A stretch of DNA of 64,000 nt from assembly GCF_900129235.1 (NCBI RefSeq), contig NZ_FQUV01000010.1, forward strand, positions 1-64,000. The letters run 5' to 3'. The notes under the pieces were generated by a model. It saw only the letters and a list, made by a program, of their open reading frames with translations. It made no database searches and was not told where the DNA came from. Origin of the DNA: Litoreibacter ascidiaceicola (GTDB taxonomy: Bacteria; Pseudomonadota; Alphaproteobacteria; Rhodobacterales; Rhodobacteraceae). The position numbers were made by a program, and so were the translations under genes. Positions 1 to 64,000 of the stretch are shown piece after piece (the stretch's first letter is position 1; each line of letters opens with the position of its first letter).

Positions 1-130
1 AATCCGTTTTGTTGAAAGCCTATTTGGCTTGGCTGCCTGACAGAAGGACGCCATAAGTCCATAACACAAACCAGTCAAATTAATGCAACAGACCCCATTT
101 CGCCACCAAACTTCTGCGTGTTTGCCCAAG

Positions 131-256
131 CGTCGAGTCGGGCGTGTCGCAGGTGATCATCACCGAGTGACAGGGCACGGGACAATCTTCCCCACCGCAC
201 TGGACAGCCGCAGCCAACACTCCTAGCAACGTCGGGAAGAATACCGGCGTCGACGG
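131..256 (+). promoter_or_regulatory. Candidate Moco/Tuco riboswitch ahead of tupBCA
   Basis: This leader has no credible ORF and shows nested pairing. An outer stem can form between CGTCGA (131-136) and TCGACG (250-255), and an inner helix has AGTG (166-169) pairing with CACT (198-201) and GGGA (179-182) pairing with TCCC (188-191 region). It also contains a block GCCGCAGCCAACACTCC (207-223) and GGGAAG (234-239) that match my memory of conserved parts of the molybdenum-cofactor RNA motif. That motif is known to precede Mo/W transport and molybdoenzyme genes, which fits the downstream tungstate importer. The aptamer would end about 25 nt before the tupB start, so control of translation is plausible. 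The class is inferred and was not confirmed by a covariance model. Confidence 0.5.
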
Positions 257-280
257 AATGGGCAGGGACGTGCTGAGGGC

Positions 281-985
281 ATGACAGAAATTTTCGAAGG
301 ACTGCGCGCGGCGTTCTGGCTGGTTATTGCGCTTGATCCAGAGCTGATCGACATCGCGTTGCGGTCCCTGCAGGTGACGCTTTCGGCCTTGGCTATCGCC
401 TGCGTCATCGCAATTCCCTTTGGCACCTATCTGGCCATTTCCCGCTTCCGGCGGCGGCGGCTGGTCATTGCCGTGGTCAACGCCATGATGGGGCTGCCAC
501 CCGTGGTGGTCGGGCTGATTGTCTACCTGATGCTGTCGCGGTCCGGCCCGTTTGGCGTGCTGGGGCTGCTATTTACCCCCACGGCAATGGTCATTGCGCA
601 GGTAATCATCATCACTCCCTTGATTGCGTCAATTACCCATCAGGCGATGCGGGAGCTTTGGGCCGAATACCACGATCTGCTGATCTCGATGCACACTTCC
701 AAATGGCAGCGAGTCAAAACGCTGATGTGGGACGGGCGACGCAACTTGTTGACTGCGGCCTTGGCGGGGTTTGGCCGCGCCATTGGCGAGGTTGGCGCGA
801 TTATGATCGTCGGTGGCAATATCGACAATGTCACTCGGGTTCTTACCACTGCGATTGCGCTGGAAACCGGCAAGGGCGACTTCGCGCTGGCGCTGGCCTT
901 GGGCTTTGTGTTGATCGCGCTGGCGCTGCTGGTCAACTTCGCGATCCACTGGCTGTCGCGCACCGAGCGGGAGGGCCTGTGGTGA
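281..985 (+). CDS. tupB: Tungstate ABC transporter permease TupB
   Basis: A 234-residue integral membrane protein and the channel subunit of a tungstate/molybdate-type importer in the inner membrane. Several hydrophobic segments are visible (about residues 35-55, 65-85, 90-115, 205-225). A permease EAA-type loop, GRAIGEVGAIMIVGG, lies near residues 165-180, where the ATPase docks. A GAGG-like ribosome site lies just before the ATG. It is first in tupBCA and overlaps tupC by four bases. Import of W or Mo fits the formate dehydrogenase downstream. Distinguishing tungstate from molybdate rests on family resemblance of the three genes together. Confidence 0.9.
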   Translation: MTEIFEGLRAAFWLVIALDPELIDIALRSLQVTLSALAIACVIAIPFGTYLAISRFRRRRLVIAVVNAMMGLPPVVVGLIVYLMLSRSGPFGVLGLLFTPTAMVIAQVIIITPLIASITHQAMRELWAEYHDLLISMHTSKWQRVKTLMWDGRRNLLTAALAGFGRAIGEVGAIMIVGGNIDNVTRVLTTAIALETGKGDFALALALGFVLIALALLVNFAIHWLSRTEREGLW

Positions 986-1695
986 GCAACCTGTTCCCCC
1001 TGCGGCTGAGTGACGCGCAAGTGAGACGTCGTGGCAAGACCATCCTTGGACCGGTCAATCTGGAACTGGACGGGCAGGGGCTGACGATTATTGTCGGGCC
1101 AAACGGGGCTGGCAAAACCAGTCTGCTTCGGGTGATGCACGGGGTGGAGCGGCTGAGCGGCGGCACGGTGCAATGGGGGATGAATGACGACTGCGCGCGC
1201 GAGCGTCAGGCCTATGTCTTCCAATCCCCGATCATGTTGCGCCGGTCGGTGGCAGACAACCTGCATTACCCGTTGCGCCTTTCTGGCATGGCGCGTGGCG
1301 AGGCGACCCCGCTGGTGGCGGATTGGCTTGCGCGGATCGGGCTGCAGGGTCAACGCCAGATGCAAGCCACCCGACTCTCGGGCGGGGAGCGGCAAAAGCT
1401 GGCCCTTGCGCGGGCGCTGATCCGGCAGCCTGAGGTTCTGTTTTTGGACGAGCCTTGCGCCAACCTTGATGGCCGCGCGACCCGCGAATTCGAGACCCTT
1501 TTGCTGGCGACCCGCGACAGCGGCACGCGGATTGTAATGGCCACCCATGATCTGGGGCAGGCAAAGCGGCTTGCAACCGACGCGCTGTTCATTTTGGGTG
1601 GGCGTATCCACGACTCGGCCGCTGCGCCGGCCTTTTTTGATACCCCCAAGACACCGGAACTCGCTTCCTTTCTACGCGGAGATATTGTCGAATGA
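982..1695 (+). CDS. tupC: Tungstate ABC transporter ATPase TupC
   Basis: ATP-binding subunit (about 237 aa) of the tungstate importer, cytoplasmic face. It shows Walker A GPNGAGKTS, signature RLSGGERQK, Walker B VLFLDEPCANLD and an H-loop ATHDLGQ in the usual order. I start it at the GTG at 982, which overlaps the tupB stop (GTGA arrangement). The longer in-frame reading upstream would run through tupB and has no ABC similarity. It is unusually short at the C-terminus, with no molybdate-type TOBE regulatory domain, which favours TupC over ModC. It overlaps tupA by four bases, implying translational coupling. Confidence 0.92.
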   Translation: MSNLFPLRLSDAQVRRRGKTILGPVNLELDGQGLTIIVGPNGAGKTSLLRVMHGVERLSGGTVQWGMNDDCARERQAYVFQSPIMLRRSVADNLHYPLRLSGMARGEATPLVADWLARIGLQGQRQMQATRLSGGERQKLALARALIRQPEVLFLDEPCANLDGRATREFETLLLATRDSGTRIVMATHDLGQAKRLATDALFILGGRIHDSAAAPAFFDTPKTPELASFLRGDIVE

Positions 1696-2498
1696 TCAAG
1701 ACTTTAACTGTGATCGCCTCGCTTGCGGCCTCGACCGCCTTTGCGGCGGCGGATGACCTGAAACTTGCAGTGACGACATCGTTTGAAAACTCGGGGCTGG
1801 CGGATGTTCTGCTGCCGCAGATCAAGGCGGATCTGGACCTTGATGTGCAACTTCTGGTTGTGGGCACGGGGCAAGCGATCCGGCTGGGCGAGGCAGGCGA
1901 TGTGGACGCGATCCTGGTCCATTCGCGCAAAGCCGAAGAGGCGTTTCTGGCGGCAGGACATGGCACCCACCGGCGCGAGATCATGTATAACGACTTTGTG
2001 GTGATCGGCCCCAAGGCAGACCCTGCGGGCATTGCCGGTGACAGCTCTGTCATTGAGGCGATGCAAGATATCGCCAACGCCAAGCCTGCCTTTGTAAGCC
2101 GAGGCGACGACAGCGGCACCCACAAGGCAGAGCTGGCGGTTTGGGCCTCGGCTGGTTTGGACGCGGCGACATTCGGGGATTGGTATAATGCCGTCGGCGC
2201 TGGCATGGGCGCGGCGTTGAACACCGCAGCGGGCATGGACGCCTACATCATGTCAGACCGTGCAAGCTGGCTGAAATTCGGCAACAAGGCAGGGCTGGCG
2301 TTGCTCTATTCCGGCGATCCGGCATTGTTCAACCAATACGCCTTTCTGCCGGTCAATCCGGCCAAGCATCCGCATGTCAAAAACCATCTGGTGATGCAGT
2401 TGGAAGACTGGCTTGTCGGCGACACGGCGAAGGCACTGATTGACGGCTACACCATTGGCGGCGAGACGCTGTTCGTGTTCAACGCCAAAGCTGAATAA
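1692..2498 (+). CDS. tupA: Tungstate-binding periplasmic protein TupA
   Basis: A 268-residue extracytoplasmic solute-binding protein with a Sec signal peptide (cleavage likely after AFAAA near residue 20). The mature start LKLAVTTSFENSGL and the later motif SRGDDSGTHKAEL are typical of the TupA/PBP-like family, where Thr/Ser residues of the two lobes bind the oxyanion. It captures tungstate in the periplasm for TupBC. It is the last gene of tupBCA and ends two bases from the convergent gene that follows. No strong terminator hairpin is visible between them. Confidence 0.9.
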   Translation: MIKTLTVIASLAASTAFAAADDLKLAVTTSFENSGLADVLLPQIKADLDLDVQLLVVGTGQAIRLGEAGDVDAILVHSRKAEEAFLAAGHGTHRREIMYNDFVVIGPKADPAGIAGDSSVIEAMQDIANAKPAFVSRGDDSGTHKAELAVWASAGLDAATFGDWYNAVGAGMGAALNTAAGMDAYIMSDRASWLKFGNKAGLALLYSGDPALFNQYAFLPVNPAKHPHVKNHLVMQLEDWLVGDTAKALIDGYTIGGETLFVFNAKAE

Positions 2499-2500
2499 AC

Positions 2501-2995
2501 CTAATGCTGGTGCGGTTCGTCATCCAGCGATCCGTGGATAGCGAACTGCTCTAAGCCCGCCTCCTGCGCCTCGATCACGCGGTAGCTTTCGCGCACCCCT
2601 GCGTCGGTCAATTCGCGCGCCACAGTGAGCAGCGTGTTGGCCACGTGTTCCTTGCAAAGGGACGCCATATGGTCGACCTCTTCGGTGGCGACGGGGCGGG
2701 CGGCGTCCAGCGAAGGTGCGCCGTAGATGTCGACGAAATGCTGCGCCAGAAGGTCGATCAGCCACTCGCGTTCTAAAGGTTCGATCTGGGTGACGGCGAC
2801 GAAGCTGACGCGCCCGAACGTCTCGCACCCCATCCACCCGTTTGAGAAGGCCTGACGGGCCTTACCGACCAGATCACCTTCGGACCAGTTGGAGAACTCG
2901 AACCCGCCAGAGACGCACCATTCGCCGGTGCGGGCAGGGCTGTGGAACACGCGGGTGTCGCTTTCGTCGAAATGGATCGCACGGGCGAGTTTCAT
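2501..2995 (-). CDS. DUF6505-like formate dehydrogenase-island protein
   Basis: A 164-residue soluble protein without signal peptide or membrane segment. It is rich in acidic residues and Trp, with a C-terminal His/Glu-rich tail. I recognise it only as the small conserved protein (DUF6505-like) found beside formate dehydrogenase genes in Rhodobacterales. No catalytic motif is evident. It overlaps the stop of the upstream ligase-like gene by four bases (2992-2995), so the two are co-translated in the minus-strand accessory operon. The family name is from memory and the function is unknown. Confidence 0.75.
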   Translation of the reverse strand: MKLARAIHFDESDTRVFHSPARTGEWCVSGGFEFSNWSEGDLVGKARQAFSNGWMGCETFGRVSFVAVTQIEPLEREWLIDLLAQHFVDIYGAPSLDAARPVATEEVDHMASLCKEHVANTLLTVARELTDAGVRESYRVIEAQEAGLEQFAIHGSLDDEPHQH

Positions 2996-3693
2996 GGCAG
3001 GGTCTCCAGCAATTCTGTCAGGGCAATCAGCCGCGTCGTGTCGCCTTGTCGCAGCAGCAGGCCGAAGCGCTCATCGACCCCGACGAAATGCCCCGCTTGC
3101 CCCAATACGTCAATGTCGGTGCCTTTGCCATGGGCCAGACCGCCCCATTCGCGGTGCAGGCTGGCCAGACCGTCATCGGCCCAGGAGTTGAGCCCGACAA
3201 GGGTGTGACGCACCCAGGCTTCCAGCAGCTCCACCGCGTCGACCTCGGCGCAGCCTTCGGCATAGAGCGCGGTTTGGTCGGGGGTCAGGCCGCCCTCGTC
3301 CGTTGCGGGCCAGAGCCACAAATCCAGACCGACCACCAGCCAGTCCGGCTCTGCTTCCGGATCGCTAGGGGACGCCGCCACGCGGAACGCCCCGCAGCGC
3401 CCGCCGTTGACGTAGATCGGGCCATCCCAGCCCAGATGCACCGCGACTTCGGGCGGTCCAAGCGCGCCCAAAGCGTTCTGGAACCCCACGCCGCAGACGG
3501 GCAGGGCCGCCAGTGCGTCTTGCAACGCGGTTTCCGGCGCGAAGACGATGGCCGCGCGCAACCGGTCGGCGGCCAGATCGTAGAGCACCAACCCCGCATC
3601 GCACCCTTCAACGGCGCGCGCACAGGCCTGCGCGAACGGATCGCGTGTGACGGCTTCGCCAGTGAATAAAGGCGGGAATTGCGGCTGGGTCAT
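2992..3693 (-). CDS. Biotin/lipoate protein ligase-like protein
   Basis: A 233-residue cytoplasmic protein resembling the BPL/LplA fold. The region YVNGGRCGAFRVAA (about residues 136-150) corresponds to the KxxG catalytic stretch of biotin ligases, but the lysine position is not obvious. A C-terminal beta-rich part follows (GTDIDVLGQ..FVGVDERFGLLL), like the repressor/SH3-like tail of biotin ligases. It overlaps the Mrp ATPase gene by four bases. Its place beside Fe-S and formate dehydrogenase genes suggests a role in maturation rather than general biotinylation, but that is inference. Confidence 0.7.
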   Translation of the reverse strand: MTQPQFPPLFTGEAVTRDPFAQACARAVEGCDAGLVLYDLAADRLRAAIVFAPETALQDALAALPVCGVGFQNALGALGPPEVAVHLGWDGPIYVNGGRCGAFRVAASPSDPEAEPDWLVVGLDLWLWPATDEGGLTPDQTALYAEGCAEVDAVELLEAWVRHTLVGLNSWADDGLASLHREWGGLAHGKGTDIDVLGQAGHFVGVDERFGLLLRQGDTTRLIALTELLETLP

Positions 3694-4757
3694 GCGTGCC
3701 CGTCAGCAATCAGGCGTTGCGCCACCGCCATGAAGCCCGCCGCTTGCGCGCTGTCGGGCTTGGACACCACGATGGGCGCACCGCCATCAGCGGCAAGGCG
3801 GATATCCAGATGCAAGGGGATCTCGGCCAGCAGGGGAACGCCCAGCTTTTCAGCCTCCTTGGCGACGCCGCCATGGCCGAAGACGTGTTCCTCGTGGCCG
3901 CATTCGGAGCAAATATGGGTCGACATATTCTCGATCATGCCGAGGATCGGTGTCTTGAGCTGGTTGAACATGTCGATGCCCTTGCGGGCGTCCATTAGGG
4001 CTACATCCTGCGGGGTGCTGACGATGATCGCGCCGTCCACATGGGCCTTTTGCGCCAGCGTCATTTGCACGTCACCGGTGCCCGGCGGAAGGTCAACGAT
4101 CAGCACATCCAGCGCGCCCCATTGGACCTGCGTCATCATCTGCTGCAAGGCGCCCATCAGCATGGGGCCACGCCAGACCACGGCCTGGTCGTCATTGGTC
4201 ATCAGCCCGATCGACATCATGGTGACGCCGAAATTGCGCATGGGAAGAATGGTTTTACCATCGGGGGAGGCGGGCCGCCCCGACACGCCCAACATGCGCG
4301 GCTGCGACGGGCCGTAGACATCGGCGTCCAGCAGGCCCACGCGGCGCCCCTCCGCTGCAAGCGCGCAGGCGAGGTTGGAGGCCACGGTGGATTTGCCCAC
4401 GCCGCCCTTGCCGGACGCAACTGCAAGAATGCGGTCCACGCCGGGAATTTTCTGCGGGCCGGACGGTGCTGCGCGTTTCGAGTTCAAGTCGGGCGGGGCG
4501 GATGGCTTGCTGTGTGCAGTCATCACCACCGACACGGTGCTGACACCTGCCAAGCCTTTCACCGCGTCTTCGGCTTGCTGGCGCACCTCGCCATAGGCGG
4601 CGGCGTGGCTGGGGCTGACCTCCAACACGAAACGGACGGCGTTGTCATCGCTCACGGTGAGCGCCTTTACCAAGCCAGCCTCGACCAGCGAAGCACCGCT
4701 GACGGGATCGTTCAGTGTCTTGAGCAGCCCCAAGACGTCATCGCGGGTGACGGGCAC
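3690..4757 (-). CDS. Mrp/ApbC-family Fe-S carrier ATPase
   Basis: A P-loop NTPase of about 355 aa that carries and delivers Fe-S clusters. It has an N-terminal MIP18-like domain (residues 1-90), a deviant Walker A SGKGGVGKST, Walker A' LLDADVYGPSQP, and a C-terminal CSEC motif (ICSECGHEE) for bridging a cluster in the dimer. I start at the GTG at 4757, one base after the stop of the small upstream gene. The ATG at 4805 would overlap that gene by 47 bases and adds a non-conserved leader. Neighbouring polyferredoxin and formate dehydrogenase genes suggest it feeds their clusters. Confidence 0.9.
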   Translation of the reverse strand: MPVTRDDVLGLLKTLNDPVSGASLVEAGLVKALTVSDDNAVRFVLEVSPSHAAAYGEVRQQAEDAVKGLAGVSTVSVVMTAHSKPSAPPDLNSKRAAPSGPQKIPGVDRILAVASGKGGVGKSTVASNLACALAAEGRRVGLLDADVYGPSQPRMLGVSGRPASPDGKTILPMRNFGVTMMSIGLMTNDDQAVVWRGPMLMGALQQMMTQVQWGALDVLIVDLPPGTGDVQMTLAQKAHVDGAIIVSTPQDVALMDARKGIDMFNQLKTPILGMIENMSTHICSECGHEEHVFGHGGVAKEAEKLGVPLLAEIPLHLDIRLAADGGAPIVVSKPDSAQAAGFMAVAQRLIADGHA

Positions 4758-4758
4758 G

Positions 4759-4953
4759 TCAGGACTGCCCTTCGATCTTACCGGTGACGACATGTTCCAG
4801 ATCAACGCCGTCGATGGTCAGAACCATCTTGGCTTCGAAGGTCTTGCCGGCGGTGTCGCCTGCGTCGCGCATGGCCTGCTCGATTGCCTGTTGCGAGGTG
4901 ACGCCCACCTGCTTGAGGAATTTGCGCATCGACATATTGAAATCTTCGCTCAT
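4759..4953 (-). CDS. DUF6494-like small protein
   Basis: A 64-residue soluble protein starting MSEDFNMSMRKFLKQVG, with a helical N-terminus and a short beta-rich end (TFEAKMVLTIDGVDL). I recognise it as the small DUF6494-type protein often next to Mrp in Rhodobacterales. Function is unknown. A ribosome site (GGAAA-rich) lies just upstream, and its stop is one base from the GTG of the Mrp gene, so the two are almost certainly coupled. It is first in the minus-strand accessory operon. Confidence 0.75.
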   Translation of the reverse strand: MSEDFNMSMRKFLKQVGVTSQQAIEQAMRDAGDTAGKTFEAKMVLTIDGVDLEHVVTGKIEGQS

Positions 4954-5010
4954 GGTCTGTTTTCCTTTATGGTTGAATTATCAGGCGGCAATGGCCAACG
5001 GAGGGCGCGG

Positions 5011-5742
5011 ATGCGACTGATAGCTGTGATACTGGTTTTGCTTATGCCCACCACCGCCTTGGCGCAGGACAGCGGCTTTCGCCTCGCGGTGCCTGCCGTG
5101 TTGGAGCAAAGCGGGTTCATGCAGCATATCGTGCCGCGGTTTTCGCTCAAGCATGGCATTCGCATTACCCGCGTGGCGGACACCGACTTTGCCGACGCGC
5201 GCTTGGGTGCGGAGGGCGTGTCGGTTTTTGCGGGGCTGGGTCAGGTCTGGGCTTTGCAGCATGACGGACATGCGGGCGCCGCAAAATTCGCCAACTGGTT
5301 GCGGTCTGAAGTGGGGCGCAACACCATCGCAGCCTTTCAGAAAGACGGTGCGGCGTTGTTCACCAGCGATGTTGCCCCTGCCGTGGCAAAGGTCCAGATC
5401 AGCTTTGAAGGTGACCCGGTGCAGGGTGAGAAGCTGAGTTTTGCCCATTGCGGGCGCTGCCATGTGATAAACGAGACCAACCGGATGAAGGGCATGGGGG
5501 CCACGCCGTCCTTCGGGATGCTGCGCACCTTGGGCGATTGGGAAAACCGCTTTGCAACGTTCTACGTTCTCAATCCGCATCCCAGCTTCACCCAAGTGGC
5601 AGACATTACCCCCGCCTTCGATCCCAGTCGCCCGCCGGCTATTGTGCCGGTGGAGATCACGCAAGACGAGATTGAGGCGATCCTTGCCTACGTGGCCACG
5701 CTTGCGCCAGCCGATCTGGGGGCCCCGATCCAAAGTCAGTGA
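5011..5742 (+). CDS. Secreted c-type cytochrome with TupA-like N-terminal domain
   Basis: A 243-residue protein with a Sec signal peptide (first 20 residues, cleavage after ALAQ), so periplasmic. The C-terminal half has one haem c site, CGRCH (near residue 149), and a likely distal Met in GMGATPSFGM. The N-terminal half reads like a shortened solute-binding lobe: FRLAVPAVLEQSG aligns with TupA LKLAVTTSFENSG, and KFANWLRSEVGRNTIAAF aligns with the TupA C-terminal helix. I start at the ATG at 5011, which gives the signal peptide; the longer upstream reading overlaps antisense genes. It probably shuttles electrons for the dehydrogenase. The sensor-like domain is odd. Confidence 0.85.
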   Translation: MRLIAVILVLLMPTTALAQDSGFRLAVPAVLEQSGFMQHIVPRFSLKHGIRITRVADTDFADARLGAEGVSVFAGLGQVWALQHDGHAGAAKFANWLRSEVGRNTIAAFQKDGAALFTSDVAPAVAKVQISFEGDPVQGEKLSFAHCGRCHVINETNRMKGMGATPSFGMLRTLGDWENRFATFYVLNPHPSFTQVADITPAFDPSRPPAIVPVEITQDEIEAILAYVATLAPADLGAPIQSQ

Positions 5743-7694
5743 TCCCGCCGCTTGCTGAGGTAATCATCGGTGGTGCGGGGCTTGGGACGCTCGCCGCCCG
5801 CGAAGGGATTGTTCTCGGAATGATACTGCGCGTTGATCCGGCAATTGTCGCACATCTGGATCATCCGCGCCGCCTGCGAATTTTGGAACATCGCGTGCTT
5901 GCCCGCCAGCTTTTCGGTAATCTTCTCGACCGTGGATTTCACCCCGAACAGATCGCCGCATTCGATGCAGGCAAAGGGCTCTTCCTCGTGCAGCACAGTC
6001 TGGGTGAAGGCCGCGTCGGTCAGGTCCATCTGCGGGGTCAGGGAGATCGCGTTTTCAGGGCATATGTTGCTGCACAACCCGCATTGCAGACAGGCATCCT
6101 CCTGAAAACGCAGCTGCGGCAGGTCGGGATTGTCACCAAGCGCGCCGGACGGGCACAGCGACACGCAAGACAGGCAGAGCGTGCAGGCATCGGTATCGAC
6201 CAAAACGGCGCCATAAGGCGCCCCTTCGGGCAGGGCGACGGTTTCAACCTCAGGCTGCAAGGTCTTTGCGGCCAGCCGCGCCACCTGCCGCCGCGTGCCC
6301 ATGGGCAGGGCAGGGGTGGTCACAGGCTTAGGGGTAGCTTCCGCATAAAGCGCGTCGGACAACTGGTCAGGATCAGTGGCGTCGATCAGCGTCACCGCCG
6401 TGTCGCGACCGGCCAACGCAAGTGCCAGCGCGGCTTCGCTGTCGGGGGCCTCGCGCTCGGTCTTCGGGCTGATCAGCACGGTGACGGAGGCAAATCCGGC
6501 AGCAAGGGCGGCCAGCATTTCGGCGTGACCAAAGGCGGCCAATGCGCTGACCTCCAGCGGGATCACATCGGCAGGCAAGCCGCGCCCGAAACGGGCGGCA
6601 AGGCGGATCATGTCCGCGCCGTGATCCTCGTCATGGACCAGCAGGCGCGGGGCGGTCCCGCCCGCTTTGCGGAAGGTGGAGGCCAATGTGCTGATCCGGC
6701 GGAATGTGTCATCGATGGTGGGCGCGTCATAGGCAATCGCACCTGACGGGCAGACTGCCGCGCAGGCGCCGCATCCGGCGCAGATCATGGGGTCGATAGT
6801 GACGTGATCCCCGGCCGACGTGATGGCCCCTGTCGGGCAAAGATTCAGACAGCGGGAGCAGGCGGGCTGCTCGGCGCGGGAATGGGCGCAAAGGCTTGGT
6901 TCTGTGCGCACATAGAGCGGCTTTTCGAAGGTGCCGACCAGTTGCGACGCGGCCAGCACCGCCTTTGCTACCGCAGGCTGGCTGCGGGGATCGGCGCGCA
7001 GATAGCCGTCGCGTTTGTCGTCGGCGGAAAACAGCGGGCCCGCGCCGCGCAAATCCAGGATGATGTCGCACTGCGACAGCGCGTCATCACGCGGCGGGGT
7101 AAGCTGCGCCGCGCCGCGCCCGCCGGGGATTACCTGTTGCAGCGCATCAATGCGGATGTCGAACTGCCCGAGCGTGCCGCTGGCATTTCGCAGCGCGCCG
7201 GTGACGGTGTCATACCCGAATGCGGTTTCAATCTCCGCGCCCGAGGGCATCAGCACGGTGATGGCCAGAATATCGGCCAGTTGCTGCGCCGCCTCAAACG
7301 CGACGTCGGACGCGCCTAGGATCAGGCATGTGCCTTCGGACACGACATCAACGCTTTTGGGCATAGCGCGGGGCAGGGCGGCCTCTGCCACCAAAGCGGC
7401 CATTTTAGCAGTGGCGCTGGCGGCCTCGTCTGACCAGCCTGCGCGGTCGCGAATGTCGACGAAAGACGGCTCCGGCACGCCCAGCTCCTCGGCCAGCGCG
7501 ATGAAGCGGGGGGCCTCTTGCTGGCAGGCGATCATCACCTCGCCCGCGCCAATTGCGTCGGCAGCATCGCCAAGCTGCGCTGCACACAGGCTGGTGAATT
7601 TGCGCGAACAGGGCAGACCCGTCGCATCGGACAGGGCCTTGGCGTCTATCGGCTGGCTCCCCAAGCAGTCGCAAATCATCAAAGTTTTGGCCAT
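5736..7694 (-). CDS. Polyferredoxin with four 4Fe-4S motifs
   Basis: A 652-residue cytoplasmic-looking Fe-S protein. Cys-rich motifs occur near residues 279-290 (CSRCLNLCPTG), 305-316 (CAGCGACAAVCP), 504-516 (CTLCLSCVSLCP) and 535-546 (CLQCGLCSNICP). A Cys4 cluster lies at the C-terminus (CIECGD...MCDNC), and more cysteines (CDC, CS, C) in the first 60 residues. I start at MAKTLMICDC (7694), because the upstream extension is not Fe-S-like. It overlaps the convergent cytochrome gene by seven bases. This type of protein occurs beside FDH operons and presumably moves electrons to or from the enzyme or serves its maturation. Confidence 0.88.
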   Translation of the reverse strand: MAKTLMICDCLGSQPIDAKALSDATGLPCSRKFTSLCAAQLGDAADAIGAGEVMIACQQEAPRFIALAEELGVPEPSFVDIRDRAGWSDEAASATAKMAALVAEAALPRAMPKSVDVVSEGTCLILGASDVAFEAAQQLADILAITVLMPSGAEIETAFGYDTVTGALRNASGTLGQFDIRIDALQQVIPGGRGAAQLTPPRDDALSQCDIILDLRGAGPLFSADDKRDGYLRADPRSQPAVAKAVLAASQLVGTFEKPLYVRTEPSLCAHSRAEQPACSRCLNLCPTGAITSAGDHVTIDPMICAGCGACAAVCPSGAIAYDAPTIDDTFRRISTLASTFRKAGGTAPRLLVHDEDHGADMIRLAARFGRGLPADVIPLEVSALAAFGHAEMLAALAAGFASVTVLISPKTEREAPDSEAALALALAGRDTAVTLIDATDPDQLSDALYAEATPKPVTTPALPMGTRRQVARLAAKTLQPEVETVALPEGAPYGAVLVDTDACTLCLSCVSLCPSGALGDNPDLPQLRFQEDACLQCGLCSNICPENAISLTPQMDLTDAAFTQTVLHEEEPFACIECGDLFGVKSTVEKITEKLAGKHAMFQNSQAARMIQMCDNCRINAQYHSENNPFAGGERPKPRTTDDYLSKRRDH

Positions 7695-7902
7695 GTGGTT
7701 CCCGCTTTCTGCGCGTTGGCATGTAGCGCCATACGTCCCCCGTAGGACAGCTAGCCAAGATTTGTGCGGAAGGTAAAGGTGCTTTCCTGATACCGGAGAG
7801 CGTCGGCCTATTGCCAAAACGTCTAATTGCGCACGACTGCATACAGAAAAGCCTTTGAAGAATCCGACTCTTGTTGCAACCTGTAAGCCTCAAGGGGGAA
7901 TA
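7695..7902. promoter_or_regulatory. Divergent promoter region, polyferredoxin / FDH operon
   Basis: These 208 bases separate the divergently transcribed polyferredoxin and the DUF3305-fdh operon, so promoters for both must lie here or nearby. I see no gene and no clear -35/-10 pair. The strong site AAGGGGGAATA just before 7903 is the ribosome site of the DUF3305 gene. A formate- or oxygen-responsive operator cannot be assigned from the sequence. Confidence 0.45.
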
Positions 7903-8469
7903 ATGTTCGTTTACCCGCAGTCGGAGTCGATACCGGTCGGCATCGTCATCCGTAAATCACCAGGAGTAACCCGCTGGGCCAAATGGGCCTGGCAGGCCAT
8001 TGGCGTGTTGCCAGGGGCCGGGCCTGCGGATTGGAAAATCCTGCGCCACGAAGAGGGCGTTACCGAATATCACGCCGCCACCCGCGATCTGACGCTATAT
8101 GTCTCCGACGCGGAGGCCTATGTGCACGAACTGGGCACACGCCAGCCTTCCGTCTATGTGGTGATGCGCCGCGACGGGGTCACCGATGACACTCCGTTGA
8201 ATGTGGTGCTGATCACGGCATCCCCCTACGAGGCGCAGGATTACGAAGATTCGGGCGAAGAGGTTGTGGAGAAGGTGCCAATGCCCGTGGGCATGCTGGC
8301 ATGGGTCCGCGATTTCGTAGAACGCCATTATGAGGAAGAGGTCTTCGTCAAACGCCGCCGCGACAAGAATCGCGTTGATGGCAAGGAAGACGGAATAGGC
8401 GATCCGCGCATTGCGCAGCCTTCTGACGTCTACCGCGCACCCACCGGCAAGAAGGAGGCCGCGCAATGA
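7903..8469 (+). CDS. DUF3305 formate dehydrogenase accessory protein
   Basis: A soluble protein of about 188 aa and first gene of the fdh operon. The core IPVGIVIRKSPGVTRWAKWAW and the region YHAATRDLTLYVSDAEAYVHEL are typical of the DUF3305 family, which sits next to DUF3306 and TorD genes ahead of formate dehydrogenases. No catalytic motif is evident and the biochemical role is unknown. I choose the ATG at 7903 because a very strong AGGGGGA site lies seven bases upstream; an in-frame ATG at 7855 lacks one. Its stop overlaps the next start by four bases. Confidence 0.85.
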   Translation: MFVYPQSESIPVGIVIRKSPGVTRWAKWAWQAIGVLPGAGPADWKILRHEEGVTEYHAATRDLTLYVSDAEAYVHELGTRQPSVYVVMRRDGVTDDTPLNVVLITASPYEAQDYEDSGEEVVEKVPMPVGMLAWVRDFVERHYEEEVFVKRRRDKNRVDGKEDGIGDPRIAQPSDVYRAPTGKKEAAQ

Positions 8470-9065
8470 CGCAAGAACGCTCTTTCTGGTCGCGCCGCCT
8501 TGCGGGTGTCAAGCAGGAAGCCGAGGCCGAAGCGGAAGCTGCCGCGATGGCCGAAGTGCTGCCAGAGGACGCGCCGAAAACCGATGCCGAGATTCTGGAG
8601 ATGCTGGAGCTGCCCGACCCTGACAGCCTGCAGGCGGGTGACGATTTTGCTGCGTTCATGGTGAAGGCCGTCCCGCAGCATTTGCGTAATCGCGCGTTGC
8701 GCAGGCTGTGGCGCAGCAACCCTGTGCTGGCCTGCGTTGACGGTTTGAACGATTATGACGACGACTACCTGACCGGCAGCACCGGCAACGGCCCGATCAA
8801 AACAACCTATCAAGTGGGCAAGGGTTTGCTTGCCCATGTGGAAGAGATGGCCCGCCAAAAGGCGTTGGCCGACTCAGCCGATGACGGCGAGACGGTAGTG
8901 GAAGATACGACCAAAGTCGTAGTTGTCGACGACGAGCCGGAAGGCGAGGCTGTCGAAGCACGTGAGGTCAATGCACCTTATGAGCTGTCTGAAGCTGACA
9001 CCGAAGAAACGACACCCGCCGCACCGCGCCGGATGCAATTCCATTTCGAGGGAGACGTTGCATGA
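8466..9065 (+). CDS. DUF3306 formate dehydrogenase accessory protein
   Basis: A 199-residue acidic soluble protein. The N-terminal FWSRRLAGVKQEAEAEAEAAA and the central LRRLWRSNPVLACVDGLNDYDDDY are hallmarks of DUF3306. The middle (residues 20-60) is Ala/Glu-rich and probably helical, and the C-terminal third is low-complexity and acidic. It is sandwiched between DUF3305 and the TorD-like gene with four-base overlaps on both sides, so the three are translated together. Presumed to help mature or assemble the enzyme; mechanism unknown. Confidence 0.85.
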   Translation: MTQERSFWSRRLAGVKQEAEAEAEAAAMAEVLPEDAPKTDAEILEMLELPDPDSLQAGDDFAAFMVKAVPQHLRNRALRRLWRSNPVLACVDGLNDYDDDYLTGSTGNGPIKTTYQVGKGLLAHVEEMARQKALADSADDGETVVEDTTKVVVVDDEPEGEAVEAREVNAPYELSEADTEETTPAAPRRMQFHFEGDVA

Positions 9066-9670
9066 CCACCGCCGCCGCGGATTTGCAGATTGCCGAGGAA
9101 GATCGCCTGCGGGCGGATCTCTACAATTTCCTTGGGCTGCTTCTGGCCGGCCCGCCTGACGAGATGCTGTTGTCCCAGACCGCGTCGCTTAACGGCGATG
9201 ATGGTGCGTTGGGCAAAGCGATCACCAGCCTTGCCCGCGTAGCGAATGTCAGCAAGCCGCGCGGTGTCAGCGCCGAATATAACGCGCTGTTCATCGGGCT
9301 GGGCCGGGGCGAGCTGCTGCCTTATGCAAGCTATTACCTGACCGGCTTTCTGAACGAGAAGCCGCTGGCGCGTCTGCGTAAGGACATGGCGTCGCTGCGA
9401 ATGAGCCGCGCGCCGAACGTGTTCGAGCCGGAGGACAACATCGCGTCCTTGATGGAAATGATGGGCGGCATGATTGTCGGGCGCTTCGGGGTGCCTGCGT
9501 CACTGGATCAGCAAAAGACATTCTTCAACACACATATCGGCGTTTGGGCCCCGCATTTCTTCTCGGACCTTGAAGCCGCCAAGACATCCGTTCTCTATGC
9601 GTCTGTCGGCGCTGTGGGCAAAGCCTTCATGGAGATCGAAAAAGAAGCATTTCGTATGACGGCGGGCTGA
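9062..9670 (+). CDS. TorD/DmsD-type molybdoenzyme chaperone
   Basis: A 202-residue all-helical cytoplasmic protein. The features ADLYNFLGLLLAGPPD near the start, YNALFIGLGRGELLPYASYYLTG (family core ExxxLF..PxxSxY) and WAPHFFSDLE near the C-terminus fit the TorD family. These chaperones bind Tat signal peptides of molybdoenzymes and hold the apoprotein until cofactor is loaded. The next two genes both carry Tat signals, so they are the likely clients. It overlaps the DUF3306 gene by four bases. Confidence 0.88.
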   Translation: MTTAAADLQIAEEDRLRADLYNFLGLLLAGPPDEMLLSQTASLNGDDGALGKAITSLARVANVSKPRGVSAEYNALFIGLGRGELLPYASYYLTGFLNEKPLARLRKDMASLRMSRAPNVFEPEDNIASLMEMMGGMIVGRFGVPASLDQQKTFFNTHIGVWAPHFFSDLEAAKTSVLYASVGAVGKAFMEIEKEAFRMTAG

Positions 9671-9728
9671 CGGGCCTGCCACTTCACTGGCGGGGATGCC
9701 CGCCAAAACCAGAAAGGGGAGACATCCC

Positions 9729-9920
9729 ATGAGCGACAAGACCGAAGGTAAAAGCCGCCGCGATTTTCTGAAGCTGGCGGGCACGGCCGCACCCGCGGCG
9801 CTTGCGGCCGCAGCAACCGGCACCGCCGCCGAGGCAGGCCCGGCGGCACCGGACCTGTCATCTGACACCATGCAGGACACCGCACATACGCGGGCTTATT
9901 TTGACAGCGCCCGCTTCTGA
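9729..9920 (+). CDS. Small Tat-signal protein of formate dehydrogenase region
   Basis: A 63-residue peptide consisting almost entirely of a twin-arginine signal: SRRDFLKLAG followed by an Ala-rich hydrophobic stretch. A short tail ends HTRAYFDSARF. Such peptides are a known companion of formate dehydrogenase operons (formate dehydrogenase region Tat target). It may pilot another subunit through the Tat pore, or anchor. I take the ATG at 9729, which follows GGGGAG (9715-9720); an in-frame ATG at 9696 lies before that site. Confidence 0.85.
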   Translation: MSDKTEGKSRRDFLKLAGTAAPAALAAAATGTAAEAGPAAPDLSSDTMQDTAHTRAYFDSARF

Positions 9921-9990
9921 TCGGCGCGCAAACAATAGTTCCCCGTAGATTGGCCCGCAGGGGCGCGGCAGCGGGAAAGGGAGAAAAGAC

Positions 9991-12960
9991 ATGCTGAGGA
10001 AAAAGACAACTCGTGTCGCAACGCGTGGGCAACGGCCTTCGATGGTGGCGCAGGTGGCATCCAAATCGGTTGACCGCAGGACATTTCTGCGCGGCTCTGG
10101 TCTGGCCATTGGCGGCCTGACGGCGATTGCCGCAACCGGCGGCACGATCGCGCCCGCTACGGCCCAAACTGCGGCGAAGACGGCGGTGGAGTCGATCAAG
10201 TCGATTTGCACCCACTGCTCGGTTGGCTGCACCGTGATTGCGGAAGTCGACGCCGGCGTGTGGACCGGCCAAGAGCCCGGCTGGGACAGCCCGTTCAACC
10301 TTGGAGCGCATTGCGCGAAAGGGGCCGCGGTGCGTGAACACGCCCATGGCGAGCGCCGCCTGAAATACCCGATGAAGAAAGAAAACGGCGAATGGGTTCG
10401 CATCAGTTGGGAAACCGCGATCAACGAGATCGGCGACGGCATGATGAAAATCCGCGACGAAAGCGGGCCGGACTCAGTTTACTGGCTGGGATCGGCCAAG
10501 CACAGCAACGAGCAGGCCTACCTGTTCCGCAAATTTGCCGCTTATTGGGGCACCAACAACGTCGATCACCAAGCGCGGATTTGCCACTCCACTACGGTGG
10601 CCGGTGTGGCGAATACATGGGGCTACGGCGCCATGACCAACAGCTACAACGACATCCACAACTCCAAGGCGATCTTCCTGATCGGTGGCAACCCTGCCGA
10701 GGCGCACCCCGTGTCGCTACTGCACATGCTGAAAGCCAAGGAGGAAAACAACGCGCCGCTGATCGTGTGCGACCCTCGTTTCACCCGCACCGCGGCCCAT
10801 GCTGATGAGTATGTCCGCTTCCGGCCCGGCTCCGACGTGGCGCTGGTTTGGGGCATTCTGTGGCACATTTTCGAAAACGGGTGGGAGGACAAAGAGTTCA
10901 TCCGTACCCGAGTTTGGGGCATGGACCAGATCAAAGAAGAGGTGGCCAAGTGGACACCTGAAGAGGTCGAGCGCGTCACCGGCACCCCCGGCTCGCAACT
11001 GCAACGCGTGGCCCGCACTTTGGCCAACAACCGCCCCGGCACCGTGATCTGGTGTATGGGTGGCACCCAGCACACCAACGGTAATAACAACACGCGTGCC
11101 TATTGCGTGTTGCAGCTGGCCTTGGGCAACATGGGCACCGCCGGCGGCGGCACCAACATCTTCCGCGGTCACGACAACGTTCAAGGCGCAACCGACCTTG
11201 GTGTTTTGGCCGACACCCTGCCGGGCTATTACGGCCTGTCGGCAGGCTCTTGGGCGCATTGGGCCCGCGTATGGGAAGAAGATATGGACTGGCTGAAAGG
11301 CCGCTTCTCGGACGCAAGCTATGGCGACACCGAGATGATGAACCTGACCGGCATTCCGGTTAGCCGCTGGATTGACGGCGTGCTGGAAGACAAAGCTAAC
11401 CTGCAACAGCCCGACAACACGCGGGCGATGGTGCTTTGGGGCCATGCGCCGAACTCCCAGACCCGCATGAAAGAAATGAAGACGGCGATGGAAAAGCTCG
11501 ACATGCTTGTCGTGGTGGACCCTTACCCGACCGTCTCGGCGGTGCTGCAAGACCGGACCGACGGTGTCTACCTACTGCCGGCCTGCACCCAGTTTGAAAC
11601 CCGTGGCTCTGTCACGGCGTCGAACCGGTCCTTGCAGTGGCGCGACCGCGTGGTGGAGCCGCTATTTGAATCGCTGCCAGATCACACGATCATGGCAATG
11701 TTTGCCGAAAAGTTCGGTTTCCATGACCGCATCTTCCGAAACATCGCGATTGATGAAGGCGGCGAGCCGAATATCGAGGACATCACCCGCGAGTTCAACG
11801 GAGGCATGTGGACCATCGGCTATACCGGCCAGTCGCCGGAGCGGATGAAACTGCATATGGCGAACCAGCACACCTTCGACCGCACCACTTTGCGGGCCAT
11901 TGGTGGGCCCGCTGACGGGGACTACTACGGTATGCCATGGCCAACATGGGGCACCGCCGAGATGAACCATCCGGGCACAGCGAACCTGTATGACATGTCG
12001 CTGCCGGTAGCCGACGGTGGTCTGACCTTCCGCGCCCGATTTGGCGTGGAGCGGGATGGCGACAACCTTCTGGCGGAAGGGGTGTATAACCCCGGCTCGG
12101 AAATTCAGGACGGCTACCCCGAGTTCACCATGCAGATGTTGATTGATTTGGGCTGGGACAGCGACCTGACCGCTCAAGAGCGTGCGACGATCGAATGGGT
12201 CTCGGGTTTCCGCGACACCCGCCCCGGCGGTGAGGAGGTTGGGGAAACTAGCCAGACTGGCGAGATGCCCTCGGATTACGCTGCAAAAGTTGGCGGCGTG
12301 AACTGGAAAACCGACCTTTCGGGAGGTATCCAGCGGGTGGCGATCAAGCATGGCTGCGCACCATTCGGCAACGCCAAGGCGCGGGCCGTGGTCTGGACAT
12401 TCCCGGATCCTGTACCCACCCACCGCGAGCCGCTTTACTCCAACCGGCGCGATCTGGTGGCCGACTACCCGACCTACGAGGACAAGACCTTCTGGCGGGT
12501 GCCGACCATGTATGCCTCCATTCAGGAAAACGACTTCTCGAAAGACTATCCGATTATCCTGACCTCTGGCCGATTGGTCGAATATGAGGGGGGCGGCGAC
12601 GAGAGCCGCTCCAACAAGTGGCTTGCGGAATTGCAGCAGGACATGTTCGTCGAGATCAACACCCGCGATGCCAACAACCTTGGTGTGCGTGACGGCGCGC
12701 AGGTCTGGGTCGAAGGCCCCGAAGGCGGGAAGGTCAAGGTGATGGCGATGGTGACCGAACGGGTCGGCGAAGGCGTAGCCTTCATGCCGTTCCACTTCGG
12801 CGGCCATTTCGAGGGCAAGGACCTGCGGGACAAATACCCCGAGGGGGCCGACCCTTACGTGTTGGGAGAATCCACCAACACCGCACAAACCTATGGCTAT
12901 GACAGCGTAACCCAGATGCAAGAGACCAAAGCGACTCTTTGCAAAATCTGGACAGCATAA
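9991..12960 (+). CDS. fdhA: Formate dehydrogenase catalytic (alpha) subunit, Cys-type
   Basis: A 989-residue molybdopterin (Mo/W-bis-MGD) oxidoreductase that oxidises formate to CO2. A Tat signal is present (RRTFLRGSG, residues 29-37), so it is exported folded to the periplasm. The N-terminal 4Fe-4S motif is C73xxC76xxxC80...C108. The metal ligand is Cys198 (ARICHSTTVAG; codon TGC at 10582-10584), where E. coli FdnG has selenocysteine, followed by His199. The MopB domains and the C-terminal dinucleotide-binding domain complete the usual order. A GGGAG site precedes the ATG. The beta subunit follows 12 bases later. Confidence 0.95.
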   Translation: MLRKKTTRVATRGQRPSMVAQVASKSVDRRTFLRGSGLAIGGLTAIAATGGTIAPATAQTAAKTAVESIKSICTHCSVGCTVIAEVDAGVWTGQEPGWDSPFNLGAHCAKGAAVREHAHGERRLKYPMKKENGEWVRISWETAINEIGDGMMKIRDESGPDSVYWLGSAKHSNEQAYLFRKFAAYWGTNNVDHQARICHSTTVAGVANTWGYGAMTNSYNDIHNSKAIFLIGGNPAEAHPVSLLHMLKAKEENNAPLIVCDPRFTRTAAHADEYVRFRPGSDVALVWGILWHIFENGWEDKEFIRTRVWGMDQIKEEVAKWTPEEVERVTGTPGSQLQRVARTLANNRPGTVIWCMGGTQHTNGNNNTRAYCVLQLALGNMGTAGGGTNIFRGHDNVQGATDLGVLADTLPGYYGLSAGSWAHWARVWEEDMDWLKGRFSDASYGDTEMMNLTGIPVSRWIDGVLEDKANLQQPDNTRAMVLWGHAPNSQTRMKEMKTAMEKLDMLVVVDPYPTVSAVLQDRTDGVYLLPACTQFETRGSVTASNRSLQWRDRVVEPLFESLPDHTIMAMFAEKFGFHDRIFRNIAIDEGGEPNIEDITREFNGGMWTIGYTGQSPERMKLHMANQHTFDRTTLRAIGGPADGDYYGMPWPTWGTAEMNHPGTANLYDMSLPVADGGLTFRARFGVERDGDNLLAEGVYNPGSEIQDGYPEFTMQMLIDLGWDSDLTAQERATIEWVSGFRDTRPGGEEVGETSQTGEMPSDYAAKVGGVNWKTDLSGGIQRVAIKHGCAPFGNAKARAVVWTFPDPVPTHREPLYSNRRDLVADYPTYEDKTFWRVPTMYASIQENDFSKDYPIILTSGRLVEYEGGGDESRSNKWLAELQQDMFVEINTRDANNLGVRDGAQVWVEGPEGGKVKVMAMVTERVGEGVAFMPFHFGGHFEGKDLRDKYPEGADPYVLGESTNTAQTYGYDSVTQMQETKATLCKIWTA

Positions 12961-12972
12961 GGGAGACTGACG

Positions 12973-13566
12973 ATGGCTAGAGCAAAATTCCTCGTCGACG
13001 CTGAACGCTGCATTGAATGCAACGCCTGCGTCACCGCGTGTAAGAATGAACACGAAGTGCCTTGGGGCATCAACCGCCGGAAGGTCGTCACCATCAATGA
13101 CGGCAAACCGGGGGAGCGGTCGATCTCGGTCGCGTGCATGCACTGCTCGGACGCGCCCTGTATGGCCGTGTGCCCAGTGGACTGCTTCTACCAGACCGAC
13201 GACGGCGTGGTGCTTCACTCCAAGGACCTGTGCATCGGCTGCGGCTATTGCTTCTATGCGTGCCCGTTCGGTGCGCCGCAATATCCACAAGCGGGCAACT
13301 TCGGCTCGCGCGGCAAGATGGACAAGTGCACCTTCTGCGCCGGTGGCCCTGAAGAGAACCACTCTAATGCGGAGTTCTCCAAATATGGCCGCAACCGGAT
13401 CGCCGAAGGCAAGCTGCCCATCTGCGCCGAAATGTGCGCCACAAAGGCCCTGCTTGCCGGTGACGGCGATGTGGTGTCGGGTATCTACCGCGAGCGCGTC
13501 GTCGCCCGTGGCTTCGGGTCCGGCGCTTGGGGCTGGGGCACCGCTTATGACCAAAAGGGTGGCTAA
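12973..13566 (+). CDS. fdh3B: Formate dehydrogenase beta subunit (FDH3 type)
   Basis: A 197-residue electron-transfer subunit with four 4Fe-4S motifs in ferredoxin order: CIECNACVTACKNE near 13-26, CMHCSDAPCMAVCP near 55-68, CIGCGYCFYACP near 85-96, and CTFCAGG...CAEMC near 119-155. It passes electrons from the catalytic subunit to the cytochrome b subunit. No Tat signal of its own, so it probably hitchhikes with FdhA. It lacks the C-terminal transmembrane helix seen in E. coli FdnH, consistent with the shorter FDH3 form. Confidence 0.93.
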   Translation: MARAKFLVDAERCIECNACVTACKNEHEVPWGINRRKVVTINDGKPGERSISVACMHCSDAPCMAVCPVDCFYQTDDGVVLHSKDLCIGCGYCFYACPFGAPQYPQAGNFGSRGKMDKCTFCAGGPEENHSNAEFSKYGRNRIAEGKLPICAEMCATKALLAGDGDVVSGIYRERVVARGFGSGAWGWGTAYDQKGG

Positions 13567-13594
13567 CACCGCCGCTTTTTGATTTGAGACATCA

Positions 13595-13625
13595 GGGGCG
13601 GCTCAATCTGGGCCGTCCCGTTTTG
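13595..13625 (+). terminator. Hairpin with T-run between beta and gamma subunit genes
   Basis: GGGGCGGC (13595-13602) pairs with GCCGTCCC (13612-13619) over eight base pairs with one G-U, loop of nine, followed by GTTTTGG. It resembles a weak intrinsic terminator or mRNA-stabilising hairpin inside the fdh operon, 30 bases before the gamma subunit start. It could lower expression of the membrane subunit relative to alpha and beta. Confidence 0.4.
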
Positions 13626-13648
13626 GTTTACACGCAAGGAAGCACCCG

Positions 13649-14836
13649 ATGCGCTTTATGCTGATCGTCCTGATCTCTGCCTTTGCCCTTCTTGGCCCGG
13701 TTGCCGCGCAGGATAGTGCAGCCGACCCTCGTGCCAGCACGGGTGGCGCTCAAACGCTTGAAGATATTCTGGCGCGGCAGGCCGGTCAGGCGATGGATGA
13801 CAGCTTCCGCAGCGACGCCATCGGCGATCCGGCCCGCGCCGCACCCTCGGCGGACCAGTTGGGAACCCTTGGAGGGGCATCCGACCCGGAACTGTGGCGC
13901 GCCTTGCGCTATGGCAAAGCAGACATCACCACACAGTCACGCGGCCCCGCTGCCAAGACACTGATCCAAGATGGTGGCATGTGGTGGCTGGAATTCCGCC
14001 AAGGCCCGCTGCTGACTTATGGCAGCTACCTACTCGGCGGTACATTGCTGCTGCTGGCGCTGTTCTACCTGATCCGGGGCCGCATCCGCATTGACGGTGA
14101 AAAAACCGGCCGCAAGATCGAGCGGTTCAAAGCATTCGAGCGGTTTGGTCATTGGCTGCTGGCAAGCTCGTTTCTTGTGCTGGGCCTGACGGGCCTGATC
14201 TCCCTTTTCGGGCGCAAGGTGATGATCCCCACATTCGGGCATGACGCGTTTTCGACCATCGCGATTGGCTCCAAATGGGTGCATAACAACATCTCCTGGA
14301 CGTTTATCGTGGCGCTGGTCATCATCTTCGTGGTCTGGGTTGTGCACAACCTGCCAGATCGCACGGACTTGAACTGGCTGGCCAAAGGCGGCGGCATCTT
14401 CTCCAAGGGGCACCCGCCGGCCAAGAAGTTCAACGCGGGGCAGAAGCTGATTTTCTGGTCGGTGATTATTCTGGGCGGCTCCATTTCGCTGACTGGCCTG
14501 TCGCTGCTGTTCCCGTTTGACCTGCAGTTATTCGGGCCAACCTTTGCAAAGCTGAACGCGATCGGCGCGCCGGGCTGGTTTGGTATGGCGGACTTGTCCG
14601 CGACCCTGTCCCCGCAAGAGGAAATGCAATTCGCCCAACTTTGGCACGCCATCGTGTCGCTGGTGCTGATCGCGATAGTCTTCGCCCATATCTATATCGG
14701 CTCTGTCGGGATGGAGGGGGCCTTTGACGCCATGGGATCGGGTCAGGTCGAGGAGCAATGGGCGCGCGAACACCACAGCCTCTGGGTTGATGAAGTCACC
14801 GCCCAAAAGCCCACCACTACGACGAAGGAAGCCTGA
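13649..14836 (+). CDS. fdhC: Formate dehydrogenase gamma subunit (cytochrome b556)
   Basis: A 395-residue membrane subunit that anchors the enzyme and passes electrons to quinone. A Sec signal peptide (residues 1-20, ending VAAQ) precedes a periplasmic N-terminal extension of about 100 residues. Hydrophobic helices follow near 130-150, 165-185, 212-232, 268-290 and 330-350. Candidate haem ligands are His in FERFGHWLLA, the WVHNNISW region and the C-terminal LWHAIVS. It is longer than E. coli FdnI because of the N-terminal extension, as usual for FDH3-type gamma subunits. A short ORF follows two bases after the stop. Confidence 0.92.
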   Translation: MRFMLIVLISAFALLGPVAAQDSAADPRASTGGAQTLEDILARQAGQAMDDSFRSDAIGDPARAAPSADQLGTLGGASDPELWRALRYGKADITTQSRGPAAKTLIQDGGMWWLEFRQGPLLTYGSYLLGGTLLLLALFYLIRGRIRIDGEKTGRKIERFKAFERFGHWLLASSFLVLGLTGLISLFGRKVMIPTFGHDAFSTIAIGSKWVHNNISWTFIVALVIIFVVWVVHNLPDRTDLNWLAKGGGIFSKGHPPAKKFNAGQKLIFWSVIILGGSISLTGLSLLFPFDLQLFGPTFAKLNAIGAPGWFGMADLSATLSPQEEMQFAQLWHAIVSLVLIAIVFAHIYIGSVGMEGAFDAMGSGQVEEQWAREHHSLWVDEVTAQKPTTTTKEA

Positions 14837-14838
14837 GC

Positions 14839-14973
14839 ATGAAAGCGTTTCTTGTCGCAATTGGCGCGGCGGTGCTCTTAACCGTCGGCGCGAACCTCAT
14901 CCTCAAACAGATGAACTTCTCGGCTGAAGCCACCACAGCCAGCCCGAACGCACGCGTCGGCACCGACGGGTAG
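14839..14973 (+). CDS. 44-residue membrane peptide after fdhC
   Basis: A tiny ORF starting MKAFLVAIGAAVLLTVGAN. It encodes one hydrophobic helix (residues 3-20) and a short hydrophilic tail ending VGTDG. It begins two bases after the fdhC stop (TGAGCATG), so it is translationally coupled to the gamma subunit. I do not recognise a family. Position and shape suggest a small accessory subunit of the membrane dehydrogenase, comparable in style to small subunits of respiratory complexes, but that is inference. The coding call rests on the coupling and the clean helix. Confidence 0.6.
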   Translation: MKAFLVAIGAAVLLTVGANLILKQMNFSAEATTASPNARVGTDG

Positions 14974-15218
14974 CGCGTTGGATGTCGTTTTCTGGAGGGG
15001 ACGGCTGTCAGATTCGTCCGTTGACCCTGTTGGCATTCTGGTGTTGCGGGAATACGGCTCTGGGGTTGCAATCAGTTTGAGCAGGGTTAACGCTTCCGTA
15101 AGGCGGGCAGTACCCTCTTCGCGAAAAAACCCGACGCTCTTCGGCTTCCAACAGAGTGTTCCGTGACACTCGACCGAGACGCTGCTAGTAGAGCATCTCA
15201 AAGAAAAAGGAACTTTAC

Positions 15219-15770
15219 GTGCTGGTCGAAAACACTACTCTTGATGGGGTGCTGGTCATTACGCCGAAGCGATTTGGCGATGACCGGGGATTTTTTTCCG
15301 AGGTTTGGAACCGCCATGCTTTGGCAGAAGCAGGCGTTGATATTGACTTTGTTCAGGACAATCATTCCTTTTCGGCGGCGCAAGGCACCGTGCGCGGCTT
15401 GCATTTTCAAAGCCCTCCGCATGCGCAAGACAAGCTCGTGCGCTGTGGGACGGGGGCGTTTTTGGACGTCGCCATCGACATTCGCACTGGCTCCCCGACT
15501 TACGGGAAATCCGTCGCGGTTGAGCTGAGCGCCGAGAATGGCAAGCAATTGTTGATTCCGAAGGGCTTTCTGCATGGCTTTGTGACGCTGGTCCCAAACA
15601 CCGAAATTCTTTATAAATGCTCTGATATCTATGCGCCTGACTGCGATGGGGCCGTTTACTTTGACAGCCCGGAGCTTGGCATTGATTGGAGAATCGCGCC
15701 CGAGCGAGCCATACTATCAGACAAAGACGCGCAAGCTCCGCGCTTCGCCGATTTCAAATCCCCATTTTAG
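15219..15770 (+). CDS. rfbC: dTDP-4-dehydrorhamnose 3,5-epimerase
   Basis: A 183-residue cupin epimerase for the third step of dTDP-L-rhamnose synthesis. It contains FSEVWN, the family core GTVRGLHFQSPP with the catalytic His, DVAIDIRTGSPTYGK and LIPKGFLHGFVTL. The start is a GTG at 15219 preceded by AAAAAGGA. It is first in rfbCBDA; the preceding 245 bases hold no gene I can support. The product supplies rhamnose to the polysaccharide genes downstream. Confidence 0.95.
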   Translation: MLVENTTLDGVLVITPKRFGDDRGFFSEVWNRHALAEAGVDIDFVQDNHSFSAAQGTVRGLHFQSPPHAQDKLVRCGTGAFLDVAIDIRTGSPTYGKSVAVELSAENGKQLLIPKGFLHGFVTLVPNTEILYKCSDIYAPDCDGAVYFDSPELGIDWRIAPERAILSDKDAQAPRFADFKSPF

Positions 15771-15785
15771 CAGGGTGCAAAAGAT

Positions 15786-16823
15786 ATGAAGATTCTCGTC
15801 ACAGGTGGAGCCGGTTTCATTGGGTCGGCGGTTGTAAGGCAGGCCATCCGAGATGGTCATGAGGTGGTAAATGTTGATGCGCTGACTTATGCGGCGTGTC
15901 TCGCCAATGTCAGCGCCGTTGATACCGATCCGGCATATGCATTCGAGCAGGCCGATATTTGCGATGCGGCGGAAATGAAGCGCATCTTTGCGACGCACAA
16001 GCCGGATGCAGTGATGCACCTTGCCGCCGAAAGTCATGTTGACCGCTCTATTGATGGCCCTCAGGCTTTCATCCAGACTAATATTGTTGGCACATTCACA
16101 TTGCTGCAAGCCGCGTTGGCATATTGGGATGGAATGGGGCGGCCGGAGGGGTTTCGCTTTCACCATATCTCGACTGACGAAGTGTATGGCTCTCTGGGGG
16201 CGGAGGGGCAGTTTGTCGAAACGACCCCTTATGACCCCAATAGCCCTTATTCGGCGTCGAAAGCGGCGTCCGATCATTTGGTACGGTCTTGGGGGGAAAC
16301 CTACGGGTTGCCCTACGTCCTGACCAATTGCTCCAATAATTACGGCCCCTACCATTTTCCCGAGAAGCTGATCCCGGTGGTTATTTTGAATGCTTTGGCG
16401 GGCAAACCTGTGCCGGTCTACGGCAAAGGCGACAACGTGCGCGACTGGCTCTATGTAGAGGACCACGCGGACGCATTGCTAACGGTTCTGCAAAACGGAG
16501 CCAACGCGCGCACCTATAATATCGGGGGCGAGAACGAGGCGCAGAACATCGAAATTGTCAGGATGATCTGTGCGTTGCTCGACGAGTTGCGACCGACAAA
16601 TACGCCCTATGAAGAACAGATTTCCTTTGTCACCGACCGCCCCGGCCATGATCTTCGCTACGCGATTGATCCGGAGCGCATTCGCACTGAGCTTGGGTGG
16701 CGCCCGTCTGTCACGCTGGAGCAGGGTTTGCGGAAAACGGTGCAGTGGTATCTGGACAACGAAGACTGGTGGCGTGCGCTGCAAGACCGTGATGGCGTCG
16801 GCACCCGTCTGGGGAAAAGTTAA
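15786..16823 (+). CDS. rfbB: dTDP-glucose 4,6-dehydratase
   Basis: A 345-residue short-chain dehydrogenase-fold enzyme converting dTDP-glucose to dTDP-4-keto-6-deoxyglucose. The N-terminal NAD site is GGAGFIGSA; the DE pair sits in HISTDEVYG; the catalytic YxxxK is YSASKAASD. Further motifs are [14 protein letters not shown] and [15 protein letters not shown]. Length is normal. The start is 16 bases after rfbC and the stop overlaps the rfbD start by one base. Confidence 0.96.
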
Positions 16824-17689
16824 TGCGCGTTTTGGTATTTGGCGCGACGGGGCAGGTCGCCCTGGAATTGTCCCGGTTTGACGGGGTCACGACCCTTGGC
16901 CGCGCCGAGGCGGATTTGTCGGACCCGGCAGCCTGCGCAGCGGCTATTCGGCACTACGCCCCCGACGCGGTTATCAACGCGGCGGCCTACACCGCCGTTG
17001 ACCGTTGCGAACAGGAAGAAGCGGCGGCCACTGTGATCAACGGGCAGGCGCCCGCAGCGATGGCGCGGGTCTGCGCGGAGTTGCGCATCCCTTTCGTGCA
17101 TATTTCGACGGATTACGTTTTCGATGGTCAGGGCACCGCACCGATGTCGCCCGATGACGCGGTTGCGCCTTTGAATGCCTATGGCCGCAGCAAGCTTGCA
17201 GGGGAAAAGGGCGTCGCAGACGCGGGTGGTCAGTATTGTATCCTGCGCACCTCTTGGGTGGTGTCAGCCCATGGCAGCAACTTCGTGAAAACGATGTTGC
17301 ACCTGTCCGAGACCCGCGACGCGTTGTCTGTGGTGGCAGACCAGATTGGCGGCCCGACAGCGGCCCGCTCCATCGCAACGGCCTGCATGACGATTGCACA
17401 AGCACTGCGGGACAAGGGCGCGGCCTGCTCTGGCATTTACCATTTCAGCGGGGCCCCTGACGCGAGTTGGGCAGATCTTGCCCGCGCGGTTTTCGAGCTT
17501 GCCGACCGGTCGGTTACGGTGACGGATATCCCCACTGCAAGCTATCCGACGCCGGCAACGCGACCGCTGAATTCGCGGCTCGATTGTGCGACACTGGAAA
17601 AGGTTTTCGGCATAGCGCGACCAAACTGGCGGCAGGACGTCGCGGATATCGTGCAAGAGCTGGGTGCTCGCGCAGACAACGAACTTTAA
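16823..17689 (+). CDS. rfbD: dTDP-4-dehydrorhamnose reductase
   Basis: A 288-residue NAD(P)H-dependent reductase for the last step of dTDP-L-rhamnose synthesis. It has the Rossmann motif FGATGQVALEL, the INAAAYTAVD stretch, STDYVFDGQG and the catalytic YGRSKLAGE (YxxxK). It sits between rfbB and rfbA in the standard gene set, 14 bases ahead of the rfbA start. Confidence 0.95.
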   Translation: MRVLVFGATGQVALELSRFDGVTTLGRAEADLSDPAACAAAIRHYAPDAVINAAAYTAVDRCEQEEAAATVINGQAPAAMARVCAELRIPFVHISTDYVFDGQGTAPMSPDDAVAPLNAYGRSKLAGEKGVADAGGQYCILRTSWVVSAHGSNFVKTMLHLSETRDALSVVADQIGGPTAARSIATACMTIAQALRDKGAACSGIYHFSGAPDASWADLARAVFELADRSVTVTDIPTASYPTPATRPLNSRLDCATLEKVFGIARPNWRQDVADIVQELGARADNEL

Positions 17690-17703
17690 GAAGGCAGGCT
17701 GTT

Positions 17704-18576
17704 ATGACGCAACGCAAAGGTATCATTCTCGCCGGAGGGTCCGGCACACGGCTATATCCGATCACACAGGGCGTGTCGAAGCAGCTGATGCCGATCTATG
17801 ACAAGCCGATGATCTATTACCCGCTGAGCGTGCTCATGCTTACGGGGATCCGGGAGATTGCCGTGATCACCACCGTCGAGGATCAGGCGCAGTTCAAGCG
17901 GCTTCTAGGTGACGGCAGCCAATGGGGCGTCTCCCTGACGTTCATCGAACAACCAACCCCCGACGGGCTGGCGCAGGCGTATCTTTTGGCGAAAGACTTC
18001 CTGGACGGCGCCCCAAGCGCGATGGTTCTGGGCGACAACATTTTCTTTGGCCACGGTCTGTCGGAGTTGCTGGAGGAAGCCGACAGCGTGTCTGAAGGCG
18101 GCACCGTTTTCGGGTATCACGTCACCGACCCGGAGCGTTATGGCGTGGTGGAGATGGACGAGGACGGGCAAGTTATTGATTTGGTCGAAAAACCGGTCGA
18201 TCCCCCTAGCAACTTCGCGGTGACGGGTCTGTATTTTCTGGATGGGACTGCGCCTGAGCGTGCGGCACAGATTGCACCATCGGAGCGGGGCGAGCTGGAG
18301 ATTACCACATTGTTGCAATCCTATCTGAGAGATGGGCTTTTGAATGTTCAGCGTATGGGGCGCGGGTTTGCCTGGCTGGACACTGGCACGCATGGCAGCC
18401 TTCTTGACGCGGGTAATTTCGTGCGGACATTGCAGTCCCGACAAGGGATGCAAACAGGCTGCCCCGAGGAAATTGCGTATGAGCAGGAATGGATTGACGC
18501 AGAGATACTGCGGGGCCACAGCGAGACCTACAAAAAGTCGAGCTACGGCCAGTATCTTTCGTCCTTGCTGGATTAG
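17704..18576 (+). CDS. rfbA: Glucose-1-phosphate thymidylyltransferase
   Basis: A 290-residue nucleotidyltransferase joining glucose-1-phosphate to dTTP, the first step of dTDP-rhamnose synthesis. The nucleotide-binding motif is ILAGGSGTRLYP, with KPMIYYPLS and LGDNIFFGH (metal-binding Asp). I start at the ATG at 17704; a longer in-frame reading runs back through rfbD. It overlaps the convergent glycosyltransferase gene by four bases at their stops. Confidence 0.96.
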   Translation: MTQRKGIILAGGSGTRLYPITQGVSKQLMPIYDKPMIYYPLSVLMLTGIREIAVITTVEDQAQFKRLLGDGSQWGVSLTFIEQPTPDGLAQAYLLAKDFLDGAPSAMVLGDNIFFGHGLSELLEEADSVSEGGTVFGYHVTDPERYGVVEMDEDGQVIDLVEKPVDPPSNFAVTGLYFLDGTAPERAAQIAPSERGELEITTLLQSYLRDGLLNVQRMGRGFAWLDTGTHGSLLDAGNFVRTLQSRQGMQTGCPEEIAYEQEWIDAEILRGHSETYKKSSYGQYLSSLLD

Positions 18577-19508
18577 AAACGGTTCAACGCAAGGGCGGCC
18601 ATAAGCCCAGCCTGCCCGAACGTCCCTTGGCGGTAGAGCCCAGGTGACCTCATCAAAGCCAACCTTTGCGCCATTCCGCCGCTTCGTTGTGCAAGCACGA
18701 TTTCCAGCACAGCTTTGTTGGCTTGGCTTAACAGCGGATAGCATGCGCTCAGCGCCTTCAGGTTGGCGGTATTCCAGTCGCGGTAATCACCGCGGACCAT
18801 GCGACGCATCCGTTTCCCCATGGCCAAAAGCCCTGCGGCATCACCAATCTGGTTGGTCCTGTGCTGACGGTAAAAAAGGCAGGGTTCGCGGTCATAAACA
18901 ACACGGCCCCCGGCGCCAGAGACAAGCTGGTAAAGCCACCAGTCATGAACCGGCACCGCGTTTTGCGACATCGCCCATGCCTTTTGGACCAGCCGCAAAC
19001 CGGCGTTGTTCAGTACCATAGTGTTGCCGCCCGCGAAATTTTGGCCGATGGCATGACGGAACCCCAAGGCAACCCGAAGGGGTCTGGACTTGCTCGTGAC
19101 CTTAAGTCCCTCGTCACAAATCCACGTCGCACCGCCATATAGTGCCGGCATATCGCCGAGCGGCTCTAGCATTTTATGCGCGCGGTTCAGCTTGGTCGGC
19201 GTCCAGACATCATCCTGATCCGACAACGCCACCAAGTCAGTTTCGGGGGCAATCCGTGCCAGCGATGCCAGAAAATTGACCGCATAGCCGCGCCCCGGGC
19301 CATTCAGAATCCGCGTATCTCCGGCAGTCCACTCCTTTGAGAAGCGTTCGGCTACGGCGAGCGTGTTGTCGCTGGAGCCATCGTCAGACACCAGAATTTT
19401 GGAGGGGCGGAGCGATTGATTTGTGATGCTGTCAAGCTGTTCACGCAGGAAGCGGGAGCCATTGTAGGTGCAGACGGCGACAGCGCAGCTTGGTGAAGGG
19501 GTTCTCAT
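18573..19508 (-). CDS. Family 2 glycosyltransferase
   Basis: A GT-A fold glycosyltransferase of about 311 aa. It opens CAVAVCTYNGSRFLREQLDS, with VSDDGSSDNT and the metal site ALSDQDDVW. The C-terminal DWWLYQLVSGAGGRVVYD followed by YRQHRTNQIG is typical of rhamnosyltransferase-like GT2 enzymes. I start at the ATG at 19508. Being next to rfbCBDA, it may transfer rhamnose; the acceptor cannot be read from sequence. It is convergent with rfbA and divergent from the RTX gene. Confidence 0.88.
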   Translation of the reverse strand: MRTPSPSCAVAVCTYNGSRFLREQLDSITNQSLRPSKILVSDDGSSDNTLAVAERFSKEWTAGDTRILNGPGRGYAVNFLASLARIAPETDLVALSDQDDVWTPTKLNRAHKMLEPLGDMPALYGGATWICDEGLKVTSKSRPLRVALGFRHAIGQNFAGGNTMVLNNAGLRLVQKAWAMSQNAVPVHDWWLYQLVSGAGGRVVYDREPCLFYRQHRTNQIGDAAGLLAMGKRMRRMVRGDYRDWNTANLKALSACYPLLSQANKAVLEIVLAQRSGGMAQRLALMRSPGLYRQGTFGQAGLMAALALNRF

Positions 19509-19603
19509 GGTTGCGGATGTCCGAAATTGGTTCAGGCGGCTGTCTGTGTCGCCTATCTTGTCTGGTGGATGCACCGCCGAGTGTCAATCTTGGATCAAAC
19601 CGG

Positions 19604-19654
19604 TCGGGGCGGAGCCGCCGATAAGTCTATTAAATTTATCGGTGATCGCCCCGA
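19604..19654. promoter_or_regulatory. Long imperfect hairpin in divergent promoter region
   Basis: TCGGGGCG (19604-19611) pairs with CGCCCCGA (19647-19654), and inside it CCGATAA (19618-19624) pairs with TTATCGG (19636-19642), separated by short internal bulges. It lies between the divergent glycosyltransferase and the RTX protein gene, about 75 bases before the RTX start. It could be an operator or a 5' leader structure of the RTX mRNA. No T-run follows on either strand in terminator position. Confidence 0.4.
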
Positions 19655-19727
19655 ATTTGACTGATTTCCAGCCTCAAAACTTCGCCCCCTCCCAATCTAA
19701 ATGCAGGTGTGAAATCGAGGGGCCAAC

Positions 19728-22082
19728 ATGCAAATCTTATCAGGACCAATTGTTCAGGTGACAGGCTTCGAGCCTCAGTCACGGATCACCGAAATGGTTG
19801 TCTGGCGCGACGGGGAACGGCAGTTTCTCGTCACCGCCTACGAGGCTACGGGCGACCTTGTCAGCTATGAGCTGATGGCCGATGGCAACCTTGTGCAGCG
19901 GGATATGTTGCTTGGCTCGGGCCATACAGGTGTTGGCCGTGGCGTTGGCTTCGAGATAGCAGATACCGGCGTTGTGTGGGTGACCGAAGGCCGGACCTCC
20001 GAAGCGCGGCAGCTGGCGCTTGATGTCGACGGCTGCTTTTTACCCGAACCTCCGGTTACCACGCTTGGCAACGCTTTAAGCCCGCTCCAATCCCTCGTTG
20101 TCGCGGAAACCGGTCAGGGCCGATACTCGTTCTCGATCAGCGGGACAGACGACAAAATTACGATTGACAAACTCGTCGGCGGCTCAAGCGCGTCAACGCA
20201 AGCCATCACCGTGTTCGGACCACCTGCCGAGACCGGCAGTGCCGTTACCTTGCGCGATCTTGTGATGGTTGAGGCGGGCGGGCAGCAATGGCTGGTCGCG
20301 AGTGCATCAGGGGCGGACTCCCTGACAAGCTTTCACGTCGACGTGAGTGGGGCCCTGACCCAAACGGATCGCATAGGAGCCGAAACCGGATTGGGGGTGA
20401 ACGGGCCCGATATCCTGATTGGCACCACGATAGGGGGCAACGCCCTGCTGTTGGTCGGCAGCAGCGGTAGTTCGTCAATCACCGCAATCAGGGTTCAGGA
20501 CGACGGAACCTTGATGCCGCTTGACCATGTGACCGACAATCTCGGGACCAGATTTGCCAACCTGTCGGCGATGACCACGCTTGAGGTTGATGGAAGCACG
20601 CTCGTCTTTGCTGCTGGGACCGATGGCGGCATGAGCGTCCTGCAACTGTTGCCGACCGGCCGGCTTGTTCATCTTCAAACCGTTGTGCACAGCTCGGGCG
20701 CAGTGTTGCAAAACGTCAGCTCTATTGTGGCAACGCTGGATGCCGCGACCATCAAGGTCTTCGTATCCAGCCAGCGCGACGCGGGCATATCAAGCTTTGA
20801 AATTGCCAGAGACGATTTGGGCCTCACCCACTTCGCTGACACATCAGGGGCTTCTGTCGCCGGGGGAGCAGGGGATGATCTTCTGATCGCCAGCGCGATG
20901 GATGTTACCCTGACAGGAGGCGCGGGTTCCGACCATTTCGTCTTCGAAGCCTCCTATGAGAGCATCGGATCGCTCGGGACCATTTCGGACTTCCAGAGCG
21001 GGCATGACCGGATTTCTTTCCCCGGCTTTGTCCTGCTGCGCAACATGTCACAGCTTTCGATCACCTCCACGGCGACGGGTGCCGTGATTGGGTACGGGGA
21101 AGTCACGCTAACAGTTCAAAGCGACGATGGATCGAGCCTGAGCACATCAGATTTTTCAGCCAGCTCGTTTTTCGACCTGGAGCACCAATTTGTCGGGAAT
21201 GCGCCGGGTGTGCCGGAAATCAATCCGAATGAACCGGTTGAGCCTGTCCCGCCGGTTGAACCTGACCCTCCCGTGGAGCCGGACCCGCCGGTTGAGCCTG
21301 ACCCCCCCATGGAACCCGATCCGCCGGTAGAGCCTGACCCTCCCGCAACCGCGTTGCTTCTGGGAACGGAGGGCGATGATACCCTCGTCGGTAGCGCCGC
21401 GCACGACACCATCCGCGCCGGCGGGGGCAACGATGTTGTGAGTGCGGGCGACGGCGATGACACGATTTATGGCGGCAATGGTTATGACCAGATTCAGGGG
21501 GGCAACGGTGACGACGTGATCTACGGCGGATTCAATTCGAAAGACATTCGCGACGAAATCAATTCGGGAGCCGGCGATGATTATATTGACGCAGGCTACG
21601 GCAATGATCAGGTCTATGCAGGTGCCGGTGACGACTTCGTTCTGGGGGGCTTCGGCGCGGACATGCTGATTGGGCAGGCGGGCAATGACGTGATAACCGG
21701 CGGCCCTCTGAGCGATCTGATTTTTGGTGGTGATGGTGCGGACTTCATCAATGGTGGGTTTGGCCACGATCGGATAAATGGCGGGGCAGGGGCGGACTCG
21801 TTCTATCATTTAGGTATTCGCGATCACGGTTCCGACTGGATTCAAGACTATAGCCACGCTGACGGTGACACGCTGGTTTTTGCAGATGGCGACGCAACCG
21901 CGGCTGATTTCCAAGTGAACTTTGCGGAGACAGACAATGCGGGGCAAAACGAAGTTGCCGAAGCCTTCGTAATTTACCGCCCGACAGGACAAATTATATG
22001 GGCATTGATTGATGGGGCGGCGCAGGATGAAATTTCCCTTCAAATAGGATCAAGTTCGGAAGTCTTTGATTTGTTGGCTTGA
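19728..22082 (+). CDS. RTX protein with beta-propeller-like N-terminus
   Basis: A 784-residue protein, probably exported by a type I system: no Sec signal, RTX repeats near the C-terminus. Residues 1-380 contain repeated segments of about 45-60 residues that look like beta-propeller blades. RTX-like GGAGDD and GGAGSDHF units sit near 385-410, a Pro-rich linker of six VEPDPP units is at about 504-539, and a block of calcium-binding GGxGxDxUx nonapeptides runs from about 545 to 700. The last ~200 residues closely match those of the next gene. No enzymatic motif is recognised. Probably a surface or matrix protein. Confidence 0.85.
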   Translation: MQILSGPIVQVTGFEPQSRITEMVVWRDGERQFLVTAYEATGDLVSYELMADGNLVQRDMLLGSGHTGVGRGVGFEIADTGVVWVTEGRTSEARQLALDVDGCFLPEPPVTTLGNALSPLQSLVVAETGQGRYSFSISGTDDKITIDKLVGGSSASTQAITVFGPPAETGSAVTLRDLVMVEAGGQQWLVASASGADSLTSFHVDVSGALTQTDRIGAETGLGVNGPDILIGTTIGGNALLLVGSSGSSSITAIRVQDDGTLMPLDHVTDNLGTRFANLSAMTTLEVDGSTLVFAAGTDGGMSVLQLLPTGRLVHLQTVVHSSGAVLQNVSSIVATLDAATIKVFVSSQRDAGISSFEIARDDLGLTHFADTSGASVAGGAGDDLLIASAMDVTLTGGAGSDHFVFEASYESIGSLGTISDFQSGHDRISFPGFVLLRNMSQLSITSTATGAVIGYGEVTLTVQSDDGSSLSTSDFSASSFFDLEHQFVGNAPGVPEINPNEPVEPVPPVEPDPPVEPDPPVEPDPPMEPDPPVEPDPPATALLLGTEGDDTLVGSAAHDTIRAGGGNDVVSAGDGDDTIYGGNGYDQIQGGNGDDVIYGGFNSKDIRDEINSGAGDDYIDAGYGNDQVYAGAGDDFVLGGFGADMLIGQAGNDVITGGPLSDLIFGGDGADFINGGFGHDRINGGAGADSFYHLGIRDHGSDWIQDYSHADGDTLVFADGDATAADFQVNFAETDNAGQNEVAEAFVIYRPTGQIIWALIDGAAQDEISLQIGSSSEVFDLLA
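21237..21344 (+). repeat. Six 18-bp units encoding VEPDPP linker
   Basis: Six consecutive in-frame 18-base units encode VEPVPP, VEPDPP (three times), MEPDPP and VEPDPP. Synonymous bases vary between units, so the array is not a very recent expansion. It forms a stiff acidic proline linker between the propeller-like part and the RTX block. Copy number could vary between strains. Confidence 0.85.
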
Positions 22083-22164
22083 AAACCTCTCATAATTGCC
22101 TCAAAAAAGCGCCACTTCTTTGTGAATCGAACGCATAGAAAATTTTTCAGGCGGAGATTTCCCA

Positions 22165-24513
22165 GTGGCCTCATTCAGTGACCCGTTATTTTCGAACCAG
22201 TGGCACTTTGGCCGTATCAATGTAGGACTTGTTTGGGACGACTACAGTGGCAACGGCGTCACGGTTGGTGTTTTCGATGACGGTATTGACTACAATCATG
22301 TCGATCTGGACGGAAATTTCGACAGCGGCCTGAACCTTGTGACTGGCGGGATTAACTGGGACGCGTTTCCGAATGTGGGCGTAAACGCCCATGGCACGGC
22401 GATTGCAGGTATCATCGCTGCCGAAGCAGGGAACAACCGAGGCGGTGTCGGCATCGCCTATGAGGCCACACTCGGTGCTGTGGACGTTTTCGACGATGTC
22501 TACCTAGACGGTCTCGATGAAATCACGGCAATGGAGCATATGCGCACATTCGACATCACGTCGAATAGCTGGGGTTATGAACCGCTGTTTGCCAGTTTCC
22601 AAAATTCACGCGGCGGATACGGAAGCCTGAGCGATCTTGCGGACGCCTATCAAGGTAATGCCGAGCAGGGACGGGACGGGTTTGGCACGATCATCGTTCA
22701 AGCGGCGGGCAATGATGCGCTGAACGTGCAAGGCACCGGCGAGCATACCAATCGTTGGGCGATCACCGTGGGCGCCACCGGAAGAACCGACAATGTAACC
22801 GACTATTCCAACTTCGGGACAGGCCTGTTGATCAGCGCCCCGGCTGCGTCAGTGACCACCGATATTTCTGGTGTAGATGGTTACAGCTACAACGACTACA
22901 CGAACTCGTTCGGAGGCACATCTGCGGCCACGCCGGTGGTTTCTGGTGTTGTCGCACTGATGTTAGAGGCCAATGGTGACCTTGGATGGCGCGACGTTCA
23001 AACAGTGCTGGCAATGTCGGCGGCCCAGACCGGCTCGACTTTTGGCAATGCCCATACGGGTTACGAGCAAGGCGACTGGTTTGCCAATGACGCGACCAAC
23101 TGGAACGGCGGCGGCGCATCGTTCAACCTAAGCTACGGTTTTGGCCTGATTGATGCTTTGGCCGCAGTCCGCATGGCGGAAGCATGGTCCTACATGACGC
23201 AAGAGGCGGCAGTTTCGGGCAATGAGTCTTCGGTGACGGTCTCAAGCTCGCCTTTTGACACAATACCCGCGATTGGCAGTGTCACATCCACGCTCACGGT
23301 CGACCAAGATATCCAGATCGAGTACGTGAACGTCACGCTGGACATAACGCACAGCTATGCCAGCAATCTGTCTGCTTATTTGGTTTCGCCGTCGGGTCAA
23401 GAATACATGCTATTTGAGGGTGTCGGAAGCAGCTACCTAATGGATTACGGCTGGAATTGGACCTTTGGCATCTCGGCTTTGCAGGGCGAAAGCTCTGCCG
23501 GCGACTGGTCCGTGCGCATCGACGACAACGTAAGCGGCAACGGAGGTCGTCTGGACAGCGTTTCCTTGGAGTTTTACGGATCAAACGCCAGCGCGGATGA
23601 TATCCAGCATTTTACCAACGATTTCATGGAGCTCGCCAATGCTGACTCCGGCAGGACGACCATTGAAGACACAGATGGTGGCACCGACTGGCTGAACTTT
23701 GCGGCGGTTTCGGGAAATGTGATTCTGAACCTCAACACGGGCGTTTCCGTTCAGGGTGTCGAGTGGGCCAGCTTTAGCGCGAACCAGTTCGAAAATGTCA
23801 CCTCCGGGGACGGAAATGACCGGCTGATTGGGAACGCGCAGGACAACGAGCTTCACGGCAATCGCGGCAACGATGTGCTGACAGGCGGCGGTGGCAACGA
23901 CACCATCTACGGCGGCAATGGATTTGACCGAATCGATACCGGCAGCGGTGACGACTTTATTTATGGCGGCGCTGATTCAGCCGACTTGCGTGACGAGATT
24001 TCGTCCGGCGGCGGCAATGACTATATCGACTCTGGTTATGGCAACGACGAAGTCTATGCCGGTGCCGGCAACGACACAATAATCGGCGGTTTCGGCACCG
24101 ACAGACTCATTGGGCAAACTGGAGATGACGTGATAACCGGCGGCCCGTTGAGCGATCTAATCTTTGGTGGCGACGGTGCGGACTTCGTGAATGGTGGTTT
24201 CGGCCATGACCGAATTAACGGTGGTGCAGGGGGCGACTCTTTCTATCATCTTGGCATCCGCGGCCATGGCTCAGACTGGATTCAAGACTACAATTCCGCT
24301 GATGGCGACGTTCTGGTCTTCGCGGATTCTTTTGCGAGCGTCGACGACTTTCAAGTCAACGTTGCCGAAACCGCAAACGCCGGGATTTCGGGGGTCTCGG
24401 AGTCTTTTGTGATCTACAAGCCGACCGGTCAGATTATCTGGGCTTTGGTGGATGGTAACGCTCAGGACGAGATCAATCTGCAAATTGGCGGCACCGTTTT
24501 TGACATAGCCTGA
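22165..24513 (+). CDS. Secreted S8 subtilase with P domain and RTX repeats
   Basis: A 782-residue serine protease. The catalytic triad is visible: Asp38 (GVFDDGID), His76 (NAHGTAIAG) and Ser253 (GGTSAATPVV), with oxyanion Asn in QAAGND. A kexin-like proprotein convertase P domain follows at about 360-475, then RTX nonapeptides from about 550 and a C-terminal module shared with the preceding gene. No Sec signal and no pro-peptide are present, consistent with type I export and calcium-triggered folding outside. The start is GTG at 22165 after GGCGGAG. No type I exporter genes are in the window. Confidence 0.92.
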   Translation: MASFSDPLFSNQWHFGRINVGLVWDDYSGNGVTVGVFDDGIDYNHVDLDGNFDSGLNLVTGGINWDAFPNVGVNAHGTAIAGIIAAEAGNNRGGVGIAYEATLGAVDVFDDVYLDGLDEITAMEHMRTFDITSNSWGYEPLFASFQNSRGGYGSLSDLADAYQGNAEQGRDGFGTIIVQAAGNDALNVQGTGEHTNRWAITVGATGRTDNVTDYSNFGTGLLISAPAASVTTDISGVDGYSYNDYTNSFGGTSAATPVVSGVVALMLEANGDLGWRDVQTVLAMSAAQTGSTFGNAHTGYEQGDWFANDATNWNGGGASFNLSYGFGLIDALAAVRMAEAWSYMTQEAAVSGNESSVTVSSSPFDTIPAIGSVTSTLTVDQDIQIEYVNVTLDITHSYASNLSAYLVSPSGQEYMLFEGVGSSYLMDYGWNWTFGISALQGESSAGDWSVRIDDNVSGNGGRLDSVSLEFYGSNASADDIQHFTNDFMELANADSGRTTIEDTDGGTDWLNFAAVSGNVILNLNTGVSVQGVEWASFSANQFENVTSGDGNDRLIGNAQDNELHGNRGNDVLTGGGGNDTIYGGNGFDRIDTGSGDDFIYGGADSADLRDEISSGGGNDYIDSGYGNDEVYAGAGNDTIIGGFGTDRLIGQTGDDVITGGPLSDLIFGGDGADFVNGGFGHDRINGGAGGDSFYHLGIRGHGSDWIQDYNSADGDVLVFADSFASVDDFQVNVAETANAGISGVSESFVIYKPTGQIIWALVDGNAQDEINLQIGGTVFDIA

Positions 24514-24531
24514 CCTTGTGGCGCGCTGGAA

Positions 24532-25224
24532 TTATCCGGGAGCCGCAGGTCGCCGTCGCGGGGGTTTCTTGCCGAGCAGCATGTTCTCATAATGCTCCAC
24601 AGCGCGTTCGACGCGTTCGTAGTAAAACAGGCGGCCGTTTTCCAGCACCGCGCCGGAGGTGCAAAGGGCCTTCATCAAATCCATGGAGTGGCTGACGACG
24701 ATCGCCCCGGCGCTTTCCATTCGCTTTTTGAAGACCGCCTGACTTTTTGCCCTGAATGAGGCATCGCCGACGCTCGTGACTTCGTCGACCAGATATGTGT
24801 CGAAAGGGATACCCATCGAGACACCGAACGCCAACCGCGATCTCATGCCGGACGAATATGACCGGAAGGGCAGATGGTAGTGGTGCCCCAGCCCCGCAAA
24901 CTTGCGCACGAACTCCACCAATCCATCGGAATCGACACCGTATATGCGTGCGACAAAACGGGCATTCTGAGCGCCAGTCAGATCAGGGTGAAAGCTCCCG
25001 GCAAAGCCGACAGGATAAGAAACGCGACCATGCCGGATGATCTCCCCATGGTCGGGTTTCACCGTGCCTGCAATCATCCCGAGCAAGGTCGACTTGCCGG
25101 CGCCATTTCGGCCAAGCAGTGCGATAGACTCACCAGATGGAAAAATGTGATTGAGGTTATTGGCCACAAAAGTCGTCTTCCGACGCCCATGATAAGCCTT
25201 GGTAACGCCGCGCAGTTCAATCAT
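24532..25224 (-). CDS. kpsT: Capsule exporter ATPase, KpsT type
   Basis: A 230-residue ABC ATPase for polysaccharide export across the inner membrane. Walker A is GRNGAGKST (residues 38-46), the signature is the degenerate [10 protein letters not shown] seen in KpsT/Wzt exporters, and Walker B is [12 protein letters not shown]. It pairs with the KpsM permease at 26479. It lies five bases after the KpsE-like gene, in one minus-strand operon. It is convergent with the subtilase gene. Confidence 0.93.
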
Positions 25225-25229
25225 CTGAT

Positions 25230-26384
25230 CTACCCACGGTCCCGGATACTATAATAGGCCAACGAAAGTATGGTCCACAAAAGAAACGCAAAAACGGCGA
25301 CCATCAGTAGCAGCAGTGAGCGCTCCGGATATAAGGAACGTTCCGCCGCCGACGGTTTGAGATATGCGGCCAGATAGCGACTCTTTCGTTGCGCTTCCGC
25401 GATGGAACTGTCGTAGGACGCCAAAGCTGCAAGATAGGTACTCTGGGCGAATTCCAAATCAACATTCAGACGTTCGAATTCACCGATGATTGTAACGTAG
25501 TCTTCTCCGCCTTCGACCGTACTGGAGCCAAACTTTAACCGCTCCTCAGTGATGCGGTCCTGGATGACCTTGATGCGGTTCTCGGCCTGCACAATGCGCG
25601 GGTCGTTGTCGCGCGTGGTTTCACGTAAGAGGTCAAGTTCGATCAGGGCTGTGGCAAATTGTTGTTGAAGGTTGTTCAGAATGCCCATTTGCCCTTGAAG
25701 ATCGGCCTGCGGATCCACGATCTGGGTCCGTGCCCGAAACTCAAGGATGGACTGACGTGCAAGCTTCAAGCGGTCCACTGCCAGATCGAGATCTTCCTTG
25801 GCGTAGCGCGTGGCGTCCTCGCGGGCGATGGCGTTAAGCTCGTTTATCATCTCGGTGCTGTCGGTTACGATCGCATTCGCGATCTCAAGCGCTTCATTCG
25901 GATCGAATGCTTTCACACGCAATTCTATCAAGCCGGACCCGCTATCGTAGTAAATTTTGACCATACGCTCCCAGTATTTGGTCAGATCCTCGATCGTTCC
26001 CCCCGGTTTCAGCGAGAAGTAGAAGTCCTCGGAATAGGACCGAGAATATCGATTGCGCAGGTCAAGCTTTTCGTCGAGCGCTTTAACCAGTTGTTGGCTT
26101 TGAATAAACTCATAAAGGATGTCTGAATCCGATGAACTCGCCCCGGACAGGTTCGAAATACCACCAAGGATATCAACCGCAGAGCTTACATCTTCGGTCC
26201 GAACGGTGAATGCGACCGTCGAGGCATATTGGTCTTTAGCGATGGCATAAAGGTAAACTCCGGTGGTCAGCACAGGTAGTAGGAAGAAAAGTACGAAGCT
26301 GACGATGAGCCAAAGATGGCGCGTTTTGGTACGGGCAAGCCCGACCACCGTGTAGGGCAGGTTGCCTGATTGTGCTTGGGACAT
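25230..26384 (-). CDS. kpsE: Capsule export inner-membrane protein, KpsE type
   Basis: A 384-residue protein with an N-terminal transmembrane helix (about 25-48), a long periplasmic region that is largely coiled-coil (about 170-330), and a C-terminal helix (about 355-378). This is the polysaccharide co-polymerase topology of KpsE/CtrB, which couples the ABC exporter to the outer-membrane channel. The partner outer-membrane protein (KpsD/CtrA) is not in the window. The gene is divergent from kpsM, 94 bases apart. Confidence 0.9.
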
Positions 26385-26420
26385 TTTTTATCGTACTCCA
26401 TCCGGTGGCTGGCATTCACC

Positions 26421-26441
26421 GCCAGTCAACGTATAACTGGC
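26421..26441. promoter_or_regulatory. Inverted repeat between divergent kps genes
   Basis: GCCAGT (26421-26426) and ACTGGC (26436-26441) are perfect inverted repeats separated by nine bases, giving a two-turn palindrome typical of a dimeric regulator site. It lies in the 94-base gap between kpsE and kpsM, so one bound protein could control both transcripts. A short palindrome can occur by chance, so confidence is low. Confidence 0.3.
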
Positions 26442-26478
26442 TATCATCACGATGCGCAATGACGGCAAGGAGGATTGA

Positions 26479-27270
26479 ATGGCTGGCCAAACGCGTTCGC
26501 TCCGCCCGCGCTTCCAGACTGCAAGAGCCACATTTGCGCTCATGCTACGTGAGATGTCCTCGACCTATGGCAGGTCGCCCGGTGGCTATGTTTGGGCCAT
26601 TCTTGAACCGGTCGCCGCAATTGCTGTGCTGTCGTTTATCTTCTCTTACGCATTGCGGGCGCCGTCGCTGGGCACGAATTTTCCGTTGTTCTATGCAACG
26701 GCCTATCTTCCTTTCATGATGTTCAACGATATTGCGACCAAGATGTCCCAATCCATCTTGTTCTCTAGGCAGTTGTTGTCCTATCCGAGTGTGACCATCA
26801 TAGATGCGATGCTAGCACGGTTCCTCCTAAGTACCTTTACGCATCTCATGGTTTTTTACCTGGTTATTTTTGGCATCCATCAAATATACGATGTTCGATT
26901 AATCGTTGATTTTCCCACTGTTATTCTGGCTCTCTTGAGCGCTGCGATCTTCGGACTGGCTGTCGGAACGATAAATTGTTTTTTGTTCACCAGATTCGTA
27001 GTTTTGCGCACAGTTTGGTCGATCCTCATGCGCCCGATGTTTATAATTTCCGGCGTTTTCTTTTTGTATGAAGATGTACCGGTCGAGTTACAGACTTATC
27101 TTTGGTACAATCCGATCCTGCATTTGACTGGCATGATGCGGGATGGGTTTTATGCTACGTATGATGCGACTTACGTTTCTGTGGTCTACCTATACCTGTT
27201 AGCAGGAAGTCTGCTCTCTTTAGGTCTGTTACTATTGCGGCGGTATTACCGTGACCTTCTGGAGAGATAA
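26479..27270 (+). CDS. kpsM: Capsule exporter permease, KpsM type
   Basis: A 263-residue ABC-2 permease with about six hydrophobic helices. The N-terminal stretch MLREMSSTYGRSPGGYVWAILEP is split by the usual amphipathic segment and is characteristic of KpsM/Wzm. It pairs with KpsT to move an undecaprenyl- or lipid-linked polysaccharide. A strong AAGGAGGA site precedes the ATG. It starts a plus-strand run that continues with glycosyltransferase and decoration genes. Confidence 0.93.
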   Translation: MAGQTRSLRPRFQTARATFALMLREMSSTYGRSPGGYVWAILEPVAAIAVLSFIFSYALRAPSLGTNFPLFYATAYLPFMMFNDIATKMSQSILFSRQLLSYPSVTIIDAMLARFLLSTFTHLMVFYLVIFGIHQIYDVRLIVDFPTVILALLSAAIFGLAVGTINCFLFTRFVVLRTVWSILMRPMFIISGVFFLYEDVPVELQTYLWYNPILHLTGMMRDGFYATYDATYVSVVYLYLLAGSLLSLGLLLLRRYYRDLLER

Positions 27271-27341
27271 GTCGCGCGGGTTGAGCCTTGTCACGGCAGG
27301 TGCTAACCAACCCCATTCATACTGCCGAGTATAGCCTCCCG

Positions 27342-29561
27342 ATGACCAATACATTCTTTGCCAAACTGGCCAGCTTCCTGACGTTTTTCGTGCCTCGGCC
27401 GTTAATGGACTACTATGCGTTCCGCGTATGGCGAAGCGGGCTGTTTGATCGCAACTTCTACCGTGGCGTGAACCGGGGCGTTAATCCGATCTATCGCGCA
27501 TTTCCGATCCGCCATTACGTCCGTTTTGGCGAAAATATCGGCTGGCAACCCAACCCCGATTTCTCGCCGGAAGCCTATAAGCGCCTGAACCCCGACCTTG
27601 CCGACCCAAAGGTTCTGCCCTTGCTTCACTACATTCGGTTCGGCAAGAAAGAAGGGCGTCTGATCAAGGACATCTCATCGGGGCCGCGTGCAGATGACAT
27701 TTCGATCGCTGACCTTCGCAGTCTTGCAGCTTTGGCACCCAAGGTTCCCAGCCGCTTTGCGGTGCATGCGCATATCTACTACCACGAGCTTTGGGACGAC
27801 TTTTCGCGCAAACTGGTCGACCTGGATATTCCCTTCGATCTTTTCGTGACGATCACCCGGTTTGGTGAGAAAACCGATGCGTTGCGGGCCGAGATTCTGG
27901 AGCAGTTTCCAACCGCCACAGTGGTCTTCATGCCCAACCACGGCCGCGATATTTTCCCTTTTGTGCATCTGGTAAGCTCTGGCCTGTTGTCGCGCTATGA
28001 GGCCGTGTGCAAGGTGCACACCAAGAAATCGCCGCACCGCAAGGATGGTGACATTTGGCGTGATGCCTTGATCTCGGGCCTGCTTCGGGGAAAAGACACC
28101 TCGGCCTATCTTGACCGTTTCCTGGCGGATCCGATGGCTAGCCTTTGGGTCGCAGACGGCCAGCACTATGACGATCCGGTTTGGTGGGGCAGCAATCTGG
28201 CTGTGGCGGACAGTTTGTTGCGACGGGTTGAACTGGTTGCGGATAAGGACCGTTTATCCTTTGCCGCGGGGTCTATGTATTGGCTGAAGCAAGAACTTGT
28301 GGCGACGATGCGAGGCTTGTCGTTGACGGCGGCCGATTTTGAGCAGGAATACGGTCAGGTCGACGGCACTGTGGCCCATGCGTTCGAGCGGGCGCTTGGC
28401 TACATGGCTGAGGATGGCGGCCACCGCATCGTTCAAACCAGCCAGCTGGAGGAGATGGCGCCTGTCGAGATTGCGCCGAGGCCGGACTATGTATCGGCTT
28501 TTTACCTGCCGCAGTTCCACCGTGTGCCGGAAAATGACGAATGGTGGGGGCATGGATACACCGAATGGGTGGCCGTTTCCGCCGCCAAGCCGAACTATGA
28601 CTTTCACCATCATCCGCAGCTTCCTGGCCGGTTTGGCTTTTATGATCTCCGCCAAACCGAGGTTTTGGGCGAACAGGCCGAGCTGGCTAAGGAAATGGGC
28701 ATCGACGCGTTCTGTACTTATTTTTACTGGTTTGATGGGAAGCGTATCTTGGAAAGCCCGATCGATCGGCTGCTGAAGTGCCCCGACCTGGATTTCCCAT
28801 TCTACCTGTGCTGGGCAAACGAAAGCTGGCGGCGCAACTGGGATGGGCTGACTGGCGAAGTTCTCCTTGATCAAGGCTATGCCGACGGGTTCGAAGAGAA
28901 ACTTGCCAACGACACGGCGGTCTATATGCGAGACCCGCGCTACCAACGCCCTGACGGGACACGCCCCCGATTTGTCATCTATCGGCCAGAGGACATTCCT
29001 GACGCCAATGCCAGCATTGCCCGCCTGCGCGACGCGTGGCGCACATGCGGAGTAGGGGAGGTCGAGCTGGGTGCCGTGTTATTCCACGTGGAAGGCGAAC
29101 ATCAATTCGACCCCGATCTGTTGGACTTCTGGGTAGAAATGCCACCCCATAATCTGGTTACGCCCGAGCAATATCTGCTGGGCGGGCCGGCCGATACGGA
29201 ACTGGACTTGCACCCTGTGGCAGGGTTTAGCGGGCTGATTTATGACTATCGGGGCGTCGTGGCCAACAGCAACAGTCCTGCATACACCGACAAACTACCT
29301 CACAACACCATTGCGGGCGTGATGCCGTCTTGGGACAACACGGCGCGCCGTGGTGCGAGCGGTCACATCGCCTGGGGGTCAAATCCGATGACCTTTGACG
29401 CGTGGATGGCGCAAACCTGCACGCATCGCCTTTCCAAGTCCTACCGTTCAGAGTTGTTCGTAAACTCGTGGAACGAATGGGCCGAGAAAGCGATGTTGGA
29501 ACCATCGCGACAATACGGGGACGCCTATTTAAGAGTACTCGCGAAATGGAGTAAAACCTGA
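27342..29561 (+). CDS. RgpF/WbsX-type glycosyltransferase fusion
   Basis: A protein of about 739 residues with two recognisable parts. The N-terminal half (about 130-370) resembles rhamnan synthesis protein F: AHIYYHELWDD, FDLFVTITRFG, PNHGRDIFPF and KVHTKKSPHR. The C-terminal half (about 395-735) is WbsX-like, GH99-type: AFYLPQFH, WWGHGYTEW, LCWANESWRRNW and ending NSWNEWAE. The fusion is known in O-antigen and capsule loci and probably extends rhamnose-containing chains. The start is uncertain: ATG at 27342 is used here, but TTG at 27288 or GTG at 27300 are possible. Confidence 0.85.
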   Translation: MTNTFFAKLASFLTFFVPRPLMDYYAFRVWRSGLFDRNFYRGVNRGVNPIYRAFPIRHYVRFGENIGWQPNPDFSPEAYKRLNPDLADPKVLPLLHYIRFGKKEGRLIKDISSGPRADDISIADLRSLAALAPKVPSRFAVHAHIYYHELWDDFSRKLVDLDIPFDLFVTITRFGEKTDALRAEILEQFPTATVVFMPNHGRDIFPFVHLVSSGLLSRYEAVCKVHTKKSPHRKDGDIWRDALISGLLRGKDTSAYLDRFLADPMASLWVADGQHYDDPVWWGSNLAVADSLLRRVELVADKDRLSFAAGSMYWLKQELVATMRGLSLTAADFEQEYGQVDGTVAHAFERALGYMAEDGGHRIVQTSQLEEMAPVEIAPRPDYVSAFYLPQFHRVPENDEWWGHGYTEWVAVSAAKPNYDFHHHPQLPGRFGFYDLRQTEVLGEQAELAKEMGIDAFCTYFYWFDGKRILESPIDRLLKCPDLDFPFYLCWANESWRRNWDGLTGEVLLDQGYADGFEEKLANDTAVYMRDPRYQRPDGTRPRFVIYRPEDIPDANASIARLRDAWRTCGVGEVELGAVLFHVEGEHQFDPDLLDFWVEMPPHNLVTPEQYLLGGPADTELDLHPVAGFSGLIYDYRGVVANSNSPAYTDKLPHNTIAGVMPSWDNTARRGASGHIAWGSNPMTFDAWMAQTCTHRLSKSYRSELFVNSWNEWAEKAMLEPSRQYGDAYLRVLAKWSKT

Positions 29562-29609
29562 TGAAATGTGAAGAATTGGACCAAGCTTTCAGCAGGGGAT
29601 GCATCTGAG

Positions 29610-30572
29610 GTGTCAAAGATTATCCTTCATATCGGGACGCATAAGACGGCGACCACGACAATTCAGAAAACCTTCGAACATAACCAGAAGATCGCGCATC
29701 GTGCGGGGCTGGTTTACCCGGTTTTACCACATCGGCATCACGGCCTGGTCGCAGACTGGATCAGACTGCCGGAGTTTTACCGCTATCCGGCGGGGGCAAA
29801 GGCGCATTGGCAAAATATTGCCACGGTGAATGGCAACTCCGACAAAACGGTCCTTATCTCGACCGAGGAGCTTTCACGCGGCTCCGCAAATAACAGAGTA
29901 AACTTTGCGGAGTTGCGCGAGTGGATCGCCCCGTTTGACGAGGTGCAGGTCGTTTGTTCCCTGCGCGATCAACTTAGCCTTGTGCAATCAGTCTACTTTG
30001 AGGTGTTTCGCAAGACCCCGAGTTTCGATTGGCAAAAATACCTTGCGGCCTGCTTCACGCAACGGCAGGCGACAGGGGTATTTTTGGACTACAATGACCT
30101 CTACGACATGTTGCTTGAAACATTTACCGAGGAAGAGATCACTTTCATCCCGTTCCGCCCGAACGGGCAGGGGGTGAACCCGCTCACCAACTTTCTTGAT
30201 CATATCGGGTTCGGGCATTTGGCGGAACAGATGAAGCAAGAGGACGCGAACCGGTCGCATGAAGCGCTGCAGACATGGTTGGCCGTTTTGGTCAATCGCC
30301 CAGACGGTTTCGATCCCCTGCTGGCGGACGCGATGGCGCCGATCTTCGAGGACCGGCGCACCACGATGTATGCGCGCGCCGAGGCCAAGCGAATCCGTGC
30401 CGAATTTGCGCCAAGAAACGAGACCTTTTTGAAGCGCTACACCAAGCTGACAGCCGCGGACCTCTCCATGGTCGATTACGAGGAGCGCGACTATCTTTTC
30501 CGCAATGATTTGACTCCAAAGCACTGGTTGAAGCTTGCTCAAGTGATGCGCCACTATGGTCAGACCCAATAG
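29610..30572 (+). CDS. Sulfotransferase-like protein
   Basis: A P-loop protein of about 320 residues. It opens with a beta strand and PAPS-binding-like loop, IILHIGTHKTATTTIQ. A later VVCSLRDQLSLVQSVYFE matches the 3'-phosphate-binding RDP...S region of sulfotransferases in weakened form. A role in sulfating the capsular or EPS chain is plausible in context. I prefer the GTG at 29610, with AGGGGA about ten bases upstream; a GTG at 29568 would add 14 residues. It abuts the next gene exactly. Confidence 0.75.
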   Translation: MSKIILHIGTHKTATTTIQKTFEHNQKIAHRAGLVYPVLPHRHHGLVADWIRLPEFYRYPAGAKAHWQNIATVNGNSDKTVLISTEELSRGSANNRVNFAELREWIAPFDEVQVVCSLRDQLSLVQSVYFEVFRKTPSFDWQKYLAACFTQRQATGVFLDYNDLYDMLLETFTEEEITFIPFRPNGQGVNPLTNFLDHIGFGHLAEQMKQEDANRSHEALQTWLAVLVNRPDGFDPLLADAMAPIFEDRRTTMYARAEAKRIRAEFAPRNETFLKRYTKLTAADLSMVDYEERDYLFRNDLTPKHWLKLAQVMRHYGQTQ

Positions 30573-31499
30573 ATGGGAAATTTCTGGCATCGTGTGAGAC
30601 GACGTCTTGGTTTGAAACCCAAGAGCAAAGCTCTTGATCTGTACCGGTCTAACAGGCGCCAATTTGATGCGTTCCAGCCGCTTCTCGCCTTTCATGAAAA
30701 GCACTTTGCCGAACATCGCGAGGCCGAAGCGGCCTTGTCCCGAAAAGGCGGCGAGGTTTCGATTTATCATTCCGGCAGCAACAGCCCCGCACAGGTGAAA
30801 GTGGCGACCTCTGCCAAGTTTTTGGATATGTTCAACTTCCGGGAGAGTTTCGTCGACCCGACGGGCCTCAACGCGCGGCAAAGGCAGCTCTTGCTGGCGG
30901 TGCAAAGCCGGATTTCCGCCCGGGGGGAAACCGCGGCGTTGTTCGAGTACAACACGCCGCTACATAACGAGTTTCGGAACAGCGGGCTAAAGGTCACCGC
31001 CAGCCATTATGTCGACCGCGAGGACGACCCCCACCGCGAAGATATGCAAAAGTTGAGCTATGCGGACGCTGCCTTCGATTTTGCGATTCATTGCGATGTG
31101 CTGGAGCATGTTCCGGACCAAAAAGCCGCGCTGGCCGAATGCTACCGCATCTTGAAACCTGGCGGAAAGTTAGTGTTCACGGCACCTGTCTTTCCAATGG
31201 AGCACAGCGTGCTTCGGGCGGAACTGGGCGACGACGGCACCCTTATCCGCCACCATCCGGACGAGATCCATGGGGACAACCTCACCGACGGTGTCCTGAC
31301 ATTCCACAATTTCGGCTGGGACTTGGTCGAAACCCTCCGCATTATCGGCTTCGAGCCTGCCAAATTGGAGGTGTGCGTCAGCGATGATCTGGGGCTCTAT
31401 TCCACCAACTGCCCGCTATGGACAAGCCTCGATCCCCTCGAGCCCGGTAACATGCTGCCATTGGTGGTTGTTGGTGAAAAGTGTTCTGCGAAACATTAA
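30573..31499 (+). CDS. SAM-dependent methyltransferase
   Basis: A 308-residue class I methyltransferase. The central and C-terminal motifs are clear (IHCDVLEHVPDQKAALAECYRILKPGGKLVFTAP split over residues 175-210), while motif I is degenerate (ALFEYNTPLHNEF). It begins on the base after the preceding stop, so it is translated with the sulfotransferase-like gene. It probably methylates a sugar or lipid of the surface polymer; the substrate cannot be read. It is the last intact gene before a decayed stretch. Confidence 0.82.
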   Translation: MGNFWHRVRRRLGLKPKSKALDLYRSNRRQFDAFQPLLAFHEKHFAEHREAEAALSRKGGEVSIYHSGSNSPAQVKVATSAKFLDMFNFRESFVDPTGLNARQRQLLLAVQSRISARGETAALFEYNTPLHNEFRNSGLKVTASHYVDREDDPHREDMQKLSYADAAFDFAIHCDVLEHVPDQKAALAECYRILKPGGKLVFTAPVFPMEHSVLRAELGDDGTLIRHHPDEIHGDNLTDGVLTFHNFGWDLVETLRIIGFEPAKLEVCVSDDLGLYSTNCPLWTSLDPLEPGNMLPLVVVGEKCSAKH

Positions 31500-31500
31500 C

Positions 31501-31692
31501 ATGGCTCAGCTTTCTGACGAGCGTTCCGAGCGGGCAAGAAATTTTCTAATGCTTTCTGACAATGGGGTTGTCGCCTCCCAACCCAAGACATTCTTCACTC
31601 CGGAGCAATCTAAAACGGAATACAACACATCCGAACTTCGTTGGTCGCAGTACTCTTTCTTAAGATCTTGGAGTTGCGCGTGTTTCGAGTGA
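31501..31692 (+). CDS. 63-residue ORF of unknown family, possibly truncated
   Basis: The ORF begins one base after the methyltransferase stop (TAACATG) and encodes MAQLSDERSERARNFLML, then a hydrophilic and aromatic stretch ending in SWSCACFE. I recognise no family. The tight spacing suggests it was once a translated operon member. The region that follows is clearly broken, so this may be the N-terminal stub of a longer lost gene. Confidence 0.35.
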   Translation: MAQLSDERSERARNFLMLSDNGVVASQPKTFFTPEQSKTEYNTSELRWSQYSFLRSWSCACFE

Positions 31693-31888
31693 CTTGTTGC
31701 CCAGATTGGTACGTGCATCAAATTCTTTATTTGAAAATATGGAATTTCAAGCCTTCTTCGAATTGGCGGTGCAAAAGTTGATTGACTCTGAGGGCATTGA
31801 AGTTGGTGTCGCTGATGTCACGGGAGCTGCTTGGCGAGAAGTTGATTTCCCCGAAGACTACGAAGCCGCCCAAGCTCTTTTCAACTGA
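31664..31888 (+). pseudogene. C-terminal remnant of a nucleotidyltransferase
   Basis: This open stretch begins right after a stop codon (31661-31663) and reads DLGVARVSSDLLPRL, later GVADVTGAAWREVDFPED, to a stop at 31886-31888. The WREVDFPED ending is characteristic of small sugar/phosphocholine nucleotidyltransferases (LicC-like), whose N-terminal GGxGxRL domain is missing here. Upstream bases are in a different, unrelated frame. I call it a decayed fragment. A TTG start at 31694 could still yield a 64-residue peptide. Confidence 0.5.
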
Positions 31889-31906
31889 TACTGGAATAGA
31901 GCGTCC

Positions 31907-32527
31907 ATGGAATATGAAGACTTCACGAGAGATTTTGAAAGCCTGGGTGACAATTGTGAGCTTGGGTTTATTCAAAGGTTTGAAAGGAATGAAGAGGGCG
32001 GCCTTTTAAGATGGTCGGTTAGCCCTCCCGATGCGCTCATTGCTGGGATCGCAAATGATTTTTCCGATTTGTATCTTTACGATAACTTGACACCACACAC
32101 GGACGGTATGGTTTTGGACCAAAGGTATGGATTATATTTTCATACCGCCATGCATTCCAAAAACAAAGTATTTGTTCACACAGAATGCGAGCGCAACGAG
32201 GTTTATACTAAAGAATAAAAAAAAATTCTTTATTTGATTGAAAAAATGAAAAGCCTTCTTGCTTCGGGCCAGAGAACGTTCGTTTACAAACGGAACGAGC
32301 ATATCAGCGACGGCCAACTACATGATTTGGGGGCCGTTATCGCCGACAAAGGACCGGGACAACTGTTGTATGTGAGTGATCAGGTTGATGGCGAAGTAGG
32401 GGATATTCGTAAGCTAGGTGAAAATATTTTCGTCGGAAAAATTGATAAGTTCGCCTCCTACTCAGAGGCGAACACGCCGTCAAGGGATGGATGGCATTTG
32501 GTACTCAAACGCTACTTGGCGTTATAA
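31907..32527 (+). pseudogene. Polysaccharide-locus gene split by an in-frame stop
   Basis: The first part starts MEYEDFTRDFESLGDNCELG and ends at TAA (32216-32218) after EVYTKE. The same frame then continues without another stop through KKILYLIEKMKSLLASG to VLKRYLAL and a stop at 32525-32527. The two parts together look like one protein of about 206 residues interrupted by a single nonsense codon at the edge of an A9 run (32217-32225). The SLGDNCELGFIQR motif resembles uncharacterised proteins of capsule loci. Sequencing error at the A run cannot fix the frame, since both halves share it. Confidence 0.55.
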
Positions 32528-33374
32528 GTCGGCTAGCATTAGCGATGAAGGACGCGCGCAACCGTTAGGCAACACCCTTTAAGCCTCTTCAAACCCACTA
32601 AGCTCCGCATTTATCGGAAAAAACAATGACTCGAGACCCGAGTAGGGGGTGGTTGCTGATTGTGCGAAAAACAGAAGGACGCGCATGTTAGCACTGGACA
32701 CCTGCCGAACCAGTGGTGATGTGGCAGGTCGGGCGACTATGGACAAAACTGCTTTTCAATAATGCCTTGCAAGACAAGACATACGAGGCTCAATTGTCAC
32801 GACTGAAATGGCTGCGGCGTTATCATCAAGTGCACAGCAGTTGGCGAGATACAATCGGATCAATTCGGGGGCCAGTTCGGGGGCTCGAATGTGCGCTACG
32901 TCTGCGGCACCAACTGTCGAAATGCTGGCGGTCTCATTGTAGGCGAGATTGGTGTTCTCACAAGTGGCTCGGCGGGCGTAGTGACGGGCTGAAACCTCGC
33001 GCCGGTCAGGCGAAGTAGATCCAGCGACATAGTTCAGAACTTCGATTGCTTCACGTATGCGGCCACCTTCCTTGTCGTCCCCGTGGGGCGAGTGTGCGCT
33101 TTTTAACTCTTGGGGGTGCCTTGACTGTAGAGCCGAAGCGCATCTGCCTCTCGGTTATCAAATTCGCCTCTAAACTGAGTGATTTCAATTTTTAGAAATC
33201 GTTTTGAATCAGCGAGAATTGTAGTGTAATCAATGTGTCGAGAAGAAAGATATCTAACGTTTTTTTTGAAGAACTGAGGGTTCTAAGTGGATTAATATTC
33301 AGTTAGTGTTCTTTCAAATTTACATAGTTACTTATGACTTTTCAGAAAAATACTTTATAAGACCCCAAATATGG
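32528..33374. other. Gene-free, decayed stretch
   Basis: No credible gene is seen over about 850 bases. Short open stretches exist (for example 32713-33018 on the plus strand), but they lack ribosome sites and family features. A second frame around 32840-32990 reads QFGGQFGGSNVRYVCGTNC before a stop, which may be the trace of a lost gene. From about 33180 to 33370 the sequence is markedly AT-rich compared with the rest of the window, consistent with a foreign or decaying segment. No transposase, inverted-repeat ends or tRNA were found. Confidence 0.5.
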
Positions 33375-34652
33375 CTAGTAATCTACAGTCTTAATATCAG
33401 ATTTCCAGCGTTCTATAGATGTTTCGAAAATCAGCGCTATGAAAATCGCATTGTTCGCGATGATCAGCCAGTCAAAAGGCATTCTGAACCGAACGCGAGT
33501 GAAAAACACCGCATACGCAAGGCCAGCACCAATCCACAAACATAGCCCAAGTGTCTCAATTGGCCGGAATGGGTGTTTATGCAATAAGGCGACACGGGCG
33601 ACGAGGGGTAGGATAATGAGGCTATATGCAGCCAGCAGAATGACCTCACGCGTGCTTACATTCACTGTTGAGGCACCGCCTTCAACAGCAGTGTCGGACA
33701 TGAGCCGATTGCTGAAATCAAACCAATGCAGAAATTTTCCAAAATATAGAGAAACTGTCCGTGCCGGGTTGTTCGCCATCTCACGAAAGGCTGCACGCTT
33801 GAAAATCTTGTCGCGTTCGATCTCGGTTTTTCCGGTGATCTCAGTGTAAACATAGTCGGGAAACTTCACATCAAGACTAGTGTTATACCGTGCTTCAGGC
33901 GAGTTCCCCGCAAGTAAATTATATCCGCCGCTGGTTGCTGTCAGGATGACGACTCCAAAGGCGTTGTGATTTCGTATGCCCCAACCAGCTACAAGAAGCG
34001 CGGCACATGCGAGGAAGGCGATTAAGTGGCGCAATGGTTTGTGAGATTGAAACCAGACCCACAGGACAAATATTGGCACCAGAAGCAAAACAATCGGGAT
34101 TGTTAAGATCAGAAAGCCAAACGACAGACCAGCCAAGGCGGCGGTTACCTTTGACTGGGTCACTGTAAGGCGATCTAGAAGAAAAGCCGTCAGCACTAAC
34201 ATGAATGCAGCAAGTGTCTGCGGATAAAGTGTGAGAGAAGCATAAAGGATGACGGGCCACAGCGGAATCAGGATCACGGCCATTAAACCTGCAAGAGGGC
34301 CAGCATTGCGGCGAACCATGTGAAATACCAATAGGAGGCTCGCTCCTAGCAGCAGGTTATTAATTAGGCGTAGCTCCATGAGGCCCGCGCCCAATTTCAC
34401 AAAGGGCGTGATAAACAAGACCAGCCCCGGCGCGTGATAGGCAGTTAATTCGCCGTCTTGGTGGGCGTATATGCCGTTAAGGGCAAGGTTTTCTGCAATG
34501 GCCAAGAAGTTCGGTTCATCGAGTGATCTCACTCGATCTCCACTTAGTATGGTTACGCTGGCCAGTGCTAATACTACGAGCGCAATAATCGTGTATGCAT
34601 AGAACTGTTCGCGACCAGCCATGCCATTTCTTATTGAAGATAGAAAACGCAC
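33375..34652 (-). CDS. GT-C fold membrane glycosyltransferase
   Basis: A 425-residue protein with about ten hydrophobic helices. The first large loop contains RSLDEPNFLAIAENLA, with the DE/DExN acidic pattern of ArnT/PMT-like (GT39/GT83) enzymes that use polyprenyl-phosphate sugar donors on the periplasmic side. Later IRNHNAFG and a loop ending FRMPFDWL also fit. It probably adds a sugar to lipid A, polymer or protein. It is followed at its 3' end by the AT-rich stretch. The next gene upstream, on the same strand, is 100 bases away. Confidence 0.8.
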   Translation of the reverse strand: MRFLSSIRNGMAGREQFYAYTIIALVVLALASVTILSGDRVRSLDEPNFLAIAENLALNGIYAHQDGELTAYHAPGLVLFITPFVKLGAGLMELRLINNLLLGASLLLVFHMVRRNAGPLAGLMAVILIPLWPVILYASLTLYPQTLAAFMLVLTAFLLDRLTVTQSKVTAALAGLSFGFLILTIPIVLLLVPIFVLWVWFQSHKPLRHLIAFLACAALLVAGWGIRNHNAFGVVILTATSGGYNLLAGNSPEARYNTSLDVKFPDYVYTEITGKTEIERDKIFKRAAFREMANNPARTVSLYFGKFLHWFDFSNRLMSDTAVEGGASTVNVSTREVILLAAYSLIILPLVARVALLHKHPFRPIETLGLCLWIGAGLAYAVFFTRVRFRMPFDWLIIANNAIFIALIFETSIERWKSDIKTVDY

Positions 34653-34752
34653 TGGGCACCTCGCGCGACACTGAAGCTTACAAACGGCAGTCTAGAATAC
34701 TTACCACAAGACCCGCGAAAACGTGCGCCTTTTTTGAGCGCCAATAGCACGC

Positions 34753-35688
34753 TTAGCCTTGCTGCGGCACGCCAGTCCTATTGTAATGAGTCACGACATC
34801 CCAAACAATTTCCTGCATAAGCTTCGCAGCCTCCGGTCCCGGATCGGGTGCGGGCGTTCCATCAAACTTGACCAGATTATGGGGAAGTCCGACCGGAGAC
34901 GTCTGATACAATACCGCAAAATGAGTGAGGGCGACTAGATAAGCACCATAAGCGTTGAAGTGAATAGTGTCTGAGAACAGGTCTGTCCGAGATTTGATTG
35001 GCCCAACCCCACCGCGCTTTTCAATTTCACGCACGAAGCGTGCCATAACCTGGCCTGCGGGGATCACGTAGATCGGTTGCGGGTTATCATCAAGGTTTAA
35101 AGCAGGGCGCAGGATCGCTCCTTCCCAATACATTTCTAGGTCTCGATCGAGGCGCTCCAACCAACCTTCCGGATCATCGAGGTCGTGCCAAGTCTCGTAG
35201 AAATAAACCCTGACGTCAGGGTTACTGGCCCGCGCCTTGGTCGCCCAGTTATGCAACATTTTGGCGCTGTCCATGTATTTGATGGAGTCGCGGATTTCGA
35301 CGGCTTCGGTGAGGATGATGGCATCATATTCACCCGAAGCGATGGCCTCATGTGCGTCGCGAAATTGCGGGTGACCATTTGAATCCTCAAACCCGTTGAT
35401 AGGCGTGTCCGGATCCCAGTGGGCTTTCAAAAATGTCCCCCAACCAAGTTGGCTGTTGTAGTGATAGCGTCCGTCAGAAAGCTGAACGAGCAGCTCGGGC
35501 ATATCGTGCGATACAAGACTATGGCCCAAGTGCATCGCAGTCATTGTTTGGGGCGGCTTTGGGGCAGGCGCTTCGTACAGTGCGTCGAAGGCTTCTTGAC
35601 CCAGTGGTTTGTGGCTGCTGCTGCGCCAGACATAAAGCGCGCTAAGAACTGCAATGGTCACTGCAACTACGACAAGTGCTTTAGTCAT
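34753..35688 (-). CDS. SGNH-hydrolase-like membrane-anchored protein
   Basis: A protein of about 311 residues with an N-terminal signal-anchor (residues 3-21), so its body faces the periplasm. MHLGHSLVSHDMP (Ser57) resembles the GDSL-type nucleophile block, AIILTEAVE the third block, and SDTIHFNAYGAYL the C-terminal DxxH. That set suggests an acetyl- or other acyl-ester hydrolase acting on polysaccharide. Block I is GHSL and not GDSL, so activity is uncertain. I start at ATG 35688 after GGGG; the longer reading to 35745 adds a poor leader. Confidence 0.6.
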   Translation of the reverse strand: MTKALVVVAVTIAVLSALYVWRSSSHKPLGQEAFDALYEAPAPKPPQTMTAMHLGHSLVSHDMPELLVQLSDGRYHYNSQLGWGTFLKAHWDPDTPINGFEDSNGHPQFRDAHEAIASGEYDAIILTEAVEIRDSIKYMDSAKMLHNWATKARASNPDVRVYFYETWHDLDDPEGWLERLDRDLEMYWEGAILRPALNLDDNPQPIYVIPAGQVMARFVREIEKRGGVGPIKSRTDLFSDTIHFNAYGAYLVALTHFAVLYQTSPVGLPHNLVKFDGTPAPDPGPEAAKLMQEIVWDVVTHYNRTGVPQQG

Positions 35689-35783
35689 CCCCAAATTCCT
35701 ACTAATCTTTGACTTGTGAACGAGGATAAGCGTCAACTGTAACAACGCAACGCAGAATTGGAAGGCGCTTAGGTTTAAGTGTA

Positions 35784-36965
35784 TTGAATGTGAACTCTAG
35801 GTCGCGACTTCTTCTCATCGCCCCGGCGCCGGTCATTCCCACCGAAAACGGGTTTGTCATGGATGGCAAGTTTTTGACCGGAATGGCGTTGCACCAAAAA
35901 TTTTGGAACGGGGAAGTCGACTGTCTGCTGCGCGAGGGGGCTGAGAACATTCCCTTTGGTGCGCAAGAAATTACAACCGATCCAGGATTTGGGCTTAAAG
36001 TCCTGAAACAAGATCAAGCTATTTCAGCAGAGCATCTGGATGGTTACGACGTAGTTCTATGCAGCGTCGATGATGCAGAGAACTTGGACATTCCTAACCT
36101 TGAAATCCAGCGGCCTCCCAAGTTTTTCGTCACCATGGAATACACCCTGAAGACCCGATTGCAGGCGGCGTGGCTTGACCCCCAGCACGGGCTGGCAAAG
36201 CGCTTATACACTATGTTGTGGTTGGTTAGAAAAGAGGGGCTGCGCAAACGGTTTATTCGCAAGGCTGAAGGGTTTCAGTCGAACGGGTACCCGGCTTATC
36301 AAACTTATGCGCACTTGAACCGCGATCCGCTGCTTTACCTAGATAATCGTATGACACCCTCTTTGTTCGCGACAGAGGACGAACTAAAGGCACGCGCGGA
36401 ACGTCTCAATTCTGGCGAGCCTTTGCGGCTGATCTACTCTGGTCGACTTGAACAGATGAAAGGGGCACATGATCTGTTGCCCATAGCTTCAAAGCTACGT
36501 GGGCAGGGAGTGCGTTTCCACCTCGATATTTTTGGGGAGGGGGGGCTCAAACAACAGATTGCCCGAGGTATCACGTCTCAGGGCTTAGAGAACAGCGTGG
36601 CACTGCACGCTCCGGTCGATTTCGAGACCGAGTTGGTCCCTCATATTCGCAAAAACAGTGACATCTATCTTTGCTGCCATCGGCAATCAGACCCATCATG
36701 TACCTATCTGGAGAACATGGGGTGCGGCGTCGCCGTGGTTGGGTATGGAAACCAGATGTGGGCTGCTTTGAACCAGGCAAGCGGCTCAGGTTGGACAGTT
36801 CCGATGGGAGACATCACTGGCATTGTGGACGTGATAGCGGAGATAGATAAAAAGCGAGCAGAGATAGGTCTGAGATGTGACAAAGCGTTGGAATTTGCTA
36901 AGTCGCACGACTTCCTGATCGAGTTCGGCAAGCGCATGTCACATGTCGATCCGGACAGATCCTAA
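35784..36965 (+). CDS. GT-B glycosyltransferase (family 1/4-like)
   Basis: A 393-residue glycosyltransferase. The C-terminal half carries LRLIYSGRLEQMKGAHDLLPIA (read in two parts), FHLDIFGEGGLKQQI and the later YLENMGCGVAVVGYGN, the donor-nucleotide region of GT4-type enzymes. The usual EGxP...E motif is replaced by DPSCTYLENM. The start is TTG at 35784 or GTG at 35790. Its 3' end overlaps the convergent phosphopantetheinyl transferase by 27 bases. Acceptor and sugar are unknown. Confidence 0.8.
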   Translation: MNVNSRSRLLLIAPAPVIPTENGFVMDGKFLTGMALHQKFWNGEVDCLLREGAENIPFGAQEITTDPGFGLKVLKQDQAISAEHLDGYDVVLCSVDDAENLDIPNLEIQRPPKFFVTMEYTLKTRLQAAWLDPQHGLAKRLYTMLWLVRKEGLRKRFIRKAEGFQSNGYPAYQTYAHLNRDPLLYLDNRMTPSLFATEDELKARAERLNSGEPLRLIYSGRLEQMKGAHDLLPIASKLRGQGVRFHLDIFGEGGLKQQIARGITSQGLENSVALHAPVDFETELVPHIRKNSDIYLCCHRQSDPSCTYLENMGCGVAVVGYGNQMWAALNQASGSGWTVPMGDITGIVDVIAEIDKKRAEIGLRCDKALEFAKSHDFLIEFGKRMSHVDPDRS

Positions 36966-37583
36966 CAGGTAGTCTTCGACCAACCGCAGCTGCCCAGACA
37001 TGCTTTGAATTGTCAGGGTGCTGGGCAGATCAGCCGTAAAGTCTATACCTTCAAACTGAATATTGACGTCCTCGAATCCGATCATCTGGCTCGTTACCAG
37101 ATATTGCGCTTTATATACGGCTTCTTTGGCGCTGAAGATTTTCCTGGCGTTAAGCCCGCGATCATTGGTGGGAAGAGTTTTCAGCCAATGACGCTCCGTT
37201 GGGGTGCAGACAATGCGTTCCAAATCGGATGGAAGCGGCACTGCGGGTTCAACATCTAGTCCAATGCTGCGATGGGTAAGGCTAACAGCAGCAATACACA
37301 GCGTGTTGCAATGAGCGATAGAACCTACCAGCCCTTGTGGCCAAAGTGGTTCCCGCTGAGTTCCCGTTGATATCGGTGCTGGTGGAAGCCCTAGTTCGGT
37401 CATGGCGGCGCGAGCAGCCCGACGGCCAGCTGCGTATTCGCGACGACGTTTTGGCACCGCACTTGCAATGGCTGGATACTCGGCTTCAAGCAGACCCTGC
37501 TCTGGATCACGTGGATCAGTGATGCCTATCCCAACCTCGTCACCAAGCATCTCGCGCAGCGTGGATCGTATTTTTTCTGTCAC
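36939..37583 (-). CDS. 4'-phosphopantetheinyl transferase (Sfp/EntD type)
   Basis: A 214-residue enzyme that loads phosphopantetheine onto carrier domains. The family motifs are present: RREYAAGRRAAR (residues 48-58), GSIAHC (87-92), IGLDVEP with Asp110 and Glu112 for Mg, and FSAKEAVYK with Glu154. It overlaps the NRPS stop by four bases and is the last gene of the PKS-GT-NRPS operon, so it almost certainly activates the carrier domains of those two megaenzymes (Ser1455 and Ser1803). Confidence 0.93.
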   Translation of the reverse strand: MTEKIRSTLREMLGDEVGIGITDPRDPEQGLLEAEYPAIASAVPKRRREYAAGRRAARAAMTELGLPPAPISTGTQREPLWPQGLVGSIAHCNTLCIAAVSLTHRSIGLDVEPAVPLPSDLERIVCTPTERHWLKTLPTNDRGLNARKIFSAKEAVYKAQYLVTSQMIGFEDVNIQFEGIDFTADLPSTLTIQSMSGQLRLVEDYLLGSVRIDM

Positions 37584-40500
37584 GTCCGGTTTTGTCGCCG
37601 CGCGCGCATTTCGCGACGCTTGGCCATCGCTGCATTGCGAGCATTGTCAGGCTCGGGTCGGGCGGGGGTCTCAGAAGCCGCCTCTGGTTGAGGGGGCGCC
37701 GCAGCAGGGGCTTTGGGCATTGCTGTAACACCTGCCTTCTTCGCGACGATGGCCGACAAGGCACTTAGAGTCGGCGCGCGGAAAATGTCGGTGATCGAGA
37801 GCTTTTGCACATTCAACCGTTGGCGGATCTCGCGATGCACTTGAACAGCCAGAAGGGAATGCCCTCCAAGATCAAAGAAGTTGTCCTTCGGTGCGATGTT
37901 GGGAATGTTCAATGTATGCGACCAAATGGCAGCGATTGCTTGGGTGACTTCTTCGTCTGAGCTAATGTTGATCGGAGTGGTAGATGCCTCCTCTGCTTTC
38001 GCCGCAGCATTTAGGGTGGAACTGCTTTGGGCTTGCACTTCAGACGGCGCGGGCAAAGCGTTGCGATCTACCTTCTTGTTCGGGGACAGCGGGAAGGCGT
38101 TCATCGTCACGAAATGATGTGGCACCATGTAGTCCGGTAGGGTGTCGCGCAGATGGGTGCGCAAGGCATCTTGGTCGACGTCGTCGTTGGACAGCATGTA
38201 AGCGACCAACTGGCCTGGGCTGTCTTCCCGTGTCACCACGACTGAATGCTTGATACCTTCGAACTGGTCGATTGCGGTCTCAATCTCACCTAGTTCCACG
38301 CGATAGCCACGCAGCTTCACTTGGAAGTCAGCACGGCCCAAGAAATCAAGTGTGCCATCTGGTTGCCAACGCGCGATATCGCCGGTGCGATACATCAAGC
38401 CGGCACCAGCCCTGTCGGGATCGGCGTCATTAACGAATGGATCGCGAACGAAGCGTTCGGAGGTCAGGTCAGGGCGCTTGAAATAACCACGGGTGACCCC
38501 GGCGCCTGCGATATACAACTCTCCTGGCACGCCTATTGGGCGTGGTTCCATGTTGTCATCCAACACGTAAACTTGGGTATTTGCGATTGGAGTCCCGATA
38601 GACACCACGCCTTCGCCGCCAGTAGCGGTCTGGGTCGTGGACCAAATAGTTGTCTCGGTCGGGCCATACATATTTTCCACGTGACCGCCCGTGAGTGTCT
38701 TCAACTCCGTGGCCAACGCGCCGGGTAAGGCTTCGCCACCCACCATCATCACATCCAGCTGGGGCAGGGCTTCGCGGGCCTCGTCTGTCATCACCAGCAT
38801 TTGCGCCATAGAGGGTGTGCATTGCAGATGCGTAACTTTGTGGTGCAGGATTTGGGCTGCGATGGAATAGTCCTGTGCTGTCGTCGCGACGTCTGCATTT
38901 GAAAGCTTCACCACCTCAGCCAGAGGTCGCAGCCCTTCAAGGACCTGCTCCACATTGATGCCGTAGTCGATAAGGCAGGCGATTTCGGTTACGCCAATGG
39001 CTTTGACCTCCTCGACCCGCTCCATGGCTTCCTCGATGGTGCCGAACAGGCCGCTATCGTTGAAATAGCGCTCAAAAGCAAAATCCAAAATGCCTTCTAG
39101 CTCGTCCTCGGTCAGAGACCCAAGATCGAGCTGCATGGGGTTTTCTACACCCTTTGGCTTCTTGAAAGCGGGGAACGCCCATGCGTATTGCTTGATCAAT
39201 CCCGCAGCCGCGCGAAGATAATCCTTCATTGGTTCGCGTGCGATTTCTCGCGCCTGCTCGCGAGTCTCGGCCAAGAAGGAGTGCAGCATCAAAGTGACTG
39301 TGAAATCATCAGGGTTATGACCAGCATCACGTAAAGCTTGATGATAAAGAATGATCTTCTCACCTACTTCATCCACGCTTTGGCCCAAAAGATGCGTCAG
39401 CACATTGCAGCCGTGAACGCCCGCTTCTTTCCAAGTCTCGGGATTGCCTGCGGTCGTGACCCAAACATCAAGCTTCTTTGACACCGGCCGGGGCTGCGTA
39501 AGGACGTTGTGCATCTCGCCATTCTCACGCGGGAAAGAAATTTCCTCACCGGACCAAAGCTTGCGTAGGTCAGCGATTGCTTCGAACATCGCGGGCTTGT
39601 TTTTGGGTGGCGTGTTCTCTGGACGCAACACGAAGTCATCAGGTTGCCAGCCGGATGCAATCGCGAGACCGGCTTTCCCGTTCGTGAGGTTGTCGACCAC
39701 CGCCCATTCTTCGGCAATGCGGGCGGTGTGATGGAGTGGGGCCACGCAGGAGCCGGCCCGTACGCCAATATTCTGGGTCACGGCCGCGACCGCCGCACCG
39801 GTGACGGATGGGTTAGGATAGGGGCCGCCGAAGGCGTGGAAGTGGCGCTCCGGGGTCCAAACAGCACAAAATCCGTTTTGATCCGCGAATTTCGCACCTT
39901 CAAGAAGCGTACGGTACTTGTCGCGACCAACGCCGTCGTCGTTACCCCAATAGAATAGGCTGAACTCCATACCTCCAACAGCGCGCCCTGACGGGCTATC
40001 TGTCGCCCCGAGAGTTCGATTATCATCCGAACTGATGACAACCTTGAAGCCGCGGCTGAGGGTCCAAAATAGCTCCAGCACCGATATGTCGAACGACAAT
40101 GACGTCACTGCCATCCAGACGGACCCGTCTTCATGGGCGATGCGCCCATCCATACCTGTAAAGAAATTGGCGACGTTGCGGTGTTCAACCATCACGCCTT
40201 TAGGCTTGCCGGTCGATCCGGACGTGTAGATCAAATAGGCTAATCCTTCTCCGATCACGCCACTTTCGGGGTTTTCCGAAGGGGCAGAATCCAGCGATGG
40301 GGCGTTATCAACGCACAAAACTCTGGCGGCATGCTTTGGCAATAATTCCGCAAGATTAGTATCTGTGATGATCACATTAGTTCCGCTGTCCTCAATATAA
40401 TGAGCGGTGCGATCTGTGGGGTAACTTGGGTCCATTGGCAGATAGGCGCCGCCCGCCTTCAAGATGGCCAGCGCGGCAATGACAAGATCAGCGGATCGGG

Positions 40501-42220
40501 GCAAATGTAGGCCGACAACTACCTCAGGTGCTACTCCCATGTCTGTTAACACTTGGGCCATTTTATTAGCACGGGTGTTAAGCTCACTGTAGGTCAGTGT
40601 CTCGCCTTCAAACGATAGAGCTTCAGCGTTGGGCGTTTTGGCGACTTGGGCTTCGAACGCCTGGTGGATGCAAAGGTCCTCTGGGAATTCGGTGGCAGTC
40701 GCGTTCCAGTTATAGAGAACTTGCTGGCGCTCTGCTTCGGGCAGTATCGTTGGCGCTTTGCCTGCCGCTATCTGATGGATCATGTGAGAGAGCCGATCAC
40801 CCATCAAGTCTACCGCCTCTGGGCCGATCTTTCCGATGTCCGCGAATAGAGTGCCATCTGACGTCAATGTCAGCGCAGTTCCTTCCAAATGTGATTGCTT
40901 TGACAGACCCAATGCAGGTGTTGCGGGCCTGGCTAGACTGGGGATGCGAGCAATAAGGTCAGAGGCAAATGGCCCCATAGCCTGCGCGGCGGCAAGATCG
41001 TCTTCGATGTTGGAAGCTTGGACAGGAACCCAAGGGTTCAGGTATCCGGTATGATCAGCCGTCAATTCTGCGGCGATTGTGATGTCCTCGTTGTCTCCCA
41101 ATTGCAAAGCGAGGGCAGCCATCGCCGATAGGCTCTGTGTGCGTGTGACCCCTTCGGGTAAGTCAAGCGTACGGGACTTGATTTCACCCTGCGAGGCTGA
41201 TGCATCAATTAGGGGCAATGTAGCGAGGGTAGCGCCTTCAAGTCGTGCACGCCATTTGGCCTCGGATTTTAATGTTTGCTTCAGCGCTTCCGACTGAGTT
41301 TTCGATAAAACAGCATCGGGGGAAGGTAGCATATCGCCCGGCTTTGCGATCTGTGAGGGATCGACCGTTTCGCCGTCACACCTACGAAGCCCGTGAAGGG
41401 TTACCGGGGCCGTGCCTGTGGCGACAGTTATACTGTCATCACTGACGTCTAGAACCGTACCAACAGGGCTATCGGATGCAGCTTTTCCGGCTGTTGCTCG
41501 GGACACCAGAAAAACTTGGCTGTTCACCTCAATCTTGGGGCAGGTGAGAGGGTTCCAGTAGCCGCCATGATCCAGCGCGCGCACCAATGTCGTGATGCTA
41601 CGCGCCGAGCGCGAGAAGTCGAGCCGACCCGCAGCAGGTGGGCGGTCGTTCTTGGCAAAATAGCTTCGTTTGGAGAGGTCTTGTTTCGTCAATAGCGGCT
41701 GTTCGGTGGCCAATTTATCTATAACGGTCGAGAACCCTTCAATCGCGGCGCCATAGCATTTGGTGTTCAGGGTTAGGGTCGTCTCGTTCGGCGCGATGTC
41801 AAAAAATTGCTGAGTTAGCAAATCGCCTTCGTCGACGCCGCTAGCGATCATATGCCAGCTGATTCCATATTCGGTTTCACCATTAATCAACGCCCAAGCC
41901 GGAGCGTTTAAACCGGCGTAACGGGGTAGTGGGCCATCGTGGAAGTTTACCGCGCCACGTGCAGGGATCGCGAGCACGTCGTCGGGGATCATGTCGAGAT
42001 TGGCGATGGAAAGCAGCCAGTCGAAAGACATTCCGTTCATTTCCTCAGCCAGATTGGCGTCCGCAGAAATGGCCTGAATATCCGCGCCCTTTGCCCAAGC
42101 CGAGATATCGGTGTTACGCGTGACTACTGCGGGTACTTGGTGCCCCGCCTCAAGCAACATTTCCGCGCACTGAATGGCGAGGGATTCATTGCCGATGATA
42201 ATCGCGCTGAATTGAGACAT
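37580..42220 (-). CDS. NRPS: formyltransferase - C remnant - A(luciferase-like insert) - T
   Basis: A 1546-residue synthetase. Residues 1-240 resemble 10-formyl-THF-dependent formyltransferases (VNFHDGPLPRYAG with Asn92/His94, GVDEGD with Asp130). About 310-500 looks like the C-terminal half of a condensation domain with no HHxxxDG. The adenylation domain starts near 515 (A3 YTSGSTGKPKG, A4 Asp711, A5 NMYGPTETT, A8 near 1295-1315). A luciferase-like flavin monooxygenase domain (about 750-1095) is inserted between A4 and A5. A carrier domain follows (DNFFDLGGHS, Ser1455) and an Arg-rich tail. There is no thioesterase. Asp711 suggests an alpha-amino acid substrate. Confidence 0.92.
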   Translation of the reverse strand: MSQFSAIIIGNESLAIQCAEMLLEAGHQVPAVVTRNTDISAWAKGADIQAISADANLAEEMNGMSFDWLLSIANLDMIPDDVLAIPARGAVNFHDGPLPRYAGLNAPAWALINGETEYGISWHMIASGVDEGDLLTQQFFDIAPNETTLTLNTKCYGAAIEGFSTVIDKLATEQPLLTKQDLSKRSYFAKNDRPPAAGRLDFSRSARSITTLVRALDHGGYWNPLTCPKIEVNSQVFLVSRATAGKAASDSPVGTVLDVSDDSITVATGTAPVTLHGLRRCDGETVDPSQIAKPGDMLPSPDAVLSKTQSEALKQTLKSEAKWRARLEGATLATLPLIDASASQGEIKSRTLDLPEGVTRTQSLSAMAALALQLGDNEDITIAAELTADHTGYLNPWVPVQASNIEDDLAAAQAMGPFASDLIARIPSLARPATPALGLSKQSHLEGTALTLTSDGTLFADIGKIGPEAVDLMGDRLSHMIHQIAAGKAPTILPEAERQQVLYNWNATATEFPEDLCIHQAFEAQVAKTPNAEALSFEGETLTYSELNTRANKMAQVLTDMGVAPEVVVGLHLPRSADLVIAALAILKAGGAYLPMDPSYPTDRTAHYIEDSGTNVIITDTNLAELLPKHAARVLCVDNAPSLDSAPSENPESGVIGEGLAYLIYTSGSTGKPKGVMVEHRNVANFFTGMDGRIAHEDGSVWMAVTSLSFDISVLELFWTLSRGFKVVISSDDNRTLGATDSPSGRAVGGMEFSLFYWGNDDGVGRDKYRTLLEGAKFADQNGFCAVWTPERHFHAFGGPYPNPSVTGAAVAAVTQNIGVRAGSCVAPLHHTARIAEEWAVVDNLTNGKAGLAIASGWQPDDFVLRPENTPPKNKPAMFEAIADLRKLWSGEEISFPRENGEMHNVLTQPRPVSKKLDVWVTTAGNPETWKEAGVHGCNVLTHLLGQSVDEVGEKIILYHQALRDAGHNPDDFTVTLMLHSFLAETREQAREIAREPMKDYLRAAAGLIKQYAWAFPAFKKPKGVENPMQLDLGSLTEDELEGILDFAFERYFNDSGLFGTIEEAMERVEEVKAIGVTEIACLIDYGINVEQVLEGLRPLAEVVKLSNADVATTAQDYSIAAQILHHKVTHLQCTPSMAQMLVMTDEAREALPQLDVMMVGGEALPGALATELKTLTGGHVENMYGPTETTIWSTTQTATGGEGVVSIGTPIANTQVYVLDDNMEPRPIGVPGELYIAGAGVTRGYFKRPDLTSERFVRDPFVNDADPDRAGAGLMYRTGDIARWQPDGTLDFLGRADFQVKLRGYRVELGEIETAIDQFEGIKHSVVVTREDSPGQLVAYMLSNDDVDQDALRTHLRDTLPDYMVPHHFVTMNAFPLSPNKKVDRNALPAPSEVQAQSSSTLNAAAKAEEASTTPINISSDEEVTQAIAAIWSHTLNIPNIAPKDNFFDLGGHSLLAVQVHREIRQRLNVQKLSITDIFRAPTLSALSAIVAKKAGVTAMPKAPAAAPPQPEAASETPARPEPDNARNAAMAKRREMRARRQNRT

Positions 42221-42225
42221 GGGAT

Positions 42226-43230
42226 CTACTCTCCGATTTTAGTGTCGAGTTCAGGTGATTGGTTATGGGTCGTGCCCGTAATAGAGCCGATAATGTTGGC
42301 AAAATCGTGTTTTGCCATGGAACGCAGGAAGTTTGGGGACACATCACGCGTTTTTCCGGTCAACTTGCAGCGCAGCCAATGCAGACTTCCCGCACTGAGG
42401 TGAACCAAAGTGGCGAAGCCAGCATAGGTGAGGCCATAGTTCTTCTGGAAGTAATGAAAACGGGATTCAAACCAGTAATCTGGCACGCGGTCCCACGTCT
42501 TCATACCGGTAGACACGGAGCCCAAGTGCATTACCCGGCTTTCATACACATAGTGTATAGAATAATTTGATGTCCGCGCGCGCGCGCACAAATCAGCTTC
42601 TTCAAAGTATAGAAAGAATGTCTCATCAAAGAGCCCTATTTCATCAAGCACACTTCGGCGCATCATCATGCTGGCCCCGGCAAGCCAATCTACAGATGCT
42701 GTCCCGACGATATCTTCGCGTGGAACCCTGTAAGACTTTAGCAGCTTTGTTATAGGACCGAAGCGGATGGCGCTTTCAAGTTCGCTGAGGATTGAGGGAA
42801 ACCGGAATGTAGTTGTGTGCCGATCACCGTCTTCACCAAAGATATAGCTACCCACAAAGCCAGTTTTTGGGTGGGTTTGCAAAAAGTTGTAAAGTTCAGT
42901 GATCGCTTCGGGTTCGGGAAATGCATCAGAATTTAGAATGTAGATGAAATCAGGTGCTGTGCCATCCGACATTCCCGCACGGATTCCAACATTATTCCCT
43001 GCTCCGTATCCGCCATTGTGCCCTGATCTAAGGACGCGGATGCCTTCCCAACGTTCGGCCTCGACATGGTCACGGATATTCTCAAAAGACCCATCCTGAC
43101 TGTCGTTATCGACTATTGTGATTTCGCCAGGCAGGCCCTGCATGGCGATCCGTGCCGCTTGAACCGAGCGCAGGGTCATATCGGCGGTTTTGTAATTAAG
43201 AATGATCGTCAAAACAGTGGGTGCTGGCAT
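42226..43230 (-). CDS. Family 2 glycosyltransferase inside the PKS-NRPS operon
   Basis: A 334-residue GT2 enzyme: ILNYKTADMTLRSVQAA at the start, IVDNDSQDGS, the donor/metal site YILNSDAFPEP and the later LYFEEADLCARAR, all typical of rhamnosyltransferase-like GT2 proteins. It lies six bases after the PKS and five bases before the NRPS, so it is part of the same transcript. It may glycosylate the polyketide-peptide product, or it may be an EPS gene captured in the operon. A (CG)6C run (42575-42587) lies within the codons for ARART. Confidence 0.88.
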   Translation of the reverse strand: MPAPTVLTIILNYKTADMTLRSVQAARIAMQGLPGEITIVDNDSQDGSFENIRDHVEAERWEGIRVLRSGHNGGYGAGNNVGIRAGMSDGTAPDFIYILNSDAFPEPEAITELYNFLQTHPKTGFVGSYIFGEDGDRHTTTFRFPSILSELESAIRFGPITKLLKSYRVPREDIVGTASVDWLAGASMMMRRSVLDEIGLFDETFFLYFEEADLCARARTSNYSIHYVYESRVMHLGSVSTGMKTWDRVPDYWFESRFHYFQKNYGLTYAGFATLVHLSAGSLHWLRCKLTGKTRDVSPNFLRSMAKHDFANIIGSITGTTHNQSPELDTKIGE

Positions 43231-43236
43231 GGGTAT

Positions 43237-46200
43237 TTACTCTGCGGCTTGCTTGGTCGGTGCGGCTTTCGTTGAGGTATGTGAGTCACGGCTCGCATCT
43301 TCGAGCACCTGCTTAATACGGGCTGCTAGAACGCGAACATTGGGTTCTAGTACCATTGAATCGTGATCGCCTGGCACTTCGAACACCTCGACCTTGGGAG
43401 CAAATTTTGTCCAATCGTTGTCACTATACAGATATGTCCGATATTCGCTGACCAGCTTGTCACCAATGATCCAAGTCGGAACCAATGGTGGGCGGAATAA
43501 GGTCAAGGGCCCTGACCATGGGGCAATTTCATACGACCCAACGCTTTCAAGGAAGGCGTCTTGGATGGCGACATTGTGGAACTGCTGGCCTTCCTCGGCG
43601 GTGTCATCGTTCCCGCGACGTTTTTGGATTTCCCACGCGATGCGGTCTTTGGCCCAATTAACGATGTAAGACACGCCGCCCTTACGCAGGTCCATCCACT
43701 TGATGCGCAATTTATCCGCTCGAGAAATGGATGGTCGAACGGGAAGAGGAGTGTCGAGCATTACCACGGCGGAGACGATTTCACCTGCAGCAGTAAGCTG
43801 GTGAGCAATCTCATACGCGGTAATCCCGCCCCCAGAGAACCCGCCCACCATATAGGGGCCTTCGGGTTGAACTTGCCGCATTTCCGCGATGTAGTCACGT
43901 GCAGCCTCAGTGATCGTACGGTGTGGTTCTTCGCTGCCAAACAATCCACGGGCTTGTAGGCCATAGAATGGCCGATCATTTCCAACCAAATGTGCCAGAT
44001 GGCGCAGGTTTAATACGTTCCCAAACATGCCCGCGACCAAGAAGAATGGCGACTTGGTGCTGCTTTCGCCGGTATGCATTGGCACCAGATGGGTGAAGCG
44101 ACGTTCCGGCGCGGCTTGGGCTATATCTTCGCTGTCGGCATCCGTCTCATTGTTAACTCCCTGCGCCGCAATGAGCGCAGCGCATTTGCGGATTGTAGGG
44201 GCCTCGAACAAAACCGAGATCGGGAAGTCTACCTGCCAAGCTTTGCGTATTTGTGCAAACAGGCGCACGGCGATCAATGAGTGGCCACCTAGATCGAAGA
44301 AGCTGTCTTCGACACCGATTTCATCGACACCCAACAGGTCTTGCCAGAAAGCGGCCAGCCGCTCTTCGATTGGGCCCTCTGGTTTTATGAATTCGGAATC
44401 AAGTTCAGGGCGTTCAAATTTCTGTCCCCGGCCTTGAGCGCCGTCATCAACTTGTCCTGCTTGTTCTATGAGCGCATCCAGATTGAGGGATGAGACAATG
44501 ACCTGACGCTGCGGACTCGAGAGTGCGCGCAAAAACAGCGCCGCGCCTTCATCCGCGCGAATGCCTTGGGTCAAATTGTGTCGTAGTCGCTCCTCAGCTG
44601 GGGATAGTGGCCGCATGCCGCCATCGGCCGGAGTCGCTGAAGCGGTCGAGGGAGGGGTGATCGCGAAGCCAGCATCTGTGTCCATCCGCCGGATTGAGAA
44701 GTCGTGGATTTCAACGCAAATTGTGCCGTCGGGCGCAGCGATAGTGATGTCAAAACTCGCCGTTTCGCTATCTGCCCGATTGTCCGCGCTATTGCGGACC
44801 CAAGAGACAATATTTGACGGTAAGGGCCCAAATACCTTCACTGAGCGATAAGACACTGGCACCCAGAGATGCGCCGCCTCGTAGCCTGCGATCAGATTCA
44901 TGGCCCAACCCGTTGCAATATCCATCAGGGCAGGGTGTAGATGGTAACCTGCTTTAGCATCTCCTGCTGCAGCATCTGGTAAAGCGAGTGTCGCGAGACC
45001 TTCACCGTCGCCTAGGGTGGTTGATTGTAATACGCGCCAGCGTGGGCCGAATTTAAGATGAACCTCTTGCGGTGACGCCATCCAACCTGCATCTCCGGCG
45101 TCGACCTTGTTCGAACAGCGGGCCTCGATGGCGGCGATATCTAAAGGGGCAGGGGTGGAAATTGGTAATAACGAGAGGCTGGCTTGCGCGTTTTGCTCAA
45201 ATTGCCCGAGTTCACCACTTTCTACACTCAGGTCATACCCAAGATCTGTGCGTAGCAGGCCCACACGAATATCGCGGGGCGCATGGTCGGAGACAGTCAA
45301 CGGGCGCAGGAAGTAGAGATCACGGATCTCAAAAGCAGAGGTCTCACCTTGCGCGCGCAGAGCTTCTGTTGCCAGTTCAAGGTATCCCGTTCCAGGTACC
45401 AACGCATCACCTGCCATTGTTCGGTGATCGTCTAGGAACCAGCGCTCCGAGACGCGGTATTCGGCTCTAAAGCAGCGGTTTCCAACGGTATCAAACGTCG
45501 CCTCGTCCAGCATTGGCGCATTGATCGGGGTCACCGGTGGCGGGGTCGCTTTGCCCAACCGACTGTCCATTGCGTCCGCTGCCATGCCTACATCAGCCCA
45601 GATGCCCCAGTTGATAGCTAACACGCGGGTTTGCCCACCGCTGCGCGACTTGGCATATGCGTTGAGGTATTCATTTGCAGCAACGTAATCGACTTGACCG
45701 ATCGGGGCCGTCGCCGTGGAGCTTGATGAAAACAGAACCATCCAATCCAAAGAGCCATCGGGAAAGACTTCGTGAAGAACCTGCGTGCCATGAATTTTCG
45801 GCGCAAATACGTCCTCAATCGAAGTAACTGTTTTGGCCATGATCGGATCGTCATCAATTTGACCAGCAGCATGGATGATACCGTCGACTTTACCGAAGTG
45901 TTCTTCCAGCGTGGACTTTGCCAGCCGCATATCTTCGACATTGGACACGTCGGCAACTAACGTCAGGACTTCGCCGCCCATAGCTTCAAGCTCGCGAATA
46001 GCTTCAATCCGGCGAACTATGGCGGTACCCGGGGCGTTGTTTTGCAACGCCTGGTCCCAAGTGTCGCGAGGGGGTAACGGGCTGCGAGCAAGCAGCGCTA
46101 TTTTGGCGTTACAACGCTCGATCAACTCGTGCGCAAGGGTCAGGCCGATGCCACCAAAGCCGCCCGTCAGCAGGTACACCCCGCCATCTTTCAGAACGGG

Positions 46201-49200
46201 TAATTCGCTATCAAGATCAGGAAGGTTGGTTGTCTGATAACCAAGCGCATAGCGTTTATCGTTGCGGATCAGGGCAGTTCCGCATGTCGGTGCTGCAAGA
46301 ACCTCTTCCAAAATCTGATCTACAATACGCGATTGGTCGGTCTTGTCAGGCCCGCGCCTGAGACGCCCTTGACGAAGCGGCTCGATATCCAGTTGCGACA
46401 CGGTCATTCCAGAGAACTCGCGCGGTATAACACGCACAGGTCCTGCGACCGTTGCTTTTTCAGGGTAGGGGAGTTCTTCGTTCGCGCGTTGCATTGCGCC
46501 AGAACTAAGCACGGTAAGGTGTATTGGCATCGGCAGGTCTTCGCCCCCAATCGCCTGTGCTAGAAATAGAAGACTATAAAATCCTTGCTCCTGAACGCGG
46601 TGAAAGAAGCTTGATCCCGGTCGGAAGCTTTCGTCCTTAGTTATCGTCCAGGCATGGACGATGCGCGTTGGAACCAGGTCGCGCGTGTTCAGGTCATGGA
46701 TTAGCGCATCATAGCTTTCGCGACCTCGTTCAGGGGCGATGATGTAGCCCATTTCCCCGACGCGCGCAAAAGTGTCACCGGGTTTAACGGTCACCACTTT
46801 ATGATCTGCCGAGCGCAATTTGGCGGCGACATCTGCTCCAAGCCCTGCGTCATCCTCGAAAATCAGCCATGTTTGTTTGGTGGCTTCCGATAGATCACCC
46901 TTGACGTCGATATCGCACTCCGCGTAGCGCGGGGTCCACGCAGGGCGATAGCTCCATTCCTCAACGTCGTCCGTTCGGCTTAGCCATTGAGCATCACTGT
47001 CTAATGCAGGTCTCCCCGGCTCTATAAAATAGGAGGATTGCTGGAAAGCATATGTTGGTAGCGGTATGTGTAAACGGCGTGCCTCGCCCCAGAACTGGTC
47101 CCAATCAAATTGGCCGCCGACGGCCCAGATACGGCCCAGCATTGCAAGGAAATATGCATCGTCAGGCGTGTCATCGTCAGGATGACGCAGGCTGGAGATC
47201 ACCTGATTGGCGGTAACCTTGCCGTGTTGACCAGCCAAAGATGACAACGCCTTCCCAGGTCCAACCTCGATGAAAACGCGCGCGGGTGCGTCGGCCAAAG
47301 TTGTCAGGCAATCGGAGAAATGTACGGTGCCGCGTAGGTGGGCCACCCAGTAGTCAGGATCTTGAGCCTGCGCGTCCGTTATGTAATCGCCGGTGCGGTT
47401 TGACGTGAACGGAATTTTCGGCGGGTTCAGGGGAATCGAGCGCAAGTAGTCGCCAAATTTTTTCAAAATCGGCTCTAACATGCGCGAATGGGCCGCGATG
47501 TCGATCGGGATGCGCTGGAAGTCGATGCTTCGTTGGACCAACCGCGCTTCCAAAGCGTCCAACTCGGCTTGTGGTCCAGTAGCGACGCTTAAATTTGGCG
47601 CGTTGACCGCTCCCAAATCAAGGTCATCACCTAACAGAGGCTCCAACTCATCAGCCGATAGAACGATGGACAACATGCCGCCCGCTGGCACCGTGTCGAA
47701 CAACTGGCCCCGGAGATGCACAAGGCCAATGCAGTCCTCGAACGACATTACTCCAGCAACGCAAGCGGCAGTGTTTTCCCCCATGGAATGACCAACCAGT
47801 GCAGAAGGCTCAACCCCCCAGGACATCCAAAGCTGCGCTAGCGCATATTCGGTGATCATGATGAGGGGCAACTGCACGGACGGCTTTTTCAACGTCGTAT
47901 TTGCGGCCTCAATCGCATCCAATTCCGGCAGCCAAAGCGCACGGATATCATAATCTAGTTTTGGTTGAAGAACGTCGAGACCACGATCCATCCATTCGGC
48001 GAATACTGGTTCTGTCTCATAAAGATCGCGCGCCATTCCGGCATATTGTGCGCCACCACCGGGGAACATGAAAACGTAGTCAGGGTCTTCGCCAACCACG
48101 GTATGCGAAAAGACGCGGCGCGGATCATTCTCTTCCAGAAGCTTGGCGGCGTCTGCGTGGGTTTCAGCCACTACAACCCTACGGCGTTCAAATCCGCGAC
48201 GGCGTTCTTTCAACGTCCAAGCGATATCCGCGAGGGGTTGATCCGGATTGGTGCGTAGGTAAGAGGCAAGATTGGCGGCGTTGGCTTCAAGCGCAGCCTT
48301 GCTGCGCCCCGATACGGTCAAGATTTGGAACGGCCAATCGGATTCTTCGGAAGCAGCGCGTTTGGGGGCTTCTTCCAATACCAAATGTGCGTTGGTGCCC
48401 CCGACACCAAGTGAATTCACTCCTGCGCGGCGCGGTCCATTGTGAGAGACCCAAGGGCTAAGGGTGTCATTGACAGAGAATGGTCCGCTTTCGAAATCAA
48501 TCGCAGGGTTTGGTTTCTCATATCCCAAGGATGGTGGAATCTCGCGGTGATGAAGCGAAAGCGCCGTTTTGATCAATCCGGCCGCGCCAGCCGCGGTGTC
48601 GAGGTGTCCAATGTTGGTTTTAACAGACCCAATCTTGCAAAACTGGGTCTCATCTGTGGTTTCCTCGAAGGCTTCGGTCAACGCCGCCACTTCGATTGGA
48701 TCGCCCAAATAGGTTCCTGTCCCGTGGCATTCGACGTAATCGATCGTGTCAGCAGTTATATTTGCCATGGCCTGGGCCTCGGCGATCGCTGCCGCCTGAC
48801 CGTCGACTGACGGGGCTAAGTACCCTGCTTTGGCAGCCCCGTCATTGTTGATGGCAGAGCCTTTGATAACCGCCCAGATGTGGTCGCTGTCTGCGATGGC
48901 ATCCGTGAGACGTCGTAGGACCACAACACCGGCCCCTGATCCGAAGACGGTACCTTCCGCGCGGTGGTCGAACGCGTGGCAGTGCCCGTCGGGAGACAGC
49001 ACTTCGCCTTCCTTGAATATGTAGCCGCGATCTTGAGGTAGCTCGATTGTGACACCGCCAGCAAGCGCTGTATCACATTCGCCTGTCATCAAGGCCTGCG
49101 CCGCATAGTGGGTCGTAACCAGTGATGTAGAGCATGCGGTCTGCATGGTCACTGACGGGCCTTTTAGGTTCAGAACGTGGCTCAAACGGGTAGACAGGAA

Positions 49201-49686
49201 GTCCTTGTCATTGCCGGTATGGCGAAGCAGGAACATGCCCACATCGTTAACAAGATCTGGGTTCGAGCAGATGTTAAAGTAGAAATAGCTTCCCATCCCG
49301 CAGCCGGCGTAAACCCCGATTGGGCCTTTGGCGTTTTCGGGCATATGTCCAGCATTTTCCAGAGCTTCCCAAGAGACCTCCAAAAAGCGCCGATGTTGCG
49401 GATCCATGATTGCGGCTTCTTTGGGCGAGAGGCCGAAAAACTCTGCATCAAAATGTGCGAACCCATCCAGAGGGGCCGCTGCTGGGACATAGTCGTCACG
49501 ATTTATGAGGTGTTGGGCTTCTCCAGCCGCGAGCAATTCTTCGGCGGTGTAATGGCGGATGGACTCAATTCCATTACGCAGATTTTGCCAGTACTCGTCT
49601 ATTGTGTGAGCGCCCGGAAAGTGTCCGGCCATTCCGACGATGGCTATGTCGCTCTCAGAGATGAGGTTCTCGGGGTCAAAACTCAT
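43237..49686 (-). CDS. Type I polyketide synthase KS-AT-KR-DH-ACP-TE
   Basis: A 2149-residue synthase. KS is about 10-440 (TACSTS Cys185, VECHGTGT His321, KTNIGH His361). AT is about 538-830 (GHSMG Ser634; specificity region IAAHS, neither classical malonyl nor methylmalonyl). KR is about 1165-1370 (TGGFGGIG, Ser1320 region, Tyr1334, Asn1338). DH is about 1410-1670 (His421-equivalent at residue 1421, HRTMAGDALVPG, Asp1589). ACP carries Ser1803 (DLGGHS). TE is about 1880-2130 (GGFSGGG Ser1951, Asp1978, His2108). KR precedes DH, and no ER or methyltransferase is present. It is first in its operon, with the TE providing release. Confidence 0.93.
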   Translation of the reverse strand: MSFDPENLISESDIAIVGMAGHFPGAHTIDEYWQNLRNGIESIRHYTAEELLAAGEAQHLINRDDYVPAAAPLDGFAHFDAEFFGLSPKEAAIMDPQHRRFLEVSWEALENAGHMPENAKGPIGVYAGCGMGSYFYFNICSNPDLVNDVGMFLLRHTGNDKDFLSTRLSHVLNLKGPSVTMQTACSTSLVTTHYAAQALMTGECDTALAGGVTIELPQDRGYIFKEGEVLSPDGHCHAFDHRAEGTVFGSGAGVVVLRRLTDAIADSDHIWAVIKGSAINNDGAAKAGYLAPSVDGQAAAIAEAQAMANITADTIDYVECHGTGTYLGDPIEVAALTEAFEETTDETQFCKIGSVKTNIGHLDTAAGAAGLIKTALSLHHREIPPSLGYEKPNPAIDFESGPFSVNDTLSPWVSHNGPRRAGVNSLGVGGTNAHLVLEEAPKRAASEESDWPFQILTVSGRSKAALEANAANLASYLRTNPDQPLADIAWTLKERRRGFERRRVVVAETHADAAKLLEENDPRRVFSHTVVGEDPDYVFMFPGGGAQYAGMARDLYETEPVFAEWMDRGLDVLQPKLDYDIRALWLPELDAIEAANTTLKKPSVQLPLIMITEYALAQLWMSWGVEPSALVGHSMGENTAACVAGVMSFEDCIGLVHLRGQLFDTVPAGGMLSIVLSADELEPLLGDDLDLGAVNAPNLSVATGPQAELDALEARLVQRSIDFQRIPIDIAAHSRMLEPILKKFGDYLRSIPLNPPKIPFTSNRTGDYITDAQAQDPDYWVAHLRGTVHFSDCLTTLADAPARVFIEVGPGKALSSLAGQHGKVTANQVISSLRHPDDDTPDDAYFLAMLGRIWAVGGQFDWDQFWGEARRLHIPLPTYAFQQSSYFIEPGRPALDSDAQWLSRTDDVEEWSYRPAWTPRYAECDIDVKGDLSEATKQTWLIFEDDAGLGADVAAKLRSADHKVVTVKPGDTFARVGEMGYIIAPERGRESYDALIHDLNTRDLVPTRIVHAWTITKDESFRPGSSFFHRVQEQGFYSLLFLAQAIGGEDLPMPIHLTVLSSGAMQRANEELPYPEKATVAGPVRVIPREFSGMTVSQLDIEPLRQGRLRRGPDKTDQSRIVDQILEEVLAAPTCGTALIRNDKRYALGYQTTNLPDLDSELPVLKDGGVYLLTGGFGGIGLTLAHELIERCNAKIALLARSPLPPRDTWDQALQNNAPGTAIVRRIEAIRELEAMGGEVLTLVADVSNVEDMRLAKSTLEEHFGKVDGIIHAAGQIDDDPIMAKTVTSIEDVFAPKIHGTQVLHEVFPDGSLDWMVLFSSSSTATAPIGQVDYVAANEYLNAYAKSRSGGQTRVLAINWGIWADVGMAADAMDSRLGKATPPPVTPINAPMLDEATFDTVGNRCFRAEYRVSERWFLDDHRTMAGDALVPGTGYLELATEALRAQGETSAFEIRDLYFLRPLTVSDHAPRDIRVGLLRTDLGYDLSVESGELGQFEQNAQASLSLLPISTPAPLDIAAIEARCSNKVDAGDAGWMASPQEVHLKFGPRWRVLQSTTLGDGEGLATLALPDAAAGDAKAGYHLHPALMDIATGWAMNLIAGYEAAHLWVPVSYRSVKVFGPLPSNIVSWVRNSADNRADSETASFDITIAAPDGTICVEIHDFSIRRMDTDAGFAITPPSTASATPADGGMRPLSPAEERLRHNLTQGIRADEGAALFLRALSSPQRQVIVSSLNLDALIEQAGQVDDGAQGRGQKFERPELDSEFIKPEGPIEERLAAFWQDLLGVDEIGVEDSFFDLGGHSLIAVRLFAQIRKAWQVDFPISVLFEAPTIRKCAALIAAQGVNNETDADSEDIAQAAPERRFTHLVPMHTGESSTKSPFFLVAGMFGNVLNLRHLAHLVGNDRPFYGLQARGLFGSEEPHRTITEAARDYIAEMRQVQPEGPYMVGGFSGGGITAYEIAHQLTAAGEIVSAVVMLDTPLPVRPSISRADKLRIKWMDLRKGGVSYIVNWAKDRIAWEIQKRRGNDDTAEEGQQFHNVAIQDAFLESVGSYEIAPWSGPLTLFRPPLVPTWIIGDKLVSEYRTYLYSDNDWTKFAPKVEVFEVPGDHDSMVLEPNVRVLAARIKQVLEDASRDSHTSTKAAPTKQAAE

Positions 49687-49972
49687 TACAAAACCTTAAC
49701 GCATTTGGCGCTTAGAAACTGCTAAAAGATAAGATTTGGTTACTTGGCGGCGAATATAGGGAATTTAAATGGATTATTGCACAATAACCTGATGATTGCG
49801 CAGTATTTTTACAAAAGAAAGCCTAGAAATGCATGCAGTGCGCGATTAATGCTGGATAAGCATATAAACCCATCTGGAGAGGTACTTCCGACGGCTATTC
49901 CGGTTCGCAGGATAGCAAACTAGCCGGATTCTTGACTGTGAGGCTTTGCATGCTGCGTGCGAAGCAACATCG
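49687..49972 (-). promoter_or_regulatory. Leader/promoter region of the PKS operon
   Basis: This gap of nearly 300 bases upstream of the PKS start contains no gene. It is richer in A and T than the flanking coding sequence, especially at about 49740-49830, so the promoter of the PKS-GT-NRPS-PPTase operon should lie here. I could not identify a confident -35/-10 pair or a lux-type box. The hairpin at its far end terminates the preceding gene. Confidence 0.4.
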
Positions 49973-49996
49973 AAAAAGCGTTATACTACGCTTTTT
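49973..49996 (-). terminator. Intrinsic terminator of the VPLPA-CTERM gene
   Basis: AAAAAGCG (49973-49980) and CGCTTTTT (49989-49996) form a perfect eight-pair stem with an eight-base loop. The TAG stop of the minus-strand VPLPA-CTERM gene lies in the loop (49986-49988), so the last codons form the 5' arm of the hairpin. The T-run is within the 3' arm on the minus strand. It separates this gene from the PKS operon downstream. Confidence 0.65.
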
Positions 49997-50789
49997 GCGG
50001 CAAGCCGGTCTGGGCAGGGACCAGAATGCGACGCCTGCCTGCAAGATGTGTAAGTCCTAGGCCCGCCAAGGCAATCAGAAGGAACGACAAGCTCGTTGGT
50101 AGCGGAACCGGTGATAAATCACCCTCATTGCGCATCACGTCAATATCGGACCGGAAGCCGAGATCACCCAATATGCCGCCACCCAGCAGCATCGAGAAAT
50201 CTAAGGACATCGTCGTAAACAAATCACCAACTGGAGCATCGCCCACCAAGTTTACTATCCCAGTGTAGGTTGCCGTTATCGCCCCTTCTAAGTTTTCGTA
50301 CCCAGAGTAAAGCTCAAACGGGAAACCGAAACTGGAACCCTGAGTAGACTCGCCGTTCGGGTCGTTGTCGTCAAAAATGAAGGTCGTATCAAATACAGCA
50401 CTGGCTGGTGCCAAATCGATGGAAAGAGATGTAAGAACACTGGTCGTGGTCATCTCAAACCCGTCCCAACTCATGAACAAATCAGTGTCCGCCCCACGCG
50501 CCCAGCCATTGATGCTACCATAGGTGCTACCGTCAGGATCGGTGTAAATCCGAGGATCACCTTCCCAAGTGATTTGCTCACTGGTTCCGTCTGCGTAGGT
50601 CGCTGTTATCATGGCGCCATCAAGATCGGTGCCGTCTGTACCGGTATCATCCCGCAAACCATGGGTCGATTCGATGAGCTCAGCGCCACTACGAACAATA
50701 TCAATTGTCGCCGCTTCAACCGCATTAAAGTTCAATGAAAACACCGCAGTCGCGGTAAACGTCGCTGTCAATAACCTAAATATCACCAC
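49986..50789 (-). CDS. VPLPA-CTERM surface protein
   Basis: A 267-residue secreted protein. A Sec signal peptide (residues 1-26, ending VEAA) is followed by a beta-rich body and a C-terminal sorting signal: VPLPTSLSFLLIALAGLG, then the basic tail GRRR. This tripartite signal is the alphaproteobacterial VPLPA-CTERM form, processed by an exosortase and linked to EPS production. The body has repeated TATYADG and TATYTG beta motifs and few cysteines. No enzyme motif is seen. It lies between the secondary-metabolite operon and the exosortase-type EPS genes. Confidence 0.88.
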   Translation of the reverse strand: MVIFRLLTATFTATAVFSLNFNAVEAATIDIVRSGAELIESTHGLRDDTGTDGTDLDGAMITATYADGTSEQITWEGDPRIYTDPDGSTYGSINGWARGADTDLFMSWDGFEMTTTSVLTSLSIDLAPASAVFDTTFIFDDNDPNGESTQGSSFGFPFELYSGYENLEGAITATYTGIVNLVGDAPVGDLFTTMSLDFSMLLGGGILGDLGFRSDIDVMRNEGDLSPVPLPTSLSFLLIALAGLGLTHLAGRRRILVPAQTGLPQKA

Positions 50790-50932
50790 TTACTCCAAAT
50801 ACTACAGGACGCGAAACTTGAGCAGATTATGGCCCAAAAATGTAAATCTTTCAACTTTTCGTGGCACGAGCTGTTTTAAATTAATCAGTAGCGAGACAGA
50901 TCAGCACGGTGTTTTTCAAGCGACATCGTGTT

Positions 50933-51808
50933 CTAGCCCGATAGAACTGCGTAAAAACAGGTCTCTTCTCCGATTTTTTCGAATGGAGTTTTCTGCGTTA
51001 AACCTGCGTCATGCATCCAGCGGATCATTGCGTTGGAAGTGGGGTAAACAGGGCGTGATGTTGAAAATCCATTTCGATTGCCAATAATGCGTCGTCCCAC
51101 TGCTGTGTAGCTTAGGGAATTCACCAGCGTAATCGCGACAGCCTTCGGACCCTCGGAATTCAACGCATAATCCACTGAGTGCCGCGCATAGTCAGAAAGA
51201 ATCCCACCAATTATGACAAGTTCCCCTCCCCGTTTAAGAACGCGGGCTATTTCATGGAATGCAGGCATAATGTCGAAGTACTGATGAGCAGAAACACATA
51301 GCACGAGATCCAGTTCATCATCTTGAAACGGCAAGCTCTCCGCCCCCCCAACACGGGTTTCTAAAGTGCTGATGCCTTCGCGCGTACAGAATATTTCACC
51401 AAGTTGAATGTAGGTTTCTACGGGCTCTACCCCGCAAACACGACCGGTTCGATGAGATAGAGACATCAAATTTGCCCCCATGCCGGATCCAATTTCTGCG
51501 ACATATTTGCCTTCGAAAAGCGTGTCGGAAAGATGGGGTAATCCGTTCTCGAATGGCAGGGCTTTGTGCCTTTCTTGCCAGAATAGGTATTCACGACAGG
51601 AGTCACTGACCAGAAAACCAAGTGACGTTCGGGCCTCCGATTTAGGGAGTGTCCAGCCGCAATTTTGGGCGATTTCTTGTGCTTGTTGGGTTGGGAGAGT
51701 GCTATCGATCACAACGCTTTGGCCCGCCATATATCGAATGACTTGTTCAGAGTGTTCGCCAAGGAGAGCCGACCGAGCAGCATCTAGTTGTTTTGAATTA
51801 AGTTTCAT
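50933..51808 (-). CDS. SAM-dependent methyltransferase
   Basis: A 291-residue class I methyltransferase. Motif I is VAEIGSGMGANLM, followed by RVCGVEPVE (acidic ribose-binding residue), LDLVLCVSAHQYF and VLKRGGELVIIGG. About 90 N-terminal residues precede the fold. The substrate is not identifiable; a sugar or O-antigen methylation is plausible in this locus. It follows the GT-C gene by 12 bases on the same strand. Confidence 0.85.
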   Translation of the reverse strand: MKLNSKQLDAARSALLGEHSEQVIRYMAGQSVVIDSTLPTQQAQEIAQNCGWTLPKSEARTSLGFLVSDSCREYLFWQERHKALPFENGLPHLSDTLFEGKYVAEIGSGMGANLMSLSHRTGRVCGVEPVETYIQLGEIFCTREGISTLETRVGGAESLPFQDDELDLVLCVSAHQYFDIMPAFHEIARVLKRGGELVIIGGILSDYARHSVDYALNSEGPKAVAITLVNSLSYTAVGRRIIGNRNGFSTSRPVYPTSNAMIRWMHDAGLTQKTPFEKIGEETCFYAVLSG

Positions 51809-51820
51809 TACCCATGCCCG

Positions 51821-53395
51821 TCAATTTTTACGTTTCAGAACATCAAGGTTGCGGACCGGATCTTGAACAAGCACTTCGAAACCATTAGAGAATGCATCGT
51901 TCCCGCGATTGTTCGTTGTCGTCCAAGCCGCGATGCCATGCCAGTCCGCCAGATATTCAATCTGGCTATTCAGCACATAATTTAACACGTTGCCTTCAGT
52001 TAGAATGGCGTCCAGTGCGTCGGGATTAACCTTGCCATCGAGGTTTATCGTTCGGTCATGCCAATACCCCAGCGTTCCAGTTTGAATAGCTCCGGCCCAG
52101 ACATCCTTGGGTACGTTTTCGGTTACCCAATCGACAACTTGAAAGTGGCCTTGCTCTTTAACTCCGGGGATCAGTAGCCGGCCCAATAATCCGAAGCAAA
52201 GTACCAGGCTAGCCACACCAAGACCCCTGACGATAGCTTTGCCGTGGACAGGATTTACCCGCGTGAGCAGTGACAACGCAACCGAAAGCGTTGCGACAAT
52301 GAAGAGTGGTGCCAAAGGCGACAAATATCGGCTTAGGAACCAACCAGCGCCGAAGTAGAACCCATAATAGGCGACCATTACAAAGGCGAAGATCAGATAA
52401 GCTAGGATGGCGTATCGTACCGCGCGCCCACGTCGCCAGACTTGAATGAAGAAGGTACCACCTATCAGGACTACTATAGCGGAGGCGAGTGTCTGGAAGA
52501 TCGGATTGAACTGCAGTGCGTGCGGTATTGGCAGCATCGGGAAGAAGTATTCGAAGATCACCGCTGGCACCAGGTCGGCATTCTTCGCGAAGCCGCCGCT
52601 TAGGGCTTGGGCGGTGCCGCTGACCGGGATGATGGAGCCGAAATTGACATAATTATTGATCAACCAAGGCGCTGCAATTAGGGCCGCCAACAACATCGGT
52701 GCAGCAGCTTCCTGTGCTATTCGACCACCACGCTTACGAGCTACAAATATCTCGTGAAGGATCCATACGATCGCAATTACCAACAACAGAAAAATGGCGT
52801 CGACCCTAACTAGAAAGGTAATACCCCCAGCGGTGCCTAAAAGCATTCGATCGCTAAACTTGGCGTCTTCCCCCTTGGCCAAGAGTCGTGTGAAAATCAC
52901 CAGTGTGGTCGTCACGGAAACTGCATAAAGCCCCGTTTCCAGCCCATTCATCGTGTGCAGCAGCACATGCTGCCCGGAATACCAAAGGGCGGCAACCAAC
53001 CAAGGCCAAATGTGAGATTTGTCCTGAGGCATCAGAGCTTCCCGCGCAAAGGCGCGGACCGTGAAAACCCCAATCACAGAGATAGCGGCCCCAATCAACT
53101 GGACTCCCCAAAGCCCCGATATCTTATCTCCGTCAGTCAGCCAGTAAGGAACCGCAAATAAGAAGGTTGCTATTGGCTGAACCCCATTACTGGGAATTGT
53201 CCCGTCGGAGACGGACATGCCCAATCCAATTGCCATATTGCGGGCCACGGTAAGCATCAGATACCCATCTTCGGTCATGAAGGCAGCAGACAGTACGCGA
53301 TCGCCAGAAACGAGCGGGTACAGGCGGTAAAACGTGGCAAGAACCAAAGCTACGACAACCACACGGAAAACAGACTTCTCGGACAGGTGCTTCAT
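51821..53395 (-). CDS. GT-C fold membrane glycosyltransferase (large)
   Basis: A protein of about 524 residues with ten or more hydrophobic helices and a C-terminal soluble part. An acidic DGYLMLTVARNMA in the first periplasmic loop fits the catalytic region of GT39/ArnT-like enzymes that use lipid-linked sugars. The C-terminal part (VVDWVTENVPKDVWAGAIQT) is common in this family. I prefer the ATG at 53395; an alternative reading from 53428 adds 11 residues. Probably adds a sugar to a glycolipid or exopolysaccharide. Confidence 0.8.
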   Translation of the reverse strand: MKHLSEKSVFRVVVVALVLATFYRLYPLVSGDRVLSAAFMTEDGYLMLTVARNMAIGLGMSVSDGTIPSNGVQPIATFLFAVPYWLTDGDKISGLWGVQLIGAAISVIGVFTVRAFAREALMPQDKSHIWPWLVAALWYSGQHVLLHTMNGLETGLYAVSVTTTLVIFTRLLAKGEDAKFSDRMLLGTAGGITFLVRVDAIFLLLVIAIVWILHEIFVARKRGGRIAQEAAAPMLLAALIAAPWLINNYVNFGSIIPVSGTAQALSGGFAKNADLVPAVIFEYFFPMLPIPHALQFNPIFQTLASAIVVLIGGTFFIQVWRRGRAVRYAILAYLIFAFVMVAYYGFYFGAGWFLSRYLSPLAPLFIVATLSVALSLLTRVNPVHGKAIVRGLGVASLVLCFGLLGRLLIPGVKEQGHFQVVDWVTENVPKDVWAGAIQTGTLGYWHDRTINLDGKVNPDALDAILTEGNVLNYVLNSQIEYLADWHGIAAWTTTNNRGNDAFSNGFEVLVQDPVRNLDVLKRKN

Positions 53396-53506
53396 TACTA
53401 AAATCCAACCGATTGAGCGCAAATACATTCAGTCAAAGTCATAGCGGAGAACGGCATTTCACAAAATCTCCGCGGGGAAGTTTGTTTGAAAGCGTGACAA
53501 TACACT

Positions 53507-54487
53507 TCATATTTCTATCAATCGCAGTTTGAAACGCGCAAAGCTGTCGTACCGCCCCACTCCGATTCGCGGCAACGATAGTGCCGGTGCATCGGTACGC
53601 ATCAAACGGTCTTCGAGAATAGTCGCGGAGGCAAACCCCTCCTCCTTAAGCATCGCCATCAACGCAGGTGTGTAATTGCCATTTGGATAGGCGAAATGGT
53701 ACACAGGTTGTTGCGTCCAATCCTGAAGCAGCTCACGAGAGCGGGCAACCGAGATGCGCGCCGCATCGATCGAGATTTGGTCAAGAAGTTCATGGCCATG
53801 GCTATGAGCGCCAATAGTCACCAGCGGGTGGGCCGCAAGTTCCTTAAGTTGTACCAACGTCATGGGGTGCAATGGAGTAAAGCCGTCAGTCGCGGGACCA
53901 GCTTGCGCTACGACTTCGGCCGCGAGTCTGTCACGATCAGCCATGGATGTTGCCTTTAAGGCTTCAAGAACCAGTCCAATTTGCACCCAGCGGGTTTTGC
54001 CTCGTGTAGGACCGATTTTCCACTTGTTCAATCCGTGGTCTGTCAGGTCGATTAATGTTTCACCAGCGCCCTGCAGAGCGTTCATGACCTGATCGAACCA
54101 AAATGGCTCATCGCGCACAAACTGTTCCGTTGCCACGTACACTGTGACTGGCAGGTCTTCCTCTTCCACAATTGGGAGAAGATGATCGAAGAGACCGCGC
54201 TCGCCGTCATCGAATGTCAGGACTGCACGAGGACGTCCTCTGCTCCCTAAGGTCAGTGCCTCGTCTAATGAGACAATATCATAAGTCTTCCGGAGCAGAG
54301 TGATCTGATCTCGAAAAGCGTTCACTCCAAGGGTTGTCCACGCATCCAAAGGTTCGTTGTCTGGCCGCAGGGTGTGATAGCAAAGGATCGTTATGGGATC
54401 GTCCTGAAGCGCATATTTGCGCAGCATCGTATAGACTGGATCCGATGTTAGTAACATTAGGGCGATCCGTTTTAGTGCAGCCTTCAT
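53507..54487 (-). CDS. Polysaccharide deacetylase
   Basis: A 326-residue NodB-fold (CE4) enzyme removing N- or O-acetyl groups from a polysaccharide. ILCYHTLRP, the metal/catalytic motif VLTFDDGERG (TFDD), GAHSHGHELLD (HxxxH) and FAYPNGNYTP are in the family order. No Sec signal is clear, although the N-terminus is mildly hydrophobic. It overlaps the GT4 gene by four bases. Exosortase-type EPS loci typically contain such a deacetylase. Confidence 0.9.
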   Translation of the reverse strand: MKAALKRIALMLLTSDPVYTMLRKYALQDDPITILCYHTLRPDNEPLDAWTTLGVNAFRDQITLLRKTYDIVSLDEALTLGSRGRPRAVLTFDDGERGLFDHLLPIVEEEDLPVTVYVATEQFVRDEPFWFDQVMNALQGAGETLIDLTDHGLNKWKIGPTRGKTRWVQIGLVLEALKATSMADRDRLAAEVVAQAGPATDGFTPLHPMTLVQLKELAAHPLVTIGAHSHGHELLDQISIDAARISVARSRELLQDWTQQPVYHFAYPNGNYTPALMAMLKEEGFASATILEDRLMRTDAPALSLPRIGVGRYDSFARFKLRLIEI

Positions 54488-55692
54488 GACGTCGAATGCG
54501 CGCTAAACAGCGCTTTAAGTTTTGCTGCTTCTGTCATGGCATCGTGTCGGGCTAATACGCGTTCGAAACAAGCTGCGCCCATGGCGTTCATTGCATTGTC
54601 GGTGGTTGCGGCACAGTCTCGCAAAACAGCGGTTAGCTCGTCTATCTGCCCCGCTGGAACCAACCACCCCGTTTTCTTGGGTCGCACAAGTTCTGGAATG
54701 CCCGCGATATAAGTGGAGACGACAGGTCGGCGCTCTGCCATGGCTTCCATGATAACAACGGGCAATCCTTCGGAGAAACTCGGGTGAACAAGGGCGCGGG
54801 CTTTGCGCAGCTCTTCGCGGACCTGATCGGAAGTAACCCAACCCGTAATGCGGACCACCTCTGTGAGCCCAAGGACAGCTATTCGGGCTTCGATCTCAGT
54901 TCGCATCTGGCCATCCCCAGCCAGAACCAAACGGGCATCTGGGGAATCTGTATAAAGAGCCGCAAAGGCTTCCAGCAATATGAGGTGACCCTTTTCGGGG
55001 CTGAATCGTCCTACGCTTAGAAATACAGGGTTGTTAGGCAAAGGCGCAGGGTCGCTTTCAAAGGCCGAAGGGGCAAGGCCACAATGCACGACCTTTACTT
55101 TATCCCAAAGCTTATGGGGAATGTTGTACATCAACTGGCTGCCGATATAGGCGCAGGAGGTCACTGCAAATTCTGCCCCATCAACCTTCAACGGCAAAGC
55201 GTGATGGATCGGCACGTCGAACACTTCTGAGCCATGGATTGTAAAGCTGTATTTTGGCCCACCTAGGGCGTGCACTAGCACCGCGATCTCGGCCGAATTG
55301 GTGCCAAAATGCGCGTGCAAATGCGTGGCACCTGACCCCTTCAGCCAATCCATGATCTGGCACGCATGGGCGAGATAGATGAGGTGGAAAGGCCAAGGCC
55401 GCGCACCTTTGCGAGACATGGCCAGCGCCAGTTTCAATCCTTTCCAGAATGCGCCCGGTTTGCGTAGACCAAACCGCATTGCACCCAGCAATAACGGGGC
55501 CAGTCCACCTTTTAAAGTGTGGCGCGTTTTGGTGAGTTCTTCGAGGTCGAGCGGGTCGACAAGTTCGCTGTCCCAGCCTCGTAAGGCAAAGCGGTCTACC
55601 GACACGCCTTGGGCTTCCAGCGCGTGAATCTCGCGGCGGATGAAGGTGTGGCTAACGGCAGGATACTGGTTGATTAGATAGGCGACATGCAT
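54484..55692 (-). CDS. Family 4 glycosyltransferase
   Basis: A 402-residue GT-B enzyme. The N-terminal YLINQYPAVSHTFIRREI is the acceptor-side start of many GT4 EPS enzymes. The C-terminal domain has FLSVGRFSPEKGH, LVLAGDGQM and SEGLPVVIMEAMA (ExxxxxxxE donor motif). It is translationally coupled to the deacetylase and probably adds one sugar to the EPS repeat unit. Twelve bases separate it from galE upstream. Confidence 0.92.
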   Translation of the reverse strand: MHVAYLINQYPAVSHTFIRREIHALEAQGVSVDRFALRGWDSELVDPLDLEELTKTRHTLKGGLAPLLLGAMRFGLRKPGAFWKGLKLALAMSRKGARPWPFHLIYLAHACQIMDWLKGSGATHLHAHFGTNSAEIAVLVHALGGPKYSFTIHGSEVFDVPIHHALPLKVDGAEFAVTSCAYIGSQLMYNIPHKLWDKVKVVHCGLAPSAFESDPAPLPNNPVFLSVGRFSPEKGHLILLEAFAALYTDSPDARLVLAGDGQMRTEIEARIAVLGLTEVVRITGWVTSDQVREELRKARALVHPSFSEGLPVVIMEAMAERRPVVSTYIAGIPELVRPKKTGWLVPAGQIDELTAVLRDCAATTDNAMNAMGAACFERVLARHDAMTEAAKLKALFSAHSTS

Positions 55693-55704
55693 CAGTGGGC
55701 AACC

Positions 55705-56715
55705 TCAGGACAAAGCTTTGGACTGAGCCGCGAAAGCCCAGTTGCTGGCGCACATGGAGCGCAGATCGTGCTGCGCTTCGAAGCCCAATAGTTCGCGGGC
55801 TCGGGTGACATCTGCATAAGAGATGGCCGGATCACCGACGCGGCGAGGCGCAATTTCAAACGGGATATCGCGGTTCGAAACCGTCTTGTAGGTCGCTATT
55901 ACCTCTAGGACGCTATACCCACGTCCCGTGCCAAGATTTACCAGATGGCTCTCATCGCGCTCAAACAAGGCATTGAGAGACAGTACATGGCCACGGGCCA
56001 AATCTTCGACATGAATATAATCGCGAATGCCCGTACCATCGGGCGTGGAGTAGTCATCGCCGAAAATTTTTAGCGAAGGCATATCTCCTGTCGCAACCCG
56101 GGCGATGACCGGCACGAGATTGCCGGGTGGCTGGCTGGGGTCCTCGCCAATAAGGCCAGAGCTGTGGGCCCCGACAGGGTTGAAATAGCGCAATAGACCA
56201 ATCCTGAAGTCCGGATGCGCATGGGCAATTGCCTGGAGATATTCTTCGCCGAAGGCTTTTGTGCGTGCATAGGTGTTTTCCGGGGCGACGGCTGTGGCTT
56301 CAGAAATCGGCATCGCGTCCGCGCTACCATAGACGGCAGCACTCGAGGAAAACACAATCCGCCTTACATCCGCCTGTCGCATCGCCTCGACCGTGTTCAT
56401 CAGCCCTGCGCAATTGCTGCGGTAGTAGCTTGCCGGATCAGTTTCCCCATCGGGGACACTTTTAAGCGCGGCAAAATGCACTACGGCATCGAAACCCGCA
56501 TTGAGCACGCTTTTCATGGCAGCTGCGTCCCGGACATCTGCCTTGATCACGGATACAGGCGCACCCGTAATGCGTTCGAGCCTGTCAGCCACATCCGAAT
56601 GAGCGTTTTCAAAATTATCAAGAATAGTGACGCTATATCCGGCCTCTATAAGGGCGACATAAGTGTGAGACCCAATAAATCCGGCGCCACCTGTCAGAAG
56701 AATATGCTTGCTCAA
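55705..56715 (-). CDS. galE: UDP-glucose 4-epimerase
   Basis: A 336-residue short-chain dehydrogenase-fold enzyme interconverting UDP-glucose and UDP-galactose. The NAD site is [10 protein letters not shown], the catalytic Ser is in FSSSAAVYG and the YxxxK is YARTKAFGE. GIRDYIHVEDLA is the family fingerprint. Length is standard. It supplies UDP-galactose for the EPS. The 150 bases upstream (56716-56867) are AT-rich and hold no gene. Confidence 0.93.
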   Translation of the reverse strand: MSKHILLTGGAGFIGSHTYVALIEAGYSVTILDNFENAHSDVADRLERITGAPVSVIKADVRDAAAMKSVLNAGFDAVVHFAALKSVPDGETDPASYYRSNCAGLMNTVEAMRQADVRRIVFSSSAAVYGSADAMPISEATAVAPENTYARTKAFGEEYLQAIAHAHPDFRIGLLRYFNPVGAHSSGLIGEDPSQPPGNLVPVIARVATGDMPSLKIFGDDYSTPDGTGIRDYIHVEDLARGHVLSLNALFERDESHLVNLGTGRGYSVLEVIATYKTVSNRDIPFEIAPRRVGDPAISYADVTRARELLGFEAQHDLRSMCASNWAFAAQSKALS

Positions 56716-56867
56716 AATATGCTCCTAGTCTGCGTCCACTTGTTCCGTAACCAGTTGACAGTAAATGTACCCTCGGGAAGTACGTTAGTGATGTGTATGA
56801 AATGAGGTAAGCTTATAAAACTACAATGTATTATTAGGTCTGTAGGTTTTGGTTGCGATCGGGTCAC

Positions 56868-57710
56868 TCACTTCGATCCAAAATACGTTCCCTCTACATC
56901 CGCATGGCGGCAACTGTTTAACACGATGCCTAGTACATTGGTGTATTCCGCAACCTGACGTTCACAGGTATCGAGCTGAGCCATCGTGGTGTGTTCGGCA
57001 CGCGCAAGAATGAGAGCGCAGTCTGCATTTTTGAGAAAAGCCCGCGCATCATCGGCGGCAAACATGGATGGCAGATCGAAGATCATGAGGTCGGGGGCAA
57101 AATCGGCCTGCACTTTATCCAACATATCGGCCGTGTGTTTTGACAAAAGAAGCTGTGTCGGATCGGAGATGGCCATGTTGCCCAGCGAAAGGGCTACATT
57201 GCCTCGGAGGCACAGCATCTGATCCTTAGGGGGTACATCCCCCGTCAGCATGGCTTTGATGCCATGATTGGGTTTGCGACCCAGCATATCTGCCACGGCC
57301 GGACTGCGCAGATCAAAGTCGAACAGCATGGTCCGGTTCTCGCGTTGTCGCGAAAAGCCGATTGCCAGATTACAGGCAGTTGTGGTTTTGCCGCAATCCT
57401 TGTTGGGCGATGTGATTGCCAATCGTGTCCAGCCATTCTCCTGCATTAGCAGAAAAACCTTGGTGCGTAGGACATCGAATGGGTTTGCCTCAGCTTCGGA
57501 GTTGAGTGTTAGAATCCTGTTGCGCAAAAGCAGATCTGGATTGGGCTCATAAGGGGTCAGATCGTCCCAAAGAGAGAGGGGCGCTTTTACGGCTGCGTTC
57601 GCAGTTTTCCCGCGCAGGTGCGACTGTTTGGAATGCGACCTAAGATCGGGCGCTTTTGTACCACCGCGCTGCCCTCGCGCTTTTTCCAGTGCTTTTTGCA
57701 ATTTTTCCAT
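56868..57710 (-). CDS. CpsD/CapB-type autokinase of the EPS locus
   Basis: A 280-residue BY-kinase-like ATPase. The N-terminal MEKLQKALEKARGQRG is typical of the exosortase-associated tyrosine kinases. Walker A is SPNKDCGKTT (Lys108), Walker A' LFDFDLRSP and Walker B LMIFDLPS. The C-terminus ends YFGSK and lacks the usual cluster of tyrosines, leaving a single candidate. It would regulate the chain-length protein encoded 25 bases upstream on the same strand. Confidence 0.88.
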   Translation of the reverse strand: MEKLQKALEKARGQRGGTKAPDLRSHSKQSHLRGKTANAAVKAPLSLWDDLTPYEPNPDLLLRNRILTLNSEAEANPFDVLRTKVFLLMQENGWTRLAITSPNKDCGKTTTACNLAIGFSRQRENRTMLFDFDLRSPAVADMLGRKPNHGIKAMLTGDVPPKDQMLCLRGNVALSLGNMAISDPTQLLLSKHTADMLDKVQADFAPDLMIFDLPSMFAADDARAFLKNADCALILARAEHTTMAQLDTCERQVAEYTNVLGIVLNSCRHADVEGTYFGSK

Positions 57711-57735
57711 CGGTCATTTCCAGCTCGAACAGAGA

Positions 57736-59280
57736 TCAAGTTAGGCGGTCTTTGATTTTCTCATAGAGAAGATCAAGCGGCATATAGTAGGTATCGATAG
57801 CCCAAAGTGCTGCAGGGACAGCGGCGGTGACGATCAATATCGAGATCATCAATTTGGCACGCCGCCAGCGTTTGTCGGCTTTGGTCTCAATCGGCGGCAG
57901 AGTTGCCAATGGTGTCACGTTAAGTGCCCGGATAATGTCGCCGGGCCGCCGGATGGATTGGTTTAGTAATTCCAGCAAAGCGAAAAAGCCAGCGGCTAAG
58001 CCAAGTCCGATCAGGATGCCAAGCGCAACGATTTGGGTCCGGTTGGGGCTGGAGGGAGAACTGGGCACTGACGCGGCTTCAAGCACGGTGATCCGTTCGC
58101 CCTTGGCGGAAAGCTCGACGCGTTGACTGGCTTGAGCCTGGGCAAGGCGTGAGGCCGCCGCGTTATAGAGCGCTTGAGTGTTCTCGTGTTCGCGCTCCAT
58201 GCTGGACAGGACAATGCCGATGGATGGGGTTTTCTCAATGCTCGCCTGCAGAATTTTTAATTCTTCGGTGGTGTCCTCAATATCTTGCACTGCATTTGCA
58301 AGACGACCATCGATCTCCGCAAGACTGATCGTCAGGGCCGCGGATTGCGGATTCAGATCGTCGCTTTCATCGGAACCCCCATCTCGTGGAGCAGTCGCCT
58401 CAAGCTGAGCGCGCAACGCATCAACTTGCACCTGCAGATTTCTCACACGTGGACTGGTTGCGGCATAGACACTGCGGGCGACACGCAATTCAGCTTCCAA
58501 CTGATTGAGCTGCGCCTCTTCCGGAGATACTGGCGTGTCGCGGGGATTGTTGACAATGCCGGTTGCCTCATAAATGCGCTGAATATTGGCACGTTGCGCT
58601 TCAAGGCTTTGCTTCTCGCGTTCGGAGCGTGACAACCGTTCTTGAAGTAGAGACCGCCGATCAAGACTGAACTCTAGGTTTTCTGGCAACGCATCGGCGT
58701 TCGCGTTTTTGAATTGAACTATCTTGGCGTTTTGTAGCCCCAACTCGTCCGATAGGCGCTGCCCTTCCTGTTGAAAAAACGCCAAAGTGTCTTCGGACAG
58801 GTTGGTGCGGAAGGCAGAGTTCGTCTCAAGCCCGATGTTGACATATTGGTTGACGACATCGGCAACAGTTTGCGGAGTGCCGGCCACAAAACTGATCACC
58901 ATCAGGGTAACCTGATCCCGCCCAATCGACAGGCTGATGTTCGTTGCATCGCGCATGCCTTCAACAATTTCATCGGGCGTCATCGTGGATTGTTCGGGGA
59001 AGACCCGCACTTGCCTGGCAATGTCGAGAAGGTTCGAGCGGGTCAGCAACCTTTGCTGAATCACCTGCAGTTGCTCGGAAGCCGTGACCTGCACGGTCGA
59101 GCGCACCAAATCCTCGGAAATCTGTGGAGACTCCACCAACAGCGTCGCTGATGTGGAATACATTGGCGGCAAGCGCTGGGCGATAATCACGCTTGCGATC
59201 GAGGAGACAAGAAACAGTACGACCATGACCGGCAGCCGCCGCGGTAAAAGACTTAGATAGAAACGTACGTCAGAGATCAT
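57736..59280 (-). CDS. EPS chain-length determinant (Wzz/GumC type)
   Basis: A 514-residue polysaccharide co-polymerase. Transmembrane segments lie at about 17-36 and near 440-460 and 480-500. A long periplasmic coiled coil lies between (about 165-420), and PxxP-like GDIIRALNVTPLATLPPIE lies before the last segment. The family form fits exosortase-associated chain-length proteins. It controls polymer length together with the kinase downstream. Its start overlaps the ATPase gene stop by four bases. Confidence 0.9.
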   Translation of the reverse strand: MISDVRFYLSLLPRRLPVMVVLFLVSSIASVIIAQRLPPMYSTSATLLVESPQISEDLVRSTVQVTASEQLQVIQQRLLTRSNLLDIARQVRVFPEQSTMTPDEIVEGMRDATNISLSIGRDQVTLMVISFVAGTPQTVADVVNQYVNIGLETNSAFRTNLSEDTLAFFQQEGQRLSDELGLQNAKIVQFKNANADALPENLEFSLDRRSLLQERLSRSEREKQSLEAQRANIQRIYEATGIVNNPRDTPVSPEEAQLNQLEAELRVARSVYAATSPRVRNLQVQVDALRAQLEATAPRDGGSDESDDLNPQSAALTISLAEIDGRLANAVQDIEDTTEELKILQASIEKTPSIGIVLSSMEREHENTQALYNAAASRLAQAQASQRVELSAKGERITVLEAASVPSSPSSPNRTQIVALGILIGLGLAAGFFALLELLNQSIRRPGDIIRALNVTPLATLPPIETKADKRWRRAKLMISILIVTAAVPAALWAIDTYYMPLDLLYEKIKDRLT

Positions 59281-60167
59281 TCCGCTGCCTTGTTCAACAC
59301 TTTCCCGATAGGATTCTTCATCTGGACAACTTCACCGGATATTTCTGAATTGATGAACAGACCATCGGCCAGAAGCTCCCGGATCAGATCAACCCCTACG
59401 CCCTCGCGTTCTTCACTTGCAGCATAGACCAGTGCAAGATCGCAAATCTTGTTGATAAGCCGGGGCACGCCCCCAGTTTCCTGATAAATTGCTTGGACGG
59501 CCATGATCGAGAATTCTTTTCCACTTCCCCCGGCGTGTTTGAGGCGATGACAAATGTAGTCACGCGTTCCGGGCCCATTCAGGTTTGTGAGGTGGTAGGC
59601 GGCAGTCACACGCTGGGCGAATTGCACCAGTCCGGGCGCTGAAATCAGATCGCGCAATTCTGGTTGCCCAACCAGGATCAACTGCAACAGCTCGTCCTTG
59701 CCGGAGTTGATATTCGTAAACATGCGTAATTCTTCAAGCGCCTCCATGGAGAGGTTTTGCGCCTCGTCGATCACCAAAATCACGTTACGACCTTGAGCAT
59801 ATTCTTCGATAACGAAGTTCTGAAAGCTCTGGAACATTGAGATATAATCATCGCTGGGATCTGAATTGATCCCAAGTGAGTATAGCACCCAATGCAGAAG
59901 ATCACCCCGCCCACCTTGTGCATTCGAGATCAGGCCGATTGTAATGTCCTTTTCAGCGTTGCGCAAAAGATGGTGGATCAGAGTTGTTTTGCCCGCCCCG
60001 ATCTCTCCGGTGATCACCGTAAGCGGCGCGTGGGTCATCAGGCCATATTCCAAAACGGCCAGCGCTTTCTTGTGGTTGTCTGACCAGAACAAAAAATCTG
60101 GGTCAGGCGAGAGTGTGAACGGTCGCTCGGTGAAACCGAAGAAATCTGTGTAAAGTGATCTGCTCAT
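59277..60167 (-). CDS. ExeA-like AAA ATPase of exosortase/EPS locus
   Basis: A 296-residue AAA ATPase. The N-terminal YTDFFGFTERPFTLSPDPDFLF is the diagnostic start of the exosortase-associated ATPase family. Walker A is GEIGAGKTT (about 54-62), Walker B VILVIDEAQNLS. It probably helps EPS assembly, though its exact role is not established. It is first in the minus-strand operon that includes the chain-length protein and the kinase, and divergent from the sugar transferase. Confidence 0.9.
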   Translation of the reverse strand: MSRSLYTDFFGFTERPFTLSPDPDFLFWSDNHKKALAVLEYGLMTHAPLTVITGEIGAGKTTLIHHLLRNAEKDITIGLISNAQGGRGDLLHWVLYSLGINSDPSDDYISMFQSFQNFVIEEYAQGRNVILVIDEAQNLSMEALEELRMFTNINSGKDELLQLILVGQPELRDLISAPGLVQFAQRVTAAYHLTNLNGPGTRDYICHRLKHAGGSGKEFSIMAVQAIYQETGGVPRLINKICDLALVYAASEEREGVGVDLIRELLADGLFINSEISGEVVQMKNPIGKVLNKAAE

Positions 60168-60584
60168 TACTGCTTATTACCTTTGCGCGCCTAGGGTGGC
60201 GCGCTTGCACAATTACTATTCCCACGTCATTCTAACACATGACGTTAGAATGACGTTACCCAATATACAAAGTCACAGTATATAACGAAAAAATGGCATC
60301 AATGAGAAGCTAAGCGTGTCCCACGGTCCTGCGTGGAACATGCGAGAATTTGACAGGCAGTGGCCGTTGCAGGCAGTAGCGAATCACATTTTAGGGACGA
60401 TCCCGAACATTGAGGCATTGTTGTGAAGCCTTCTTTGGAAATGCAAACCAATTCACCAGATCCCCAGTAAACAGGCGATTTTTCGCGAAGTAAAGACTCG
60501 CAAATATTTTAATATTTTGTTAAGATTGTGTTCTGCCAGGTGCCTTAAGGGGGGGATTGGGCAGTTTACCCGGCAACAGCTGCC
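60168..60584. promoter_or_regulatory. Divergent EPS promoter region
   Basis: These 417 bases hold no gene. They include the palindrome described separately, a smaller inverted repeat CCACG/CGTGG (about 60318-60333), and an AT-rich stretch AATATTTTAATATT near 60505-60520. That stretch could be part of the promoter of the sugar-transferase gene. Control of both EPS operons probably resides here. Confidence 0.55.
60224..60256. promoter_or_regulatory. Perfect 13-bp inverted repeat, candidate operator
   Basis: ACGTCATTCTAAC (60224-60236) and GTTAGAATGACGT (60244-60256) are exact reverse complements separated by seven bases. TGACGTTA also occurs as a direct repeat at 60240 and 60251, 11 bases apart (one helical turn). 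The element lies 57 bases before the ATPase start codon and is too weakly followed by T to be a terminator. It is a strong candidate binding site for a dimeric regulator of the EPS genes. Confidence 0.6.
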
Positions 60585-61325
60585 ATGTTTTTGTTACAGA
60601 GTTATGGAGTAGGCCCTTGGGCCAATAAAACCGCCATGCAAATTGATTTTGATATTGTTAAATTCGACGTAAATTCTCAATCCCGTCATCTCACGACCCA
60701 TACCTCTCACCAGCGCATCTCTTTCTACCGTGCATACGTCAAACGCGCAGTAGATTTTGTGCTAATACTCGTGAGCTTACCAATTATTTTGCCCCTCATT
60801 GTTCTCTCGGCTCTCTTGATTGCGCGTGATGGATATAATCCGATCTACACGCAGTGGCGGGTTGGCAAAAATGGTAAGCGGTTTCGTTTCTATAAGTTCC
60901 GAACCATGGTGCCCAATGCAGACGCTGTATTGAAAAGCTATCTGGCGACCAATCCATCGGCTAGAGCCGAATGGGATAGGGATCAGAAACTGAAAAATGA
61001 CCCTCGTATCATCCCCATGGGCCACTTCATGCGGAAAACATCTCTAGATGAATTGCCGCAACTTCTTAACGTGCTTCTGGGTGATATGGCACTGGTTGGG
61101 CCACGCCCGATGATGGTGGAACAGCAGGTCATGTATGAAGGTGACGCTTACTACGAGCTTCGCCCGGGGCTGACGGGCCTTTGGCAGATATCTGACCGCA
61201 ATGACTGTGGGTTCCGTGATCGGGTCAAGTACGACGATGTTTACAACGACATTGCTTCCTTCCCGATTGATATGGCTGTGATTATTCGCACCTTCCGTGT
61301 GGTAGTGCGGGGAACTGGCTATTAA
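60585..61325 (+). CDS. Initiating sugar transferase of EPS
   Basis: A 246-residue polyprenyl-phosphate sugar-1-phosphate transferase (bacterial sugar transferase family), which starts each EPS repeat unit. A membrane hairpin (about 60-85) precedes the cytoplasmic core with FYKFRTMVPNAD, KNDPRIIPMGHFMRKTSLDELPQ in two motif blocks, LVGPRP and RPGLTGLWQIS. Here the protein is the short form, lacking the N-terminal multi-helix domain of WcaJ. The start at 60585 has a weak ribosome site; ATG at 60636 is an alternative. Confidence 0.92.
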   Translation: MFLLQSYGVGPWANKTAMQIDFDIVKFDVNSQSRHLTTHTSHQRISFYRAYVKRAVDFVLILVSLPIILPLIVLSALLIARDGYNPIYTQWRVGKNGKRFRFYKFRTMVPNADAVLKSYLATNPSARAEWDRDQKLKNDPRIIPMGHFMRKTSLDELPQLLNVLLGDMALVGPRPMMVEQQVMYEGDAYYELRPGLTGLWQISDRNDCGFRDRVKYDDVYNDIASFPIDMAVIIRTFRVVVRGTGY

Positions 61326-61436
61326 ATTCTATGCGTGACCTCACACGTTAGGCACAGACAAAACTGGAACAGGGCTTGCTGGCTGCTATGCTAGGCAGGC
61401 CCCGTTTATTTTTGGGATCGACCAAGTGAGCTTTTC

Positions 61437-63899
61437 ATGTCGCTGACGTCTAAACTTTGCAAAAAAGCTGTGATCTTTGGGTTGGTCCTAGCTCTGTCTG
61501 GCTGTTTTGAGTCGTCTCAAGAACGTGCGGAGCGGCACTATCAAAGCGGTTTAACGCTTCTTGATGGCGGCGATCTGCCCCGCGCGATTGTTGAATTTCG
61601 CAACACGCTACAATTGGATGACGCCAATCTTGGAGCATATCGCCATCTTGCAAAGGCCAACCGTTCTATGGGGCGTTTGGGCGAAGCGTATCGCGATTTT
61701 CTTAAGCTCGTGGAGCGTGCACCCAACGACATTGACGGCCGCATCGCGCTAAGTGAATTGGCGTTTTGGTTGGGTGATTGGGATGAGTTCGCGCGCCATG
61801 GAGGGATGGCGGTCAAACTGGCTCCAAACCGCTCTGAAATTAAGGCAATCGATCTTGGGATGAACTATCGAACTGCGCTAATCGAGAAAAAGAGTGCCGA
61901 GCGCGCAGGTCTTGTGTTCGCAGCGGAGGCTTTGGCAACTGAGTTGCCGAACAACAGCATTTTGCGTCAAATTCTGCTTGATGCCCGCATCGCTGACCGC
62001 AGATTTGATGACGCACTTGTACTTGTAGCTGAAAGTATCGCGGAGGCACCGCAGTCGATGCGACTGTATACCCTACGTTTGGAGCTATTATCGCGGTTAG
62101 GAAAACACGCCGATCTTGAGGCGGAACTGCGCAGTATGCTCGACGTGTTTCCGGATGAAAAAGGTCCCAAAGAAACCTATTTACGATTCCTGATGTCGCA
62201 TAACCGTTCGCAAGACGCTCAAAGCTATCTTGAAGACTTAGTCCTCTCGGCCGAACCAGAAGAATATGATGCAGCAATGGTCACGCTTTTGCAGTTCATT
62301 CAGCAGACTGAGGGGGCGGATGCTGCACTAGCAAGGGTAGATCAGCTGTTGGCCGGAACTGAGACTGGCAACGGATTTCTGCATGCGTTCCGCGCCTCGC
62401 TGATGTTTGATATGGGGCAACGCGAAGAAGGGGTCTCCGCGCTCCACGAAGTTCTGAGCTCCGAGACATTAAAGCTAGATGATGCAGCGCGCCTTCAATC
62501 CAAAACGGCTTTAGCGCGGATGCTTGTGGCGAGTGGAAATGAGGAACTCGCGCGCATTCAAATTTCTGAAGTCCTACAAGCCGACGCCCGTAGCTCGGAT
62601 GCGTTGATGATGCGTGCCAACTGGTCAATTTCCGATGACGAAACAGACGCAGCTATTGCCGATCTACGAACAGTTTTGGATGACAGAGCGGGGGACGCAA
62701 CTGCGATGGTTCTGCTCGCAAGAGCCTACGAACGCGAAGGCAATCGCGATTTGATGCTTAGTTTTCTGGCACAAGCAGTCGAGGCCTCAAACAATGCACC
62801 GAAATACGCATTTCGTTATGCGCGCGCTCTTGTGGGGGATGGCAAACTGTTCGCCGCTGAAAGCATCTTGATTTCATCGTTGCGGATTGAGGCTGGGAAT
62901 TTCGATGTCCTCTCTACGCTTGGGGATGTCTATCTGCGGATGGACGACATGCCTCGCGCACAGAAAGTGGCCGAAACCCTCGAAAAGTTAGAGGACGCTC
63001 GGGGAAGTAGCGCAGCTAATTTACTCAAAACAGAGATACTGGCACGTCGAGTTGGACCGGCTCAGGCCGTGGAGTTCCTTGAAGGTATTGTCCTACGTGA
63101 TGGTGCTCTGGTGCCCAAAACTGCATTGATCCAAGCGCAGTTAAAAGCAGGCCAAACCCAAGCGGCGCTGTCCTTTGCCAAGGCTGCTGTCAAAGACGCG
63201 CCTGACAATCTAGAGTTACGCGCAGCTCTTGCTATGACGCTTGCTGCCGCGCGTGATTTCGAGGCGGCCGTGACAGAAGTAGAAACCATACTAGAGCACA
63301 CCCCTGAAGCCGCAGGCCTATATCTTCAATTGGCCCGCATACGAGAGGCCCAAGGGGACCCAGAAGCAGGACGGGCTACTATTCAACGGGGCCTTGATGC
63401 AGTCCCTGGTGCGCCAGATCTGTTGTGGGCGCAAGCATCGTATCTCCAAGCCGCGGGAGAAATCGAGGGGGCTATTGGTATCTATGAGGCGCTATATGCT
63501 CGCAGTTCATCGAACCCCATTATCGCAAATAATTTAGCAAGCCTATTGGCGACACACCGCGATGACGTGGCAAGTTTGCAGCGCGCGGAAGTGATAGCGC
63601 GTCGTTTAAAGAATGATGCCGTGCCAGCCTTCCAAGACACCTACGGTTGGATTTTGTACCGAACTGGGGCAGTCAGTAATGCAATCCCCTACCTGGAAGC
63701 GGCGGCCGCCGGATCACCCAATGACGCGCTGGTTCATTTCCATCTTGGGCAGGCCTACGCCTCGAATGGAGATAGAGAGCGGGCACTTGAGCAAATGGTT
63801 AGTGCATTGGAGGGGGTGGGGCCGGTTGGCGATTCAGACCTACGGCAGGAAATCGAGACTGAGATAACTCATCTGTCTTCGGTGTCTGTACAAGAGTGA
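61437..63899 (+). CDS. TPR lipoprotein, PrsT type
   Basis: An 820-residue outer-membrane or periplasmic lipoprotein. The lipobox is LSGC (Cys at residue 23). The rest is helical tetratricopeptide repeats from about 30 to 810, for example LLDGGDLPRAIVEFRNTLQL. This shape and length match the PEP-CTERM-system TPR lipoprotein PrsT, which marks exosortase-linked EPS loci. It probably scaffolds EPS export. It lies 111 bases after the sugar transferase, on the same strand. A C9 run follows at 63916-63924. Confidence 0.9.
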   Translation: MSLTSKLCKKAVIFGLVLALSGCFESSQERAERHYQSGLTLLDGGDLPRAIVEFRNTLQLDDANLGAYRHLAKANRSMGRLGEAYRDFLKLVERAPNDIDGRIALSELAFWLGDWDEFARHGGMAVKLAPNRSEIKAIDLGMNYRTALIEKKSAERAGLVFAAEALATELPNNSILRQILLDARIADRRFDDALVLVAESIAEAPQSMRLYTLRLELLSRLGKHADLEAELRSMLDVFPDEKGPKETYLRFLMSHNRSQDAQSYLEDLVLSAEPEEYDAAMVTLLQFIQQTEGADAALARVDQLLAGTETGNGFLHAFRASLMFDMGQREEGVSALHEVLSSETLKLDDAARLQSKTALARMLVASGNEELARIQISEVLQADARSSDALMMRANWSISDDETDAAIADLRTVLDDRAGDATAMVLLARAYEREGNRDLMLSFLAQAVEASNNAPKYAFRYARALVGDGKLFAAESILISSLRIEAGNFDVLSTLGDVYLRMDDMPRAQKVAETLEKLEDARGSSAANLLKTEILARRVGPAQAVEFLEGIVLRDGALVPKTALIQAQLKAGQTQAALSFAKAAVKDAPDNLELRAALAMTLAAARDFEAAVTEVETILEHTPEAAGLYLQLARIREAQGDPEAGRATIQRGLDAVPGAPDLLWAQASYLQAAGEIEGAIGIYEALYARSSSNPIIANNLASLLATHRDDVASLQRAEVIARRLKNDAVPAFQDTYGWILYRTGAVSNAIPYLEAAAAGSPNDALVHFHLGQAYASNGDRERALEQMVSALEGVGPVGDSDLRQEIETEITHLSSVSVQE

Positions 63900-64000
63900 T
63901 ACAATGCTACATTCACCCCCCCCCTGGAACGATCATTTTAAAAAATCCCTAGTTGTAGCTGATATGAGCGATTTTCGTGTTCCTTGAGGTACAAATCTGC

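Follow-up and report, generated by a model that had tools for sequence, protein, structure and literature searches.

A four-gene operon for a hybrid PKS/NRPS assembly line, known from published work to be conserved in roseobacters, appears to travel with surface-polysaccharide genes, an association which suggests where its product is put to use. The link of the published cluster to polysaccharide genes is the new observation of this analysis. We examined a stretch of 64,000 nucleotides of Litoreibacter ascidiaceicola, hereafter the window. Four open reading frames at 36939-49686, all on the minus strand, encode a PKS, a glycosyltransferase (GT), an NRPS and a PPTase, with gaps of 6 bases between PKS and GT and 5 bases between GT and NRPS and an overlap of 4 bases between NRPS and PPTase. 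A first-pass annotation had described this arrangement and the domain content of the genes; the ORF coordinates bear out the former and Pfam and NCBIfam scans the latter.

The same annotation knew of no described product for this exact combination of genes. None was found in the literature searched either, most subscription papers being outside that search so that a report may exist, but the four-gene cluster itself has already been published. PMC5014874 (2016) and PMC4337385 (2015), in their available parts, report this set of four genes to be conserved among roseobacters and give its product as unknown, which rules out a reading as a new cluster, and Martens et al. is cited in this context for the conserved Roseobacter cluster. 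The gene list given in PMC5014874 for Leisingera sp. JC1 comprises PKS, glycosyl transferase, NRPS and PPTase; on the scaffold of that strain (our L126) all four gene types were found, the PKS in part only. The accessible text of PMC10584327 (2023) states that a cluster, probably this one, has little similarity to those already known. These papers deal with other strains, and the polysaccharide system and the SGNH-like protein considered below go unmentioned in the parts of PMC5014874 and PMC4337385 at hand; a literature search for a polysaccharide link of the cluster found no paper on it.

Domain architecture of the assembly line

The features of the operon and its surroundings are as follows.

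34753-35745, minus strand: SGNH-like protein with a hydrophobic N-terminus (by eye), proposed as an extra part of the system from its motif and co-occurrence
35784-36965, plus strand: group 1 glycosyltransferase between the SGNH and PPTase genes, convergent with the latter; relatives in 6 of 77 loci
36939-37583, minus strand: PPTase of Sfp/PptT type, 214 aa (Pfam 4PPT_N and ACPS, NCBIfam)
37580-42220, minus strand: NRPS loading unit, FT-A(LLM inserted)-T, 1546 aa (Pfam, NCBIfam, conserved formyltransferase residues and A-domain pocket)
37583-37648, minus strand: basic C-terminal tail of the NRPS, putative docking peptide to the PKS (tail pattern and charge in relatives)
38912-39964, minus strand: LLM domain within the A domain, TIGR04020, MupA/Atu3671 family (NCBIfam)
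42226-43230, minus strand: GT2 glycosyltransferase, 334 aa (Pfam Glycos_transf_2, place beside the NRPS in relatives)
43237-49686, minus strand: type I PKS, KS-AT-KR-DH-ACP-TE, 2149 aa (Pfam, NCBIfam, conserved catalytic residues)
49986-50789, minus strand: protein encoded upstream of the PKS, with a C-terminal sorting signal of VPLPTS type (sequence, with XrtD on the same contig)
56868-60167, minus strand: EPS genes for a CpsD-like autokinase, a chain-length determinant (PCP) and an XrtA-type ATPase (Pfam, or NCBIfam below curated cut-offs)
60585-63899, plus strand: EPS genes for a WbaP-like sugar phosphotransferase and a PrsT-like TPR protein (Pfam, or NCBIfam below curated cut-offs)

In the Pfam scan the PKS reads KS (residues 12-389), AT (538-815), KR (1169-1365), DH (1391-1670), PP-binding (1775-1839) and thioesterase (from 1903), with neither an ER domain nor a second carrier. 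Alignments were restricted to NRPS longer than 1400 aa and PKS longer than 2000 aa, many of the shorter ones being truncated where the fetched stretch ended, and L038 (about 40% identity, other arrangement) was set aside; this gave 75 NRPS and 65 PKS, with those of the window counted. All 65 PKS retain C185, H321 and H361 of the KS, S634 of the AT, Y1334 of the KR, H1421 and D1589 of the DH and S1951, D1978 and H2108 of the TE, the protein thus being a reducing type I module with intact active sites from KS to TE. Because one module with one carrier is present, the "one or more malonyl extensions" proposed earlier are best read as a single one, in which the PKS would add one C2 unit. Its best solved relative was deposited under the name "Polyketide synthase" (8xju, 8xjy, 8xjz).

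The NRPS opens with formyltransferase (FT) domains (N 53-166, C 196-292), followed by the first part of the A domain (522-735), the LLM (761-1078), the remainder of the A domain and a PP-binding domain (1427-1490); no condensation domain was detected by Pfam. With 467 bits against a curated cut-off of 244.45 for TIGR04020, the LLM belongs to the MupA/Atu3671 family. Among the 75 aligned sequences N92 is present in 75, H94 in 74 and D130 in 74, and these residues correspond to N-x-H plus D, which we take to be the FT active site. The protein has the make-up of a start module, that is an FT active site fused to A and T domains without a C domain. The A-domain pocket (D711, I712, L715, Q1133, M1159, G1161, M1184, I1192, W1193, K1383, assigned by eye to what we take to be the GrsA positions) is near-invariant in the 75 sequences except at 1159 and resembles what is presumably the glycine code, for which a literature search found no paper. 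Conservation and likeness together allow the substrate to be narrowed: the "aminoacyl" starter of the first-pass annotation stands as an NRPS-loaded unit, and its pocket makes glycine the candidate. The best solved relative found in the PDB is the linear gramicidin synthase LgrA, and the query also matched a chain named "Peptide synthetase" by its depositors in 8xjz.

A basic tail pattern, written after viewing the tails, occurs at the NRPS C-terminus in 71 of the 75 sequences, one of the four misses (L074) being cut by a contig end, and the net charge over the last 22 residues is at least +3 in 74. Visual inspection of 16 loci from outside the family showed comparable basic tails there too. 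We infer that this tail is a docking peptide to the PKS. The domain order supports the earlier division of labour, with the NRPS as loading unit, the PKS in charge of extension and release, and a PPTase of the operon's own. A promoter and terminator scan of 36500-50950 was uninformative (6 sites resembling promoters and 12 resembling terminators, each count falling short of the mean for shuffled sequence), and an Rfam scan of the whole window gave no match.

Conservation of the operon

The LLM exceeded its curated cut-off in 105 of 295 genomes of the same family, an upper figure for true operons since two of the genomes counted, G263 and G244, have LLM frames of only 363 and 392 aa; G114 and G147, whose LLM matches are broken up into several pieces, were counted negative. 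Thresholds differed between searches (curated cut-off for LLM, 1e-8 for SGNH, 1e-30 for PCP, 1e-50 for pufM). From the 104 operon-positive genomes besides that of the window, 77 loci were obtained in 76 genomes, G126 giving two. The GT gene lies directly upstream of the NRPS gene in 69 of the 77 loci and not in the other 8, and 55 combine an upstream GT, a PPTase directly downstream and a PKS on the same strand. By a profile combining the PPTase of the window with those of 63 relatives, the enzyme is found in 64 of the 77. Of the loci whose GT was correctly placed, 14 lacked a PPTase by position; another search gave a match to the enzyme in four of them (L095, L066, L105, L047). Recurrence in the 77 loci indicates that the gene set is not due to chance, and conservation of gene order, active sites and pocket led us to reject chance or an annotation artefact.

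In a class-wide sample the LLM was found in 11 of 385 genomes, five of them of the same family. We examined 16 of 17 loci from outside the family, leaving out L191. NRPS and PKS are both present in 12, following each other in this order on one strand in L183, L188, L192 and L193 and lying on opposite strands in 8; in the remaining four (L167, L173, L175, L194) the examined stretch held no PKS beyond carrier matches.

Polysaccharide and SGNH-like genes associated with the operon

The polysaccharide setting noted in the first-pass annotation was confirmed. ABC-2 export and WbsX/RgpF genes flank the operon on the left and an exosortase-type EPS locus lies on the right, comprising exosortase, PCP, autokinase, ATPase and sugar phosphotransferase, all but the exosortase recognised by Pfam or by NCBIfam below cut-off. 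The exosortase is an XrtD of VPLPA-CTERM type that is encoded beyond the window, at contig positions 75203-76801, and scores 630 bits against a cut-off of 400; the product of 49986-50789 is likely its substrate.

Relatives of PCP, Wzx, Wzy or CpsD occur in 64 of the 77 operon loci (20 kb each) and in none of 20 hand-placed control regions, the queries having been drawn from the operon loci because they recur there. One PCP family is present in 92 of the 295 genomes, 89 of them operon-positive, and no more than 20 kb separates it from the LLM in 77 of the 92; given this proximity and the origin of the queries, the association is in part plain linkage, and the Fisher tests of co-occurrence ignore phylogeny. 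The control trait pufM was not associated with the operon (42 of 121 pufM genomes operon-positive). No such relative was detected within the fetched 20 kb in 13 of the 77 loci, the close relative L106 among them, and the tested PCP is missing from the genome of the window, which has another chain-length protein.

The SGNH-like gene lies one gene away from the operon in the window. In 23 aligned sequences GHSL (G74-L77), D259 and H262 are invariant, matching the nucleophilic serine motif and DxxH that we take to define SGNH enzymes; similarity to DUF4886 is weak and below cut-off, and no convincing PDB match was found. From its N-terminus the protein is likely exported. It occurs in 58 of the 295 genomes, 55 of which are operon-positive, and is missing from 50 of the 105 operon-positive genomes. 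Distances were counted in 51 of the 58 genomes, leaving out three without the operon (G114, G147, G155) and four operon-positive ones with weak matches only (G023, G062, G111, G247). In three operon genomes the gene is 165, 233 and 583 kb distant on the same contig and still co-occurs. In the class sample it was found in 4 of 385 genomes, all same-family and LLM-positive, and in none of the 6 LLM-positive genomes outside the family. PCP or SGNH is present in 100 of the 105 operon-positive genomes. Co-occurrence of both across the family means that the polysaccharide setting may be functional, and makes it doubtful that the operon is "self-contained", as had been claimed.

Proposed function and competing explanations

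Our preferred reading, held tentatively at a little under an even chance, is that the assembly line makes a small non-sugar acid for a surface-polysaccharide system, with the chemistry, the attachment and the role of the GT all predicted from the genes. The PPTase would activate the NRPS and PKS carriers, and the NRPS would load glycine, which the FT domain would N-formylate from formyl-tetrahydrofolate and the inserted LLM would hydroxylate at the alpha carbon with reduced flavin supplied from elsewhere in the cell. After docking through the basic tail, KS and AT would add one C2 unit, KR and DH would convert it to an alpha,beta-unsaturated acid and the TE would release it. The expected free product is 4-formamido-4-hydroxybut-2-enoic acid (145.0375 Da) or its lactone, or 4-oxobut-2-enoic acid (100.016 Da) should the hydroxylated unit collapse. 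The GT may act on the polysaccharide or join it to the product, and the SGNH-like protein may transfer or remove the acyl group outside the cytoplasm. With greater reserve, we consider it possible that a formylated, oxidised glycine-derived acyl unit is built, as a non-sugar constituent, into an exopolysaccharide widespread in the family, and that a dedicated SGNH-like enzyme sets it in place or trims it outside the cytoplasm. We see no obvious enzyme for transferring the acyl group from a carrier to a sugar.

Parts of this scheme have precedents. FT, A and T domains also begin the lines of LgrA, CongA and OzmO; according to the available sections of PMC4504003, FT modules load glycine in conglobatin and oxazolomycin, and CongA, with an A domain predicted for glycine, feeds a PKS. 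Unlike these, the window's NRPS has an LLM inserted in its A domain. A monooxygenase within a glycine module, for which alpha-hydroxyglycine chemistry was proposed, is described in the accessible text of PMC10204066 for solanimycin SolF, myxothiazol and melithiazole; these modules, however, add glycine to a growing chain, whereas that of the window would stand at the start of the line and carry a formyltransferase. MupA, of the same TIGR04020 family as the LLM, is a separate protein that hydroxylates an ACP-bound thioester, and its need for a beta-keto thioester (PMC10953402, as far as its available text goes), unlike loaded glycine, counts against our explanation.

The operon might instead make a diffusible, unbound metabolite, serving as a signal, in defence or in metal binding, beside polysaccharide genes that are there for historical reasons only, a doubtful alternative that still deserves weight. 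The accessible parts of PMC5014874 and PMC10584327 treat the cluster as one for secondary metabolism, and the 13 loci without polysaccharide relatives and the absence of the SGNH protein from the 6 LLM-positive genomes outside the family are in keeping with this. The PKS also ends in a TE, which commonly frees an acid product. Against it stand the co-occurrence of PCP and SGNH in the family, unlinked SGNH genes included, and the lack of any exporter domain in the four genes by Pfam.

Two further possibilities concern how NRPS and PKS work together. An iterative PKS could build an unsaturated, lipid-like chain that carries formyl-glycine as its starter or head group and serves to anchor or prime the polysaccharide, in the manner of RkpA of the rhizobial K-antigen; one module with KR and DH, the polysaccharide genes alongside and the GT in the operon fit such a chain, but the lack of an ER and of a second carrier in the Pfam scan and a docking-like tail suggestive of a single hand-over make it unlikely. 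That NRPS and PKS yield two separate products, the formylglycyl unit being used alone on a sugar, seems to us quite unlikely: the lack of a condensation domain in the Pfam scan, the GT gene between the two and the opposite strands or missing PKS outside the family speak for it, and the conserved NRPS tail, the 12 loci of 16 with both genes and the four with both in order on one strand speak against it.

Should the preferred polysaccharide reading hold, PKS/NRPS chemistry would count among the means by which roseobacters decorate their polysaccharides. Widespread as the cluster is in one major bacterial family, its product was listed as unknown in what is available of the 2015 and 2016 papers, and the polysaccharide genes and the sometimes unlinked SGNH gene direct the search for it to the polysaccharide, besides the culture extract.

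Organisation and distribution of the four-gene cluster

The first-pass annotation had described four closely spaced genes on the minus strand. Their coordinates and spacing (gaps of 6 and 5 bases, one overlap of 4) were confirmed by an ORF check and the domains assigned to them by Pfam and NCBIfam, the luciferase-like domain (LLM) of the NRPS being TIGR04020 of NCBIfam.

43237-49686, minus strand: PKS
42226-43230, minus strand: GT2 glycosyltransferase (GT)
37580-42220, minus strand: NRPS
36939-37583, minus strand: PPTase

TIGR04020 scored above cut-off in 105 of 295 same-family genomes, the window's own counted; such genomes are termed operon-positive. Gene order was followed in 77 fetched 20-kb loci out of 76 operon-positive genomes. 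GT lay directly upstream of the NRPS in 69 loci, and 55 combined this with a downstream PPTase and a PKS on the same strand. As far as its accessible text goes, PMC4337385 reports a four-gene NRPS, PKS, glycosyltransferase and PPTase cluster in 28 of 57 Roseobacter genomes, with its product not characterised, and the same genes are listed for Leisingera sp. JC1 in PMC5014874. The scaffold of that strain is among our loci and carries all four gene types, the PKS being partial. Because of this recurrence and these two reports, the operon belongs to a known cluster family, for which no product was found in the literature searched, most subscription journals lying outside its reach. An NRPS-like/T1PKS hybrid with low similarity to known clusters, found in 18 of 37 species according to the accessible part of PMC10584327, is probably the same cluster, judging by the printed gene sizes. 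In one locus (L047, genome G009) PKS and NRPS were broken into several ORFs; we read this copy as decayed or mis-assembled.

Active sites and predicted chemistry

Catalytic residues were invariant or almost so across alignments of 75 NRPS and 65 PKS sequences, the window's own included. In the formyltransferase domain of the NRPS, N92 was kept in all 75 sequences and H94 and D130 in 74 each. The A-domain pocket residues, picked by eye against the pocket positions of GrsA, were almost invariant in the 75 NRPS sequences except at 1159 (M in 40, L in 21, F in 9, Y in 5), and this near-invariance points to one substrate. The pocket resembles a putative glycine code; a search of the accessible literature for that code returned no paper. 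The KR xDD pattern was present in 46 of 65 PKS, its second D in all 65, and most of these domains are presumably B-type under the xDD rules. At its C-terminus the NRPS carries a basic tail (pattern in 71/75, net charge of at least +3 in 74/75), which we read as a putative docking peptide; 16 loci from outside the family have tails that look comparable by eye.

Published precedents exist for such chemistry: the accessible texts describe formyl-glycine loading in conglobatin (PMC4504003) and monooxygenases in glycine modules (PMC10204066). MupA is a precedent for the operon LLM, but the substrate it required was a beta-keto thioester (PMC10953402, accessible part). From residues, tail and precedents together we infer the predicted product (4-formamido-4-hydroxybut-2-enoic acid, its lactone, or, on collapse of the hydroxylated unit, 4-oxobut-2-enoic acid).

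Polysaccharide genes around the operon

The operon is flanked as follows, several right-flank labels being NCBIfam matches under curated cut-offs.

Left flank: ABC-2 export system and WbsX/RgpF-type genes
49986-50789, minus strand: protein with VPLPTS-type C-terminal sorting signal, directly upstream of PKS
Right flank: methyltransferase, polysaccharide deacetylase, glycosyltransferase and epimerase genes
Right flank: CpsD-like, chain-length determinant (PCP), ATPase, sugar phosphotransferase and PrsT-like genes
64059-64739: Wza-like gene, same contig, past the window end
68632-70005: Wzx-like gene, same contig, past the window end
75203-76801: exosortase XrtD, same contig, outside the window

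Proteins related to PCP, Wzx, Wzy or CpsD were encoded in 64 of 77 operon loci versus 0 of 20 control regions, hand-placed in 20 of the same genomes; since the queries were chosen from operon loci for recurring there, this shows recurrence and not unbiased enrichment. The remaining 13 loci had no such relative in the fetched 20 kb. One PCP family (query from locus L062) was found in 92 of 295 same-family genomes, 89 of them operon-positive; in 77 of the 92, no more than 20 kb separated it from the LLM. The control pufM was present in 121 of the 295 genomes, 42 of these operon-positive (Fisher p 0.81; the Fisher tests on co-occurrence take no account of shared ancestry).

Elsewhere in the window, two consecutive RTX-repeat proteins are encoded at 19728-24513 (plus strand); the second of them carries subtilase and P domains. 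Every ORF listed at about 31700-33370 is at most 103 aa long, and this stretch falls in the window's lowest-G+C region (0.469 at 32001-34000).

An SGNH-like protein associated with the operon

A gene absent from the first-pass finding lies close to the operon, with one gene in between.

34753-35745, minus strand: SGNH-like protein

It was found in 58 of 295 same-family genomes, 55 of them operon-positive. The SGNH gene lay at most 6 kb from the LLM in 36 of 51 genomes checked; in 5 it shared a contig with the LLM at a greater distance (13, 17, 165, 233 and 583 kb), and in 10 it was on a different contig, some of these assemblies being fragmented. The protein co-occurs with the operon family-wide, even unlinked in some genomes. 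Of the 105 operon-positive genomes, 44 had both PCP and SGNH, 45 had only PCP and 11 only SGNH, giving 100 with at least one of the two. The sole other same-genus genome sampled (G171) had neither LLM over cut-off, nor SGNH-like protein, nor PCP.

Outside the family (17 of 80 loci, going by record titles), NRPS and PKS stood together in 12 of 16 loci examined. Strong SGNH matches (51 and 53%) occurred in two of the 17, from Devosia limi (L173) and Rhizobium sp. Leaf371 (L177), and weak ones (23-26%) in L170, L171 and L190. Because the protein was found in 0 of 6 LLM-positive genomes outside the family in the class sample, the SGNH-operon link holds for this family, plus two examples beyond. 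The L180 copy of a larger protein adjoining the operon had no match in Pfam; such proteins in relatives (e.g. 852, 854, 965 and 986 aa; 18434-20992 in both L180 and L176, and others) consist of a second SGNH-like part and a long additional part.
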